Counted from the first letter of the stretch, positions 1 to 45,909 are shown. The stretch is 45,909 bases of DNA from Bacillota bacterium (GCA_012520795.1 JAAYNP010000011.1:1-45909), one strand, 5' to 3'. Numbers and translations are program-made. Notes: generated by a model not told the origin, from the sequence alone.

Positions 1-25
1 CGTACGCACCGTTCTGTGAGAGGAA

Positions 26-52
26 AGCCGCTAGGCTGATCACCTAGCGGCT
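26..52. other. Perfect 10-bp stem, 7-nt loop hairpin
   Basis: Stem arms at 26-35 and 43-52 (AGCCGCTAGG and its complement) enclose CTGATCA. The stem is GC-rich, as in an intrinsic terminator, but only a broken T-rich stretch follows (ACTTACTCGATTTT). It is probably the terminator or 3' end of a gene lying left of the window. No coding sequence is seen in the first 60 bases. Confidence 0.5.
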
Positions 53-87
53 ACTTACTCGATTTTGCAGAAAAATATTTGCCACGG

Positions 88-164
88 CCTGTCAAGTAAA
101 AGCGAAAATGTCCGCACCCCCAACTAATGCCTTTTAGGTGACATTTTCAAAGAACATTGACAGG
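88..164. repeat. Short inverted-repeat element resembling paired IS21-type ends (MITE-like)
   Basis: Two nested inverted repeats are placed with exact symmetry. CCTGTCAA at 88-95 pairs with TTGACAGG at 157-164. GAAAATGTC at 104-112 pairs with GACATTTTC at 140-148. Both spacers (96-103 and 149-156) are 8 nt. The 27-nt centre (113-139) is too short to encode anything. Ends starting TGTCAA with an internal GAAAATGTC recall the multiple terminal repeats of IS21-family elements. The object therefore looks like an internally deleted insertion sequence or MITE. No target-site duplication was recognised next to it. The family assignment is inference; the symmetry is seen directly. Confidence 0.6.
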
Positions 165-444
165 CAGAAATGGGTAGATATACCGGTTATCAGGAAGGAT
201 AATCGACAAAAATGCCTAATTGTAAATTCATGTCAAGAGAAAAACACTACTGGAAAAGCTTTAATAGGCAGGATTGCCTTCTTCGTTGGTTAACTGTTGG
301 AACAGGGTTTTCCACAGGTTTGCCTCATTTTTTATGGTAAATTCGTATTCTGTATGGTAAAATATTGATTGTATAGACATAGCTTGAACAGCCACCTCGA
401 TCTGGCCGTTGGATCCAAAGCACCGAAGAAATGGAGGTAGTTGC
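165..444 (+). other. Leader region of the V-ATPase operon, no gene seen
   Basis: No convincing ORF or strong sigma-A promoter is found between the IS-like element and the first atp gene. The stretch is AT-rich around 330-380. A small hairpin at 267-278 has stem GGCA/TGCC and loop GGAT, with AGGA at its apex, the kind of loop CsrA binds; this is only suggestive. The operon promoter must lie here or left of the IS-like element. Confidence 0.35.
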
Positions 445-771
445 GTGTCCAAAGAGATCATTGATTCTGTGATGAAAGCAGAAGAACAGGCTGAAGCGAT
501 TAAGAAGCGGTCGGAGGATGAAGCGCGGGAGATAATATCCGAGGCATACAGCGAGGCACGGGATTTGGAACAAAGACTGATTGCCGAGGCTGATGCCAAA
601 GCGCAGCTGATCGTTGACACAGCTAGGAAAAACGCCCAGCAAGCCGTAGAACAGCTTAACAAGCAGGTTGACCAGGAAACCGAACAGACAAAGGCGCAGG
701 CATCGCAGCAGTTGGAGCAGGCGGTTCAACTGATCATGGGAAAGGTTGTGGATCGCGATGGCAGTAGTTGA
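445..771 (+). CDS. V/A-type ATPase subunit G/H (peripheral stalk)
   Basis: A 108-residue, almost entirely charged and alanine/glutamine-rich protein with heptad-like periodicity over residues 5-95, as expected for the coiled-coil G/H (NtpF-type) subunit. With subunit E this subunit forms the peripheral stalk joining the catalytic head to the membrane sector. The start chosen is GTG at 445, because GGAGG (433-437) stands 7 nt upstream; an in-frame ATG at 409 has no such site. It is the first gene of the atp operon and overlaps the subunit I start by 14 nt. Its identity rests on coiled-coil character and on the NtpF-I-K-E-C-G-A-B-D gene order, since sequence conservation in this family is low. 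Confidence 0.8.
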   Translation: MSKEIIDSVMKAEEQAEAIKKRSEDEAREIISEAYSEARDLEQRLIAEADAKAQLIVDTARKNAQQAVEQLNKQVDQETEQTKAQASQQLEQAVQLIMGKVVDRDGSS

Positions 772-2728
772 GATGCACAAGCTGACGCTTGTCGGCCTCA
801 ATGCGGAAAAGGGCAGGCTCCTTGAGCGATTAATGGCCATGGGCGTGGTTCAAGTCAATGATCTTGATCTCGCTTCATCCGATGTTTTGACCAAATGGTC
901 TCATCTTGTTACTAAAGAGGACAGCGCGAGTGTGGTTGAAGAGTTGGACATTGAGATTGAACAGGCCAAACAGGCTTTGGATCGGTTGGCTAGATATAAT
1001 GGGGATAAGAAACCCATGTTTTTTCCAAAAAGGACTGTCAGTGAGGATGAATTCAGCGGGATGGCCCAGGAACGGCCGCAATACCGGCATATGGTAACGG
1101 AGATCCTTCGCCTGGGACGTGAGCAGCAGGAGCTGCAGAATCAGAAGAACAAGATCTTGAAACTGATATCCACCCTGGAACCTTGGCAACAGCTTGATGT
1201 TCGCCTGGATTTTAAGGGTACCAGGTATGCCAAGGTTACTCTTGGTGTCCTGCCGCTGATAGCCAACATGCCCCGTATTAATGAAGAGATGGCTGAACAC
1301 GTTCCTGCAAGCCATCTGGTGCAGGTTTCGTCTGACAGGTATCAGCATTATGTTATGTTGATCTGCCACAATCAGTATCTGGCCGAGGCCGAAGCACTGC
1401 TGCGAAAACATGGTTTCGCACCAGTTTCCTTTGGTGAGTTAACCGGCACTGCAGCTGGAAACATCCTACGGGCCAATCAAGAGGTTGCCGCACTTGACAA
1501 AGCGTATCAAGAAAAAGAGGCCCAGATAGCAGCATATTCTGCAAACAAAACGAAGCTGGAGCTGTATTATGATTATCTGGGTGGGCAAAGGGAAAAGTCG
1601 CTGATTTTGACCAACCTTGCCGCATCTGAGAGCGTCTTTCTCATTGATGGATGGGTACCTAAAGTATTAAGCGATGACGTCGAACGGAAGCTTACCCAGG
1701 AGTTTACCTGCATTGTCGAAACTCGGGAGCCTACTGATGGCGAAGAGTTCCCGGTACTTCTGGAAAACAACAGCCTCGGCGCCAGTGTCGAGGGCATCAC
1801 CGCCATGTACGGGCTGCCCAACTGCCGTGAATTCGACCCCAATGTAGTCATGGCTCCGTTTTTCATCGGCTTTTTTGGCCTTATGCTGGGGGACGGGGGC
1901 TACGGCCTAATTATGGCCCTCGGTGCCTTGTTCGCCATGAAAAGACTGTCTTTGGACGATAATCAGAAGAAGTATGCGAAACTGATCCTGTACTGCGGGA
2001 TATCGACCATGTTCTGGGGATTGATGTTCGGCAGTTGGTTCGGGCTCGCATATTTTGCTGAAAGGCCTCTTTGGCTCAACCCAGTAAAAGACACTAACAC
2101 GCTGCTGACCTGGTCGCTTCTGTTTGGTGTGGTTCATATGTTCGTGGGCATTGCCATGCGTGGTGTCAACCACATCAGGCGGGGTAAATATATCGATGTG
2201 TTGTGGGATGTGGTGGCCTGGTATGTCTTGTTCACCGGGTTCATCCTGATCCTGCTTCCCTGGGTCCCGGCCCTTAATCTCGCGGATCCCAGTGTATACA
2301 CAGATGTGGGTAAGAAAATGCTGCTCATAGGTGCCGTGGTTTTAATCCTCACTCAAGGAAGGGCCAGCAAAGGGATCATTGGCAAACTGCTCTCTGGTAT
2401 TGGGAGCCTGTATGATCTGATTGGGTTTCTGAGTGATGTCCTGTCCTACTCCCGACTGCTGGCGCTGGGATTGGCAACATCTGTAATAGGGAGCATTGTC
2501 AATGAGATTGCAGCACTCGGCGGCCTGAACAGTATCATTAAGATACTGGTGTTCTGCGTAATCTTCATCATCGGCCACAGCATCAACTTCGGAATCAACG
2601 CACTGGGCTCATTTGTCCACTCCATCCGATTGCAGTACATTGAGTTTTTCGGCAAGTTTTATCAAGGTGGAGGCAAACCCTTCCAACCTTTGAAATACAA
2701 AACCAGGTATGTAAATCTAAAGGATTAG
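758..2728 (+). CDS. V/A-type ATPase subunit I (membrane stator, a-subunit homologue)
   Basis: 656 residues from ATG 758. The soluble N-terminal half (about 1-335) contains coiled coil near 65-135 and 235-270. The membrane half has about seven or eight hydrophobic helices from about residue 350 onward. The segment SYSRLLALGLAT near 563-574 carries the arginine (R566 in this numbering) typical of the ion-channel helix, which faces the rotor glutamate. This subunit provides the half-channels for ion movement and anchors the stator. An in-frame codon at 746 is possible, but 758 gives the family-like MAVVEMHKL start. It overlaps the preceding gene and is followed 12 nt later by the K subunit. Confidence 0.93.
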   Translation: MAVVEMHKLTLVGLNAEKGRLLERLMAMGVVQVNDLDLASSDVLTKWSHLVTKEDSASVVEELDIEIEQAKQALDRLARYNGDKKPMFFPKRTVSEDEFSGMAQERPQYRHMVTEILRLGREQQELQNQKNKILKLISTLEPWQQLDVRLDFKGTRYAKVTLGVLPLIANMPRINEEMAEHVPASHLVQVSSDRYQHYVMLICHNQYLAEAEALLRKHGFAPVSFGELTGTAAGNILRANQEVAALDKAYQEKEAQIAAYSANKTKLELYYDYLGGQREKSLILTNLAASESVFLIDGWVPKVLSDDVERKLTQEFTCIVETREPTDGEEFPVLLENNSLGASVEGITAMYGLPNCREFDPNVVMAPFFIGFFGLMLGDGGYGLIMALGALFAMKRLSLDDNQKKYAKLILYCGISTMFWGLMFGSWFGLAYFAERPLWLNPVKDTNTLLTWSLLFGVVHMFVGIAMRGVNHIRRGKYIDVLWDVVAWYVLFTGFILILLPWVPALNLADPSVYTDVGKKMLLIGAVVLILTQGRASKGIIGKLLSGIGSLYDLIGFLSDVLSYSRLLALGLATSVIGSIVNEIAALGGLNSIIKILVFCVIFIIGHSINFGINALGSFVHSIRLQYIEFFGKFYQGGGKPFQPLKYKTRYVNLKD

Positions 2729-2740
2729 GAGGTTGTATTT

Positions 2741-3214
2741 ATGGAATTCTTCTCGGAACAATTGGTCGGTACAGTTTTGGCAGTGATTGGAGCAGCGTTT
2801 GCGTTCATCATTCCCGGTATCGGGTCATCGAAGGCAGTGGGAGCTGCAGGGCAATCGGCTGCCGGGGTACTAAGTGAGGATCCCACCAAGTTTGTCTCGG
2901 TCATGGTCTTGGAGGCTTTGCCCAGTACACAGGCGATTTATGGGTTTGTCATCGCGTTTCTGATTGTAGGTAAAATCGTCGTCGGCGAAGCCTTGGATTT
3001 CGGGTCAGGCCTAATCCTGTTCCTGGCCGGCCTGCCAATGGGGATTGTGGGCTATGTTTCCGCGCTCTGGCAGGGTCGAGTGTCCATTTCTGGGATCAAC
3101 ATGGTGGCCAAACAGGGAGGCGGCATGATTCAGGGAGTCATTCTCGCCTTGATGGTTGAGATGTTCGCCATTCTCGCCTTGATCGTTTCGTTCCAAATCA
3201 TCGGTAAAGCGTAA
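2741..3214 (+). CDS. V-type ATPase subunit K (rotor ring proteolipid), Na+-type ligand set
   Basis: 157 residues made of two tandem two-helix hairpins (about 8-80 and 88-156), the duplicated 16-kDa proteolipid type. The ion-binding glutamate is E140 in the fourth helix (VEMFAIL). Compared with E. hirae NtpK from memory, L60, T63, Q64, Q111 and E140 match the Na+ ligands L61, T64, Q65, Q110 and E139. At the matching position of the first hairpin there is serine (S62), so only one carboxylate per protomer is expected. E58 is offset by four residues and is not the canonical site. AGGAGG lies 8 nt before the ATG. The gene sits between subunits I and E, as in clostridial and enterococcal operons. 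Confidence 0.93.
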   Translation: MEFFSEQLVGTVLAVIGAAFAFIIPGIGSSKAVGAAGQSAAGVLSEDPTKFVSVMVLEALPSTQAIYGFVIAFLIVGKIVVGEALDFGSGLILFLAGLPMGIVGYVSALWQGRVSISGINMVAKQGGGMIQGVILALMVEMFAILALIVSFQIIGKA

Positions 3215-3239
3215 TATGGAATAAGGATGTGTCCTGAAC

Positions 3240-3839
3240 ATGGCTGGATTGGAGCAGCTGACTAACAAAATAGTGGAAGATGCGCAACTGCAGGCTGACA
3301 GAACGATCAAGCAGGCCCAGGAGGAAGCCCAGTCGATCATTGATCAAGCCCGCCAGCGGGCAGAAGCTCAGTGCGACAAAATAATCGCTGATGCTGAAAG
3401 CAGAGCCCGGGAGCTGAGCGAACGGCTGCTTTCCGTGGCTGAGCTCAATGCCCGCAAGGAAAGGCTTAAAGTCAAGCAGGAACTGATTGGGCAAGCATTC
3501 GCTCAAGCACTGGATCGCCTGTGTTCTCTGCCTGATGACCAGTATTTTGCCATTCTCTCAGAGTTGATTGCCGCGGCAGCTACCGCCGGAACAGAAGAGA
3601 TTGTCCTGGCCAGCCGCGATCAGCAAAGGCTTCCCGCTGGTTTTCTTGCTCAGGTGAACGCGAAGGTAAAAGCCCAAAACCTGCCGGGGGCGATGGTTTT
3701 GGCGCAAAACCCGGCTCCAATCAAAGGCGGGTTTATTCTCAGAGCCGGGAAGATTTCAGTTAATCATTCATTTGAAGCAGTGCTCAGGCAGAACTACGAT
3801 CATCTGGCTATGGAAGTTGCAGGTTTGTTATTCTCGTAA
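3240..3839 (+). CDS. V/A-type ATPase subunit E (peripheral stalk)
   Basis: 199 residues. The first ~90 residues form a long charged coiled coil rich in Q, E, A and K. The rest is a compact C-terminal domain ending in a motif-like stretch around GGFILRAGKISVNHSFE, typical of subunit E (GG followed by a conserved N/D and F at the end of the protein). It partners with subunit G/H in the peripheral stalk and contacts A/B. It starts 25 nt after the K stop, with AAGGATG upstream. It ends 21 nt before subunit C. Confidence 0.88.
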   Translation: MAGLEQLTNKIVEDAQLQADRTIKQAQEEAQSIIDQARQRAEAQCDKIIADAESRARELSERLLSVAELNARKERLKVKQELIGQAFAQALDRLCSLPDDQYFAILSELIAAAATAGTEEIVLASRDQQRLPAGFLAQVNAKVKAQNLPGAMVLAQNPAPIKGGFILRAGKISVNHSFEAVLRQNYDHLAMEVAGLLFS

Positions 3840-3860
3840 AACGTAAATGAGGGAAAAGGA

Positions 3861-4871
3861 ATGAAAGAATCAACCGACACCAGGTACGTGTATACGATTT
3901 CTCGCATCCGCGTCATCGAACAGAAGATGCTCAGCCCTGCCATGCTGGAACGAATGATTGAAGCCGGCACACCGGAAGAAGCCCTAAAGGTGCTTCACGA
4001 TGCCGGCTACGGTTACGCAGGCGAAGGCTACAGTGTCGGTGACTATGAACGGCTGTTGAGCGAGGAACAGGAAAAGGTATACCGGCTCTTGATGGAGACT
4101 GTCCCTGACACCCGTGAGTTTGATTTTTTGATCATCAAGAACGACTATCATAACCTAAAGGTGTGCCTTAAGGCTGAGTTTTCCGATCAGGCGGTTGAAG
4201 ACGCGTACTTGCTCAGCCCAAGCCTGGTCCCCGGCAAACAGCTTATGGATCTGCTTAGGGAGCGGAACTTTTCGGGGCTTCCAGCCCCTATGGCGGAGTC
4301 GGCAGCTGAAAGCATTGAAGCCTTTACTAAGATGCAGGATCCACAGGTGATCGACCTGATCCTTGACAAAGCGCATTACGGCCATATGCTGATGCTCAGT
4401 GACGGGCTCGGCAGTGAGTTTGTCTCCAAACTGGTCAATGCCTTGGTGGATCTTACCAACTTAAAAATGCTGCTGCGGGCGAAGCTGATCAAAAAGCCGC
4501 GGGGGTTCCTGGAATCCCTGTTGATCGAGGGCGGCAGTTTTGACAAAGAGTTTTACCACAAGCTATTTGAACTCGGGTATGACCAGATTGCCAGCGCCTG
4601 TGTCGATACAGAATACTATCGGCTGCTGACTGAAAGCATCAATGCTTTGAAGCTGTCAGGCAGCTTGGCTGGGTTTGAAAAGCTCTGTGACAACTATCTG
4701 GTGGATGTGCTGAAGACAGTGAAATATGCGATCTTCGGCATCGAGCCGTTGGTTGCCTATTATTTGGCCAAGGAACTGGAAATCAAAAATGTCAGGATTA
4801 TCATGGTGGGCAAGATCAATGGTTTGGCACAATATGCCATCAGGGAAAGGCTGAGGGAAACCTATGTATAA
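3861..4871 (+). CDS. V/A-type ATPase subunit C (d-type central-stalk socket)
   Basis: 336 residues, mostly helical, with repeated helical bundles typical of the vATP-synt_AC39 family (NtpC/subunit d). The C-terminal motif EIKNVRIIMVGKINGL resembles the family signature (E-x-x-N-[VIL]-R-x-I). The protein caps the K ring and receives the D/F shaft. A GAGGGAAAAGGA tract precedes the ATG. The last 8 nt overlap the start of subunit F, indicating translational coupling. Confidence 0.92.
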   Translation: MKESTDTRYVYTISRIRVIEQKMLSPAMLERMIEAGTPEEALKVLHDAGYGYAGEGYSVGDYERLLSEEQEKVYRLLMETVPDTREFDFLIIKNDYHNLKVCLKAEFSDQAVEDAYLLSPSLVPGKQLMDLLRERNFSGLPAPMAESAAESIEAFTKMQDPQVIDLILDKAHYGHMLMLSDGLGSEFVSKLVNALVDLTNLKMLLRAKLIKKPRGFLESLLIEGGSFDKEFYHKLFELGYDQIASACVDTEYYRLLTESINALKLSGSLAGFEKLCDNYLVDVLKTVKYAIFGIEPLVAYYLAKELEIKNVRIIMVGKINGLAQYAIRERLRETYV

Positions 4872-5184
4872 AATTGGTGTCATTGGTGACCAAGACAGCA
4901 TCCTGGGGTTTAAAGCGATTGGTATGTCCGTTTTCCCGGCTGAAGGTTCAGAGCAAGCGGGAGCAATCTTGGAGCAGTTAGCCCGGGAGGATTATGCTGT
5001 GGTCTATATTACAGAACAGATTGCCAAGGATCTGGCGGATGTTATTGATCGGTACAAAGACAGGCTGATGCCGGCGATCATCTTGATTCCCAGCAATCAA
5101 GGCTCATTGGGCATCGGTATGCGCAATGTGCAAAAATCCGTGGAACGGGCTATAGGCGCAGACATCTTGTTTAGAGATGCTTAA
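4864..5184 (+). CDS. V/A-type ATPase subunit F (rotor shaft)
   Basis: 106 residues with a Rossmann-like beta-alpha pattern: KIGVIGDQDSILGFKAIG at the start, a central VVYITEQIA strand-helix, and the AIILIPSNQGSLGIG segment. This is the standard size and layout of the F subunit (NtpG-type), which binds subunit D in the central shaft and regulates ATP hydrolysis. Its ATG lies inside the end of the subunit C gene. A 43-nt gap precedes subunit A. Confidence 0.92.
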   Translation: MYKIGVIGDQDSILGFKAIGMSVFPAEGSEQAGAILEQLAREDYAVVYITEQIAKDLADVIDRYKDRLMPAIILIPSNQGSLGIGMRNVQKSVERAIGADILFRDA

Positions 5185-5227
5185 GTGGCATAAGCTGCAA
5201 TATGAGGGCGAAAGAAGGTAAGGCATT

Positions 5228-7015
5228 ATGAGTCATGGAAGGATAGTTAAAGTTGCAGGCCCTTTGGTTGTTGCTGAAGGCATGCAGGATGTGAGCATGT
5301 TTGACGTGGTCCGGGTCAGCGATCGGCGTTTGATCGGCGAAGTACTGGAGATGCGCGATGACCGGGCGTCAATCCAAGTCTACGAAGAGACGGCAGGCTT
5401 GGGGCCGGGCGAACCTGTTTACGGAACAGGGGCGCCATTGAGCGTGGAACTAGGGCCTGGCCTGATCGGCACAATTTTTGACGGAATCCAACGCCCCTTG
5501 GAAGTCATTCGGGAAATGGTTGGAAGCAATATTACCAGAGGAATCGATGTCCCCGCAGTGGATCGGGCTAAACGCTGGCGCTTTGAACCCTCGGTTGAGG
5601 AAGGCGCTCAGGTAACGGCTGGAGATATCATCGGCAAGGTGCAGGAAACGGAAGTTGTGGAACACCGGATCATGGTGCCCCATGGATTGGAAGGCACGAT
5701 AACCGAGATCAACCCGGGAGAGTTTACTGTTGAAGAAGCTGTAGCCAAGCTGCAAACCGCGGGCGGCGATCTTGTAGAGCTGACGATGATGCAGAAATGG
5801 CCGGTGAGGATTGGCCGCCCATATAAAGAAAAACTGCCGCCGGTTGAGCCCATGGTCACCGGGCAAAGGGTGATCGACACTCTGTTTCCCATTGCCAAAG
5901 GCGGAGTGGCTGCCGTACCGGGGCCGTTCGGCAGCGGCAAGACAGTGGTCCAGCACCAATTGGCTAAATGGGCTGATGCTGACATCGTAGTCTACATTGG
6001 CTGTGGTGAGCGGGGTAATGAGATGACCGATGTATTGATGGAGTTTCCGGAACTGAAGGATCCCCGCACCGGTGAATCGTTAATGAAGCGTACAGTTTTG
6101 ATCGCGAATACCTCAGACATGCCTGTGGCTGCCCGGGAAGCTTCCATCTATACCGGTATCACCATTGCTGAGTATTTCCGGGATATGGGCTACAGTGTGG
6201 CCTTGATGGCCGATTCCACTTCCCGCTGGGCTGAAGCTCTGCGGGAGATGTCCGGAAGGCTTGAGGAGATGCCCGGTGAAGAAGGGTATCCGGCATATTT
6301 GAGTTCCCGCCTGGCTCAGTTCTATGAAAGGGCGGGCCGAGTAATCAGCATCGGTTCAGAAGGCAGGGAGGGGACGCTTTCGGCAATTGGGGCAGTATCA
6401 CCTCCAGGCGGCGACTTGTCTGAACCGGTGACCCAGGCTACGTTAAGGATTGTAAAGGTATTCTGGGGTCTTGATGCGAGCCTTGCTTACCGGCGTCATT
6501 TCCCGGCAATCAACTGGCTGCGGAGCTATTCGCTCTATGTCGATCAGTTGGAAGAATGGACCAATGCCAATATTTCCAGGGATTGGACCAAATTGAGGGC
6601 TGACACCTTGAGGATTCTGCAGGAAGAAGCGGAGCTTGAGGAAATCGTAAGATTGGTGGGAATTGACTCGCTGTCGGCATTGGAACGGGTTACCCTGGAA
6701 GCGGCCAAATCCATCCGTGAAGACTACCTCCATCAAAACGCTTTCCATGAGGTGGATACTTATACATCATTGAACAAGCAGTACCTGATGCTGAAATTGA
6801 TCCTGGCCTTTTATTACAAGGCGTGCGATGCTGTCAAAGCAGGGGTCTCCCTCGACAGCCTCTTTGCACTTCCGGTACGGGAAAGGATCGGCAGAGCTAA
6901 ATATGTCCCGGAGGATCAAGTGAATGCCGCCCTGAGCGGAATTGAGGCCGAGTTGAATGCCCAGATTGATGCACTGGTGGCAAAGGAGGTAGGTTCGGAT
7001 GCTGAAGGAATATAA
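5228..7015 (+). CDS. V/A-type ATPase catalytic subunit A
   Basis: 595 residues, the normal length for subunit A including the ~90-residue non-homologous insert after the beta-barrel. The P-loop GPFGSGKT spans 232-239, followed by [11 protein letters not shown] with the catalytic glutamate. Later come [22 protein letters not shown] and [15 protein letters not shown], both hallmarks of A subunits. It hydrolyses or makes ATP in the A3B3 head. The last 17 nt overlap the B subunit gene, whose Shine-Dalgarno AAGGAGG lies inside this gene's end. Confidence 0.98.
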
Positions 7016-8393
7016 AACCATTACGGAAGTGGCAGGGCCCTTAATGCTTGTCAAGCAGGTGGAGCATGTCAAATACGAAGAGTTGGGCGAGATTGAACTG
7101 CCGAATGGCGATGTCCGCTTGTGTAAGGTGCTTGAGATAGATGAAGACAATGCCCTCGTGCAGTTGTTTGAGAGTTCGGCAGGAATTAACGTTGCAGAAA
7201 GCAAGGTCCGTTTTTTGGGTAAAGGTATTGAGCTTCCCGTATCCCTGGATATGCTGGGGAGGGTGTTTTCAGGCCTGGGAAGGCCCGCCGACGGCGGCCC
7301 CGAGATTATCCCGGAGGCCAGGATGGACATTAACGGGATTCCCATGAACCCGGCGGCCAGGGATTATCCGTCGGAGTTTATTCAAACCGGAGTTTCAGCT
7401 ATCGATGGTTTGAACACCCTGGTTAGAGGGCAGAAACTGCCAATTTTCTCCGGATCAGGATTGCCCCACGCTCAGCTGGCAGCCCAAATTGCCAGGCAGG
7501 CCAAGGTACTGGACGATGCAAGCAGGTTTGCAGTAGTCTTTGCTGCTATTGGGATTACTTTTGAAGAAGCCGACTGCTTCATCTCCGATTTTATCCGCAC
7601 CGGTGCCATTGACCGCACTGTTGTGTTCATCAATTTGGCAAATGATCCGGCGATTGAGCGGATTTCCACTCCCCGGATGGCTATGACTGCCGCGGAATAC
7701 CTTGCTTTCGAAAAAGACATGCACGTGCTGGTTATTTTAACCGATATCACGAATTATGCAGAGGCACTGCGGGAAGTGTCAGCCGCCCGGAAAGAAGTGC
7801 CAGGGCGCAGAGGTTATCCCGGCTACCTTTACACTGACCTAGCCACAATTTATGAGCGGGCCGGCCGTAAAAAGGACAGCAATGGCAGTATCACGCTGAT
7901 CCCGATTCTTACCATGCCGGAGGATGACAAAACCCACCCAATCCCAGACTTGACAGGGTATATTACGGAAGGGCAGATCATCTTAAGCCGAGAGCTGAAC
8001 CGCAAGGGGATCGAACCTCCTATCGACGTTTTACCGTCTCTCTCCCGGCTTAAGGATAAAGGAATTGGAGCTGGTAAGACCCGGGAGGACCATTCGGATA
8101 TCATGAACCAGCTGTTTGCTGCCTATGCCACCGGCAAGGAGGCCAAGGAATTGGCTGTTATCCTCGGCGAGGCGGCACTGACCGAAACCGACAAGCTTTA
8201 TGCTGAGTTTGCCGATCAATTTGAAGCCAAATACGTTTCTCAAGGTTTCAACGAAAACCGGACAATCGAGCAGACGCTGGAGTTGGGATGGGAACTGCTG
8301 TCGATTCTGCCGCGGAGTGAGCTGAAACGGATTCGTGATGAATACATTGACAAGTACCTTACCAGGTATCTCCCGGAAAGAGGAGAGAGCTAG
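6999..8393 (+). CDS. V/A-type ATPase regulatory subunit B
   Basis: 464 residues with the B-subunit features: [18 protein letters not shown] where catalytic subunits have a P-loop, [28 protein letters not shown], and the [24 protein letters not shown] segment. B subunits alternate with A in the hexamer and contribute the arginine finger; nucleotide hydrolysis at B itself is not expected. The ATG at 6999 is preceded by AAAGGAGGTAGG. Its stop (8391-8393) is followed immediately by the ATG of subunit D. Confidence 0.97.
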
Positions 8394-9080
8394 ATGGACA
8401 ATATCCTGAATGTCAACCCCACCAGGATGGAGATGACAAAGCTAAAGAAAAGGCTTGCCGTGGCCCGGAGGGGGCACAAACTGCTGAAGGATAAACGTGA
8501 TGAATTGATGAAGATTTTTCTGGATGTGGTGAGGAGGAATAAAGAGCTGCGGGAGCAGGTGGAAGAGCTTCTCACAAAGGCCCATCAAAGCTTTCTCGTT
8601 GCCAGGGCGGTCATGTCTGTCCCTGTTGTGGAGGAAGCGCTGATGTTTCCCAAGCAAACAGTGGAACTTAGTGTGGAAACAGCCAATCTAATGAGTGTCA
8701 CTGTACCACGGTTCAGCTATGCAACAGCAGTCGCGCAAACTGATGATGCGGATTCTGCCTTAGGCTGGGATATCTTTCCCTACGGCTTTGCCACTACTTC
8801 AGGCGATTTGGACGCTTCGATGCAGATTCTGGCGTCGGCCCTGCCTTTAATGCTGGAGCTTGCGGAAAGCGAAAAGACCGCCCAGCTTTTGGCTGAGGAA
8901 ATTGAAAAGACCCGCAGACGGGTCAATGCCTTGGAGCATGTTTTGATTCCACAGCTGACAGAAACGATCCACTATATAACCATGAAGCTGGAGGAGAACG
9001 AACGGGGCAATATCACCAGGTTAATGAAGGTCAAGGATATGATGCTGGAGCAAACTTACCGCTATCGAGAAAGAATGTGA
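8394..9080 (+). CDS. V/A-type ATPase subunit D (central rotor shaft)
   Basis: 228 residues. The N-terminal VNPTRMEMTKLKKRLAVARRGHKLLKDKRDEL signature (about 6-37) and the C-terminal long helix (about 155-210, RRRVNALEHVLIPQL) are diagnostic of subunit D. The two helices form the antiparallel coiled-coil axle that turns inside A3B3 and docks on subunit C. It directly abuts subunit B. Its TGA stop (9078-9080) is followed without any spacer by the stop of the convergent exonuclease gene, and no operon terminator is seen between them. Confidence 0.96.
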   Translation: MDNILNVNPTRMEMTKLKKRLAVARRGHKLLKDKRDELMKIFLDVVRRNKELREQVEELLTKAHQSFLVARAVMSVPVVEEALMFPKQTVELSVETANLMSVTVPRFSYATAVAQTDDADSALGWDIFPYGFATTSGDLDASMQILASALPLMLELAESEKTAQLLAEEIEKTRRRVNALEHVLIPQLTETIHYITMKLEENERGNITRLMKVKDMMLEQTYRYRERM

Positions 9081-9863
9081 TCAGCCGGCTGAGATTGACA
9101 GATCGATCTCCAGTTCAACGGGGCAGTGATCGCTGCCGAATACTTGATCGTGGATTTTGGCACCGATCAGCTGGTCTTGCAGGTCGTCTGACACCAGGAA
9201 ATAATCAATCCTCCACCCGATATTTCGCTCCCGGGCATTGAAGAAATTCGACCACCAGGTGTACGCATCGGTTCTGTCTGGGTAGAAATGGCGGAATGTA
9301 TCAATAAAACCGGACTCCAACAGCACAGTAAACTTGGCTCGTTCCTCATCTGTAAAGCCTGCGGATCTGCGGTTGGTTTCGGGGTTTTTCAAATCGATTT
9401 CCTTGTGGGCAACATTGAGGTCCCCACACATGATTACAGGTTTCTCCTGCTCCAGTTTCAGCAGGTAGCTGCGGAAATCGTCTTCCCACTTCATCCGGTA
9501 CTCAAGGCGGGCCAGGCCTCGCTGCGAGTTCGGGGTGTATACGGTCACCAAGTAAAACTGTTCGTACTCGAGGGTGATGGTGCGGCCTTCTTGATCATGT
9601 TCTTCATGGCCAATGCCATTGATTATGGACATGGGGGTATGCTTTGTAAAGATCGCTGTGCCCGAGTAGCCCTTTTTTTGTAGCGGATAATTCCAATACT
9701 GTTCATACCCGGGGAGATCAAGTTCGATTTGGCCTGGCTGCAGCCGGGTTTCCTGAAGGCAAACGAAATCGCTGTTAATATCATTGAAGAAGTCCATGAA
9801 ACCGTGGCGCAAGCATGCCCTCAACCCGTTTACATTCCATGAGATCATTTTGATCTGTTTCAA
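9081..9863 (-). CDS. xth: Exodeoxyribonuclease III (AP endonuclease, XthA/ExoA family)
   Basis: 260 residues of the EEP nuclease superfamily. Motifs in order: MISWNVNGLRA (residues 6-16), LQETR with metal-binding E38, GDLNVAHKEIDL, WRIDYFLVSDDL and GSDHCPVELE with the catalytic aspartate-histidine. The enzyme cuts DNA at abasic sites and removes 3' blocks in base excision repair. The longest frame starts at TTG 9863, with GGGGAG about 10 nt upstream. An internal ATG at 9848 gives the commoner family start and cannot be excluded. It lies convergent to the atp operon with zero gap and is probably monocistronic. Confidence 0.96.
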   Translation of the reverse strand: MKQIKMISWNVNGLRACLRHGFMDFFNDINSDFVCLQETRLQPGQIELDLPGYEQYWNYPLQKKGYSGTAIFTKHTPMSIINGIGHEEHDQEGRTITLEYEQFYLVTVYTPNSQRGLARLEYRMKWEDDFRSYLLKLEQEKPVIMCGDLNVAHKEIDLKNPETNRRSAGFTDEERAKFTVLLESGFIDTFRHFYPDRTDAYTWWSNFFNARERNIGWRIDYFLVSDDLQDQLIGAKIHDQVFGSDHCPVELEIDLSISAG

Positions 9864-9944
9864 TTATAATCAACTCCCCAGCCGTTAGCTGATGCGGATT
9901 TGTACTTCATTATTCGTCATAAACACAAGTTTCACCTGCCAAAA

Positions 9945-9963
9945 CGCCTGCGTGCTGCAGGCG
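9945..9963. other. 7-bp GC hairpin upstream of the DUF3784 gene
   Basis: CGCCTGC at 9945-9951 pairs with GCAGGCG at 9957-9963 around loop GTGCT, in the 128-nt space between the divergent starts of xth and the DUF3784-like gene. No T-tract follows. It could be a protein-binding palindrome or a leader hairpin; nothing decides between them. Confidence 0.35.
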
Positions 9964-9991
9964 CATACAATAATCTTAAGAGGCGATTTGA

Positions 9992-10732
9992 ATGCTGGTC
10001 TGGCTCCTTGTTGGGATTACATTTATCTTTATGGGCATAGCGGTACATGTGTTTAAGTGGTATTTTTTGATTGCAGGATATAACACCTTGCCCAAAGAAG
10101 AAAAAGCCAAAGTGGATATCGAAAGTGTTGCCAGGTTGGTAGGGTTCTGGGGTTATGTCAACGGCGGGCTGTGCTTGGTGCTGTCGCTGCTTGCCGCCTT
10201 CGGCGTCAGCGCCGAAAAGGGGCTGATCCCCGGGCTCATCGTCTTTGGTGTTTCAACGATTTATATCATCGTTAGGTCTCAAAGATATGGCAGTGGCCTG
10301 TCTATGGCCAAAGGCAGGAGGGCTTCCCGAAGCCATCAGCGTGGCTCCGTTGCTGTAGTGATTGTATCACTTGTTGTAGTCATAGTGATGGCTGTCTATT
10401 TCATGCAGCCAACCAAAGTGACAATCGATGATCAAGGTGTTGCGATCCACGGGCTGTATGGCGGGACATACGCATGGGACCAGATCGAATCCGCAGAGTT
10501 GGTGGAGGAGCTGCCGCGCCTTACCAGGCGTACTAGCGGGGCAACAATTGGCCCCCATCTGCGTGGGTATTTCCGCACTGCTGAAGGGGAAAGCGTTATG
10601 CTCTTCGTCAACCGCCAGCTGCCTCCGTTCATTCATTTGATTGCCGAGAGCCGATCCGTCTATTTAAATCTTAAGACAGCCGATGACACAAGGCAGGCCG
10701 CGGAAGGTATTAAGGCGAGGCTTGGAAGGTGA
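9992..10732 (+). CDS. DUF3784-type membrane protein with C-terminal PH-like domain
   Basis: 246 residues. The N-terminal part (about 1-100) matches the DUF3784 pattern: one helix at 3-25, then the AGYNTLPKEEKAKVD motif (about 29-43), and two more helices near 50-95. After a basic loop (SMAKGRRASRSHQRG) comes a fourth helix at about 117-135. The last ~105 residues are beta-rich and look like a bacterial PH domain (VTIDDQGVAIHGLYGGTYAWDQIESAELVEE). The function is unknown; it is probably a small sensor or scaffold at the membrane. A weak GAGGCG site precedes the ATG. The stop lies 1 nt from the stop of the convergent monophosphatase gene. Confidence 0.75.
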   Translation: MLVWLLVGITFIFMGIAVHVFKWYFLIAGYNTLPKEEKAKVDIESVARLVGFWGYVNGGLCLVLSLLAAFGVSAEKGLIPGLIVFGVSTIYIIVRSQRYGSGLSMAKGRRASRSHQRGSVAVVIVSLVVVIVMAVYFMQPTKVTIDDQGVAIHGLYGGTYAWDQIESAELVEELPRLTRRTSGATIGPHLRGYFRTAEGESVMLFVNRQLPPFIHLIAESRSVYLNLKTADDTRQAAEGIKARLGR

Positions 10733-10733
10733 T

Positions 10734-11507
10734 CTAGCCCCGCAGTTGATCAAGCAGTGCCTTGTGGATCAGCCCGTTGGTGGCAATGATCTCACCGCGG
10801 GACAGGTCGAATTCCGGCTTGGTGATCCCTGATACGGCAGCACCTGCTTCTCTGGCGATTAACGCCCCGGCTGCCATATCCCAAGGATTGAGGTGGAACT
10901 CCCAAAACCCATCCAGGCGGCCGCAGGCAACATAGCATAGATCTAAAGCAGCAGAGCCTAGGCGCAGGACCCCTTGGGTTTGCATTACCAGTTTGGCATA
11001 GTTGGCGAGATTGTTGGGTTCAAGCTGCAGATCATAGGGAAAGCCGGTGCACAGCAGGCTTGCCTTAAGATCAGAGGTTTTGGAAACTTTGATGGGATGG
11101 TCATTGAGCCACGCTCCGGATCCGGCTGCAGCACTAAACATCTCATCGGCACTTGGAGCATATACTACAGCAGCCACTGGGGCTGATTTCTCAAGCAGAG
11201 CGATTGATACTGAAAAATAGGGCAGGCGGTGGGCGAAATTTGTGGTCCCGTCCAAAGGATCAATTACCCACAAATAGTCGCTGCCTGGATTGCCAAGCTT
11301 GCCCCCTTCTTCTGTTAAAATTGCATGCTCTGGGTATGCCCGGGTAATTGCCCTTGTTAACAGCTCTTCAGAAGCTTTGTCCGCATCGGTGATCAGGTCA
11401 ATTTGACCTTTGTACTCAATGGAAAAACCAGATTTAAGCTGTTCTCGTAGAATCTTGCCAGCGGCATACGCCAGATCTTTGGCATATTCCAAGACTAGTT
11501 TGTACAC
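10734..11507 (-). CDS. Inositol monophosphatase family protein
   Basis: 257 residues with the Mg2+-dependent phosphatase motifs: TEEGG (E66/E67), WVIDPLDGTTNF with D83 and D86, and WDMAAG near 208-213. Members hydrolyse myo-inositol-1-phosphate and related sugar or nucleotide phosphates (SuhB, CysQ, FBPase IV); the exact substrate cannot be read from sequence. The start is GTG at 11507, supported by GAGGTG 7 nt upstream on the minus strand. It is read alone, convergent with the DUF3784-like gene. Confidence 0.92.
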   Translation of the reverse strand: MYKLVLEYAKDLAYAAGKILREQLKSGFSIEYKGQIDLITDADKASEELLTRAITRAYPEHAILTEEGGKLGNPGSDYLWVIDPLDGTTNFAHRLPYFSVSIALLEKSAPVAAVVYAPSADEMFSAAAGSGAWLNDHPIKVSKTSDLKASLLCTGFPYDLQLEPNNLANYAKLVMQTQGVLRLGSAALDLCYVACGRLDGFWEFHLNPWDMAAGALIAREAGAAVSGITKPEFDLSRGEIIATNGLIHKALLDQLRG

Positions 11508-11650
11508 CTGTCTTCACCTCGTTTTACTGTCAAAGCTTAAAGGGTATGCGCCAAGACCTTTTATTAGCAGGACTTCTGGCTCTGTAATCAATTGTAGCAT
11601 AAAAAACGCAGGCAATGCTTTTTGAAGCCAAATTTGACAATTGCTAACAC

Positions 11651-11665
11651 TGTCTTAACAAGACA
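11651..11665. promoter_or_regulatory. Operator-like palindrome before the first ABC module
   Basis: TGTCTT (11651-11656) and AAGACA (11660-11665) flank AAC, a perfect 15-bp dyad 35 nt before the ABC ATPase start. A TTGACA box lies at 11634-11639 and TAACAA at 11656-11661 (16-nt spacer), so the dyad would overlap the -10 region. This is the usual layout for repression by a dimeric regulator, but no regulator gene lies beside it. Confidence 0.4.
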
Positions 11666-11700
11666 ATAGGCAGGTGTCCTGAATGAGAGGGAGTGAGATT

Positions 11701-12615
11701 GTGGCCAGTATCACAGTGCGGGGGCTAACCAAGCGATATGGGAATTTGACTGCTGTAAATAACATTTCCTTTACTGTGGAAGCAGGCGAAATTTTCGGCA
11801 TGTTAGGGCCAAATGGTGCCGGAAAAACCACAACCGTGGAAATTCTGGTGGGGTTAAGGGTTGCCGATGCCGGAGAGATAAAAGTGTTGGGCTTTAACCC
11901 CACCACGGAGGGAAGGCAGCTTAAGAGCAGCATAGGGGTACAGCTGCAGATGCCGGCTCTGTTCCCCCGCTTGACGGTGGAAGAAGCACTGAAGCTTAAT
12001 GCCAGTTTTTATCCAGATCCCTTCCCGGTGGAACAGGTTCTGGAATGGGTAGGCCTCAGGGAACTGCGCAGGGTATTGACCTACAAGCTTTCCGGAGGGC
12101 AGCGGCAGCGGTTGGTTGTGGGGATGGCGATGATCAGCAACAGCCAGATTTTGTTTCTTGATGAACCCACCACCGGACTTGATCCTCAAGCCAGGCACAA
12201 TTTGTGGGAGATAATTCAAGAGCTGCAGCAGATGGGGAAGACCATCTTCCTTACAACCCACTACATGGAGGAAGCACAGCATCTGTGTGACAGGGTTGCC
12301 ATCATCGATCACGGCAGCATAATTGTTTTGGGCACACCTCAACAGCTGATCGGCGATCATTTTCAGGAAAAAGCCATCGAATTATCTGCAGTGGAAAGCG
12401 ATGACGAGACAATTCTACAGCAGTTGCCCGGAGTAACCAGAGTCCAAAAGGTCGACAGCCAGATTACTTTATATTCAACCGAGGTGGAAGCTACACTTCG
12501 GGAACTGATCCAGCTTGAAAAAGAGCAGCAGTTGACGGTGGCCGGTTTGGCGATCCGTCAGGCAAGCCTGGAGGATGTGTTTTTGAAGCTGACGGGAAGG
12601 AGCATCAGGCCATGA
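11701..12615 (+). CDS. ABC transporter ATP-binding protein (ABC-2 / DrrA-like)
   Basis: 304 residues from GTG 11701, preferred because GGGAG stands 7 nt upstream and the protein then begins at the usual VASITVRGLTKRYG; an in-frame ATG at 11683 adds six residues. Motifs: Walker A GPNGAGKTT, Q-loop VQLQMPALFP, signature LSGGQRQR, Walker B ILFLDEPTTGLD, H-loop TTHYMEEA. The ~80-residue C-terminal extension resembles the DUF4162/DrrA-type tail. It energises the permease encoded next, whose ATG overlaps this gene by 4 nt. The substrate is unknown; drugs, lipids or peptides are typical. Confidence 0.95.
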   Translation: MASITVRGLTKRYGNLTAVNNISFTVEAGEIFGMLGPNGAGKTTTVEILVGLRVADAGEIKVLGFNPTTEGRQLKSSIGVQLQMPALFPRLTVEEALKLNASFYPDPFPVEQVLEWVGLRELRRVLTYKLSGGQRQRLVVGMAMISNSQILFLDEPTTGLDPQARHNLWEIIQELQQMGKTIFLTTHYMEEAQHLCDRVAIIDHGSIIVLGTPQQLIGDHFQEKAIELSAVESDDETILQQLPGVTRVQKVDSQITLYSTEVEATLRELIQLEKEQQLTVAGLAIRQASLEDVFLKLTGRSIRP

Positions 12616-13706
12616 AGATCTTTATCAATCTGGTTGTTGCTACCCTAAAGGATCTAGCCCGGGATCGGATGGCCATCTTTTGGTTCATTTTGTTTCCGAT
12701 TCTATTTATCTTCTTGTTCGGCATGATTTTCTCTGGAGGGGCAGGTAACGTAAATTTCGACTTAGGGATAGTGGTCGAAGAACAGGGTATCTTTGCCGAG
12801 ACATTTATAGCAAGCTTGAAGCAGTCTGAGGTTTTCACTATATACCAGGGTTCTCTGGATGCTGAACTGGAAGCTTTGGCCGGGCGAAGGCGCAACGCGG
12901 TGCTGGCCTTACCACAGGTTCAGCTTGGGCCGCAGTTCTCAAGCGGGGATCAGCCAAGTGAAGTTATTGTCCCTGTCTATTATGATGCTTCCAGTCAGGC
13001 AAACAAAGTGCCCCTTTTTATGCTGGGCGAAATATTCAATCATGTGGAACGGGGGATCCAAAACCGGCCGCGCATCTTCGCTATTGATGCCCGGCCTGTC
13101 CAGTCGGAAGCTTTGAGCGATATTGACTACCTTCTTCCGGGTATTCTGGCCATGGCTTTGATGCAGCTGGGGTTGTTTGGCTCATTACGCCTGGTTTACC
13201 TTAGGGAAAGAAAAGTCCTTAAGTCCCTCGGGGCAACACCGCTGCCCCGGGTCCAGATTGTATTCAGTGAGATTGTGATTAGGCTGCTGATGGCTGCCAT
13301 CCAGACTTCGCTGATCATTTTGATTGGCCACTTTGTCTTTGATGTTCAAATCGTAGGCAGCTGGTGGCAGGTTTTGGCAACGGTGCTCTTTGGCGCCTTT
13401 GTCTTTGTCAGCATTGGCTATATGCTGGTCACTTTCGCCAAGACCGAGGAAAGCGGTAATGGCATCATTCAAGTTGTGCAGTTTCCCATGATGTTTCTGT
13501 CAGGGATCTTCTTCCAACTGGAATTCCTGCCGCCATTTCTAGCCCCGGTAGTGAAGGCGATCCCGTTGACGTATTTGGGCGATCTCCTCCGCTCGGTGCT
13601 GATCGGTATGCCGTACGCATTTGGCCTTGCCACGGATTTACTGGTGCTTGGCGGGTGGCTGATCATATCACTTATTCTGACAATTCGGTTTTGGCGCTGG
13701 GAGTAA
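12612..13706 (+). CDS. ABC-2 type permease
   Basis: 364 residues with the ABC-2/YhgE-like layout. One N-terminal helix (about 18-38) is followed by a ~130-residue extracytoplasmic domain with short strands (residues ~45-175). Five or six helices fill the rest (about 180-360), including the MMFLSGIFFQLEFLPP segment typical of the family. The GAAGGAG site lies within the end of the ATPase gene and the start overlaps by ATGA, so the pair is translationally coupled. It probably exports a hydrophobic compound or lipid. Confidence 0.9.
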   Translation: MKIFINLVVATLKDLARDRMAIFWFILFPILFIFLFGMIFSGGAGNVNFDLGIVVEEQGIFAETFIASLKQSEVFTIYQGSLDAELEALAGRRRNAVLALPQVQLGPQFSSGDQPSEVIVPVYYDASSQANKVPLFMLGEIFNHVERGIQNRPRIFAIDARPVQSEALSDIDYLLPGILAMALMQLGLFGSLRLVYLRERKVLKSLGATPLPRVQIVFSEIVIRLLMAAIQTSLIILIGHFVFDVQIVGSWWQVLATVLFGAFVFVSIGYMLVTFAKTEESGNGIIQVVQFPMMFLSGIFFQLEFLPPFLAPVVKAIPLTYLGDLLRSVLIGMPYAFGLATDLLVLGGWLIISLILTIRFWRWE

Positions 13707-13714
13707 GTGGGTAA

Positions 13715-13743
13715 TTGCAGAACCTTACCAGAATTGTTACAAT
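13715..13743 (+). promoter_or_regulatory. Sigma-A-type promoter for the GldAFG-like operon
   Basis: TTGCAG (13715-13720), a 17-nt spacer, then TACAAT (13738-13743), 30 nt before the ATG of the second ABC ATPase. This would separate transcription of the second ABC module from the first. Confidence 0.6.
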
Positions 13744-13772
13744 GAGCTTAAAAGCTGAAAGGAGAGCCGGGT

Positions 13773-14735
13773 ATGATTGAAGTCATTGATGTCTCAAAAC
13801 GCTATGGAAAGCATTTGGCTGTGGACCGAGTAAGCTTCACGGTGGATAAAGGGGAGGTCTTGGGTTTACTCGGTCCAAATGGAGCAGGCAAGAGTACGGT
13901 CATGAACATCATTGCCGGATACATTCCCATGACGGAGGGAAAAGTCACTGTCGATGGGCTTGATGTTGTGGAACAAGGGCATGAGGTCAGGCGCAGAATC
14001 GGGTACCTGCCGGAAGTGCCGCCGTTGTATCCGGATATGACCGTCGATGAATACTGTACTTTTGTCAGCAGAATCAAACATGTCCCCGCCAAGAAACGCA
14101 AGGGGCACATCAACGAAATCATGGAACGGGTCCAGATTGCTGATGTCCGCAGGCGCTTGGTCCGCAATCTGTCAAAAGGGTACCGCCAACGTGTAGGGTT
14201 GGCTGCTGCCATGATAGGTAATCCTGAGGTTTTGATTCTCGATGAACCGACAGTTGGTTTGGATCCCAAGCAGATCATTGAAATCCGTAATTTAATCACG
14301 GAGTTGGGGAAAACCCATACCGTCATTCTCAGCTCCCATATTTTGCCGGAAGTCAATGCAATTTGTGAGCGAATCGTGATCATCAACCATGGACGGATTG
14401 TCGCCAGCGATACACCGGAGAATCTTTCGGCAAGGCTCGGCGGAGGCAAGGATCTTGTAATCCGCGTACCTGGACAAGCCCAAGCCGCTTTGGGCATCCT
14501 CGAGGGTGTTGGCGGTATCAACGAGGTTGATGTGATGGGCGAACGAGAAGAGGGTACCATTGACTTGCTGGTCAGGTCGGAACGGGACACACGCTCGGAT
14601 ATTTTCTTTGCCTTCAGCAAGGCTGAACTGCCGCTGTTGGCCATGAAGCCGTTTGATTTGACACTTGAGGAGATTTTCCTGCAAGTTACTCAAGATCCAC
14701 AGGAGGGAAGCAACAATGTTAGCAGTGTATCTTAA
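13773..14735 (+). CDS. ABC transporter ATPase, GldA-like
   Basis: 320 residues. Walker A GPNGAGKST (about 33-41), GYLPEVPPLYPDMTVDEY after the Q-loop region, signature LSKGYRQR, Walker B VLILDEPTVGLDP, H-loop SSHILPE. A ~90-residue C-terminal domain follows. The LSKGYRQRVGLA form of the signature is characteristic of the GldA/NatA-like branch. AAAGGAGAG precedes the ATG at good distance. It belongs to a four-gene unit with the permease, a GldG-like auxiliary and a DUF4340 protein. In Bacteroidetes GldAFG is tied to gliding; here no other gliding genes are present, so a cell-envelope or export role is more likely. Confidence 0.95.
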   Translation: MIEVIDVSKRYGKHLAVDRVSFTVDKGEVLGLLGPNGAGKSTVMNIIAGYIPMTEGKVTVDGLDVVEQGHEVRRRIGYLPEVPPLYPDMTVDEYCTFVSRIKHVPAKKRKGHINEIMERVQIADVRRRLVRNLSKGYRQRVGLAAAMIGNPEVLILDEPTVGLDPKQIIEIRNLITELGKTHTVILSSHILPEVNAICERIVIINHGRIVASDTPENLSARLGGGKDLVIRVPGQAQAALGILEGVGGINEVDVMGEREEGTIDLLVRSERDTRSDIFFAFSKAELPLLAMKPFDLTLEEIFLQVTQDPQEGSNNVSSVS

Positions 14736-15579
14736 GGACCTTTCTGGGTATTTCCGTACATTTTCCGGTTATGTTTTCATGAGTGTTTTTTTGCTGATTA
14801 CCAGCATCTTTTATATAACCGGGAATGTTTTAACTAACAGTGCTGATTACAACAATACATTGGGCAGCATCCTTTTCATCTTTATTTTGGTCGTGCCGAT
14901 TCTCACGATGCGCCTGATGACTGATGAAGTGTCCCTGAAGACGGATCGCCTGTTGTATACCTCTCCCGTTTCCTTTACCGATATCGTGCTGGGCAAGTAT
15001 TTCGCTGCTGTTACGGTCTTTGCCATTACGCTTTTGCTGACGAGTCTGTACCCAGTATCCATGAGCTTCTTTGGCAACTTGGCTGTCTGGGAAATTGTCG
15101 GCGGCATGATTGGCTTTTTCCTATTAGGCTGTGTCTCCATCGCCATTGGCGTATTGATATCTTCAATCACAGACAACCTGATTAGTGCGGCTATTGGAAC
15201 CTTTGGTGCTTTGTTGGCAATCATGTTTATTGATTCTTTTAGATCAATTTATCCTGTGGAAACCAACCCCAATGCAGTGTTCGCAGCGCTTTTGGCCTTG
15301 GGGGTTGCCTTTTGGGTTTACCGGATGACCCGCAGCCCTGCCCTTGGACTTGCCGTGGCTGTGATCGGCCTGGGTGTTGTGGGGCTGGTCTTCTGGCTTA
15401 AGCCGGAGCTGTATCAAGGTTTTGTTTACCACATTTTTGGTTGGTTTTCAATGTTTTATCATTTTCTCAGTTTCCAGATGGGAGTGCTGGCGTTAAGCTC
15501 CATCGTATATTATCTCAGTTTCACGGGATTGGTGTTGTTCTTGACTGTGCAGATTTTGGAAAAACGGCGTTGGAGCTAG
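14716..15579 (+). CDS. ABC-2 permease, GldF-like
   Basis: 287 residues from ATG 14716, chosen because GGAGGGAAG lies just upstream and the preceding in-frame residues look non-coding. Six hydrophobic helices are visible, with LTMRLMTDEVSLKTDRLLYTSPVSFTDIVLGKYFAA between helices 2 and 3. That motif is standard in this permease group (E near the LLLTSPV stretch). It overlaps the upstream ATPase by 20 nt. It is the membrane half of the GldAF-like transporter. Confidence 0.92.
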   Translation: MLAVYLKDLSGYFRTFSGYVFMSVFLLITSIFYITGNVLTNSADYNNTLGSILFIFILVVPILTMRLMTDEVSLKTDRLLYTSPVSFTDIVLGKYFAAVTVFAITLLLTSLYPVSMSFFGNLAVWEIVGGMIGFFLLGCVSIAIGVLISSITDNLISAAIGTFGALLAIMFIDSFRSIYPVETNPNAVFAALLALGVAFWVYRMTRSPALGLAVAVIGLGVVGLVFWLKPELYQGFVYHIFGWFSMFYHFLSFQMGVLALSSIVYYLSFTGLVLFLTVQILEKRRWS

Positions 15580-15609
15580 GTTCGCCATAGGGATTTAGAG
15601 GAGGGGATT

Positions 15610-17049
15610 GTGATGAACAAAAGCCGGTTGCGGTTTAGGATAAAACCAGTGCTGGGGGATGCCAAAGTAAGATACGGCGGCAGTGCGGCATTGACTATTG
15701 CTATGGTGGTTGCCATTCTTGTTGTGCTGAACTTGGTTGTGAGCTCTTTTGACTTGAGGGTTGACCTTACTGCCAACAAGATGTTTTCCCTGTCACCCCA
15801 GTCGGTGCAGATTTTAAAGCAGCTGGACAAGGATGTGACCATTTATGCCTTATACCGTACGGGACAGGATAACAAGGCTGTCGCGGAAGTGATCAACCAA
15901 TACACCAAGGGTTCGGGCCGAGTTAAGTTTGAATATGTTGATCCACTGATAAATCCGCAGTTTGTAGAAAAATATAGAGGTGATACCGAACCGGAGTTAG
16001 GCAGCCTGGTCATAGCAAGCGGCGAGAAATTCTGGGTGATCCAGCCCAAGGATTTTTACGTCTACACTTTCTATTACAATATAGAGATACCCCAATCAAT
16101 CGCCATTGAACAGCAGATCACCAGTGCAATCTTGTTCGTTACAACCGATCAGGCGCCGGTGCTGTATCGTCTGGTAGGCCATAATGAATTGGATTTCCCA
16201 CAGTACTTCGCCGACTTGGTGAAGAAGGAAAACTACCGAGTAGAAGAGTTGGATCTGCTGACAGTGGACGCTGTCCCCGAGGATGCGGCGGTGATTGTTA
16301 TGCTCTCGCCGGCAAAGGATCTGACCGAAGATGAAGATCAAAAACTGCGGGACTATCTGAAAAACGGCGGGCGGGTTGTGCTGCTCATAGGTTATGCCCG
16401 GACCGAGCGCCCTTACCTGGAGGGGCTGCTTGCCAGCTATGGGCTTCAAGTTGAAAAACAGATAGTGGTTGAAGGAAGTGCAGCTTCAATATTGACCGGC
16501 AACCCTCTCTACTTGATGCCGAAGTACCAGACTCATGTGCTTACAGATCCGATGGTGCGTGCCAACAACTATGTGATCCTGCCGGGATCGCTGCCCATCA
16601 CCGTGCTTCAGGCGCGCCGGGCAACCCTTAAAATTGAACCGCTGCTGGTTTCCAGCGAATATTCATGGTCCAAGAGTTTCGAGGCCGAGACTATAGACTT
16701 GGAGGAGAATGACCCGCGCGGGCCGTTTAATGTTGCCGTGGCAGTTGTTGACGGAGAAGATTACGGCCCCAATCCGGCGAAAATGGTTGTAATCTCCACG
16801 TCAAAATTGTTGGATGAAAACTTCGACCAATTCAGCCGCGGAGCAAACAGTGACTTTATCATCAACAGTATCAACTGGCTCAATGAAGCGCAGGAAAAGA
16901 TCACGTTCCGTCCCAAACCGTTTAAGAACACTGTCTTGTCCATGAACTACATGCAGCAGTTGATCTTGGCAGGTGCTTTCGGCGTAGTACTTCCGGTGTT
17001 GGTATTCCTAACAGGGTTCATTGTCTGGAAGAGGAGGCGCAACCTATGA
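15610..17049 (+). CDS. GldG-like ABC auxiliary protein (ABC_transp_aux family)
   Basis: 479 residues. It has an N-terminal helix (about 30-50), a large extracytoplasmic domain (DLRVDLTANKMFSLSPQSVQILKQLDKDVTIYALY is the family's opening signature) and a C-terminal helix with a basic tail (about 450-478, ending WKRRRNL). The fold resembles the GldG/IFT52-like domain. The ORF begins at GTG 15610, but ATG 15613 lies 8 nt from the AGGAGG core and is the likelier start. It presumably forms a periplasmic or extracellular partner of the GldAF-like transporter. The stop overlaps the next gene by ATGA. Confidence 0.88.
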   Translation: MMNKSRLRFRIKPVLGDAKVRYGGSAALTIAMVVAILVVLNLVVSSFDLRVDLTANKMFSLSPQSVQILKQLDKDVTIYALYRTGQDNKAVAEVINQYTKGSGRVKFEYVDPLINPQFVEKYRGDTEPELGSLVIASGEKFWVIQPKDFYVYTFYYNIEIPQSIAIEQQITSAILFVTTDQAPVLYRLVGHNELDFPQYFADLVKKENYRVEELDLLTVDAVPEDAAVIVMLSPAKDLTEDEDQKLRDYLKNGGRVVLLIGYARTERPYLEGLLASYGLQVEKQIVVEGSAASILTGNPLYLMPKYQTHVLTDPMVRANNYVILPGSLPITVLQARRATLKIEPLLVSSEYSWSKSFEAETIDLEENDPRGPFNVAVAVVDGEDYGPNPAKMVVISTSKLLDENFDQFSRGANSDFIINSINWLNEAQEKITFRPKPFKNTVLSMNYMQQLILAGAFGVVLPVLVFLTGFIVWKRRRNL

Positions 17050-18479
17050 CGAAGCGAGTTCAGTTGATCGGATTGGCTTTGTGCCTGGCCTTATTGCTGG
17101 GAGTCTATTGGTATATTAATCGGCCTGAGCAGCAGCGGGATAACAGCACGGTGATCCAGGACGTGCGCTTTTGGGATCTTTCGGAGAGTGACATAGCGAT
17201 CCTGGCTATAGATGGCCCAAACCAGCTCGCGATCAGCTATGCCGATGGCCGGTGGGAAGTGGCGGGATTAGATCCTGAGCACACCGATGAGTCGCAGGTG
17301 GCAACTGTTGTCCGCCGCTTCGCAACTCTGGAAGCAAGCCATCAAATTGACCATAAATCCAGCGATTTGAGCATGTATGGATTGGATCAGCCCAGCACTG
17401 TTGTCCGGGCGCAGCTTGCTGACGGGAGTGAAAAAGTAGTGTATTTGGGCGACCGCCATCCAACGGAGTATCTGTTCTACGCCCAAATAGAGGGTGATCA
17501 AAAGGTTTATGCTGTCAATGGCATGTACGGGACGGCATTCCAGTCCAAGATAGAGGACTTCTGCACCAGGGAACTGGTGGATATCGATCTGAGTGATCTC
17601 AAATACCTGTTGATTCGCAGCCCGGGGCAAGCCCCGGTTGAGATTGCCAGAAGTGAAGAGACTTCTGTGCATCTCCAGGGGATTGACCGCCTGAGAATGC
17701 TGAGCCCGTTCAAAACCCCGAAGCGCGTTGCCCATCTGGACAATCTTGCCAGTTTCACTCTGGACAGCGGCCCGATTTTGACATTACGGGCCCGGGAGTT
17801 TATTGATCTCAACCCCACAGACTTGAGCCAGTATGGCCTGGATCAACCCCAGGGAGAGCTCGCGGTGGCCGACAGCGATGATTCTGTTCATCTGCTCTTT
17901 GGAGCCGACCGCAATGACACTGAAGTGTATGCCATGGTGGATGGGGGCAGTGCAGTCTTTTCAATCTACAAGAACCTGATCAGGATCCGCAATGCCAACC
18001 CCTATGAATGGTTGAACAAGTTCTTGTATATGGCAAGCATTGAGGATGTGCGTCAATTGGGGCTAACCTGGGAGGATCAGCATTACCGGCTGGATATAGA
18101 AAAAAAAGAAGTGGCTGTTGCGGATCCCGGGTCTGAAGATTCGGCTGATGCAGAACCGAAGACAGAACTCAAGCAGATGTTTTATATCAACGGGATGGAA
18201 GCTGAAGAAAGGCCGTTTCGCAGGCTCTACGGTACAATTGTGGGATTGACTGTAGATGCGGTGATTGACAGGGAAGTCTCTGCAGCAGAGCCGGAAGTCA
18301 TCATTGTCTATCATCACAATGATCCGGAAGTGCCGCCGTTTACCATTGAGCTTTTACCTTATACCCGGGATTTGTATGCGGTGCGCATTGAAGGTGTGGT
18401 GGAATTTGTAATAGCCAAGGAGAAAGTGGATAAAGCCAAAGAAGAATTGGCGGCCAGGGCAGCGGAACTTCAGCCATAA
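17046..18479 (+). CDS. DUF4340 domain-containing protein
   Basis: 477 residues with an N-terminal anchor helix (about 7-24) followed by repeated beta-rich DUF4340 units. The repeated phrases DLSMYGLDQPSTVVRAQLADGSE (about 100-122) and DLSQYGLDQPQGELAVADSDD (about 259-279) are typical. A linker rich in D, E and A (about 350-375) and a further globular C-terminal part follow. The protein is probably extracytoplasmic and acts with the GldG-like protein; no enzymatic motif is visible. It overlaps the previous gene by 4 nt and ends the operon before a strong terminator. Confidence 0.88.
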   Translation: MTKRVQLIGLALCLALLLGVYWYINRPEQQRDNSTVIQDVRFWDLSESDIAILAIDGPNQLAISYADGRWEVAGLDPEHTDESQVATVVRRFATLEASHQIDHKSSDLSMYGLDQPSTVVRAQLADGSEKVVYLGDRHPTEYLFYAQIEGDQKVYAVNGMYGTAFQSKIEDFCTRELVDIDLSDLKYLLIRSPGQAPVEIARSEETSVHLQGIDRLRMLSPFKTPKRVAHLDNLASFTLDSGPILTLRAREFIDLNPTDLSQYGLDQPQGELAVADSDDSVHLLFGADRNDTEVYAMVDGGSAVFSIYKNLIRIRNANPYEWLNKFLYMASIEDVRQLGLTWEDQHYRLDIEKKEVAVADPGSEDSADAEPKTELKQMFYINGMEAEERPFRRLYGTIVGLTVDAVIDREVSAAEPEVIIVYHHNDPEVPPFTIELLPYTRDLYAVRIEGVVEFVIAKEKVDKAKEELAARAAELQP

Positions 18480-18494
18480 AAGTAACCTGATGTG

Positions 18495-18535
18495 AAAAAA
18501 GCCTGGGGGCTTCTGCATAACCCCCAGGCTTTTTC
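18495..18535. terminator. Bidirectional intrinsic terminator
   Basis: AAAAAAGCCTGGGGG (18495-18509) pairs with CCCCCAGGCTTTTT (18521-18534) around an 11-nt loop. A-rich and T-rich flanks let it work for both the GldAFG-like operon (+) and the convergent transporter gene (-). Confidence 0.93.
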
Positions 18536-19810
18536 TTAACTCCACAAGAACCAAACAAGGATATATCCCGTTAAGACTGCCGACAAGGTGAAGGGGACCG
18601 AGATTTTCATAAACCGCCCTGCGCTGACTTCATACCCTTCTTTCCTGAGAATCCCGATTCCAGTGATGTTTGCTGAAGCCCCAATCGGTGTCAGGTTTCC
18701 ACCCAGGGTGGCACCTACAAGCAGGCCGAAGTACAAGATGTATGGTGAAACACCCATAATGCCAGCAATTTCGCCGCAGACCGGCAGCATGGTTGCCACG
18801 TAAGGGATATTGTCAATAAAGGCGGAAAAGAGCACTGAAGCCCAGACAATAAGTGTATAAATCAGGAACAGGTTGTCCCCGCTCAGCTTGACAAAGAGAT
18901 GGCTGATATCAGTAACAACCCCAACATTGGTAATGCCGCCAATGACCACAAAGAGGCCGCAGAGGAGTAGGATTGTAAAATAATCAATTTCTGCAAGAGC
19001 TGTTGTGACCATATCTGCAGAACGAGTCCGGAGGATGTTTTCGATTAATCCAATCACGAATAGGCTTATGCAAATAATGCCGTTGATCGTCCTTGGAGTG
19101 TTGGGGATAAATGAGGCAATGATCAACAGAACAACCATTGCCACCAACAGGATGCTGGGGAAGTAGTTGGTAACCTTGGTCCTGTCCAAGGCATGGATCC
19201 TCTGGTTTTCTTTCCTGAAAACCCACAGCAGCACCAAAGTCGAAGCTAAGGCGCCAAACTGAACCACCCAGAATAACCCAGCTTTGCCGTGGAAGACGAA
19301 AAAGTCCATGAAGTTCATATCAGCATGCCCACCAAGTAATATGGAGGTAGTATCCCCAACCAGAGTAGCCGCGCCCTGGAGGTTCGATGCGATTGAAATG
19401 GCGATTATGCTTGGGACCGGTGAGACACCCAATTTGCCGGCAATGGTCAGAGCGACAGGCGCCACCATCAGTACTGTAGCCACATTATCAATGAACGCAG
19501 ATATGAATCCGGCAAATAACGATAAGGCGATTATTGCCCATTTAACAGTTGCGGTTTTTTCAATCAACAAATCTGCCAGCAGATTTGGCATCTTTGACTC
19601 TGTAAAAAGCGCTACAATGCCCATGGTACCTGCGATCATCATGATGACGTTCCAATCAATTTTACTGAGGACTTCGCTCAAGGGAACGATACCGAGAATG
19701 ACAAAAACCGCGGCTGAGCCAAGGGCTATGTAAGGGCGATGCCTTGGCAAAGCAAGCAGCGAAATGTAGGTAAGCGCAAATAAGACGACAGCTACAATCT
19801 TTAACGACAT
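18536..19810 (-). CDS. ArsB/NhaD (ion transporter superfamily) membrane permease
   Basis: 424 residues with about eleven helices and the internal repeat of the IT superfamily. AFIDNVATVLMVAPVAL (first half) and AFIDNIPYVATMLPVC (second half) are the paired reentrant-loop motifs. GATLGGNLTPIGASANI near the C-terminus is the ArsB/P-protein signature. Members move arsenite, Na+/H+ or organic anions; the substrate is not resolved here, and no ars genes are nearby. The start is the second ATG (19810), because AGGAG lies 7 nt before it but directly against the first ATG (19816). Confidence 0.93.
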   Translation of the reverse strand: MSLKIVAVVLFALTYISLLALPRHRPYIALGSAAVFVILGIVPLSEVLSKIDWNVIMMIAGTMGIVALFTESKMPNLLADLLIEKTATVKWAIIALSLFAGFISAFIDNVATVLMVAPVALTIAGKLGVSPVPSIIAISIASNLQGAATLVGDTTSILLGGHADMNFMDFFVFHGKAGLFWVVQFGALASTLVLLWVFRKENQRIHALDRTKVTNYFPSILLVAMVVLLIIASFIPNTPRTINGIICISLFVIGLIENILRTRSADMVTTALAEIDYFTILLLCGLFVVIGGITNVGVVTDISHLFVKLSGDNLFLIYTLIVWASVLFSAFIDNIPYVATMLPVCGEIAGIMGVSPYILYFGLLVGATLGGNLTPIGASANITGIGILRKEGYEVSAGRFMKISVPFTLSAVLTGYILVWFLWS

Positions 19811-19956
19811 TGACATTCTCCTCTACCCTAATATATGTTTCAGTAACCATACAATATTTAGTCTATCATATGTTTGGGTGCGAGACAACGACAAAAGCAG
19901 ACTAATTCATATAAGTTAAACTAATGTTAGACGAATGAAAAAAATCAGATGTGAGT

Positions 19957-19985
19957 TTGACCTCACTGATTCATTTGGGTATAAT
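19957..19985 (+). promoter_or_regulatory. Strong sigma-A promoter before the riboswitch
   Basis: TTGACC (19957-19962), a 17-nt spacer, then a perfect TATAAT (19980-19985). Predicted initiation near 19992 places the riboswitch aptamer at the very 5' end of the transcript. Confidence 0.9.
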
Positions 19986-19995
19986 GCTTGTGGTC

Positions 19996-20072
19996 TCCAT
20001 GGGCAAACTTAGAGTAATCTAAGGACGCAAAGCTATAGGGGCCATCTATTTGATGGTCAGCCAGTTGCCGGA
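19996..20072 (+). promoter_or_regulatory. Cyclic-di-GMP-I (GEMM) riboswitch aptamer
   Basis: The hallmark pieces occur in order: GGGCAAAC (20001-20008), a helix TTAGA/TCTAA capped by the GNRA loop GTAA, GGACGCAAAGC (20023-20033), a GGGGCCATC/GATGGTC arm that forms P3, and AGCC-A-GTTGCC closing P1 (about 20059-20069). This is the class I c-di-GMP aptamer layout, with the tetraloop and the conserved ACGCAAAGC junction. It lies about 10 nt after the predicted start of transcription and 60 nt upstream of a small ORF. It therefore couples expression of the downstream genes to the biofilm/motility second messenger. Confidence 0.92.
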
Positions 20073-20111
20073 AATAGATTATGGTGGCCGCATGTGAACC
20101 ATGATTATTTC
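20071..20111 (+). promoter_or_regulatory. Hairpin between riboswitch and first small ORF (probable expression platform)
   Basis: GAAATAGATTATGGT (20071-20085) pairs with ACCATGATTATTTC (20098-20111), giving about 14 pairs with one bulge and one G-U. It begins right at the 3' edge of the aptamer P1 helix, so its first bases could compete with P1 flanks. It is AT-rich with no long U-run, so it does not read as a typical intrinsic terminator. Antitermination or translational control are both possible. Confidence 0.45.
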
Positions 20112-20134
20112 TGTTAAGAGGAGTGGACAAGTTA

Positions 20135-20299
20135 ATGCTTACCAAAGAAACAAGAGCGGAAGTGATTCCGCTCAAGCCGCGTTCTGGAACAGGATGTGGT
20201 GTTGATGAGCATGCAGTCAAAGCACAGGACAGAGATGGTACAATCGCAGTAGAAAATGGGGTAATCAGTCATGCAAAACCTGTGGGAAATGGCAAATAG
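20135..20299 (+). CDS. Small unrecognised protein under c-di-GMP riboswitch control
   Basis: A 54-codon ORF from ATG 20135 to TAG 20297-20299. The upstream AAGAGGAG (about 20115-20122) is a good ribosome binding site, about 12 nt from the ATG. The product is hydrophilic with a single cysteine (C21), a run of prolines and basic residues near 11-16 and no hydrophobic segment; I do not recognise a family. It is the first ORF after the aptamer. Its last codons lie inside a palindromic repeat (20281-20313); without that repeat the frame would continue 10 more codons. Translation is plausible but unproved. Confidence 0.5.
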   Translation: MLTKETRAEVIPLKPRSGTGCGVDEHAVKAQDRDGTIAVENGVISHAKPVGNGK

Positions 20300-20470
20300 C
20301 CATTTCCCCTACAATATGTCGCAGGTAGAGTTTACCCTCCAGGATGATGAAGTGGTGGCCAATTACACAAGAAAACTATCAAGTTAAGTCAATATGAAGC
20401 ACTGCAGGCCGCTGCTGCACAGGCAGGATTTGGCCTGCAGTTCATCGTAATATACAAATGGATAGAATAA
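20271..20470 (+). pseudogene. Second small ORF, interrupted by a frame change
   Basis: ATG 20271 opens a frame that stops at TAA 20385-20387 (38 codons). The region reading SQVEFTLQDDEVVANYTRK looks coding. One nucleotide back, the -1 frame continues as TIKLSQYEALQAAAAQAG and ends with GLQFIVIYKWIE at TAA 20468-20470, just before the reductase's ribosome binding site. A switch at the AGAAAAC run (about 20370-20375) would join them into one ~66-residue protein. Loss of one A from a run of five, a sequencing error, or programmed -1 slippage would each explain it. No family is recognised. An internal ATG at 20316 is an alternative start. Confidence 0.5.
20281..20313. repeat. Short palindromic repeat, TGTAGGGG-type ends
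   Basis: GGGAAATGGC (20284-20293) and GCCATTTCCC (20299-20308) form a perfect 10-bp stem around AAATA. The outer bases extend it with a small bulge to TGT...ACA. Read on the minus strand it begins TGTAGGGG, the end sequence of small palindromic elements common in anaerobe genomes. It spans the end of the first small ORF and the start of the second. No T-tract follows, so it is not a canonical terminator. Confidence 0.5.
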
Positions 20471-20495
20471 TGATTTCAGAAGGGGAGAGTAGAAA

Positions 20496-21647
20496 TTGCA
20501 GCGACGGAAGTTTGGACAGACCGGCCTGGATGTATCGTTATTGGGTTTTGGGTGCATGCGCCTGCCGACGGTCGCCGATCCCAGCCCTGACAGTGATGTT
20601 GGCAATATTGATGAAACACAGTCGATTTCTATGATTTGCTATGCCATCGATCATGGCGTGGATTACATCGATACCGCATATAACTACCATGGAGGCAAAA
20701 GCGAGGTTTTGGTGGGAAAAGCATTGGCCGATGGTTACCGGGGCCGGGTTAAACTGGCAACCAAGCTGCCGGTGTGGAATGTTGATGTAGAATCGGATTG
20801 TGACAGAATTTTAGACGAGCAGCTGGCCAAGCTGCAGACTGATCATGTTGACATGTATCTTCTGCATGCTTTGAACAAGCATACATGGCGGGATAAAGTC
20901 TTGAAACTGAACATTTTGCCCTTCCTGGATCGGGCACTGCAGGACGGGCGCATTAAGTACGCAGGGTTTTCATTCCACGACGATCTGGCAACCTTTAAGG
21001 AGATCGTCAATGGCCATGATTGGGATTTTTGCCAGATCCAGCTGAACTACATGGATCAGGAGTATCAAGCCGGGGTGGACGGATTGCGCTATGCCGCCGG
21101 CAAAGGTTTGGCTGTTGTGATTATGGAGCCTCTGCGGGGAGGGAGGCTTGCCCGCAATGTCCCCGGGGAGATTCAGGCAATCTGGGATCAAGCATCGGTA
21201 AAGCGCAGCCCAGCCCAGTGGGCTTTTCGTTGGGTGGCCGATCTTCCGGAAGTTTCTGTTATTCTAAGCGGCATGGGCAATCTTGAGGAAGTCAAGGAAA
21301 ACATTCACACTATGGCAGATGCTGAACCATTATCCCTATCCAAGACTGAACTGAATTTGATTGAGCAAGTCAAACAACTTTACAATCAGCGGATCAAGGT
21401 TAACTGCACGGATTGCCGTTATTGCCTGCCCTGCCCGCAGGAAGTCAGTATTCCCCGGGTTTTCAGCATCTACAATCACACCAGCGTGTATAATGTCATT
21501 GAAGAAGGGAAAAGGCAGTACAGCCACTTGATCAAGAACGGGAATGATGCGTCCCGGTGTGTCGAATGTGGAAACTGCGAGTCGGTCTGCCCCCAGAATC
21601 TGCCGATTATCCAGCTTTTACAGGGAGCACATGCCATCCTGGCATGA
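20496..21647 (+). CDS. Aldo/keto reductase with C-terminal 4Fe-4S clusters
   Basis: 383 residues. The AKR barrel starts at RKFGQTGLDVSLLGFGCMRLP. The catalytic set is DTAYNYHGGKSE (D and Y), TKLPVW (K) and LLHAL (H). The C-terminal ~100 residues hold two cysteine clusters, C-x2-C-x2-C-x2-CP (NCTDCRYCLPCP) and C-x2-C-x2-C-x3-CP (CVECGNCESVCP), expected to bind one or two [4Fe-4S]. This large AKR subgroup is common in strict anaerobes; substrates are mostly unknown. The start is TTG 20496, with AGGGGAGAG 6 nt upstream. No terminator separates it from the riboswitch, so it may be in the c-di-GMP-controlled transcript. Confidence 0.93.
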   Translation: MQRRKFGQTGLDVSLLGFGCMRLPTVADPSPDSDVGNIDETQSISMICYAIDHGVDYIDTAYNYHGGKSEVLVGKALADGYRGRVKLATKLPVWNVDVESDCDRILDEQLAKLQTDHVDMYLLHALNKHTWRDKVLKLNILPFLDRALQDGRIKYAGFSFHDDLATFKEIVNGHDWDFCQIQLNYMDQEYQAGVDGLRYAAGKGLAVVIMEPLRGGRLARNVPGEIQAIWDQASVKRSPAQWAFRWVADLPEVSVILSGMGNLEEVKENIHTMADAEPLSLSKTELNLIEQVKQLYNQRIKVNCTDCRYCLPCPQEVSIPRVFSIYNHTSVYNVIEEGKRQYSHLIKNGNDASRCVECGNCESVCPQNLPIIQLLQGAHAILA

Positions 21648-21669
21648 CGCCCTTTGGCGATTGCGCCAA
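21631..21669. other. Two adjacent small hairpins at the reductase 3' end
   Basis: ATGCCA-TCC-TGGCAT (21631-21645) overlaps the stop codon, and TTGGCG-ATTG-CGCCAA (21654-21669) follows. Neither is trailed by a U-run, so they are mRNA 3'-end structures or weak terminators at best. Confidence 0.35.
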
Positions 21670-21730
21670 GAAACCAAACATCGATCAGTTCATATGATAT
21701 ACGGCTGAATCAGCAGGAGAGGAGAATTAC

Positions 21731-22552
21731 ATGGACGTTTCCGCAGGCGATATTCTGTTCGCTTTTGCATTAACACTAATCGCCGGGTTATCCACTGGAA
21801 TCGGCAGTGCGCTGGCCTTCTACACAAAGCAGACTGACCACAAATTCTTGTCGGGAACGCTCGGCTTTTCAGCTGGTGTTATGATCTATGTGTCTTTCGT
21901 GGAGATTTTTGCCAAAGCCAATGCTTCCCTCACTGCAGTATACGGTGCAGGCAAGGGGTATTGGGCTACCATATTTGCTTTCTTCTTGGGTGTATTGCTA
22001 ATAGCCTTGATCGACAAGTTTGTCCCTACAGGTGAAAACCCCCATGAGATTCGCGATGTCAGTGAAATGAGTGATCAGCAAGCCCCCAAAACCAATAGAG
22101 AAACGCAGTTGTTGAGGATGGGGCTGTTTTCGGCACTGGCAATTGCCATCCACAACTTTCCTGAAGGGCTGGCCACATTTATCAGTGCCATTCAGGAGCC
22201 GGCCTTGGGAGTCAGCATCGCCATAGCTGTCGCTATTCACAACATCCCTGAAGGAATTGCTGTTTCAGTCCCGATTTATTTCGCCACCGGTTCCAGAAAA
22301 CAAGCCTTCATCTATTCGTTCCTCTCAGGCCTGTCTGAACCATTGGGGGCTATCGTCGGCTATTTTGCGCTTTTAAGGTTTGCCAACGAAGTGGTGTTTG
22401 GCGTTGTCTTTGCCATGGTGGCAGGAATCATGGTCTACATCTCCTTGGATGAGCTTTTGCCCACGGCAGAGAAGTATGGGTTCCACCATACAGCCATCTA
22501 TGGTTTAATAGGCGGCATGGCTGTCATGGCTGTAAGCCTGGGCTTGTTTTAA
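21731..22552 (+). CDS. ZIP family divalent metal transporter (ZupT-like)
   Basis: 273 residues with eight predicted helices. The binuclear metal site is explicit: HNFPEGLATF in helix 4 and HNIPEGIAVSVP in helix 5, both ZIP signatures. A cytoplasmic loop rich in polar residues (about 98-130) sits between helices 3 and 4, and FLSGLSEPLGA follows helix 5. It moves Zn2+, and often Fe2+ or Mn2+, into the cytosol. GGAGAGGAG lies upstream of the ATG. It may run with the following AI-2E-family gene (32-nt gap). Confidence 0.94.
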   Translation: MDVSAGDILFAFALTLIAGLSTGIGSALAFYTKQTDHKFLSGTLGFSAGVMIYVSFVEIFAKANASLTAVYGAGKGYWATIFAFFLGVLLIALIDKFVPTGENPHEIRDVSEMSDQQAPKTNRETQLLRMGLFSALAIAIHNFPEGLATFISAIQEPALGVSIAIAVAIHNIPEGIAVSVPIYFATGSRKQAFIYSFLSGLSEPLGAIVGYFALLRFANEVVFGVVFAMVAGIMVYISLDELLPTAEKYGFHHTAIYGLIGGMAVMAVSLGLF

Positions 22553-22584
22553 AATTTCCTGTTGAGTGAAAGAGGGGATCTGCC

Positions 22585-23682
22585 ATTCTGCTCAAGTCCA
22601 AAGCTTTCCAAATAACCGTCTGGGTGCTGCTCGTATCTTTGATTATCTGGATTGCTCAGCATATTGGCTATATTTTTCAGCCGTTTATTATCTTGGTCAA
22701 GACCATCTTCTTTCCCATCGTCGTGGCAGGTTTCCTGTATTATTTGACTATCTCCATTGTTGATTGGCTTACCCATTGGAGAGTCCCCCGCACCATTGCC
22801 ATTTTGCTGATCTTCGTCGTCTTTGGGCTGATCCTGCTCTTCTTGATTTTGTACCTGGCACCGATCCTGCAAAGGCAGTTGACCGGGTTGATCAGCAACA
22901 TTCCCCGGTTTCTTACCGAAATCAACCAAAGACTCCAAGAATTCCAAGAATCCACGTTCTTTGCGGAATTCGAGGAGTTTGAGTTTTTCCAGGACTTAAG
23001 CCGTATTGATTATGTGAAATTGGTGGACGGCGTCATTGGCACAGTTTCGCAGAATCTGTGGGCATTCCTCGGGTCTGTGGCAAACTTTGTCATGGTTTCC
23101 CTAACGATCCCCTTGATCCTATTTTACATGCTGAAAGAAGGGTCCCGGTTAACCCCCAAAATGGTGGGTCTCTTGCCTGAACAATATCAAGGGGAAGCAA
23201 AAAATGTTTTGGCAGAGATGAACGAAACCATTCGTTCGTACATCCAGGGAATGGTTATCGTAAGTCTCTGCATCGGTGTCATGGTCTACATCGGCTACTT
23301 GATTATTGGCTTGGACTATGCGCTGCTTCTGGCGGCCATTTGCATGATCACCAATTTTATCCCCTATTTTGGGCCAGTGATAGGAACAGTCCCAGGCGTG
23401 ATCGTAGCGCTGATTGCCTCACCACTGAAGGCATTGGAAGTAATCATCATCATGGTGGCTGCCAATTATGTGGAAAACCATCTGATTGCACCGCTGGTGC
23501 TCGGCAAGAAACTACGCATCCACCCGGTGACAATCATCGTGGTGCTCTTGACAGCCGGGAGTTTTGGCGGATTGGTGGGAGTGATCCTTGGAGTTCCGGC
23601 TTATGCGATTCTGAAAGTAATTGTCACACATACCTTCAGTTTTGCCAAGAGGTTGATCCGGGAGCACCGCCAAGCTGGCTGA
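22585..23682 (+). CDS. AI-2E family transporter with a non-ATG start
   Basis: 365 residues if started at ATT 22585. AGAGGGG (22571-22577) stands 7 nt before ATT, or 10 nt before the next codon, CTG 22588. The first standard codon, GTG 22624, has no ribosome binding site and would cut into the first helix (VWVLLVSLIIWIAQHIG). Seven or eight helices are visible, with a charged amphipathic stretch at about 95-140 and the C-terminal GPVIGTVPGVIVALIASP and HPVTIIVVLLTAGSFGGLVGVILGVP motifs of the family. Despite the name, members include Na+/H+ antiporters and exporters. The substrate is unknown. Confidence 0.9.
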   Translation: MLLKSKAFQITVWVLLVSLIIWIAQHIGYIFQPFIILVKTIFFPIVVAGFLYYLTISIVDWLTHWRVPRTIAILLIFVVFGLILLFLILYLAPILQRQLTGLISNIPRFLTEINQRLQEFQESTFFAEFEEFEFFQDLSRIDYVKLVDGVIGTVSQNLWAFLGSVANFVMVSLTIPLILFYMLKEGSRLTPKMVGLLPEQYQGEAKNVLAEMNETIRSYIQGMVIVSLCIGVMVYIGYLIIGLDYALLLAAICMITNFIPYFGPVIGTVPGVIVALIASPLKALEVIIIMVAANYVENHLIAPLVLGKKLRIHPVTIIVVLLTAGSFGGLVGVILGVPAYAILKVIVTHTFSFAKRLIREHRQAG

Positions 23683-23715
23683 TGGGAGCCTTCGAATACT
23701 CTGATTGGAGTTATC

Positions 23716-24459
23716 TTGCCTATGGATGTTCAGCAATGGGAACGGTTGAAACAAGAAATTGTCCGCTTTATGATGACGTACAAGTTTGCCGTTGAGGAAT
23801 TGAGGACCAAGATCGAAATTCTTAGACAGGAATTTCATTATATCCACGATCATAACCCTATTGAACAAATAACCTGCCGTGTCAAAAGCCCCGAAAGCAT
23901 TCTGCAAAAAGCCCGCCGCAAAGGAGTACCCCTGTCCTTGCCGGCGATCAGGGAAAACATTCGTGATATTGCCGGCGTGCGTATCATTTGTGCTTTTGTG
24001 TCAGACATATACAGAGTCAGTGAAATGCTTCAGAAACAGTCGGATCTCCATATTGCGGAATGCAAGGACTATATTCAGAATCCCAAGCCCAACGGTTACC
24101 GCAGCCTGCATTTAATTGTACAGCTTCCGGTGTTCATGTCTGATCATACTGAAAAAGTCTGGGCTGAAATCCAGATCCGAACCATTGCCATGGATTTCTG
24201 GGCCAGTCTCGAACACAAGCTGAATTACAAGTACAACTATCAAATTCCAGAACCACTCTTGAATGAACTGCGGGCAGCAGCTGAATCCATTGCCGCACTG
24301 GATGCCAAGATGGAAAAGATTAACCGGCAGGCGAATCATTTTAAGGCAACACTGCAAACTGATGATGCATTGCAGGAACTGTGGCTGAACAATCAGCGTT
24401 ACCATCTGCCTAAAGAATTCCTCAGTATGCTGTTAAATCTGGACAATAGTCGAGAGTAG
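23716..24459 (+). CDS. Small alarmone synthetase, RelQ/YjbM-like GTP pyrophosphokinase
   Basis: 247 residues with the RelA/SpoT synthetase domain: RDIAGVRIICAFVSDIYRV, KPNGYRSLHLIV and EIQIRTIAMDFWASLEHKLNYK in order. A C-terminal helix follows, as in single-domain synthetases, and no HD hydrolase or TGS/ACT domain is present. It makes (p)ppGpp from ATP and GDP/GTP in the stringent response. Two starts are possible: TTG 23716 (GGAG 5 nt upstream) and ATG 23722 (11 nt). The 33-nt gap suggests co-transcription with the AI-2E gene. A terminator follows at 24507. Confidence 0.94.
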   Translation: MPMDVQQWERLKQEIVRFMMTYKFAVEELRTKIEILRQEFHYIHDHNPIEQITCRVKSPESILQKARRKGVPLSLPAIRENIRDIAGVRIICAFVSDIYRVSEMLQKQSDLHIAECKDYIQNPKPNGYRSLHLIVQLPVFMSDHTEKVWAEIQIRTIAMDFWASLEHKLNYKYNYQIPEPLLNELRAAAESIAALDAKMEKINRQANHFKATLQTDDALQELWLNNQRYHLPKEFLSMLLNLDNSRE

Positions 24460-24506
24460 AGTGTCAAGTTATTTATTGTCTATATGCTGCCCAGCGGGCG
24501 GTTTAC

Positions 24507-24534
24507 AAAGAGCCTCGATGACAGGCTCTTTTTT
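24507..24534 (+). terminator. Intrinsic terminator after the alarmone synthetase
   Basis: AAAGAGCCT (24507-24515) pairs with AGGCTCTTT (24523-24531) around a 7-nt loop, followed by a run of T to 24534. Confidence 0.92.
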
Positions 24535-24629
24535 GTTTCCAGTTTTTGCAAAAGCCAGCTTCCAGACATCAAAATAAGTTGATTATTTTACAAGTTAGCA
24601 CGATCTGCGTAGTAGTATCATACCTGTTA

Positions 24630-24638
24630 TGATATAAT
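24630..24638 (+). promoter_or_regulatory. Extended -10 promoter for the NHL/DUF5696 transport cluster
   Basis: TGATATAAT (24630-24638) combines the TGn extension with a perfect TATAAT. No good -35 lies 17 nt upstream. Initiation near 24645 leaves an ~80-nt leader before the GTG start at 24727, which argues against the in-frame ATG at 24643. Confidence 0.7.
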
Positions 24639-24726
24639 TCTTATGTACTACACAAATTTAATCATAACTACTCCAAATCAATGGTATTTTAACAAAAACT
24701 GGTTCAAGAAGGTTGAGGTGTGGCAT

Positions 24727-26910
24727 GTGGCCAGGCATAGAGCCTTTGTGATCTTGATAATAACAGTTGCGCTTATGTCGGCAGCGGCTGGTCTTGTGTG
24801 TGCGGCGGCACCTTACGACAGCTACCTGTTTAACTTCTGGGGTGACAAAGCGCCAGCACCTCAAGCGTATATTCCGGTGGGCTTGGTTGACGGCCAATCC
24901 GTGGGCACCGGCCCGTTCAGGCGGCCCCAGGATATGGCTATCGGGCCGGACATGCGGGTTTATATTGCCGATTCAGGAAACAGCCGGATTATCCGCTTAT
25001 CGCCGGAACTCGAGTTTGAACTGGAGATCAAGTCATTTGTAAATGACGGCCAAAATGATTCATTTCGCAATCCCAGCGGGCTTACGGTCACTGACGAAGG
25101 AGAGCTGTATATTGCAGATACGGATAACGGCAGATTAGTGGTTATGGACAAGGACGGGAATCTGATCCGGATTATCGGTGAACCCGAGTCGTCTGACCGG
25201 GCTTTGATCAAGGATGATTACATCTACCGTCCCCTCAAGGTCGAAGTCGATCCTCTAGGCAGGATTTACGTTTTGGCAGCCAATGTCTATGAGGGGATTT
25301 TCCAGTTTGATAGTGATGGTTCGTTCCACGGGTTCATCGGTGCCCCGAGGGTGAAGGCCTCGCTCGCTGACATTTTTTGGATGAGAATAGCCACCGAAGA
25401 GCAGCGGGCCCAATTTCAACTGCTGCTGCCCATTGAATATGCCAACATGGGAATCAGTACAGATGGGATGCTGTATGCCGTACTTCGGGAAACAGCTGTG
25501 AACAAGAATCATGAAATCGTTAAAAAGCTAAACCCTGCGGGTTCGGATATCATGAGCCGGTTTGGGCAGCTGCCCATCATTGGCGACATTCAGGTTTCCG
25601 GCAGCGATTTTGTTGCCGATTCTGCATTTGTTGATGTCCTTGGCAGGGATTACGGCATGTTCAGCGTTCTCGATGCCACCCGGGGCAGGGTTTTCACATA
25701 TGACGGCAACGGCAGCTTGTTGTATGTTTTTGGCGGCATCGGGGATCTGTTGGGGCGGTTCCGCAACCCGGTGGCTTTAGGAGAGATCGGCAATAAGCTT
25801 GTTGTGCTGGACAACCGCGGCTTGACTCTCTTCGAGCCCACTGTCTATGCTCAGGCAATTCATGAAGCCATTCAGAATTACGACGGCGGTTTCTATAAAG
25901 AAGCGGCAGAAATGTGGCAAAAGGTTCTGGATCAGAACCCAGGGTTTGAAATAGCTTATAACTGGATCGCTACCACTGCCGTATTGGAGCAGGATTATGG
26001 CACTGCACTCGCCTATTACCGCCTAGGGCAAGACCGGTCCGGGTATTCGCAGGTTTTCTCGAAGCTGCGCCAGCAGTTTGTCAGTGATTACATCACCTGG
26101 ATCATGCTTGGTGTATTTGCCCTCTTCATATTCTTGTTTGTCGGGCCGAGGCTGAGAATCAGCGAGAGAATCAGCAGGCGGTTGGGCCTTGCAGATAACC
26201 CCAGAATCCTGGCGGAGCTGAGCGCTCATCTGGATGCCATGCCAAATGGGGCTGTGCCAAAGCGGAAAAAACGCGAATTTTTCGTCCGCAAATTGATTGA
26301 CAGCGTGCTCTACTCTTTGCATGTAATCTTTCATCCTTTCGATGGGTTTTGGGATCTGAAACACGAGCGGAGAGGGACTTTTGCTGCGGCCAATGTTTTG
26401 CTGGCATTGACGATCTTCACCTATGTTGTCATCCGTCAATACACCGCGTTTCCATTTAACTACCTGAAAGTGTCTGAAATCAGCCTTGTCTCCGATACCA
26501 TCGGTATTCTGGTGCCGTTCTTGCTCTGGGTTGGAGTGAATTGGGCCTTCACCACACTGATGGAAGGCAAAGGCACTGCGAAAGAGATTTATATCATGTC
26601 AGCCTACGCTCTCACTCCCATTATTATTTTGAATCTCCCGGCAACGTTGGCAAGCCACATGTTGATCGAGGCTGAAGGCAGTCTGCTGACATTGGTCCGT
26701 GCCATTTCGGTGATCTGGGCCTTAATGCTGCTGCTATTGGGCACCATGATTTTGCATGAATATACCATGGCCAAGACTCTGGTCACAGCGGTGTTGATTG
26801 TGTGCGGGATTGCTGCGGCATTGTTTGTTGGGCTTTTGTTTACCAGTGTGATTGATCATATCAGCCGTTTTGTTTTGACGATCTATTCCGAGCTTAGATA
26901 TAGGTTGTAG
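24727..26910 (+). CDS. Secreted/membrane NHL-repeat, TPR and YIP1-domain protein
   Basis: 727 residues from GTG 24727 (GAGGTG 6 nt upstream). A signal peptide (about 1-28, ending AGLVCAAA) leads into an NHL beta-propeller (about 55-380) with repeats such as DMAIGPDMRVYIADSGNSRIIRL and GLTVTDEGELYIADTDNGRLVV. A TPR-like pair (about 382-440, GFYKEAAEMWQKVLDQNPG) follows, then a helix near 450-470. A basic cytoplasmic segment leads to a YIP1-type domain of five helices (about 530-727), including YALTPIIILNLPATL. The propeller would lie outside and YIP1 in the membrane. It is the first gene of a cluster with a DUF5696 protein and a sugar-type ABC transporter. The function is unknown. Confidence 0.85.
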   Translation: MARHRAFVILIITVALMSAAAGLVCAAAPYDSYLFNFWGDKAPAPQAYIPVGLVDGQSVGTGPFRRPQDMAIGPDMRVYIADSGNSRIIRLSPELEFELEIKSFVNDGQNDSFRNPSGLTVTDEGELYIADTDNGRLVVMDKDGNLIRIIGEPESSDRALIKDDYIYRPLKVEVDPLGRIYVLAANVYEGIFQFDSDGSFHGFIGAPRVKASLADIFWMRIATEEQRAQFQLLLPIEYANMGISTDGMLYAVLRETAVNKNHEIVKKLNPAGSDIMSRFGQLPIIGDIQVSGSDFVADSAFVDVLGRDYGMFSVLDATRGRVFTYDGNGSLLYVFGGIGDLLGRFRNPVALGEIGNKLVVLDNRGLTLFEPTVYAQAIHEAIQNYDGGFYKEAAEMWQKVLDQNPGFEIAYNWIATTAVLEQDYGTALAYYRLGQDRSGYSQVFSKLRQQFVSDYITWIMLGVFALFIFLFVGPRLRISERISRRLGLADNPRILAELSAHLDAMPNGAVPKRKKREFFVRKLIDSVLYSLHVIFHPFDGFWDLKHERRGTFAAANVLLALTIFTYVVIRQYTAFPFNYLKVSEISLVSDTIGILVPFLLWVGVNWAFTTLMEGKGTAKEIYIMSAYALTPIIILNLPATLASHMLIEAEGSLLTLVRAISVIWALMLLLLGTMILHEYTMAKTLVTAVLIVCGIAAALFVGLLFTSVIDHISRFVLTIYSELRYRL

Positions 26911-26938
26911 CGGATGTATGGGAACTGGAGGGAATAAC

Positions 26939-29737
26939 GTGCGATTAAAATCTTGTTTAGGGACGCAGTTGTATCTATGCCTGTTTTTGTTCCTGTCCTC
27001 CATTTTCTGCCTGGCTGCTGCTATGGAGCCGGTGGCGGAAGCAAACATGCCGGCGGGCTATGCTTTGGTTGCCGAAAACGAGCACCTGCAATTATACCTT
27101 AATGAAAATACTACGGAAATAGCTGTGGTTAACCGCGACAGCGGCAGGGTATGGTACAGTAACCCAAACCACGCCAAAGCACAAGAGCAGATTTTGATTG
27201 AGTACTACACACCCCGGGATGACCAACGTACCATGAACAACCGGGCTGATAGTGTCGCCCACGGTCAATTTGAGATTACACCACTTGAGGGCGGGGTGAA
27301 GATTGTTTACATTCTGGGCGAAGAGTGGACTGACGAGGATTACCTGCCGGTGTTTATCGCTGAAGAACGCTTTAATGAGGCGATTCTTTCCAAAATAGAG
27401 AATCAGAAGGACAGAGATTTTGTCCGCAATAACTACGTGCGTTTCTCCTTGGAGAAAATGCCCGAGGGATATGAACGTGTTGTCATCACCAATCTCAACA
27501 AGGATGCTTTGTTTGGTGAATACACCATCATGGCAGAGACGAACGTGTCGGGCCGGCAAAAGGCTGATTTTATCCGCCATGTATTGATCCAGATTTTGGC
27601 CTGTCGCAATGATGTTGGATCGTTAACCCAAATTAGGCCGGATATGGTTGCCCAGTTTATCGACAATCCCACCTATGTGCGGAAACCAAACATGCTTCCA
27701 TGGGATCTGGAGGATATGGCGGAGATCATCAAAGCGGCAGGCTATACACCGTTTGACAAACAAGAAGACAACGCTGCCTACAATCTGGAATTGCCGGAGC
27801 GAAAGGTGGAGAACTTTACAATTCCCATTGAATACTGCCTGGATGAGGACAGTCTGGTGGTGCGAGTCCCCATGGATGAGGTGAAGTATCCGAAGGATGC
27901 CTATACCAGCGATGTTTGGGGATTGCGCGGCGTACACTGGACTGTTATTCAAGATGAGCAGTTGATGGATGCTTTTGGCGGCATCGGCGGCGGAGGCCAG
28001 GTCACTTTTCCGCTCCATGCCATCAATGTGCTGCCCTATTTCGGTGCTCCGGGCGAGGCTGAACCGGGTTACATTCTGATCCCCGACGGTTCAGGCGCCT
28101 TGATTAGTCTATCCGGAGATCGTGTGCGCCAGACCGAGGATTTAACGCTCCAGCACCGCTTATACGGTGAGAATTTGTCAAATCTCAGTACAGCCACTGA
28201 CATTCAATCTGAGCTCGAGCTGCGCCGCCATTTTCAACCGCAGCAACTGCCGGTATTTGGCATGAAGCGCGGTGATGCCGGATTCTTGGGCATCATTGAA
28301 AAGGGAGATGCCGTCGCCAGCATCGTGGTCAAGACAGCCGGAAGGGTCAACCCCGTTGACACCGTTTACCCCCACTTCAACGTGATGCCAGTGGGTTCAG
28401 TCCAATTGGCAGTAAGCTCCAGGGGCGGTGGCGGCGCAAACATTAACACCTATCAGCAGCGGTTGGTAAACTCGGACCTCCAGATTCGCTATCTGTTCCT
28501 GGAAGGGGAAGATGCAGGCTATGCCGGGATGGCCCGTCTGTATCAGCAATACCTAATTGACCGGTACGGATTGGAACGGGTGAAACCGGAACCGGGTATT
28601 CCCTTTTATCTGGAATTGATCGGTGCCGTCCACCTTAAACAGCCGATCTTGGGCATTCCCCGGGACGTGGTCAAGCCGTTGACAACGTTTGCGCAAGCGG
28701 AGGCCATTATGGATGAGCTGATCGACAGCGGTGTCGGCAGCATCAAGCTGCGGTACACCGGATGGCTGTCAGGAGGGGTGGAGCACATCTATCCCAGCCG
28801 GGTCCGGGTGGAAAAGACTTTGGGAGGCCGCAGTGGGCTATTGGGCTTGGCATCATCGCTTCAGAGCAGGGGAGTGGAACTTTACCCTGATGTGACCCAA
28901 ACATTGGCACCCAGGAACCTTTTGGGCGATGGTTTCAGTTCCCAAAATGACGCGGCCTACTCGCTAAACAAGCATTTTGTGCAAAGGCAGCTCAATACTG
29001 GTACCAACACCTGGGTTGTATCGCCTCGAGCTTTTGCGAAGCAGGTTGATGGTTTTCTCAAAGACTACGAGAGGTATCAGATTGGGGCTTTGTCTCTGCG
29101 GGACTTGGGTACGGTGTTGAACGCGGATTTTCAGGAAAAGGATCAGCTGCTCATTGATCGGGAACAAGCGAAATTGATCACCATTGAGCAGATTGAAAAA
29201 CTGAACCGGAATCTTTCTCTGATGATGAACGGAGCAAACGTGTACGGCTTGGTGCATGCAGATCATGTCCTGAATATGCCCACCAGTTCCAGTGGGTTTG
29301 TGATTGCCGACCGGGAAGTGCCGTTCTACCAATTGGTTGCCCGGGGATATGTCAATTATGCCGGTTCAGCGTTGAACTATGCCATAGATTTCCGGGAGGC
29401 TCTGCTGAAAACATTGGAAACCGGTGCCAATCCGTATTTCATCTGGTCATATGAGGATTCGTCAATTCTAAAAGACACGCCATTTCAATACCTGCTGTCA
29501 ATCAATTACCAGACTTGGCTCGAAACGGCAATTGAGTATTACCATGAAGTGAATCAAGTGCTTGCGCCATTACAGGGGCAAACCATAGTGGATCACAGGC
29601 AGTTGGCGGATCGGGTTTATGAAACTACATTTGAAGGCGGGATGCGGATTATCGTCAACTATAACAGTGAACCAGTCCAGATTGGTGATTTGCATATTGA
29701 GGCCAAAGGTTATCTTGTAACGGGGGGAGAGCAATGA
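26939..29737 (+). CDS. Large secreted DUF5696 protein, glycoside-hydrolase-like
   Basis: 932 residues from GTG 26939, with GGAGGG 6 nt upstream. The N-terminal signal peptide is about residues 1-28. A beta-rich N-terminal half opens with ENEHLQLYLNENTTEIAVVNRDSGRVWYSNP, as in mutarotase-like domains preceding TIM barrels. Next come the ILIPDGSGALISL motif and a likely barrel (about 530-840) with strand-like segments such as GSIKLRYTGWLSGG, GVELYPDVTQ and GANVYGLVHADHVLNMP. A small C-terminal beta domain (ending GGMRIIVNYNSEP) closes the protein. I infer a carbohydrate-active enzyme, but no established catalytic pair can be named. The stop overlaps the MalF-like permease start by 4 nt. Confidence 0.82.
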   Translation: MRLKSCLGTQLYLCLFLFLSSIFCLAAAMEPVAEANMPAGYALVAENEHLQLYLNENTTEIAVVNRDSGRVWYSNPNHAKAQEQILIEYYTPRDDQRTMNNRADSVAHGQFEITPLEGGVKIVYILGEEWTDEDYLPVFIAEERFNEAILSKIENQKDRDFVRNNYVRFSLEKMPEGYERVVITNLNKDALFGEYTIMAETNVSGRQKADFIRHVLIQILACRNDVGSLTQIRPDMVAQFIDNPTYVRKPNMLPWDLEDMAEIIKAAGYTPFDKQEDNAAYNLELPERKVENFTIPIEYCLDEDSLVVRVPMDEVKYPKDAYTSDVWGLRGVHWTVIQDEQLMDAFGGIGGGGQVTFPLHAINVLPYFGAPGEAEPGYILIPDGSGALISLSGDRVRQTEDLTLQHRLYGENLSNLSTATDIQSELELRRHFQPQQLPVFGMKRGDAGFLGIIEKGDAVASIVVKTAGRVNPVDTVYPHFNVMPVGSVQLAVSSRGGGGANINTYQQRLVNSDLQIRYLFLEGEDAGYAGMARLYQQYLIDRYGLERVKPEPGIPFYLELIGAVHLKQPILGIPRDVVKPLTTFAQAEAIMDELIDSGVGSIKLRYTGWLSGGVEHIYPSRVRVEKTLGGRSGLLGLASSLQSRGVELYPDVTQTLAPRNLLGDGFSSQNDAAYSLNKHFVQRQLNTGTNTWVVSPRAFAKQVDGFLKDYERYQIGALSLRDLGTVLNADFQEKDQLLIDREQAKLITIEQIEKLNRNLSLMMNGANVYGLVHADHVLNMPTSSSGFVIADREVPFYQLVARGYVNYAGSALNYAIDFREALLKTLETGANPYFIWSYEDSSILKDTPFQYLLSINYQTWLETAIEYYHEVNQVLAPLQGQTIVDHRQLADRVYETTFEGGMRIIVNYNSEPVQIGDLHIEAKGYLVTGGEQ

Positions 29738-30651
29738 AAAAGCATCAACCGAGGAGGCGGTTGTTTTCGCTGACCCTGCGGCAGCAGAACATCGCAGCAG
29801 GCTATCTGTTCTCACTGCCTTTCATCCTGGGGTTCGTGTTTGTGTTCTTATATCCCACGATTCTGTCGGCTGTATTCAGCCTTAACGAGCTGGTGATCAC
29901 CAAAACAGGATACGCATTGAAATATGTCGGCTTTGAAAACTACCGCCATGTCTTTCAGGTTCACCCCACGTTCATCAGGGATTTGACTGAAACAACCATC
30001 AATATGCTTTCTCAGGTCTTTTGGGTTCTAGTTTTCAGTTTCTTTGCAGCCATTGTCCTCAACCAGAAATTCCGGGGCAGGTTGATAGCCAGGGCAATAC
30101 TGTTTCTGCCGATTATCATGGCTTCAGGCATCATTCTCAAAATTGAAGCCCGTGATTATATGACGGGGATACTGGAATATGGAATGGAATCTGTGTCCAC
30201 ATTCCTGGTTACACCGGCGCTGAGTGTCTATCTTTCCAAATTTCAGCTGCCTGATGCTTTGATTGAAAATATACTTGCCGCCATTGAGTCCTTGCCCAAC
30301 ATCATTAGAAGCTCAGGAATCCAGATTCTGGTTTTGCTCGCAGGCCTCCAGGCGATTCCCAGCTCTTTGTATGAAGCGTCCGAAGTGGAAGGAGCCACCG
30401 CTTGGGAAAATTTCTGGTTGATTACATTACCCATGGTAAGCCCTTTGATTTTGACCAACATCATCTATACAATCGTAGACTACTTCACCTCACCATCCAA
30501 TTTGATTGTGACCAATATCCGGGCGGCTGCTTTTGGAACCTTAGGATATGGTGTTGGTTCGGCCATGTCCTGGGTGTATTTCGGTGTAATAGGGACTATT
30601 CTGGCGATAACGTTTTTAATCTTTTCCCGTTTCGTGTTCTATCATGAGTAA
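29734..30651 (+). CDS. Carbohydrate-type ABC permease, MalF/UgpA-like
   Basis: 305 residues with six helices. The N-terminal RQQNIAAGYLFSLPFILGFVFVFLYP opening is typical of MalF/LacF-like permeases. The EAA loop reads LYEASEVEGATAWENFWLITLPMVSPLI (about 209-236). An extra stretch between helices 3 and 5 (about 130-195) is longer than in standard sugar permeases. The start overlaps the DUF5696 gene by ATGA, so synthesis of the two is coupled. With the next permease it forms the membrane channel of an importer. Confidence 0.93.
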   Translation: MKKHQPRRRLFSLTLRQQNIAAGYLFSLPFILGFVFVFLYPTILSAVFSLNELVITKTGYALKYVGFENYRHVFQVHPTFIRDLTETTINMLSQVFWVLVFSFFAAIVLNQKFRGRLIARAILFLPIIMASGIILKIEARDYMTGILEYGMESVSTFLVTPALSVYLSKFQLPDALIENILAAIESLPNIIRSSGIQILVLLAGLQAIPSSLYEASEVEGATAWENFWLITLPMVSPLILTNIIYTIVDYFTSPSNLIVTNIRAAAFGTLGYGVGSAMSWVYFGVIGTILAITFLIFSRFVFYHE

Positions 30652-30673
30652 TTTGGCAAAGGAGGGGTGAGGA

Positions 30674-31603
30674 ATGGCTGCAGCCCAACACAAAAGATAT
30701 TGGAAAAGAAACTTGCCAGGTTATGGATGGTCCCTGGTCCGGGCGGTGATCTTGATCGGTGTGTGTTATATTGTTATCTTTCCGATTCTCACCAAGATCG
30801 CATCTTCTTTCATGTCCCGCAATGATTTGTGGGATACGACAGTAGTCTGGATTCCCCGCTATCCTACATTGCGCAATTACGAATTGGCATGGCAGTATAT
30901 GAATTATCCCCGTGCCTTTTGGACTTCAGTCAAGTTATCGTTTATTGTCAGTGCTCTGCAGCTTGCCTCCAGTACACTGGTAGGCTACGGCATTGCCAGG
31001 TTCCACTTCAAAGGTGCCAAATTACTGTTCACACTGGCGATAGTCACTTTGATTGTGCCCCCGGAGTTGTTTATCATTCCTTTATTTTTAAATTTCCGCT
31101 ACTTTGACTTGCTCGGCCTGCTGCCGGCTAAGCTGGATTTGATCAATACTGTTTGGCCGGCGGTGATCATGGCTGCTACGTGTACCGGGCCCCGCAACAG
31201 CTTGTTCATCTATATTATGAGGCAGTATTTCAAGGGAATGCCCCGGGATTTGGAGGAGGCCGCCTATGTGGACGGGGCCGGTTCTTTCCGGACTTTCTAT
31301 AGAATTATGCTGCCGGCTGCCGTTCCGGCGATGGTGACCGTATTCCTGTTCGCATTTGTCTGGCAGTGGAACGATTATTATATGACTCAGATGTTTTACA
31401 GCAGTGCAACTACCCTGCCGATGATGCTTGACAAATTGCCCAACAGTGTCCTGGGCATGCGCTGGGAGTCATCTTTGCCTGAGACTTCACTGTTGAACAA
31501 TACAGGTAGTTTGCTTTTGATCGCCCCGTTGGTGATTCTCTATATATTCCTGCAGAAATATTTCGTGGAAAGCGTACAGCGTACAGGCATCACTGGGCAA
31601 TAG
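30674..31603 (+). CDS. Carbohydrate-type ABC permease, MalG/UgpE-like
   Basis: 309 residues with six helices. The MalG-type EAA motif DLEEAAYVDGAGSFRTFYRIMLPAAVPAMVTV is clear (about 191-222), followed by FLFAFVWQWNDYY. AAAGGAGGGG lies upstream of the ATG, 22 nt after the MalF-like gene. No ATPase gene follows, so the pair presumably uses a shared MsmK-type ATPase encoded elsewhere. Confidence 0.95.
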   Translation: MAAAQHKRYWKRNLPGYGWSLVRAVILIGVCYIVIFPILTKIASSFMSRNDLWDTTVVWIPRYPTLRNYELAWQYMNYPRAFWTSVKLSFIVSALQLASSTLVGYGIARFHFKGAKLLFTLAIVTLIVPPELFIIPLFLNFRYFDLLGLLPAKLDLINTVWPAVIMAATCTGPRNSLFIYIMRQYFKGMPRDLEEAAYVDGAGSFRTFYRIMLPAAVPAMVTVFLFAFVWQWNDYYMTQMFYSSATTLPMMLDKLPNSVLGMRWESSLPETSLLNNTGSLLLIAPLVILYIFLQKYFVESVQRTGITGQ

Positions 31604-31637
31604 ACAGTTGTGCGGTACGTCATTAGGTATCATTTTG

Positions 31638-31665
31638 TTGACCAAGAAGAATTGCTGACTATACT
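31638..31665 (+). promoter_or_regulatory. Internal promoter before the binding-protein gene
   Basis: TTGACC (31638-31643), a 16-nt spacer, then TATACT (31660-31665), 82 nt before the substrate-binding protein ATG. It would allow the binding protein to be made in excess over the permeases. Confidence 0.65.
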
Positions 31666-31747
31666 GATTAGGGGGTGGGAGTTTCAAAGGTTTTGTTATT
31701 CTGTTCATGAGCAGAAAACACTACTATAGGATTAGAGGAGGTCTACG

Positions 31748-33067
31748 ATGAAAAGGCTGTTGGTAATTGGTCTGGTTTTGGTGTTGGTTCTGCCTGTGGG
31801 GACAGCCTTTGCTCAAGATTATGTCCCAAGCCCAGGTGTTTTGAGCCCAGATCAAGTTGATTTTGGTGGAGCAATCATCACCTTTGTCGGCGGAGTTGAT
31901 GAGAGTCACTTTGGTGATGACACAGCCAAGGCAGGGCGCCTGCAGGAGGCAATGGAGCTGTTTAATATTGGTGGGTTTGTGTTTCTGTACCGGCCAAGTG
32001 TCGATATTTCCATGGCCAGAATCATGACCGGTGAAGCAACTCACGACATCATCCACAGAGACTGGCGCGATGAATACTTCAGCATGGCCGGTTTTGATAT
32101 GTTGGTGCCGCTGAATGATATCCTGCCTGATGAATATTTCGATTATCTCTTCCCGACTGACCAAAAGGTGCACACCGAAATCCTTGCCATTCGGGGCAAC
32201 ATCTATTCCTTCGGCCATCAGTATGGGAGCAATTGGCGCCCGACCGCTATGGTGTACAACAAGAGCATGCTGGAACGGGAAGGCCAGCCGGATATCTATG
32301 ATTTGTGGAAGAACTCAGTCTGGACATGGGAAGATGCCGAAAGGATCGCCATTGATGTTACCAGAGATACCGATGGTGACGGCGAGATTGATCAATGGGG
32401 TTTCGCATGGCGCCGGATTGACTACGCAATCTATATGAACAACGCCCAGTTTATCAAGATCGAACCTGATGGCCGATATCGCTATGGTTGGGCTGATGAA
32501 GAGGCGATCTGGGTATTCGACAAAATTGCCGAGTGGTACCGCGAAGGCTATATTGTACCCAGCAGCCTTGATGGTGACAACAGAATTCAACATGGCACAG
32601 TGGCCATGCAGTTTGGTTCCGACCACGCCGAAAACGGTGGTGTAGCCAACAACGGCGATATTATCGTTTATGCTCCGATTCCAACGGGGCCTCATGCCGA
32701 TCATTATGTCTATCCAGAATGGGCAGTCAAGTTTGCATCAATCCCTGTTACTGCTGTGAATCCCGAAGGGTTGATCGCTGTGCATGACTTCCTGTTCAGG
32801 AAAGACGACCTGGACTTTGACAGCTGGTTGGCTTCCACTATCGTCTCTCGTTATCCAAACCGCGAGTCTGCGGACCACCTGATGTACGCACTGCAGAACT
32901 GGCAAGGCGATGTAGAGTGGGTGAACGGACTGGATAGCCCGGAAGTATCGGTCGGCTGGAGCCAAGACCTTGCTCCGTTGTTCCGGGGTGATGTTGTTCC
33001 CCGTACTCACCTTGAAGCCAAGGCTCCTGTGGCTCAAGCGCAGATCGACGCACTGTTTAACAAATAA
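31748..33067 (+). CDS. Extracellular solute-binding protein of the sugar ABC cluster
   Basis: 439 residues with a cleavable signal peptide (about 1-22, ending TAFA). There is no lipobox cysteine, so the protein is predicted to be soluble rather than a lipoprotein. The body has the family-1 binding-protein pattern: MTGEATHDIIHRDWRDEYFSMAGFDMLVPLNDILPDEYF in lobe one and YSFGHQYGSNWRPTAMVYNKSML at the hinge. A DTDGDGEIDQWG calcium-loop-like motif lies near 200-211. GAGGAGGT precedes the ATG. It would deliver a substrate, probably an oligosaccharide, to the MalF/MalG-like permeases. Confidence 0.92.
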   Translation: MKRLLVIGLVLVLVLPVGTAFAQDYVPSPGVLSPDQVDFGGAIITFVGGVDESHFGDDTAKAGRLQEAMELFNIGGFVFLYRPSVDISMARIMTGEATHDIIHRDWRDEYFSMAGFDMLVPLNDILPDEYFDYLFPTDQKVHTEILAIRGNIYSFGHQYGSNWRPTAMVYNKSMLEREGQPDIYDLWKNSVWTWEDAERIAIDVTRDTDGDGEIDQWGFAWRRIDYAIYMNNAQFIKIEPDGRYRYGWADEEAIWVFDKIAEWYREGYIVPSSLDGDNRIQHGTVAMQFGSDHAENGGVANNGDIIVYAPIPTGPHADHYVYPEWAVKFASIPVTAVNPEGLIAVHDFLFRKDDLDFDSWLASTIVSRYPNRESADHLMYALQNWQGDVEWVNGLDSPEVSVGWSQDLAPLFRGDVVPRTHLEAKAPVAQAQIDALFNK

Positions 33068-33182
33068 CTACAGATCCAGGACTGCAGCAATTGATGCCGC
33101 AACTTGGTCTCAAAGTGCAATGGCTTTATCGGCTGCGGCACAGCCCGGTGATGAAGCCATTGCTTTTTGTTTCCCCGGCGAA

Positions 33183-34730
33183 TCAGCCCTGCCGGAGAGT
33201 GATTCTGAGCGAACTCCACCGGAGAGTGTTGGTCAAAAAGATAAGGGAACAATACATGAACAGAAGTGCTGTTATTCCGCCTAGGGCTGCAATCTGGTCA
33301 TCAATATTGAAGATGCGGATGGTATCGTAAGTCAAGTAACTGAATAGTGCCGCGATGATACCGCAGCCGATTATTTTGGCGACATCCCCAAAGTTGAGAT
33401 ATGGCCCGATCTGCCGGTGCAAAGCCCAGTATTGGAGTATTGTTTCCAAGACCACAGCCAGGCTGGATGCGATCGCGACACCATAGATACCCAAGTTAAG
33501 CGTTACAGCCAGCGGATAAATCAATGCCAGGCTGACACATCTTGGAATAATGTTGTTGACCATGGCTTTGGCAGAATGGCCGAGCCCAATTAAGGACGAT
33601 TGCAGCGGAGAGTGGAAGTACTGGAACAGAAATAAAGGTGCTGTAAGCTTTAAAAGCCCAGCTGCCTCCGGTGCCCGGTAGAACAAGGTGAGAATGTTCT
33701 CGGCGAAAACAAACAGGATCAAACTGCTGGGCACTCCAATCAGCAGGGAAACCCTGATGGCCTGGGATACACGGCGGTTAACCAACCGGGGGCGGTTGCG
33801 GGCTCCGGCCTCGCTAATGGCAGGGACAAGGGCTATTGCCAGAGAGTGATTGACAAACCCGGGAGAGAACAAAAGGGGAAAGACATAACCAGTAAGCATT
33901 CCATACTGTTGGGCAATCTCTGACGCATTAAGGCCTGTTAACAGCAGGCTGCGGCTGATCACTGTTGGTTGGATCACGCGCAAAACTGATCTGAAGAACT
34001 GATTGCCTGTCTGCGGAAGCCCGGTACGAAGCAATTCCAGCAAATCGGTTTTTGCCTGGGGCAGGCTCCGCAAGGTAGTAAAACTTGGGATTTTGGATGC
34101 AGAGGCGCGGCGATATGAAAAAACCAAGTACAACAAGCTTGCCAGTTCACCGACAACTCCGGCAAACACGGCACCGGCTGCGGCATATTCCAAGCCATGC
34201 AGGGCCAGAGCTTGTACTAAAGCATAAAGTAGGACAATGCGGATGATCTGTTCAACAACCTGGGAGACAGCCAGGGGGTTCATATTCTGGCGCCCTTGAA
34301 AATATCCTCTCAGGACTCCTGAGATGGCTAAAATCGGGATCATTGGAACCAACGCCATCAACGAGTAATAGGCCCGCTGATCCGCCAGGAATCTCATGGA
34401 AAAAGCCCTACCGAAGTACAGCATAACCGCGGTCAAAACCAAGGCCATGGATAGGGTGGCAGTGAGAGCGATCAGCAGAATCCGCCGCATTTTCCGTGTG
34501 TCAGATGCGGCGTCCGCCTCTGCCACAACTTTTGAGATGGCAACAGGCATACCCAGAGTGGTCACTGTCATCAACAGGCTGATGTATGGAGTGACCATCA
34601 TCTGCAGGCCAATTGCTTCAGCGCCTAGAATTCTTGACTGGAGAATGGTGGTGGCAAAACCAAGGATCTTGGTGATCAGCCCAGCGGTAGTCAGGACAAA
34701 TGCTCCTTGAAGCAACGTTTGTTTCCGCAC
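33183..34730 (-). CDS. SpoVB/MurJ-like polysaccharide flippase
   Basis: 515 residues with about fourteen helices of the MOP/MATE-like flippase superfamily. The N-terminal QGAFVLTTAGLITKILGFATTILQSRILGAEAIGL is the SpoVB/YkvU-type opening, and GYFQGRQNMNPLAVSQVVEQIIRI (about 139-162) is another strong family match. Such proteins move lipid-linked precursors in spore cortex or envelope synthesis; membership alone does not prove sporulation. The start is GTG 34730, with AGGA about 9 nt upstream. It is convergent with the binding-protein gene (115-nt gap, no clear terminator) and divergent from the SH3-like gene. Confidence 0.92.
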   Translation of the reverse strand: MRKQTLLQGAFVLTTAGLITKILGFATTILQSRILGAEAIGLQMMVTPYISLLMTVTTLGMPVAISKVVAEADAASDTRKMRRILLIALTATLSMALVLTAVMLYFGRAFSMRFLADQRAYYSLMALVPMIPILAISGVLRGYFQGRQNMNPLAVSQVVEQIIRIVLLYALVQALALHGLEYAAAGAVFAGVVGELASLLYLVFSYRRASASKIPSFTTLRSLPQAKTDLLELLRTGLPQTGNQFFRSVLRVIQPTVISRSLLLTGLNASEIAQQYGMLTGYVFPLLFSPGFVNHSLAIALVPAISEAGARNRPRLVNRRVSQAIRVSLLIGVPSSLILFVFAENILTLFYRAPEAAGLLKLTAPLFLFQYFHSPLQSSLIGLGHSAKAMVNNIIPRCVSLALIYPLAVTLNLGIYGVAIASSLAVVLETILQYWALHRQIGPYLNFGDVAKIIGCGIIAALFSYLTYDTIRIFNIDDQIAALGGITALLFMYCSLIFLTNTLRWSSLRITLRQG

Positions 34731-34860
34731 ATACTCACTTCCTCATTACATTTAGTAAATGTATATGCGTGCTTTTGGTGATATACGATATGTCTGTACT
34801 CTTTCTCCGAATCCAATCGCAAGGGTTATGAAAATCTTGATGCAAATGAGGCGCGATACT

Positions 34861-35571
34861 ATGACGAGGGTTAGAAAAATCGGCATGATCATAATGGTAG
34901 TTGCCTTGTTTCTACTCTGGACGAGGCAAAACCCTCCATATCCAGATCTGGGCCAGCCTGATGATCTTAAGCTGATGCCTGTAGATCAGGCTTATCACGT
35001 ACCGGATTTTGCAGAATTCCGTACCGCAATGATCAAGGCAATGGAGCAGAAGGACCTTGATTTTGTCCTCAACTGTATTGATGATACACTACGTTACACT
35101 TTTGGGCTGAATCAGGGAGTGAAAGGCTTTCTTCGTTATTGGGAGCTTGACACAATGCCTGAAGACTCGCCTTTTTGGGAAGAAATGCTGCAGGTGCTGC
35201 GGTTAGGCGGCGAGTTTGCGGATCCTGATCAGAAGATTTTTAGAGCACCATATGTTTTTTCAAGCTTCCCCGAAACCCTCGATGCGTTCCAACATGTTGC
35301 GGTTGTGGGCCAGAATGTCAAAGTGTATGCAGACCCAGAGTTTTCCGCACAGGTTATAGGTATCCTGAGCTACAGCATAGTCAGACATGTTCCCTATAAC
35401 GACAAATATGAGTTCTTCAGCGATGGTGCCTATTGGCGCAAAGTTGCCACCAGTTCAGGGAAGACCGGTTTTGTACCGGACAAGTATTTGCGCAGCCCCG
35501 TTGATTACCGGGCGAGCTTTGCAAAATCCAACGGAAAGTGGCAGCTGATCTTTTTTGTAGCGGGCGATTAA
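34861..35571 (+). CDS. Membrane-anchored SH3-like domain protein of unknown function
   Basis: 236 residues from ATG 34861 (GAGG 9 nt upstream). In-frame ATGs at 34759, 34828, 34840 and 34846 are less well placed. The N-terminal helix (about 7-20, IGMIIMVVALFLLW) acts as a signal or anchor. The middle (about 50-140) is helical and opens with FAEFRTAMIKAMEQKDLDFVLNCIDDTLRYTFG, a pattern seen in secreted proteins of unknown function. The C-terminal part (about 150-220) reads as a bacterial SH3 domain: VVGQNVKVYADPEFSAQVIGILSYSIV and WRKVATSSGKTGFVPDKYL. Such domains bind cell-wall peptides, suggesting an envelope role. Confidence 0.75.
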   Translation: MTRVRKIGMIIMVVALFLLWTRQNPPYPDLGQPDDLKLMPVDQAYHVPDFAEFRTAMIKAMEQKDLDFVLNCIDDTLRYTFGLNQGVKGFLRYWELDTMPEDSPFWEEMLQVLRLGGEFADPDQKIFRAPYVFSSFPETLDAFQHVAVVGQNVKVYADPEFSAQVIGILSYSIVRHVPYNDKYEFFSDGAYWRKVATSSGKTGFVPDKYLRSPVDYRASFAKSNGKWQLIFFVAGD

Positions 35572-35579
35572 GGAAGCCC

Positions 35580-35608
35580 TTGACTGGCGCAGATTAAGAA
35601 TGTATCCT
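35580..35608 (+). promoter_or_regulatory. Promoter of the copA-csoR operon
   Basis: TTGACT (35580-35585), a 17-nt spacer, then TATCCT (35603-35608). Initiation is expected near 35615, immediately before the CsoR-type operator. Confidence 0.7.
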
Positions 35609-35620
35609 AGAACTGTAGCC

Positions 35621-35640
35621 ACCCCCCCGGGGAGGGGGGT
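35621..35640. promoter_or_regulatory. CsoR-type G/C-tract operator
   Basis: ACCCCCC (35621-35627) and GGGGGGT (35634-35640) form a pseudo-palindrome around CGGGGA, just downstream of the predicted start site. CsoR repressors bind such G-tract dyads. With csoR as the second gene of the operon, Cu(I)-relieved autorepression is the natural reading. Confidence 0.8.
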
Positions 35641-35655
35641 AAAGGTAGTGAGCTT

Positions 35656-37956
35656 ATGCGAAAGAAATATAAAGTTGCGGGAATGACCTGTGCCGCCTGT
35701 GCTGCTGCTGTTGAGCGCAGTGTTAAGAAGGTTTCAGGTGTAAATACAGTAAATGTGAATTTGCTCACCAAGCAGATGATAGTGGTGTTTGACGAATCTC
35801 AGACTAATTCGCAGGCAATCATCAAAGCTGTAACCGATGCGGGGTATGAAGCCCGGGAGTCACGGCCCGACACGGCAGCAGGTCAAAGGGCCCGGTCAGA
35901 AATGAGCCGGGCTGTGTCGGATGAGGTTCAGGAGATGCGGATGCGGGTTTGGGTTTCGTTTCTATTCTTAGTTCCGTTGATGTACGCCGCTATGGGAGAA
36001 ATGATCGGCCTGCCGCTGCCCTCTTGGCTCACCGGGGCGGAGAATGCCGTAAGTTACGCCTTTGCACAGTTTATCCTGACTTTGCCCATCGTCTATGTCA
36101 ACCGTAAATACTATCAGTCCGGGTTTAAGGCACTGCGGCGGCGCTCGCCTAACATGGATTCTCTGATTGCCATTGGCTCATCGGCAGCTGTCGTTTACGG
36201 GGCCATTACCATTTTCCGAATCGGAGCTGCTTTGGGCAGAGGGCAGACCGGGTTGGTGGAACAGTACCGGAATGATATCTACTTTGAAACCGGCGCCATG
36301 ATTCTGGCCTTGATTACTTTGGGCAAATTCCTGGAAGCCCGATCCAAGAACCGAACTTCCGAGGCCATTTCCAAATTGCTGGACTTGGCGCCAAAAACAG
36401 CGGCTGTAATCCGGGAAGGGCAGGAACAAGAAATTACTGTGGAAGAGATTGCAGTCGGTGACATTGTTGTGATCCGTCCCGGCCAGCGTATCCCGGTGGA
36501 CGGGACGATTGTCGAAGGCAGTTCCGCTGTGGACCAGTCGGCTCTGACCGGTGAGAGCATTCCCGTTGAAAAAAAGGCAGGGGATCGGGTGGTGTCAGCG
36601 ACTATCAACAAAGTCGGATTTTTCAAGCTCAAGGCTGAAAAAGTCGGTGAAGACACCACCTTGGCGCAGATTATCCGGCTGGTGGAAGAAGCTGGCGCTT
36701 CCAAGGCGCCCATAGCCAAGCTTGCGGATAAGATCAGTGGGATATTTGTCCCAATTGTAATTCTGATTGCCCTTACAGCAGTCGTTATTTGGCTGGCCTT
36801 GGGGGCTGACTTTGGATTTGCCCTTTCAATTGGAATCGCAGTGCTGGTCATCTCCTGCCCATGTGCCTTGGGCCTTGCCACACCGGTGGCGATCATGGTT
36901 GGCACTGGCCAGGGCGCCCTTAACGGGATTTTGATCAAGTCAGCCGAGGCACTGGAAGTAGCCCATAGTGTCGACACTGTTGTGCTAGACAAAACCGGTA
37001 CGATCACTGAAGGTACCCCAATAGTCACTGATTTGATCATAACGGGAAGGTTATCCGAGCGTGACTTTCTGGCAGCAGCTGCATCAATTGAAAGCTCTTC
37101 CGAGCATCCCTTGGCGGATGCAATTCAGGCCAAAGCCAAGGAGATGGAGATTGATCTTAAGCCCAGCCAGGAGTTTGAAGCTATTCCCGGCAGAGGTATT
37201 GTTGCCGTGATTGAAGGAGAAAAACTCATTGCCGGCAATCTTGCGCTAATGGAGCAGTATCAGATTGACACTGCAGCTTGGCAAAAAATGGCTGAGGAAC
37301 TTGCATCAGAGGGGAAAACACCTCTCTATTTTGCAGATACCCGGGAACTGCTGGGTATCATTGCCGTGGCTGATGTGATAAAGCCTTCCAGCAAAGCCGC
37401 AGTTGATGAGTTCAAGGCCATGGGGATCGATGTGGTGATGCTAACAGGCGACAACGAAAAGACTGCTGCAGCCATTCAAAAACAGCTGGGTTTGGATCAG
37501 GCTGTTGCGGAGGTGTTGCCCCAGGAAAAGGAAGAAATCATCCGCAAACTGCGGGAAGCCGGCAGAAGAGTGGCCATGGTTGGCGACGGGATCAATGATG
37601 CGCCGGCGTTAGCCAGGGCGGATGTGGGTGTTGCCATTGGCGCCGGTACTGACGTGGCTATTGAATCTGCAGACATTGTGTTGATCAAAAACGATCTCCA
37701 GGATGCCGTAACCGCAATCCAGTTAAGCAAGGCCACGGTCCGCAATATCAAACAGAACCTGTTCTGGAGCTTTTTCTACAATACACTCGGTATTCCGCTG
37801 GCTGCAGGTGTGTTTTACCCGTTCTTGGGTTGGAAGCTAAGCCCGATGATTGGAGCGGCGGCAATGAGCATAAGTTCGGTCTTTGTTGTTTCCAATGCAT
37901 TAAGGTTGAAGTTCTTCAGGCCTGAAGGGCCTATGGCAGATTATCAGGGGGAGTAG
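35656..37956 (+). CDS. copA: Copper-exporting P1B-type ATPase
   Basis: 766 residues. There is one N-terminal HMA domain with the GMTCAAC metal site (C12 and C15), and eight helices. The Cu(I) channel motif CPC is at 401-403, the phosphorylation motif DKTGT starts at D445, and the hinge is [17 protein letters not shown] is the actuator loop. The CPC motif plus N/Y residues near the C-terminus ([14 protein letters not shown]) and the [11 protein letters not shown] stretch fit the Cu+ subclass. It pumps Cu(I) out of the cytosol. It is preceded by a promoter and CsoR-like operator and followed 6 nt later by csoR. Confidence 0.96.
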
Positions 37957-37962
37957 GCTGCA

Positions 37963-38229
37963 ATGCGATCCGATAGAGAGAAAGTCGTGCAAATGCTGAA
38001 AACAGCCAGGGGGCAAGTGGACGGGTTGATCAAAATGGTGGACGAAGACCGCTATTGCGTTGACATTTCCCACCAGATTCTGGCAGTGCAGGCGATTTTG
38101 CGCAGAGTCAACAAGGAAATCCTCCATGGGCATTTGAACCACTGTGTAAAAGAAGCTTTTACCACTGAGATCGCCCAGGAGAAGATCGATGAGGTAATGG
38201 CCATTGTCGATCAGCTGTTAAAAGGCTAG
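37963..38229 (+). CDS. csoR: Copper-sensing repressor CsoR
   Basis: 88 residues, all helical, of the CsoR/RcnR (DUF156) family. The Cu(I) ligand triad C-H-C is intact at C32, H57 and C61, in the contexts DRYCVDISHQI and HGHLNHCVKEAF; this distinguishes a copper sensor from RcnR (nickel) and CstR (sulfide) types. Apo-CsoR represses its target and Cu(I) releases it. GGAG lies 9 nt before the ATG. It is co-transcribed with copA, and the G/C-tract dyad at 35621-35640 is its likely site. Confidence 0.94.
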   Translation: MRSDREKVVQMLKTARGQVDGLIKMVDEDRYCVDISHQILAVQAILRRVNKEILHGHLNHCVKEAFTTEIAQEKIDEVMAIVDQLLKG

Positions 38230-38233
38230 GGTG

Positions 38234-38262
38234 TTGCATTTACGTACCGGATTGATTATAAT
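38234..38262 (+). promoter_or_regulatory. Promoter of the trpS T-box transcript
   Basis: TTGCAT (38234-38239), a 17-nt spacer, then a perfect TATAAT (38257-38262). It lies 5 nt after the csoR stop and starts transcription near 38269, at the 5' end of the T-box leader. Confidence 0.88.
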
Positions 38263-38269
38263 ATGTCTG

Positions 38270-38541
38270 TGTAATAAACCAAGTTGAGATTGGCAGATGT
38301 GATGAATAGGGGTAGTACCCGCCTCAGTCTTGTGCAGAGAGTCGGTGGGTGGTGCAAACCGATATGATTGGGTTGGGGAATGGGCCTAGGAGCAGTCTAC
38401 CGAATCTTGCCTAAGGCAAGCAGTAGGCCGGACCGGCAGCCTCCGTTACCGGGCAGAGAGAGGGCTTGTCTCTAGATAAGTCAATGAGGGTGGTACCGCG
38501 AGCTATGATCTCGTCCCTTGGGGGGCGGGATCGTATTTTGT
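38270..38541 (+). promoter_or_regulatory. T-box riboswitch, tryptophan specifier
   Basis: Stem I carries AGAGAGTCGGTGGGTGGTGC (38336-38355). The specifier context GAA-TGG-GCC places TGG (Trp) at 38381-38383. The conserved T-box bulge is GGGTGGTACCGCG (38488-38500), pairing with the tRNA acceptor end. A terminator follows, formed by ATGATCTCGTCCC and GGGCGGGATCGTAT with TTTT at about 38536. Uncharged tRNA-Trp would favour the antiterminator and allow trpS expression. The Trp specifier agrees with the downstream gene. Confidence 0.94.
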
Positions 38542-38572
38542 ATTTATTAAAGCAAACGAGGGGGAAGCATTA

Positions 38573-39559
38573 ATGCAGCGGGTCTTTTCAGGTATTCAAC
38601 CAACAGGGAACATCCACATCGGAAACTACCTTGGAGCAATCAGAAACTGGGTCGATCTGCAGGATAAGTATGAGAGTCTGTTCTGTATCGTGGATTATCA
38701 CGCCATAACGGTGGAGTATGAGCCTGAAATGCTTCATCAGCGGGTACTGGAACTGGCAGCCACTTTGATTGCAGCCGGACTCGATCCGGACAAGACCACG
38801 TTGTTCGTTCAGTCCTCAGTGCCGGAACACGCGGAGCTGACCTGGCTCTTCACTTGTATTACCTCGGTAGGTGCTTTGGAGCGGATGACTCAGTTCAAGG
38901 AAAAAGCTGAACGGCAAAAAGGCGGTGTTTTTGCCGGGTTGATGAACTACCCGGTGCTGATGGCGTCAGATATTCTGATCTACAAGGCTGAGCTTGTGCC
39001 GGTTGGCGATGACCAAATCCAACATCTGGAATTGACCCGCGAAATTGCGCGGCGGTTCAATTCCATGTTTAGAGAGGTCTTTCCAGAACCGCAGCCGCTG
39101 CTCACCAAAGCAGCACGGATCATGGCCTTGAACGATCCCACAAGCAAAATGTCGAAAAGCTTAGAAGGCAGCTATATTGCCTTGGACGATGATGACAATG
39201 CCATTCGGAAGAAGATTCGGCGTGCCATGACGGATCCCGGCCCTCAGGGCGGCGAGATGGGGCCGGGTGTGAAGAACTTGTTCGCTTTGTTGGAAGCTTT
39301 TGCAGAACTGGAACTGGTTCAGAAGTTTCGTGATGACTATGCCAACCAGTCCCTCCGCTATGCCGATTTGAAACAAGCCTTGGCTGAAGCTGCTGTGACA
39401 CATTTGGCTCCAATTAGAGAGCGAATCTTCGAACTGTTGGCCAAACCGGACCAGCTTAAGGAGATCCTCCATGCCGGTGCCAAACATGCCCGCCAATTGG
39501 CCCAGGAAACCATGGCAGAAGCGCGAGATGCAATGGGGTTCAAGATGCCGGTGGCTTAG
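38573..39559 (+). CDS. trpS: Tryptophan--tRNA ligase
   Basis: 328 residues, the usual length for bacterial TrpRS. The HIGH-type motif appears as HIGN (15-18) in GIQPTGNIHIGNYLGAI, and KMSKS is at 192-196. VPVGDDQIQHLELTREIARRFN is another TrpRS hallmark. It charges tRNA-Trp. GAGGGGGAAG precedes ATG 38573. Control is by the T-box leader directly upstream. Confidence 0.97.
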   Translation: MQRVFSGIQPTGNIHIGNYLGAIRNWVDLQDKYESLFCIVDYHAITVEYEPEMLHQRVLELAATLIAAGLDPDKTTLFVQSSVPEHAELTWLFTCITSVGALERMTQFKEKAERQKGGVFAGLMNYPVLMASDILIYKAELVPVGDDQIQHLELTREIARRFNSMFREVFPEPQPLLTKAARIMALNDPTSKMSKSLEGSYIALDDDDNAIRKKIRRAMTDPGPQGGEMGPGVKNLFALLEAFAELELVQKFRDDYANQSLRYADLKQALAEAAVTHLAPIRERIFELLAKPDQLKEILHAGAKHARQLAQETMAEARDAMGFKMPVA

Positions 39560-39598
39560 GTAACAAAACCAGGCTTAGATAGAGGAAATCTCCCATCG

Positions 39599-39627
39599 TT
39601 GGTAGAATCAAATAAATACCAGATAGT
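39599..39627 (+). promoter_or_regulatory. Weak candidate promoter for the PAS-MCP gene
   Basis: TTGGTA (39599-39604), a 17-nt spacer, then GATAGT (39622-39627), about 30 nt before the start codon. Both boxes are imperfect. Confidence 0.35.
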
Positions 39628-39657
39628 CCCAAATATCAAAAAATGGGGAGTGTTAGT

Positions 39658-40449
39658 ATGGCCACGATCAATCTAAGTACCCTTTTTAAAGAGCTTACCG
39701 GAGACGAGACCGTGGAAGAATTGCGGGAAAAAATTGCGTGGGAACGCCGGGTTTTTCAAACCATCCTTGACTACCTGCCCAGTTCGATATACGTTAAGGA
39801 TCACGAAGCGAGAAAAATCGTATGCAACAAGGCAAACTACACACAAGCCGGGTTTGACAAGGCTGATGATGTGCTTGGCAAGAACGATTTTGACATATTT
39901 CCCAAGCATTTGGCGGAGAATTTTTGGGAAGACGACTGCACGGTATTGAAAAAGGGGCAGGCCGTCATCAACCGGGTGGAACAGGTGATCGGCACCGATG
40001 GCAAAGAGTATTGGCAAGTAACAGAGAAGCACCCATTTTATGATGATGAAGGCAGCATAATTGGTTTAATCGGTTTTGGGCATGATATTACCGCCCAGAA
40101 GAACCTGGAGCAGGAAAAAATCCTTGCGTCGCAGAAAATCGAAGAACAGCAAGACATGGTGGAGCAGATGATCGTGGAGCTGTCGGCAATACCTGCGAAG
40201 ATTGAAAACCTGGTGGACGGGATCGCCAATGTTGCTAAGCAGACCAAAATGGTTGCGATTAATGCGGCGATTGAAGCGGCCAGGGTTGGTGAGTATGGAC
40301 GGGGATTTGAAATTGTAGCCCGGGAAGTAGGGCAGCTTTCCGATCAATCTCAAAAAGCCACTATTCAAGTGAGGGAAGCTATTGAGGAAGTCAACTCGCT
40401 GATCCAAAGGATTCTCCAGTTGTGGGAGGAAGTAAAGCAAGAGCAATAA
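39658..40449 (+). CDS. Soluble PAS-domain protein with a short MCP signalling tip
   Basis: 263 residues from ATG 39658 (GGGGAG 7 nt upstream; the ATG at 39643 lies within this leader). No transmembrane segment is present. A helical lead (about 1-35) precedes a PAS domain (about 35-148): LDYLPSSIYVKDHEARKIVCNKA and FDIFPKHLAENFW, ending IGLIGFGHDITAQKNLE. The C-terminal ~100 residues contain the chemoreceptor tip IANVAKQTKMVAINAAIEAARVGEYGRGFEIVAREVGQLSDQS. The coiled coil is much shorter than in full chemoreceptors. It could be a cytosolic sensor coupled to CheW/CheA or a non-chemotactic signalling protein; no che genes are nearby. Confidence 0.88.
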   Translation: MATINLSTLFKELTGDETVEELREKIAWERRVFQTILDYLPSSIYVKDHEARKIVCNKANYTQAGFDKADDVLGKNDFDIFPKHLAENFWEDDCTVLKKGQAVINRVEQVIGTDGKEYWQVTEKHPFYDDEGSIIGLIGFGHDITAQKNLEQEKILASQKIEEQQDMVEQMIVELSAIPAKIENLVDGIANVAKQTKMVAINAAIEAARVGEYGRGFEIVAREVGQLSDQSQKATIQVREAIEEVNSLIQRILQLWEEVKQEQ

Positions 40450-40476
40450 TCGCAATGCAGGCAAAGGGTAGGAAGG

Positions 40477-40506
40477 AGAGCCTAGGGCGATTCGGCTTAG
40501 GCTCTT
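40477..40506 (+). terminator. Possible terminator after the PAS-MCP gene
   Basis: AGAGCCTA (40477-40484) pairs with TAGGCTCT (40498-40505). The downstream run is only CTTAATTAAT, so termination would be weak. Confidence 0.4.
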
Positions 40507-40533
40507 AATTAATGCCTTGATTTGCTTTTTACT

Positions 40534-40562
40534 TTGAATTTCAGTCGGGAATCGGGTATAGT
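40534..40562 (+). promoter_or_regulatory. Promoter of the VTT-rpiA unit
   Basis: TTGAAT (40534-40539), a 17-nt spacer, then TATAGT (40557-40562), 24 nt before the TTG start of the VTT protein gene. Confidence 0.65.
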
Positions 40563-40586
40563 GTTAGTGAAATGGAGTGATCGTTT

Positions 40587-41291
40587 TTGCAGCTGACCAG
40601 AAGTTTGACAATCAACCTGCTGTCTGTTATTTGCTTCTCAGCACTGCTGGTTCTGGCTGCCATCAAATGTGGGCCGGTGATTACCGAACTTGTCAGCGAT
40701 CCGGAACGTATGCGGTCGGTAATCCTGTCCCATGGCCATCTTGGCGTTCTGATTTTTATCGGTATCCAGATTGCCCAAATAGTGATCACAGCCATACCCG
40801 GCGAAGTTGTTCAGGTTGCCGGCGGATACATTTTCGGCACATGGCTGGCAACATCATATCTGCTGATAGGGGCCGTTGTGGGTTCGGTGGTTGTTTTTGG
40901 CCTTGCCCGCATTATGGGTTACACTTTGGTCAGAAGACTGATTTCTGAAGACAAACTGAATCGCCTGGCGGGATTGATGGCCAGCAAAAGAGCGTGCGGT
41001 ATCATATTTATCCTGTTTCTGATTCCGGGATTGCCCAAGGATGTGCTGACTTATGTTGGCGGGCTGACTCCTGTGAGGCCGCTGCACTTCATTGTTATTG
41101 CCAACCTTGCCAGGATCCCGGGGTTGTTTGTTTCAGCCTATATTGGGGCCAATCTGCAGGAGCAGGACTATGCGACAGCCATCATCCTATCGGGGGCAGC
41201 AGTGTTGATTTTCATCTTCGGGCTGCTGTACCGGGATCAAATCGTGGCTTGGCTTCAGCAGCTCCGGTTCTTTAGACGTAAAGGCGATTGA
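40587..41291 (+). CDS. VTT-domain membrane protein (TVP38/TMEM64 family)
   Basis: 234 residues with about six hydrophobic segments. The VTT/SNARE-associated signatures are AIPGEVVQVAGGYIFGTW (about 70-87) with a following small-residue helix, and LFLIPGLPKDVLTYVGGLTPVRPLHF (about 146-171). Members of this DedA superfamily are lipid scramblases or transporters; in bacteria some recycle undecaprenyl phosphate. The start is TTG 40587, with GGAG 9 nt upstream. It is followed 22 nt later by rpiA with no terminator, so the two are probably one transcript. Confidence 0.9.
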   Translation: MQLTRSLTINLLSVICFSALLVLAAIKCGPVITELVSDPERMRSVILSHGHLGVLIFIGIQIAQIVITAIPGEVVQVAGGYIFGTWLATSYLLIGAVVGSVVVFGLARIMGYTLVRRLISEDKLNRLAGLMASKRACGIIFILFLIPGLPKDVLTYVGGLTPVRPLHFIVIANLARIPGLFVSAYIGANLQEQDYATAIILSGAAVLIFIFGLLYRDQIVAWLQQLRFFRRKGD

Positions 41292-41313
41292 CTGTTGTAG
41301 ATGAGGTGAGGTA

Positions 41314-41991
41314 ATGGAAGCAAAGAGGTTGGCAGCAGAGAAAGCTGTTGAATTAATTGCCGACGGAATGGTTGTTGGATTAGGCACCGGCTCAACCGTC
41401 GCTTATGCCATCCAAAGACTTGGTGAATTCGTGAAGCAAGGCCTGGATGTTCGGGCGATTGCCACTTCAACCCGCTCGGAGCAGCTTGCCAGGGAACTGG
41501 GAATTCATCTGGTCACTTTTGCCGATGTTCAGCAAATTGATCTGACAATCGATGGTGCAGATGAGGTTGACCCGGAGTGGAACCTGATTAAAGGCGGTGG
41601 TGGTGCCCTACTGCGGGAAAAAATCGTTGCGGCTGCCTCCCGGAGGCTGATCATCATTGTAGACGAAAGCAAAGTTGTCGAAAAGCTGGGCAAGTTCCCG
41701 CTGCCGGTTGAGGTAGTGCCTTTTGGCTATCAAGTCACGATGCAGAGGCTTTATGACTTGGGATTCAGTCCCCAGCTTCGCACTGACGGCGGCCAACCTT
41801 GCATCACTGATAATGGCAACTTTATCATTGACTGTAGAATTGACGTGATCGATCATCCCGGCAGAATCCATGACAGCCTCAACAAGATGGTGGGGATTGT
41901 GGAGAACGGCCTGTTTATCGGTTACGCCAGCCAAGTCATTGTAGGGTACCATGACGGGTCGGTTAAGGAGTTGAAAAGGCGGGTTGATTGA
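41314..41991 (+). CDS. rpiA: Ribose-5-phosphate isomerase A
   Basis: 225 residues with every RpiA landmark: GLGTGSTVAYAIQRLGE, the DLTIDGADEVDPEWNLIKGGGGALLREKIVA active-site stretch (aspartates and lysine), and VVPFGYQVTMQRL. It interconverts ribose-5-phosphate and ribulose-5-phosphate in the pentose phosphate pathway. GAGGTGAGG precedes the ATG. It ends before a strong bidirectional terminator. Confidence 0.97.
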   Translation: MEAKRLAAEKAVELIADGMVVGLGTGSTVAYAIQRLGEFVKQGLDVRAIATSTRSEQLARELGIHLVTFADVQQIDLTIDGADEVDPEWNLIKGGGGALLREKIVAAASRRLIIIVDESKVVEKLGKFPLPVEVVPFGYQVTMQRLYDLGFSPQLRTDGGQPCITDNGNFIIDCRIDVIDHPGRIHDSLNKMVGIVENGLFIGYASQVIVGYHDGSVKELKRRVD

Positions 41992-42006
41992 AAGGCCCAG
42001 AAGATT

Positions 42007-42047
42007 AAGCCCTGGAAGCAGGTTGGTGCTCCCAGGGCTTTGTTTTT
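42007..42047. terminator. Bidirectional intrinsic terminator between rpiA and the RND gene
   Basis: AAGCCCTGG (42007-42015) pairs with CCAGGGCTT (42032-42040), followed by TTTGTTTTT. It overlaps the stop codon region of the convergent RND transporter. Confidence 0.9.
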
Positions 42048-45000
42048 AACCGCGGTTGACAGCGTCATACAAAATGGGGACGACAAACAGAGTCAGAACT
42101 GTTGCGTAAGCCAAACCGCAAATGGCCGTGATGGCCATTGGCTGGATCAAATCGGTCCCCGTGCCGATGCCAAGGCTCATGGTAGACAAGCCAAAGATGG
42201 TGGTCAAGGCCGTCATGAGAATCGGCCGCAGCCTGATTCGGCAGGATTCCACAATTGCATCCTGTTTGGCCATGCCCTCACTGCGCAGTTGGTTGATGTA
42301 GACAATCAATACGATTCCGTTGTTGACCACTACGCCTGTGAGGATGATCAAGCCGATGAATGCCACAATGCTCAGGGGATTGCCGGTGAACAGCAGTCCC
42401 AGAAAACCGCCGGTGAATGCCAGCGGGATAGTGGCCATCACAATCAGAGGCGACAGCAGTGATTGGAATTCAGCAACCATCACCAGGTAGATTAAGACTA
42501 CACCTACCACCAACACCAGAGTGAGTTCGTCGAATGATTCGAGGATTAACATTTGTTCTCCGCCGTATTCCACCTTATAGCCTTCCGGGAGTTGATAGCC
42601 CGCCAGGCGGCGGTCGATTTCCCTGCTGATGTTGCCTACAGTATAGCCTTCCTCAGCATTGGCGGATACAGTAACAAAGCGCTGTTGATTCTGGCGCATG
42701 ATTGTGGTGAAGCCTTTTGCCTGCTCTATGGTGGCGATATCACCAAGGCGTACAGGTTCACCCGCGAATGAATCAATCTCCAGGTCAAGCAGCTCGGATT
42801 CTGCCCGAAGTTGCGTCTGTGGATCGGTGACAAAGACACTGTATTCTGCATTACCAACTGTTAGGGTGGTCACGGCACTGTCAGAACTCAGCTCTTGATT
42901 TACCGCCAGCAGGACCTGCCCCACAGTAATCCCCTTAGCAATTCCTTTTTGCTTGTCCACGATGATCCTCAGCTCCGGCGCCGTATCTTCCAAGCCGTCC
43001 GAAACCTCGACAGTACCGGGCACGTCAGCAACAATGGCAGCAACATCTTTGGCGATCTGCTGCAGTGTATCCATATCCGGCCCCATGATATTCAAAGTCA
43101 CCGGGCTGCCTATTATGGAGGTAAAGTCCATCCCAGAAGCACTGATTGTGATTTTGGCATTCAAATTCTCAGTCTGCTCCCGTATTCTCTGGGCAATCTG
43201 GGTACTGGTCAAACTCCGGTCTTCTTTGAGCAGCAGATAACCAGAATAGGTCTTTGTGCCGCCACTAGCGCCGCCAAACCCAGGCCCCAGCATCGTGCCA
43301 CTTGAGCTGATACCAATTGTGTCAATATCACTGATATCCTTTAGAATGGCGGTCAGTTCATCGATGACTGCTGCAGCGTCACTGGCTGACAAATCTGGTG
43401 ACATTTCGATCTGCATCATGATCTGGTTGCTGTCGCTGACAGGGAGAAATTCCGTACCCATCCGCCACACACCAATGGCGCTGGCGATAAACAAAAGCAC
43501 AGTGATGGCTATAATCAGAGGTTTCTTCCGGAGGGCTCCTTTCACTATACGGGTATAAAAACCGGTCATTGCTTGAGTGAACCGGCCGGGTTTCGGTACA
43601 TCCCGCGCCAACATCCGTGATGAGATCATCGGTACGAATGTCAGAGCCACAAGCAAACTGGCGCTGAGCGAGTAAGTAATGGTAAGCGCCATATCAGTAA
43701 AAATCTTTCTGGTCATGCCATAGGTAAACACAATCGGCAAAAACACAGCGACTGTTGTCAAAGTGGAAGCTGTGATGGCTCCCGCAATCTGCTTCGTTCC
43801 CTCTACTGCGGCTGTTTTTGCCGACTTGCCTTCACTTCGCATCCGGTAGATGTTTTCAATAACTACAATGGAATTGTCGACCAGCATCCCGACTCCCAAG
43901 GCCAAGCCGCCCATGGAAATAATGTTCAGGCTGATGTTGCTGAAATACATTAATACAAAACTGGTAATAATACTCACCGGAATGGAGACGGCTACCACAA
44001 AAGTAGGTTTAATGTTCCGCAAAAAGATGATCAGGATCGCAAGAGCCAACAAGGTACCATAAATCATGTTGTCGAGCATTGAATTCAATGCCAGATCAGT
44101 ATATACGCCTTGGTCCATCAAGGCGGTAATGTGGAGCCCGGCATGTTTTTCCTGGAGCTTTTGGGACTGTTGGCGGATTTTCTTCGCAATATCCGCGGTT
44201 GAATAGTCGGTTTGTTTTTGGAAGATCAGCATTATTGCTTCTTCGTCGTTGACCCGGGTATAAGTGTTCCCGGTGTTGTAAACCAGCTCAATGTCGCTGA
44301 TATCGGCAAGAGTAATTGGATTTTGGCCGGGTAATGGCAGTGCGAGCAAGGGCAGCTGCTTGAGGTCATCAACAGTGTGAAGCCCATCGCCGACCCGGAC
44401 CAAATACGAATTGTCTTGTGTGGTGAGGTAACCTGCCGGCATGTTTAGGTTTTGCCCTTGAATAATACCGCTGACCATTTCCTTGGTCAGTTCCAAATCT
44501 TTAAGCTGTTCCAGATCGAACCCTGATTCCTGCAGCAGCGCCGTAAAATCGGTACCCTGCATGAACAAGCTGGGCAAAAACAGCATGGAATTGACCAACT
44601 GCTCCAGCTTTTGTTTTTGGAAGTCAATCTTTTCCTGATTGAGCGATACATGGATCTCCCTGTTTACCAGTCCGGTTGCAGTCACTGAAGCAACACCGAC
44701 AATCCGCTCATATTCGGGAATGACTGTGTCATTGACAAACTGGCTTGTATCGGCTAATGACTGGCCCTCAAGGGAGACCGATACCACCGATACCGGTAAG
44801 AGGTTGGGATTAATCCTCATAATCATTGGCGAGCTGACATCGCCGGGCATGAATGCAGTGATCATGTCCAGGTTTTCGCGGATCTCAATCATTGCCGAAT
44901 CCATATTGGTGATTTCACTGAACTCGAGTATGACCATGGAGACATTATTCGCGGACATTGAATAGACATTTTGAATGTTGCCCAGAGTGAACATGGACTG

Positions 45001-45201
45001 TTCAATGGGCCGGGTAACGCCAAGTTCGATCAATTCAGGGCTGGCGCCGGGGTATGCTGTAATGATCACCGCATAAGGCAGATTGATGTTTGGTAAGAGA
45101 TCGGTTGTCGTATTATAGACCGACATTGCACCCAATATTAAGACAATGATAAGGCCTACAATGATAGTATAGGGACGGTTGACACTGAATTCAGCAAACA
45201 A
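42046..45201 (-). CDS. RND-family efflux transporter (AcrB/SwrC-like)
   Basis: 1051 residues from TTG 45201, chosen because GGAG lies 8 nt upstream; the longer frame's GTG at 45210 overlaps that same GGAG. It has the duplicated RND layout: one helix, a ~300-residue extracytoplasmic domain, six helices, and the same again. LVDNSIVVIENIYRMRSEGKS (TM4 region) carries the proton-relay aspartate. GVVVNNGIVLIVYINQLRSEGM is its TM10 counterpart. No membrane-fusion or TolC gene is adjacent. SwrC-type pumps in Bacillota export lipopeptides and drugs without a tripartite partner. marR lies directly upstream (about 30-nt gap). Confidence 0.94.
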   Translation of the reverse strand: MFAEFSVNRPYTIIVGLIIVLILGAMSVYNTTTDLLPNINLPYAVIITAYPGASPELIELGVTRPIEQSMFTLGNIQNVYSMSANNVSMVILEFSEITNMDSAMIEIRENLDMITAFMPGDVSSPMIMRINPNLLPVSVVSVSLEGQSLADTSQFVNDTVIPEYERIVGVASVTATGLVNREIHVSLNQEKIDFQKQKLEQLVNSMLFLPSLFMQGTDFTALLQESGFDLEQLKDLELTKEMVSGIIQGQNLNMPAGYLTTQDNSYLVRVGDGLHTVDDLKQLPLLALPLPGQNPITLADISDIELVYNTGNTYTRVNDEEAIMLIFQKQTDYSTADIAKKIRQQSQKLQEKHAGLHITALMDQGVYTDLALNSMLDNMIYGTLLALAILIIFLRNIKPTFVVAVSIPVSIITSFVLMYFSNISLNIISMGGLALGVGMLVDNSIVVIENIYRMRSEGKSAKTAAVEGTKQIAGAITASTLTTVAVFLPIVFTYGMTRKIFTDMALTITYSLSASLLVALTFVPMISSRMLARDVPKPGRFTQAMTGFYTRIVKGALRKKPLIIAITVLLFIASAIGVWRMGTEFLPVSDSNQIMMQIEMSPDLSASDAAAVIDELTAILKDISDIDTIGISSSGTMLGPGFGGASGGTKTYSGYLLLKEDRSLTSTQIAQRIREQTENLNAKITISASGMDFTSIIGSPVTLNIMGPDMDTLQQIAKDVAAIVADVPGTVEVSDGLEDTAPELRIIVDKQKGIAKGITVGQVLLAVNQELSSDSAVTTLTVGNAEYSVFVTDPQTQLRAESELLDLEIDSFAGEPVRLGDIATIEQAKGFTTIMRQNQQRFVTVSANAEEGYTVGNISREIDRRLAGYQLPEGYKVEYGGEQMLILESFDELTLVLVVGVVLIYLVMVAEFQSLLSPLIVMATIPLAFTGGFLGLLFTGNPLSIVAFIGLIILTGVVVNNGIVLIVYINQLRSEGMAKQDAIVESCRIRLRPILMTALTTIFGLSTMSLGIGTGTDLIQPMAITAICGLAYATVLTLFVVPILYDAVNRG

Positions 45202-45230
45202 TATTACCACTCCAATCGTTCTGCTAGGCT

Positions 45231-45689
45231 CTACTGATTCCGCTTACTCAATGAATCAATATTGGTACTGATAATCTCATTGAACATTTCCAATCCTTTA
45301 ATGATATCCATTAAGGCCTGCTCGGACACAGTATTGAAGATCTCGCAGAGCAGATCGTTGAAACTACGTTCCAACTCCGAACCACGCAGTTGGAACTGTT
45401 CGGTAAGCACGGTGGTGACTACGCGGCGGTCCTGATCACTGCGTTTGCGCTTAACAATACCTATTCGTTCCAAACGGTCAATAATGCCACTAACTGTGCT
45501 TTTTGAAAGCCCCATTTTCTGACTGAGGTCTGTGACACTCATTTCTTTGTTTTCGTGGAGAAGGATGATCAGGGCAATTTGCGGTATCGTCAATTGGTAA
45601 TGATCTAAGGCTTTGCGGAGCAGTTTTTCGGAATTCCGCTTTCCTTCCTGCAGCAGATCCAAGATCCTTCTGGGCAGCTGGCCGTGCAC
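45231..45689 (-). CDS. MarR-family transcriptional regulator
   Basis: 152 residues with the MarR winged helix: SVTDLSQKMGLSKSTVSGIIDRLERIGIVKRKRSDQDRRVVTTVLTEQ (about 50-98), whose wing carries the D-x-R-x-x-x-x-x-LT signature, between dimerising helices. The start is GTG 45689, with a perfect AAGGAGG about 9 nt upstream. It is the first gene of a two-gene unit with the RND pump and presumably represses it. A 22-bp near-perfect palindrome sits at its predicted transcription start. Confidence 0.94.
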   Translation of the reverse strand: MHGQLPRRILDLLQEGKRNSEKLLRKALDHYQLTIPQIALIILLHENKEMSVTDLSQKMGLSKSTVSGIIDRLERIGIVKRKRSDQDRRVVTTVLTEQFQLRGSELERSFNDLLCEIFNTVSEQALMDIIKGLEMFNEIISTNIDSLSKRNQ

Positions 45690-45708
45690 TCAACCACCTC
45701 CTTCGGTA

Positions 45709-45730
45709 AATCATTCGTATACGAACGATT
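45709..45730. promoter_or_regulatory. MarR-type operator palindrome
   Basis: The two 11-nt halves are AATCATTCGTA and TACGAACGATT, a 22-bp palindrome with one mismatched pair and a perfect TTCGTATACGAA core. It starts about 20 nt before the marR start codon and covers the predicted +1. This is the usual location for MarR autorepression. Confidence 0.8.
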
Positions 45731-45737
45731 TTCTTCT

Positions 45738-45767
45738 AGTATAGTGCAGATTTGCCAGTACTGTCAA
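45738..45767 (-). promoter_or_regulatory. Promoter of the marR-RND operon
   Basis: Read on the minus strand: TTGACA (45767-45762), an 18-nt spacer, then TATACT (45743-45738). Initiation would be near 45731, at the edge of the palindrome. Confidence 0.75.
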
Positions 45768-45780
45768 GATTAAGTCTATA

Positions 45781-45859
45781 TAAATGTAGTTATTCTGTGA
45801 TAATGTCATGTTGGATTAATTCTGGTAAAATGTCACCTATGAGAGAGGAGATATTCAAC
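45781..45859 (+). mobile_element. Probable left end of an ISNCY-like insertion sequence
   Basis: AT-rich, with related blocks ATAATGTCAT (45800-45809) and AAAATGTCAC (45827-45836). An extended -10 (TGGTAAAAT, 45823-45831) precedes the transposase-like start codon. The exact outer boundary is not visible. Confidence 0.35.
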
Positions 45860-45909
45860 ATGACTCCACAGGAAATGAAGAAACTGAGAGTCATCGATCA
45901 AACTATCGC
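45860..45909 (+). CDS. Truncated start of a probable ISNCY-type transposase
   Basis: GAGAGGAG lies 9-10 nt before ATG 45860. Sixteen codons are visible before the window ends, reading MTPQEMKKLRVIDQTI. This opening resembles ISNCY transposases, which start with a short M-T-x-x-E-x-x-[RK]-L-x-V-I segment before a helix-turn-helix. Sixteen residues are too few for certainty, and another small DNA-binding protein is possible. Confidence 0.4.
   Translation, partial: MTPQEMKKLRVIDQTI

Follow-up and report, generated by a model that had tools for sequence, protein, structure and literature searches.

The five-gene cluster described here is probably one representative of a distinct class of sugar ABC importers, in which two further proteins are obligatory, as added subunits or as partners: the YIP1 protein, a membrane protein that combines an NHL propeller with TPR-like helices and a Yip1 domain, and a protein of the DUF5696 family. 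The cluster lies at positions 24727-33067 of the window, by which we mean the whole stretch of 45,909 nucleotides that was analyzed, from a Bacillota bacterium (GCA_012520795.1, JAAYNP010000011.1:1-45909). A prior sequence-only reading had seen in it an uptake-and-processing system. ORF calling and Pfam gave five contiguous reading frames on the + strand, and the domains, the GTG starts and the ATGA overlap that had been read there were all confirmed. The features, in window coordinates, are the following.

24507-24531, + strand: terminator-like hairpin of 9 pairs with a T tail (consensus scan only)
24727-26910, + strand: NHL-propeller/TPR/YIP1 membrane protein (Pfam, AlphaFold2 model, Foldseek to NHL propellers); propeller at about 24823-25839, TPR-like helices at 25843-26025, transmembrane helix at 26035-26142, Yip1 domain at 26320-26829
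26939-29737, + strand: DUF5696 protein with a predicted GH129-like fold (Pfam, profile search, predicted model); Pfam domain at 27764-29713, TIM barrel at about 28604-29572; codons of D729 (expected nucleophile position) at 29102-29104 and of N771 (expected acid/base position) at 29228-29230, in 939-residue numbering
29734-30651, + strand: MalF/UgpA-like permease of a DUF5696-dedicated clade, with an EAA-type loop (NCBIfam relatives, permease profile)
30674-31603, + strand: MalG/UgpE-like permease with the EAA loop EEAAYVDGAG...LP (Pfam, NCBIfam)
31748-33067, + strand: sugar-type extracellular/periplasmic solute-binding protein, signal peptide without a lipobox (Pfam, similarity)

The first two genes are read from GTG codons, at 24727 for the YIP1 protein (727 residues) and at 26939 for the DUF5696 protein (932 residues). 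Ribosome-site-like stretches sit just upstream of both, and for this reason these starts appear better than the longer alternatives at ATG 24643 and ATG 26918, the latter giving 939 residues. The overlap at 29734-29737 couples the DUF5696 gene to that of the first permease. The putative hairpin lies between the cluster and a gene for a small RelA/SpoT-domain protein (23716-24459), directly upstream of the cluster; the gene directly downstream is convergent. A V/A-type ATPase operon (subunit I, A and B subunits) occupies positions 746-9080 of the window.

The sequence-only observation was real but understated, as the cluster is one of about ten copies in the genome. The source genome (2.37 Mb, 99% complete), surveyed with its other contigs included, holds ten DUF5696 genes and ten Yip1 genes, and the order YIP1, DUF5696, permease, permease on one strand is found in every copy with enough contig. 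In two copies the contig cuts through DUF5696, in one at the start of the contig and in the other at its end, and there is one Yip1 gene whose contig has no DUF5696. Two complete copies (L013 and L014, contig C118, 56000-86948) stand about 13 kb apart with a GH28 pectinase between them, and only one has an extra upstream permease pair.

The linkage extends to other genomes. Among 61 related genomes both families occur in 41, neither in 18, DUF5696 only in one and Yip1 only in one, and their copy numbers correlate with r = 0.97. A Yip1 gene is located at most 3 kb upstream of 91 of the 102 DUF5696 genes, and DUF5696 is found downstream of 91 of the 106 Yip1 genes. Of the DUF5696 exceptions, at least four begin no more than 600 bases from a contig start, and several of the Yip1 genes that stand alone have short ORFs (about 185-255 codons). 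Short stand-alone Yip1 proteins of this size of open frame, without DUF5696, were recorded at G007:C80:4173, G005:C14:1209, G008:C41:48609, G054:C10:253813 and G006:C14:22085.

Profile searches of six-frame translations were applied to 80 loci of other genomes; ORF calling misses some genes behind antisense ORFs in GC-rich genomes. The YIP1 protein was present upstream in all 73 loci with room for it; downstream, the first permease was there in 73 of 73 loci and the second permease in 72 of 72. These counts are not independent, as the loci were picked by DUF5696 similarity and many come from the same genus. The sources are Limnochordia-type MAGs, Paenibacillus, Cohnella, Lederbergia, Lachnospiraceae, other Clostridia and one spirochaete MAG. 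An absence of co-occurrence in other genomes had been named beforehand as the outcome that would speak against the cluster; the linkage is instead real and conserved. Together with the ten paralogous same-order copies in the source genome, the complete co-occurrence places the arrangement beyond chance. A longer upstream block was present in 50 of 61 loci with room. It consists of a protein of about 990 residues, which bears a binding-protein domain at its C-terminus, followed by a second permease pair, and the second pair with a binding-protein fusion of about 1000 residues is usual in Paenibacillus, Cohnella and Lachnospiraceae. The DUF5696 family is patchy across the phylum (15 of 199 genomes over the cut-off), and single genomes carry up to ten or eleven copies of the module. 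Two annotated plasmids have the module in the same order, with each gene named separately.

The transporter itself is of a familiar kind. In Pfam the second permease matches BPD_transp_1 (E 6e-18), the first one only weakly (E 0.017), and the best NCBIfam relatives of both are MalF/MalG/UgpA/UgpE; the two are a heterodimeric MalF/MalG-type pair with EAA loops, as in CUT1 importers. The last ORF matches SBP_bac_8 at E 8e-5, below the Pfam cut-off, and is distantly similar to an arabino-oligosaccharide-binding protein (E 7e-7), which marks it as the dedicated sugar-type solute-binding protein of a CUT1 system. ORF calls and Pfam revealed no ATPase gene within the window cluster. The genome has a single MalK-type ATPase (OB_MalK), on another contig and unlinked to any copy of the module, so that an ATPase of the MalK/MsmX type is available. 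The module thus resembles CUT1 importers of the MalEFG-MalK/MsmX type in its permeases with EAA loops, its sugar-type binding protein and its ATPase encoded elsewhere, and the proposal of an uptake system of the sugar-ABC type stands. It differs from ordinary CUT1 importers in that its permease clade is always accompanied by the YIP1 protein and DUF5696, and many of its relatives differ further by the two permease pairs and the large binding-protein fusion in one operon.

The specificity of the permease clade was seen within the source genome. A profile of the first permease gave nine strong matches there, at 279 bits or more and all adjoining DUF5696, and the next full-length match scored 112 bits; hence this clade is tied to the YIP1 and DUF5696 proteins. 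In the copy next to NamZ (L016:12321-14189) the first permease has 622 residues, of which about 400 precede the permease domain and have no Pfam match. We also compared distances among the paralogous operons of the source genome, with the two deepest copies excluded. Those of the YIP1 protein, DUF5696 and both permeases agree (r 0.79-0.91, Mantel p <= 0.009), and DUF5696 tracks the permeases (r 0.91 and 0.89) as tightly as the permeases track each other (0.87). The distances of the binding protein agree less with those of the other parts (r 0.17-0.65, from 10 pairs only). The tight linkage claimed at the outset therefore holds for the YIP1 protein, DUF5696 and the permeases, but the binding protein is the most loosely attached part. 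This co-variation supports a complex, short of proof, since duplication of whole operons could yield the same pattern. The familiar permeases and binding protein would also suit an ordinary CUT1 sugar operon, with the YIP1 protein and DUF5696 as hitch-hikers devoid of joint function. We regard this as highly improbable: the co-occurrence is complete over deep divergence, in several Bacillota classes and in both single and double permease versions, the permeases form a separate clade, and the linkage counts given above strongly disfavor it.

The YIP1 protein combines an NHL region (E 3e-15), a weak TPR match (E 0.003) and a Yip1 domain (PF04893) that scores 52.3 bits against a Pfam cut-off of 28.6, which makes it a member of that family. 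Its AlphaFold2 model (pLDDT 87.1, pTM 0.77; alignment of 37 relatives) shows a propeller, TPR-like helices, a transmembrane helix and a Yip1 helical bundle (helices 580-754), and Foldseek matches the propeller to NHL propellers. In many other genomes two slightly overlapping genes, one for the NHL/TPR part and one for Yip1, take the place of the single gene. The layout seen in the model, an external propeller with TPR above a membrane helical bundle, is sensor-like, and a similar external propeller is carried by Mycobacterium PknD (Foldseek). It could thus be imagined that the YIP1 protein works with DUF5696 in sensing or regulation, the two relaying the binding of sugar across the membrane and controlling the operon or the activity of the transporter. 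This is quite unlikely, as a Pfam scan found no signaling domain in the YIP1 protein, the LacI or histidine-kinase regulators beside some copies of the module are separate proteins, and the trees of the YIP1 protein and DUF5696 track that of the permease.

The sequence-only reading had Yip1 as otherwise known from membrane trafficking, which calls for correction. Bacterial Yip1 proteins already have a known connection to ABC transporters through bacteriocin export clusters (PMC10707071), which gives a precedent for Yip1 in transport. The likeness to these clusters (circular and leaderless bacteriocins, BawG being an example) is a Yip1 membrane bundle encoded beside ABC transporter genes. The bacteriocin clusters have an HlyD-type efflux protein, an ATPase and an exporter permease, and no propeller (PMC10707071), whereas in the module Yip1 accompanies importer permeases and is fused to, or encoded just after, the NHL/TPR part. 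By ORF calls and Pfam, no HlyD-like gene, ATPase or exporter permease stands beside Yip1 in the window cluster, which has importer permeases instead.

The location of these domains needs revision as well. The source genome encodes an Omp85 protein (G000:C119:23897-24763) and, at 42046-45210 of the window, an AcrB-type (RND) efflux pump, from which we infer that the organism probably has an outer membrane. The propeller, DUF5696 and the binding protein would then probably be periplasmic, and the earlier assignment of the propeller to the outside of the cell, with an extracellular location of the system, was downgraded. Paenibacillus, with one membrane, carries the module too, which therefore does not depend on an outer membrane.

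DUF5696 (PF18952) is matched in the second ORF with E 2e-181. No match to the GH129 model PF11308 emerged in a Pfam scan at E 0.1, and relatives of PF11308 that might serve as a bridge were found nowhere in 249 genomes of the phylum, the source genome included; a scan of viral contigs revealed no relatives of the window DUF5696. A profile of 34 members, searched against the PDB, did retrieve GH129 enzymes (5OPQ, E 4e-9; NagBb, E 2e-7; ZgGH129, E 3e-7). The predicted model (pLDDT 86.8, alignment of 34 relatives) matches these same enzymes over their full length in Foldseek (E 6e-30 to 3e-24, TM-score by target 0.69-0.73), followed by GH101, GH36 and GH31. It has the GH129 layout of an N-terminal beta-sandwich, a TIM barrel and a C-terminal beta domain, and DUF5696 is thus predicted to have the fold of a GH129 alpha-glycosidase. 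A structure without a sugar-active fold, set down in advance as a second way in which the proposal could fail, was not what the prediction gave. The likeness to NagBb (5WZN) and DagB/ZgGH129 (5OPQ, 8RZK) consists of the predicted fold across the whole enzyme and a detectable profile similarity; the differences are an identity of 12-13%, an expected catalytic pair that does not appear to be conserved, and the binding of DUF5696 to a transporter operon.

Residues named as catalytic or essential are D435 in NagBb and D486, E517, E531 and D202 in DagB (PMC5698469), and in this respect the two GH129 enzymes themselves differ. Placing the corresponding residues by sequence alignment was tried and given up, as the profile alignments cover the first half of the barrel and stop in its third strand, before those residues. 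The positions were therefore mapped by barrel strand and spacing only. By this positional mapping, the expected nucleophile position (end of strand 4, 729) is D or E in 81 of 114 DUF5696 members, the expected acid/base position (end of strand 5, 771) is acidic in 45 of 114, and both are acidic together in 26 of 114; the window copy has D at the first and N at the second. D390, D419, D737, N774, N820 and E834 are nearly invariant in the 114 members, and R748 is found in all of them. Since the two positions are acidic together in so few members, the usual GH129 pair does not appear to be a family feature, and a different catalytic arrangement may exist. A TIM barrel with an acid pair had been named as the features to look for; the barrel is predicted, and by this mapping the pair is seen in that minority. 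The cleavage of an extracellular polymer, which had been suggested, and with it hydrolysis by DUF5696, is therefore unproven, as the expected nucleophile and acid/base residues do not appear to be conserved as a pair.

An active DUF5696 alpha-glycosidase that trims polymers or oligosaccharides at the envelope, with the adjacent transporter importing the products and the YIP1 protein sensing or binding the polymer, is possible but doubtful. The closest solved relatives of its fold are characterized alpha-glycosidases, and the frequency of an acidic nucleophile position, with D in the window copy, and the nearly invariant D390, D419, D737 and E834 agree with activity. The acid/base position and the pair do not, and the enzymes that adjoin the module weigh against it further. 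Copies in the source genome lie next to GH10, GH8, GH3, GH115 and GH127 (xylan type), GH28 (pectin), a pectate lyase, GH95 with esterases, GH42, an arabinofuranosidase and NamZ (murein). In 20 loci of other genomes the first large gene after the permeases encodes GH38 in four, GH2, GH20 and GH30 in two each, GH5, GH9, GH29, GH42, GH95 and GH106 in one each, and in the remaining four a Melibiase-C/CBM6 protein, a DUF5060 protein, a LacI regulator and a protein without a match. A single DUF5696 family therefore stands beside enzymes whose sugars are chemically unrelated, a setting in which one would expect a catalytic partner to be swapped, and dedicated hydrolases already adjoin the module. No glycoside hydrolase gene adjoins the window copy.

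Since the neighboring enzymes differ from copy to copy, the module is independent of the kind of sugar, a reusable import module and not the pathway of one polymer. A single target polymer is for this reason rejected, and with it the one extracellular polymer initially envisaged: copies adjoin enzymes for xylan, pectin, arabinan, galactosides, mannosides, fucosides and murein. On a plasmid of Paenibacillus cellulosilyticus (L137, NZ_CP054609.1) the module is accompanied by a UgpC-type ATPase of its own, by three LLM-class flavin-dependent oxidoreductases and by two additional binding proteins, neighbors that make a substrate other than a plain sugar possible. The Gram-positive polysaccharide utilization loci of Paenibacillus, such as those of strain JDR-2, likewise unite glycoside hydrolases and a CUT1 transporter in one locus; the paper on the JDR-2 loci does not mention YIP1 or NHL proteins.

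We favor a role of DUF5696 as a subunit of the importer that is dedicated to sugar handling or docking. The MalF/MalG-like permeases would form the channel, powered by the single MalK/MsmX-type ATPase that the genome would share among copies, and the binding protein would hand over oligosaccharides freed by separate glycoside hydrolases. The Yip1 bundle would serve as the membrane anchor of the YIP1 protein, whose propeller and TPR would lie at the outer surface of the inner membrane; next to it, DUF5696 would be either anchored or secreted. The most likely task of DUF5696 is to bind or orient complex oligosaccharides where they enter the permease, some members perhaps trimming them, and the most likely task of the YIP1 protein is to dock DUF5696 and the binding protein onto the permease. 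A bolder version, a new kind of importer architecture that we consider rather unlikely, makes the YIP1 protein the membrane scaffold of a single complex of one or two MalFG-type permease pairs, their binding proteins and a DUF5696 that has a glycosidase fold but no catalytic activity. This complex would feed large or branched oligosaccharides into the channel, DUF5696 acting as a gate that guides the sugar and the propeller as the dock.

The module is a real, recurrent and apparently undescribed variant of the sugar ABC importer, with a mechanism that we infer. Neither a mention of DUF5696 nor a description of the module (under DUF5696, YIP1 with NHL repeats, or YIP1 with Paenibacillus transporters) was found in the searched literature, which covered few subscription journals, most being outside its reach; to that extent, the system is undescribed, as first supposed. 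DUF5696 and NHL-YIP1 proteins have been annotated singly, as unknowns, yet they are parts of a fixed module, of which carbohydrate-degrading Bacillota of soil, rumen and sediments have up to about ten copies per genome. If both proteins are subunits of the transporter, they would constitute a new accessory layer for sugar ABC importers, give a bacterial Yip1 protein a concrete role and provide a marker gene for glycan-uptake loci across many substrates.
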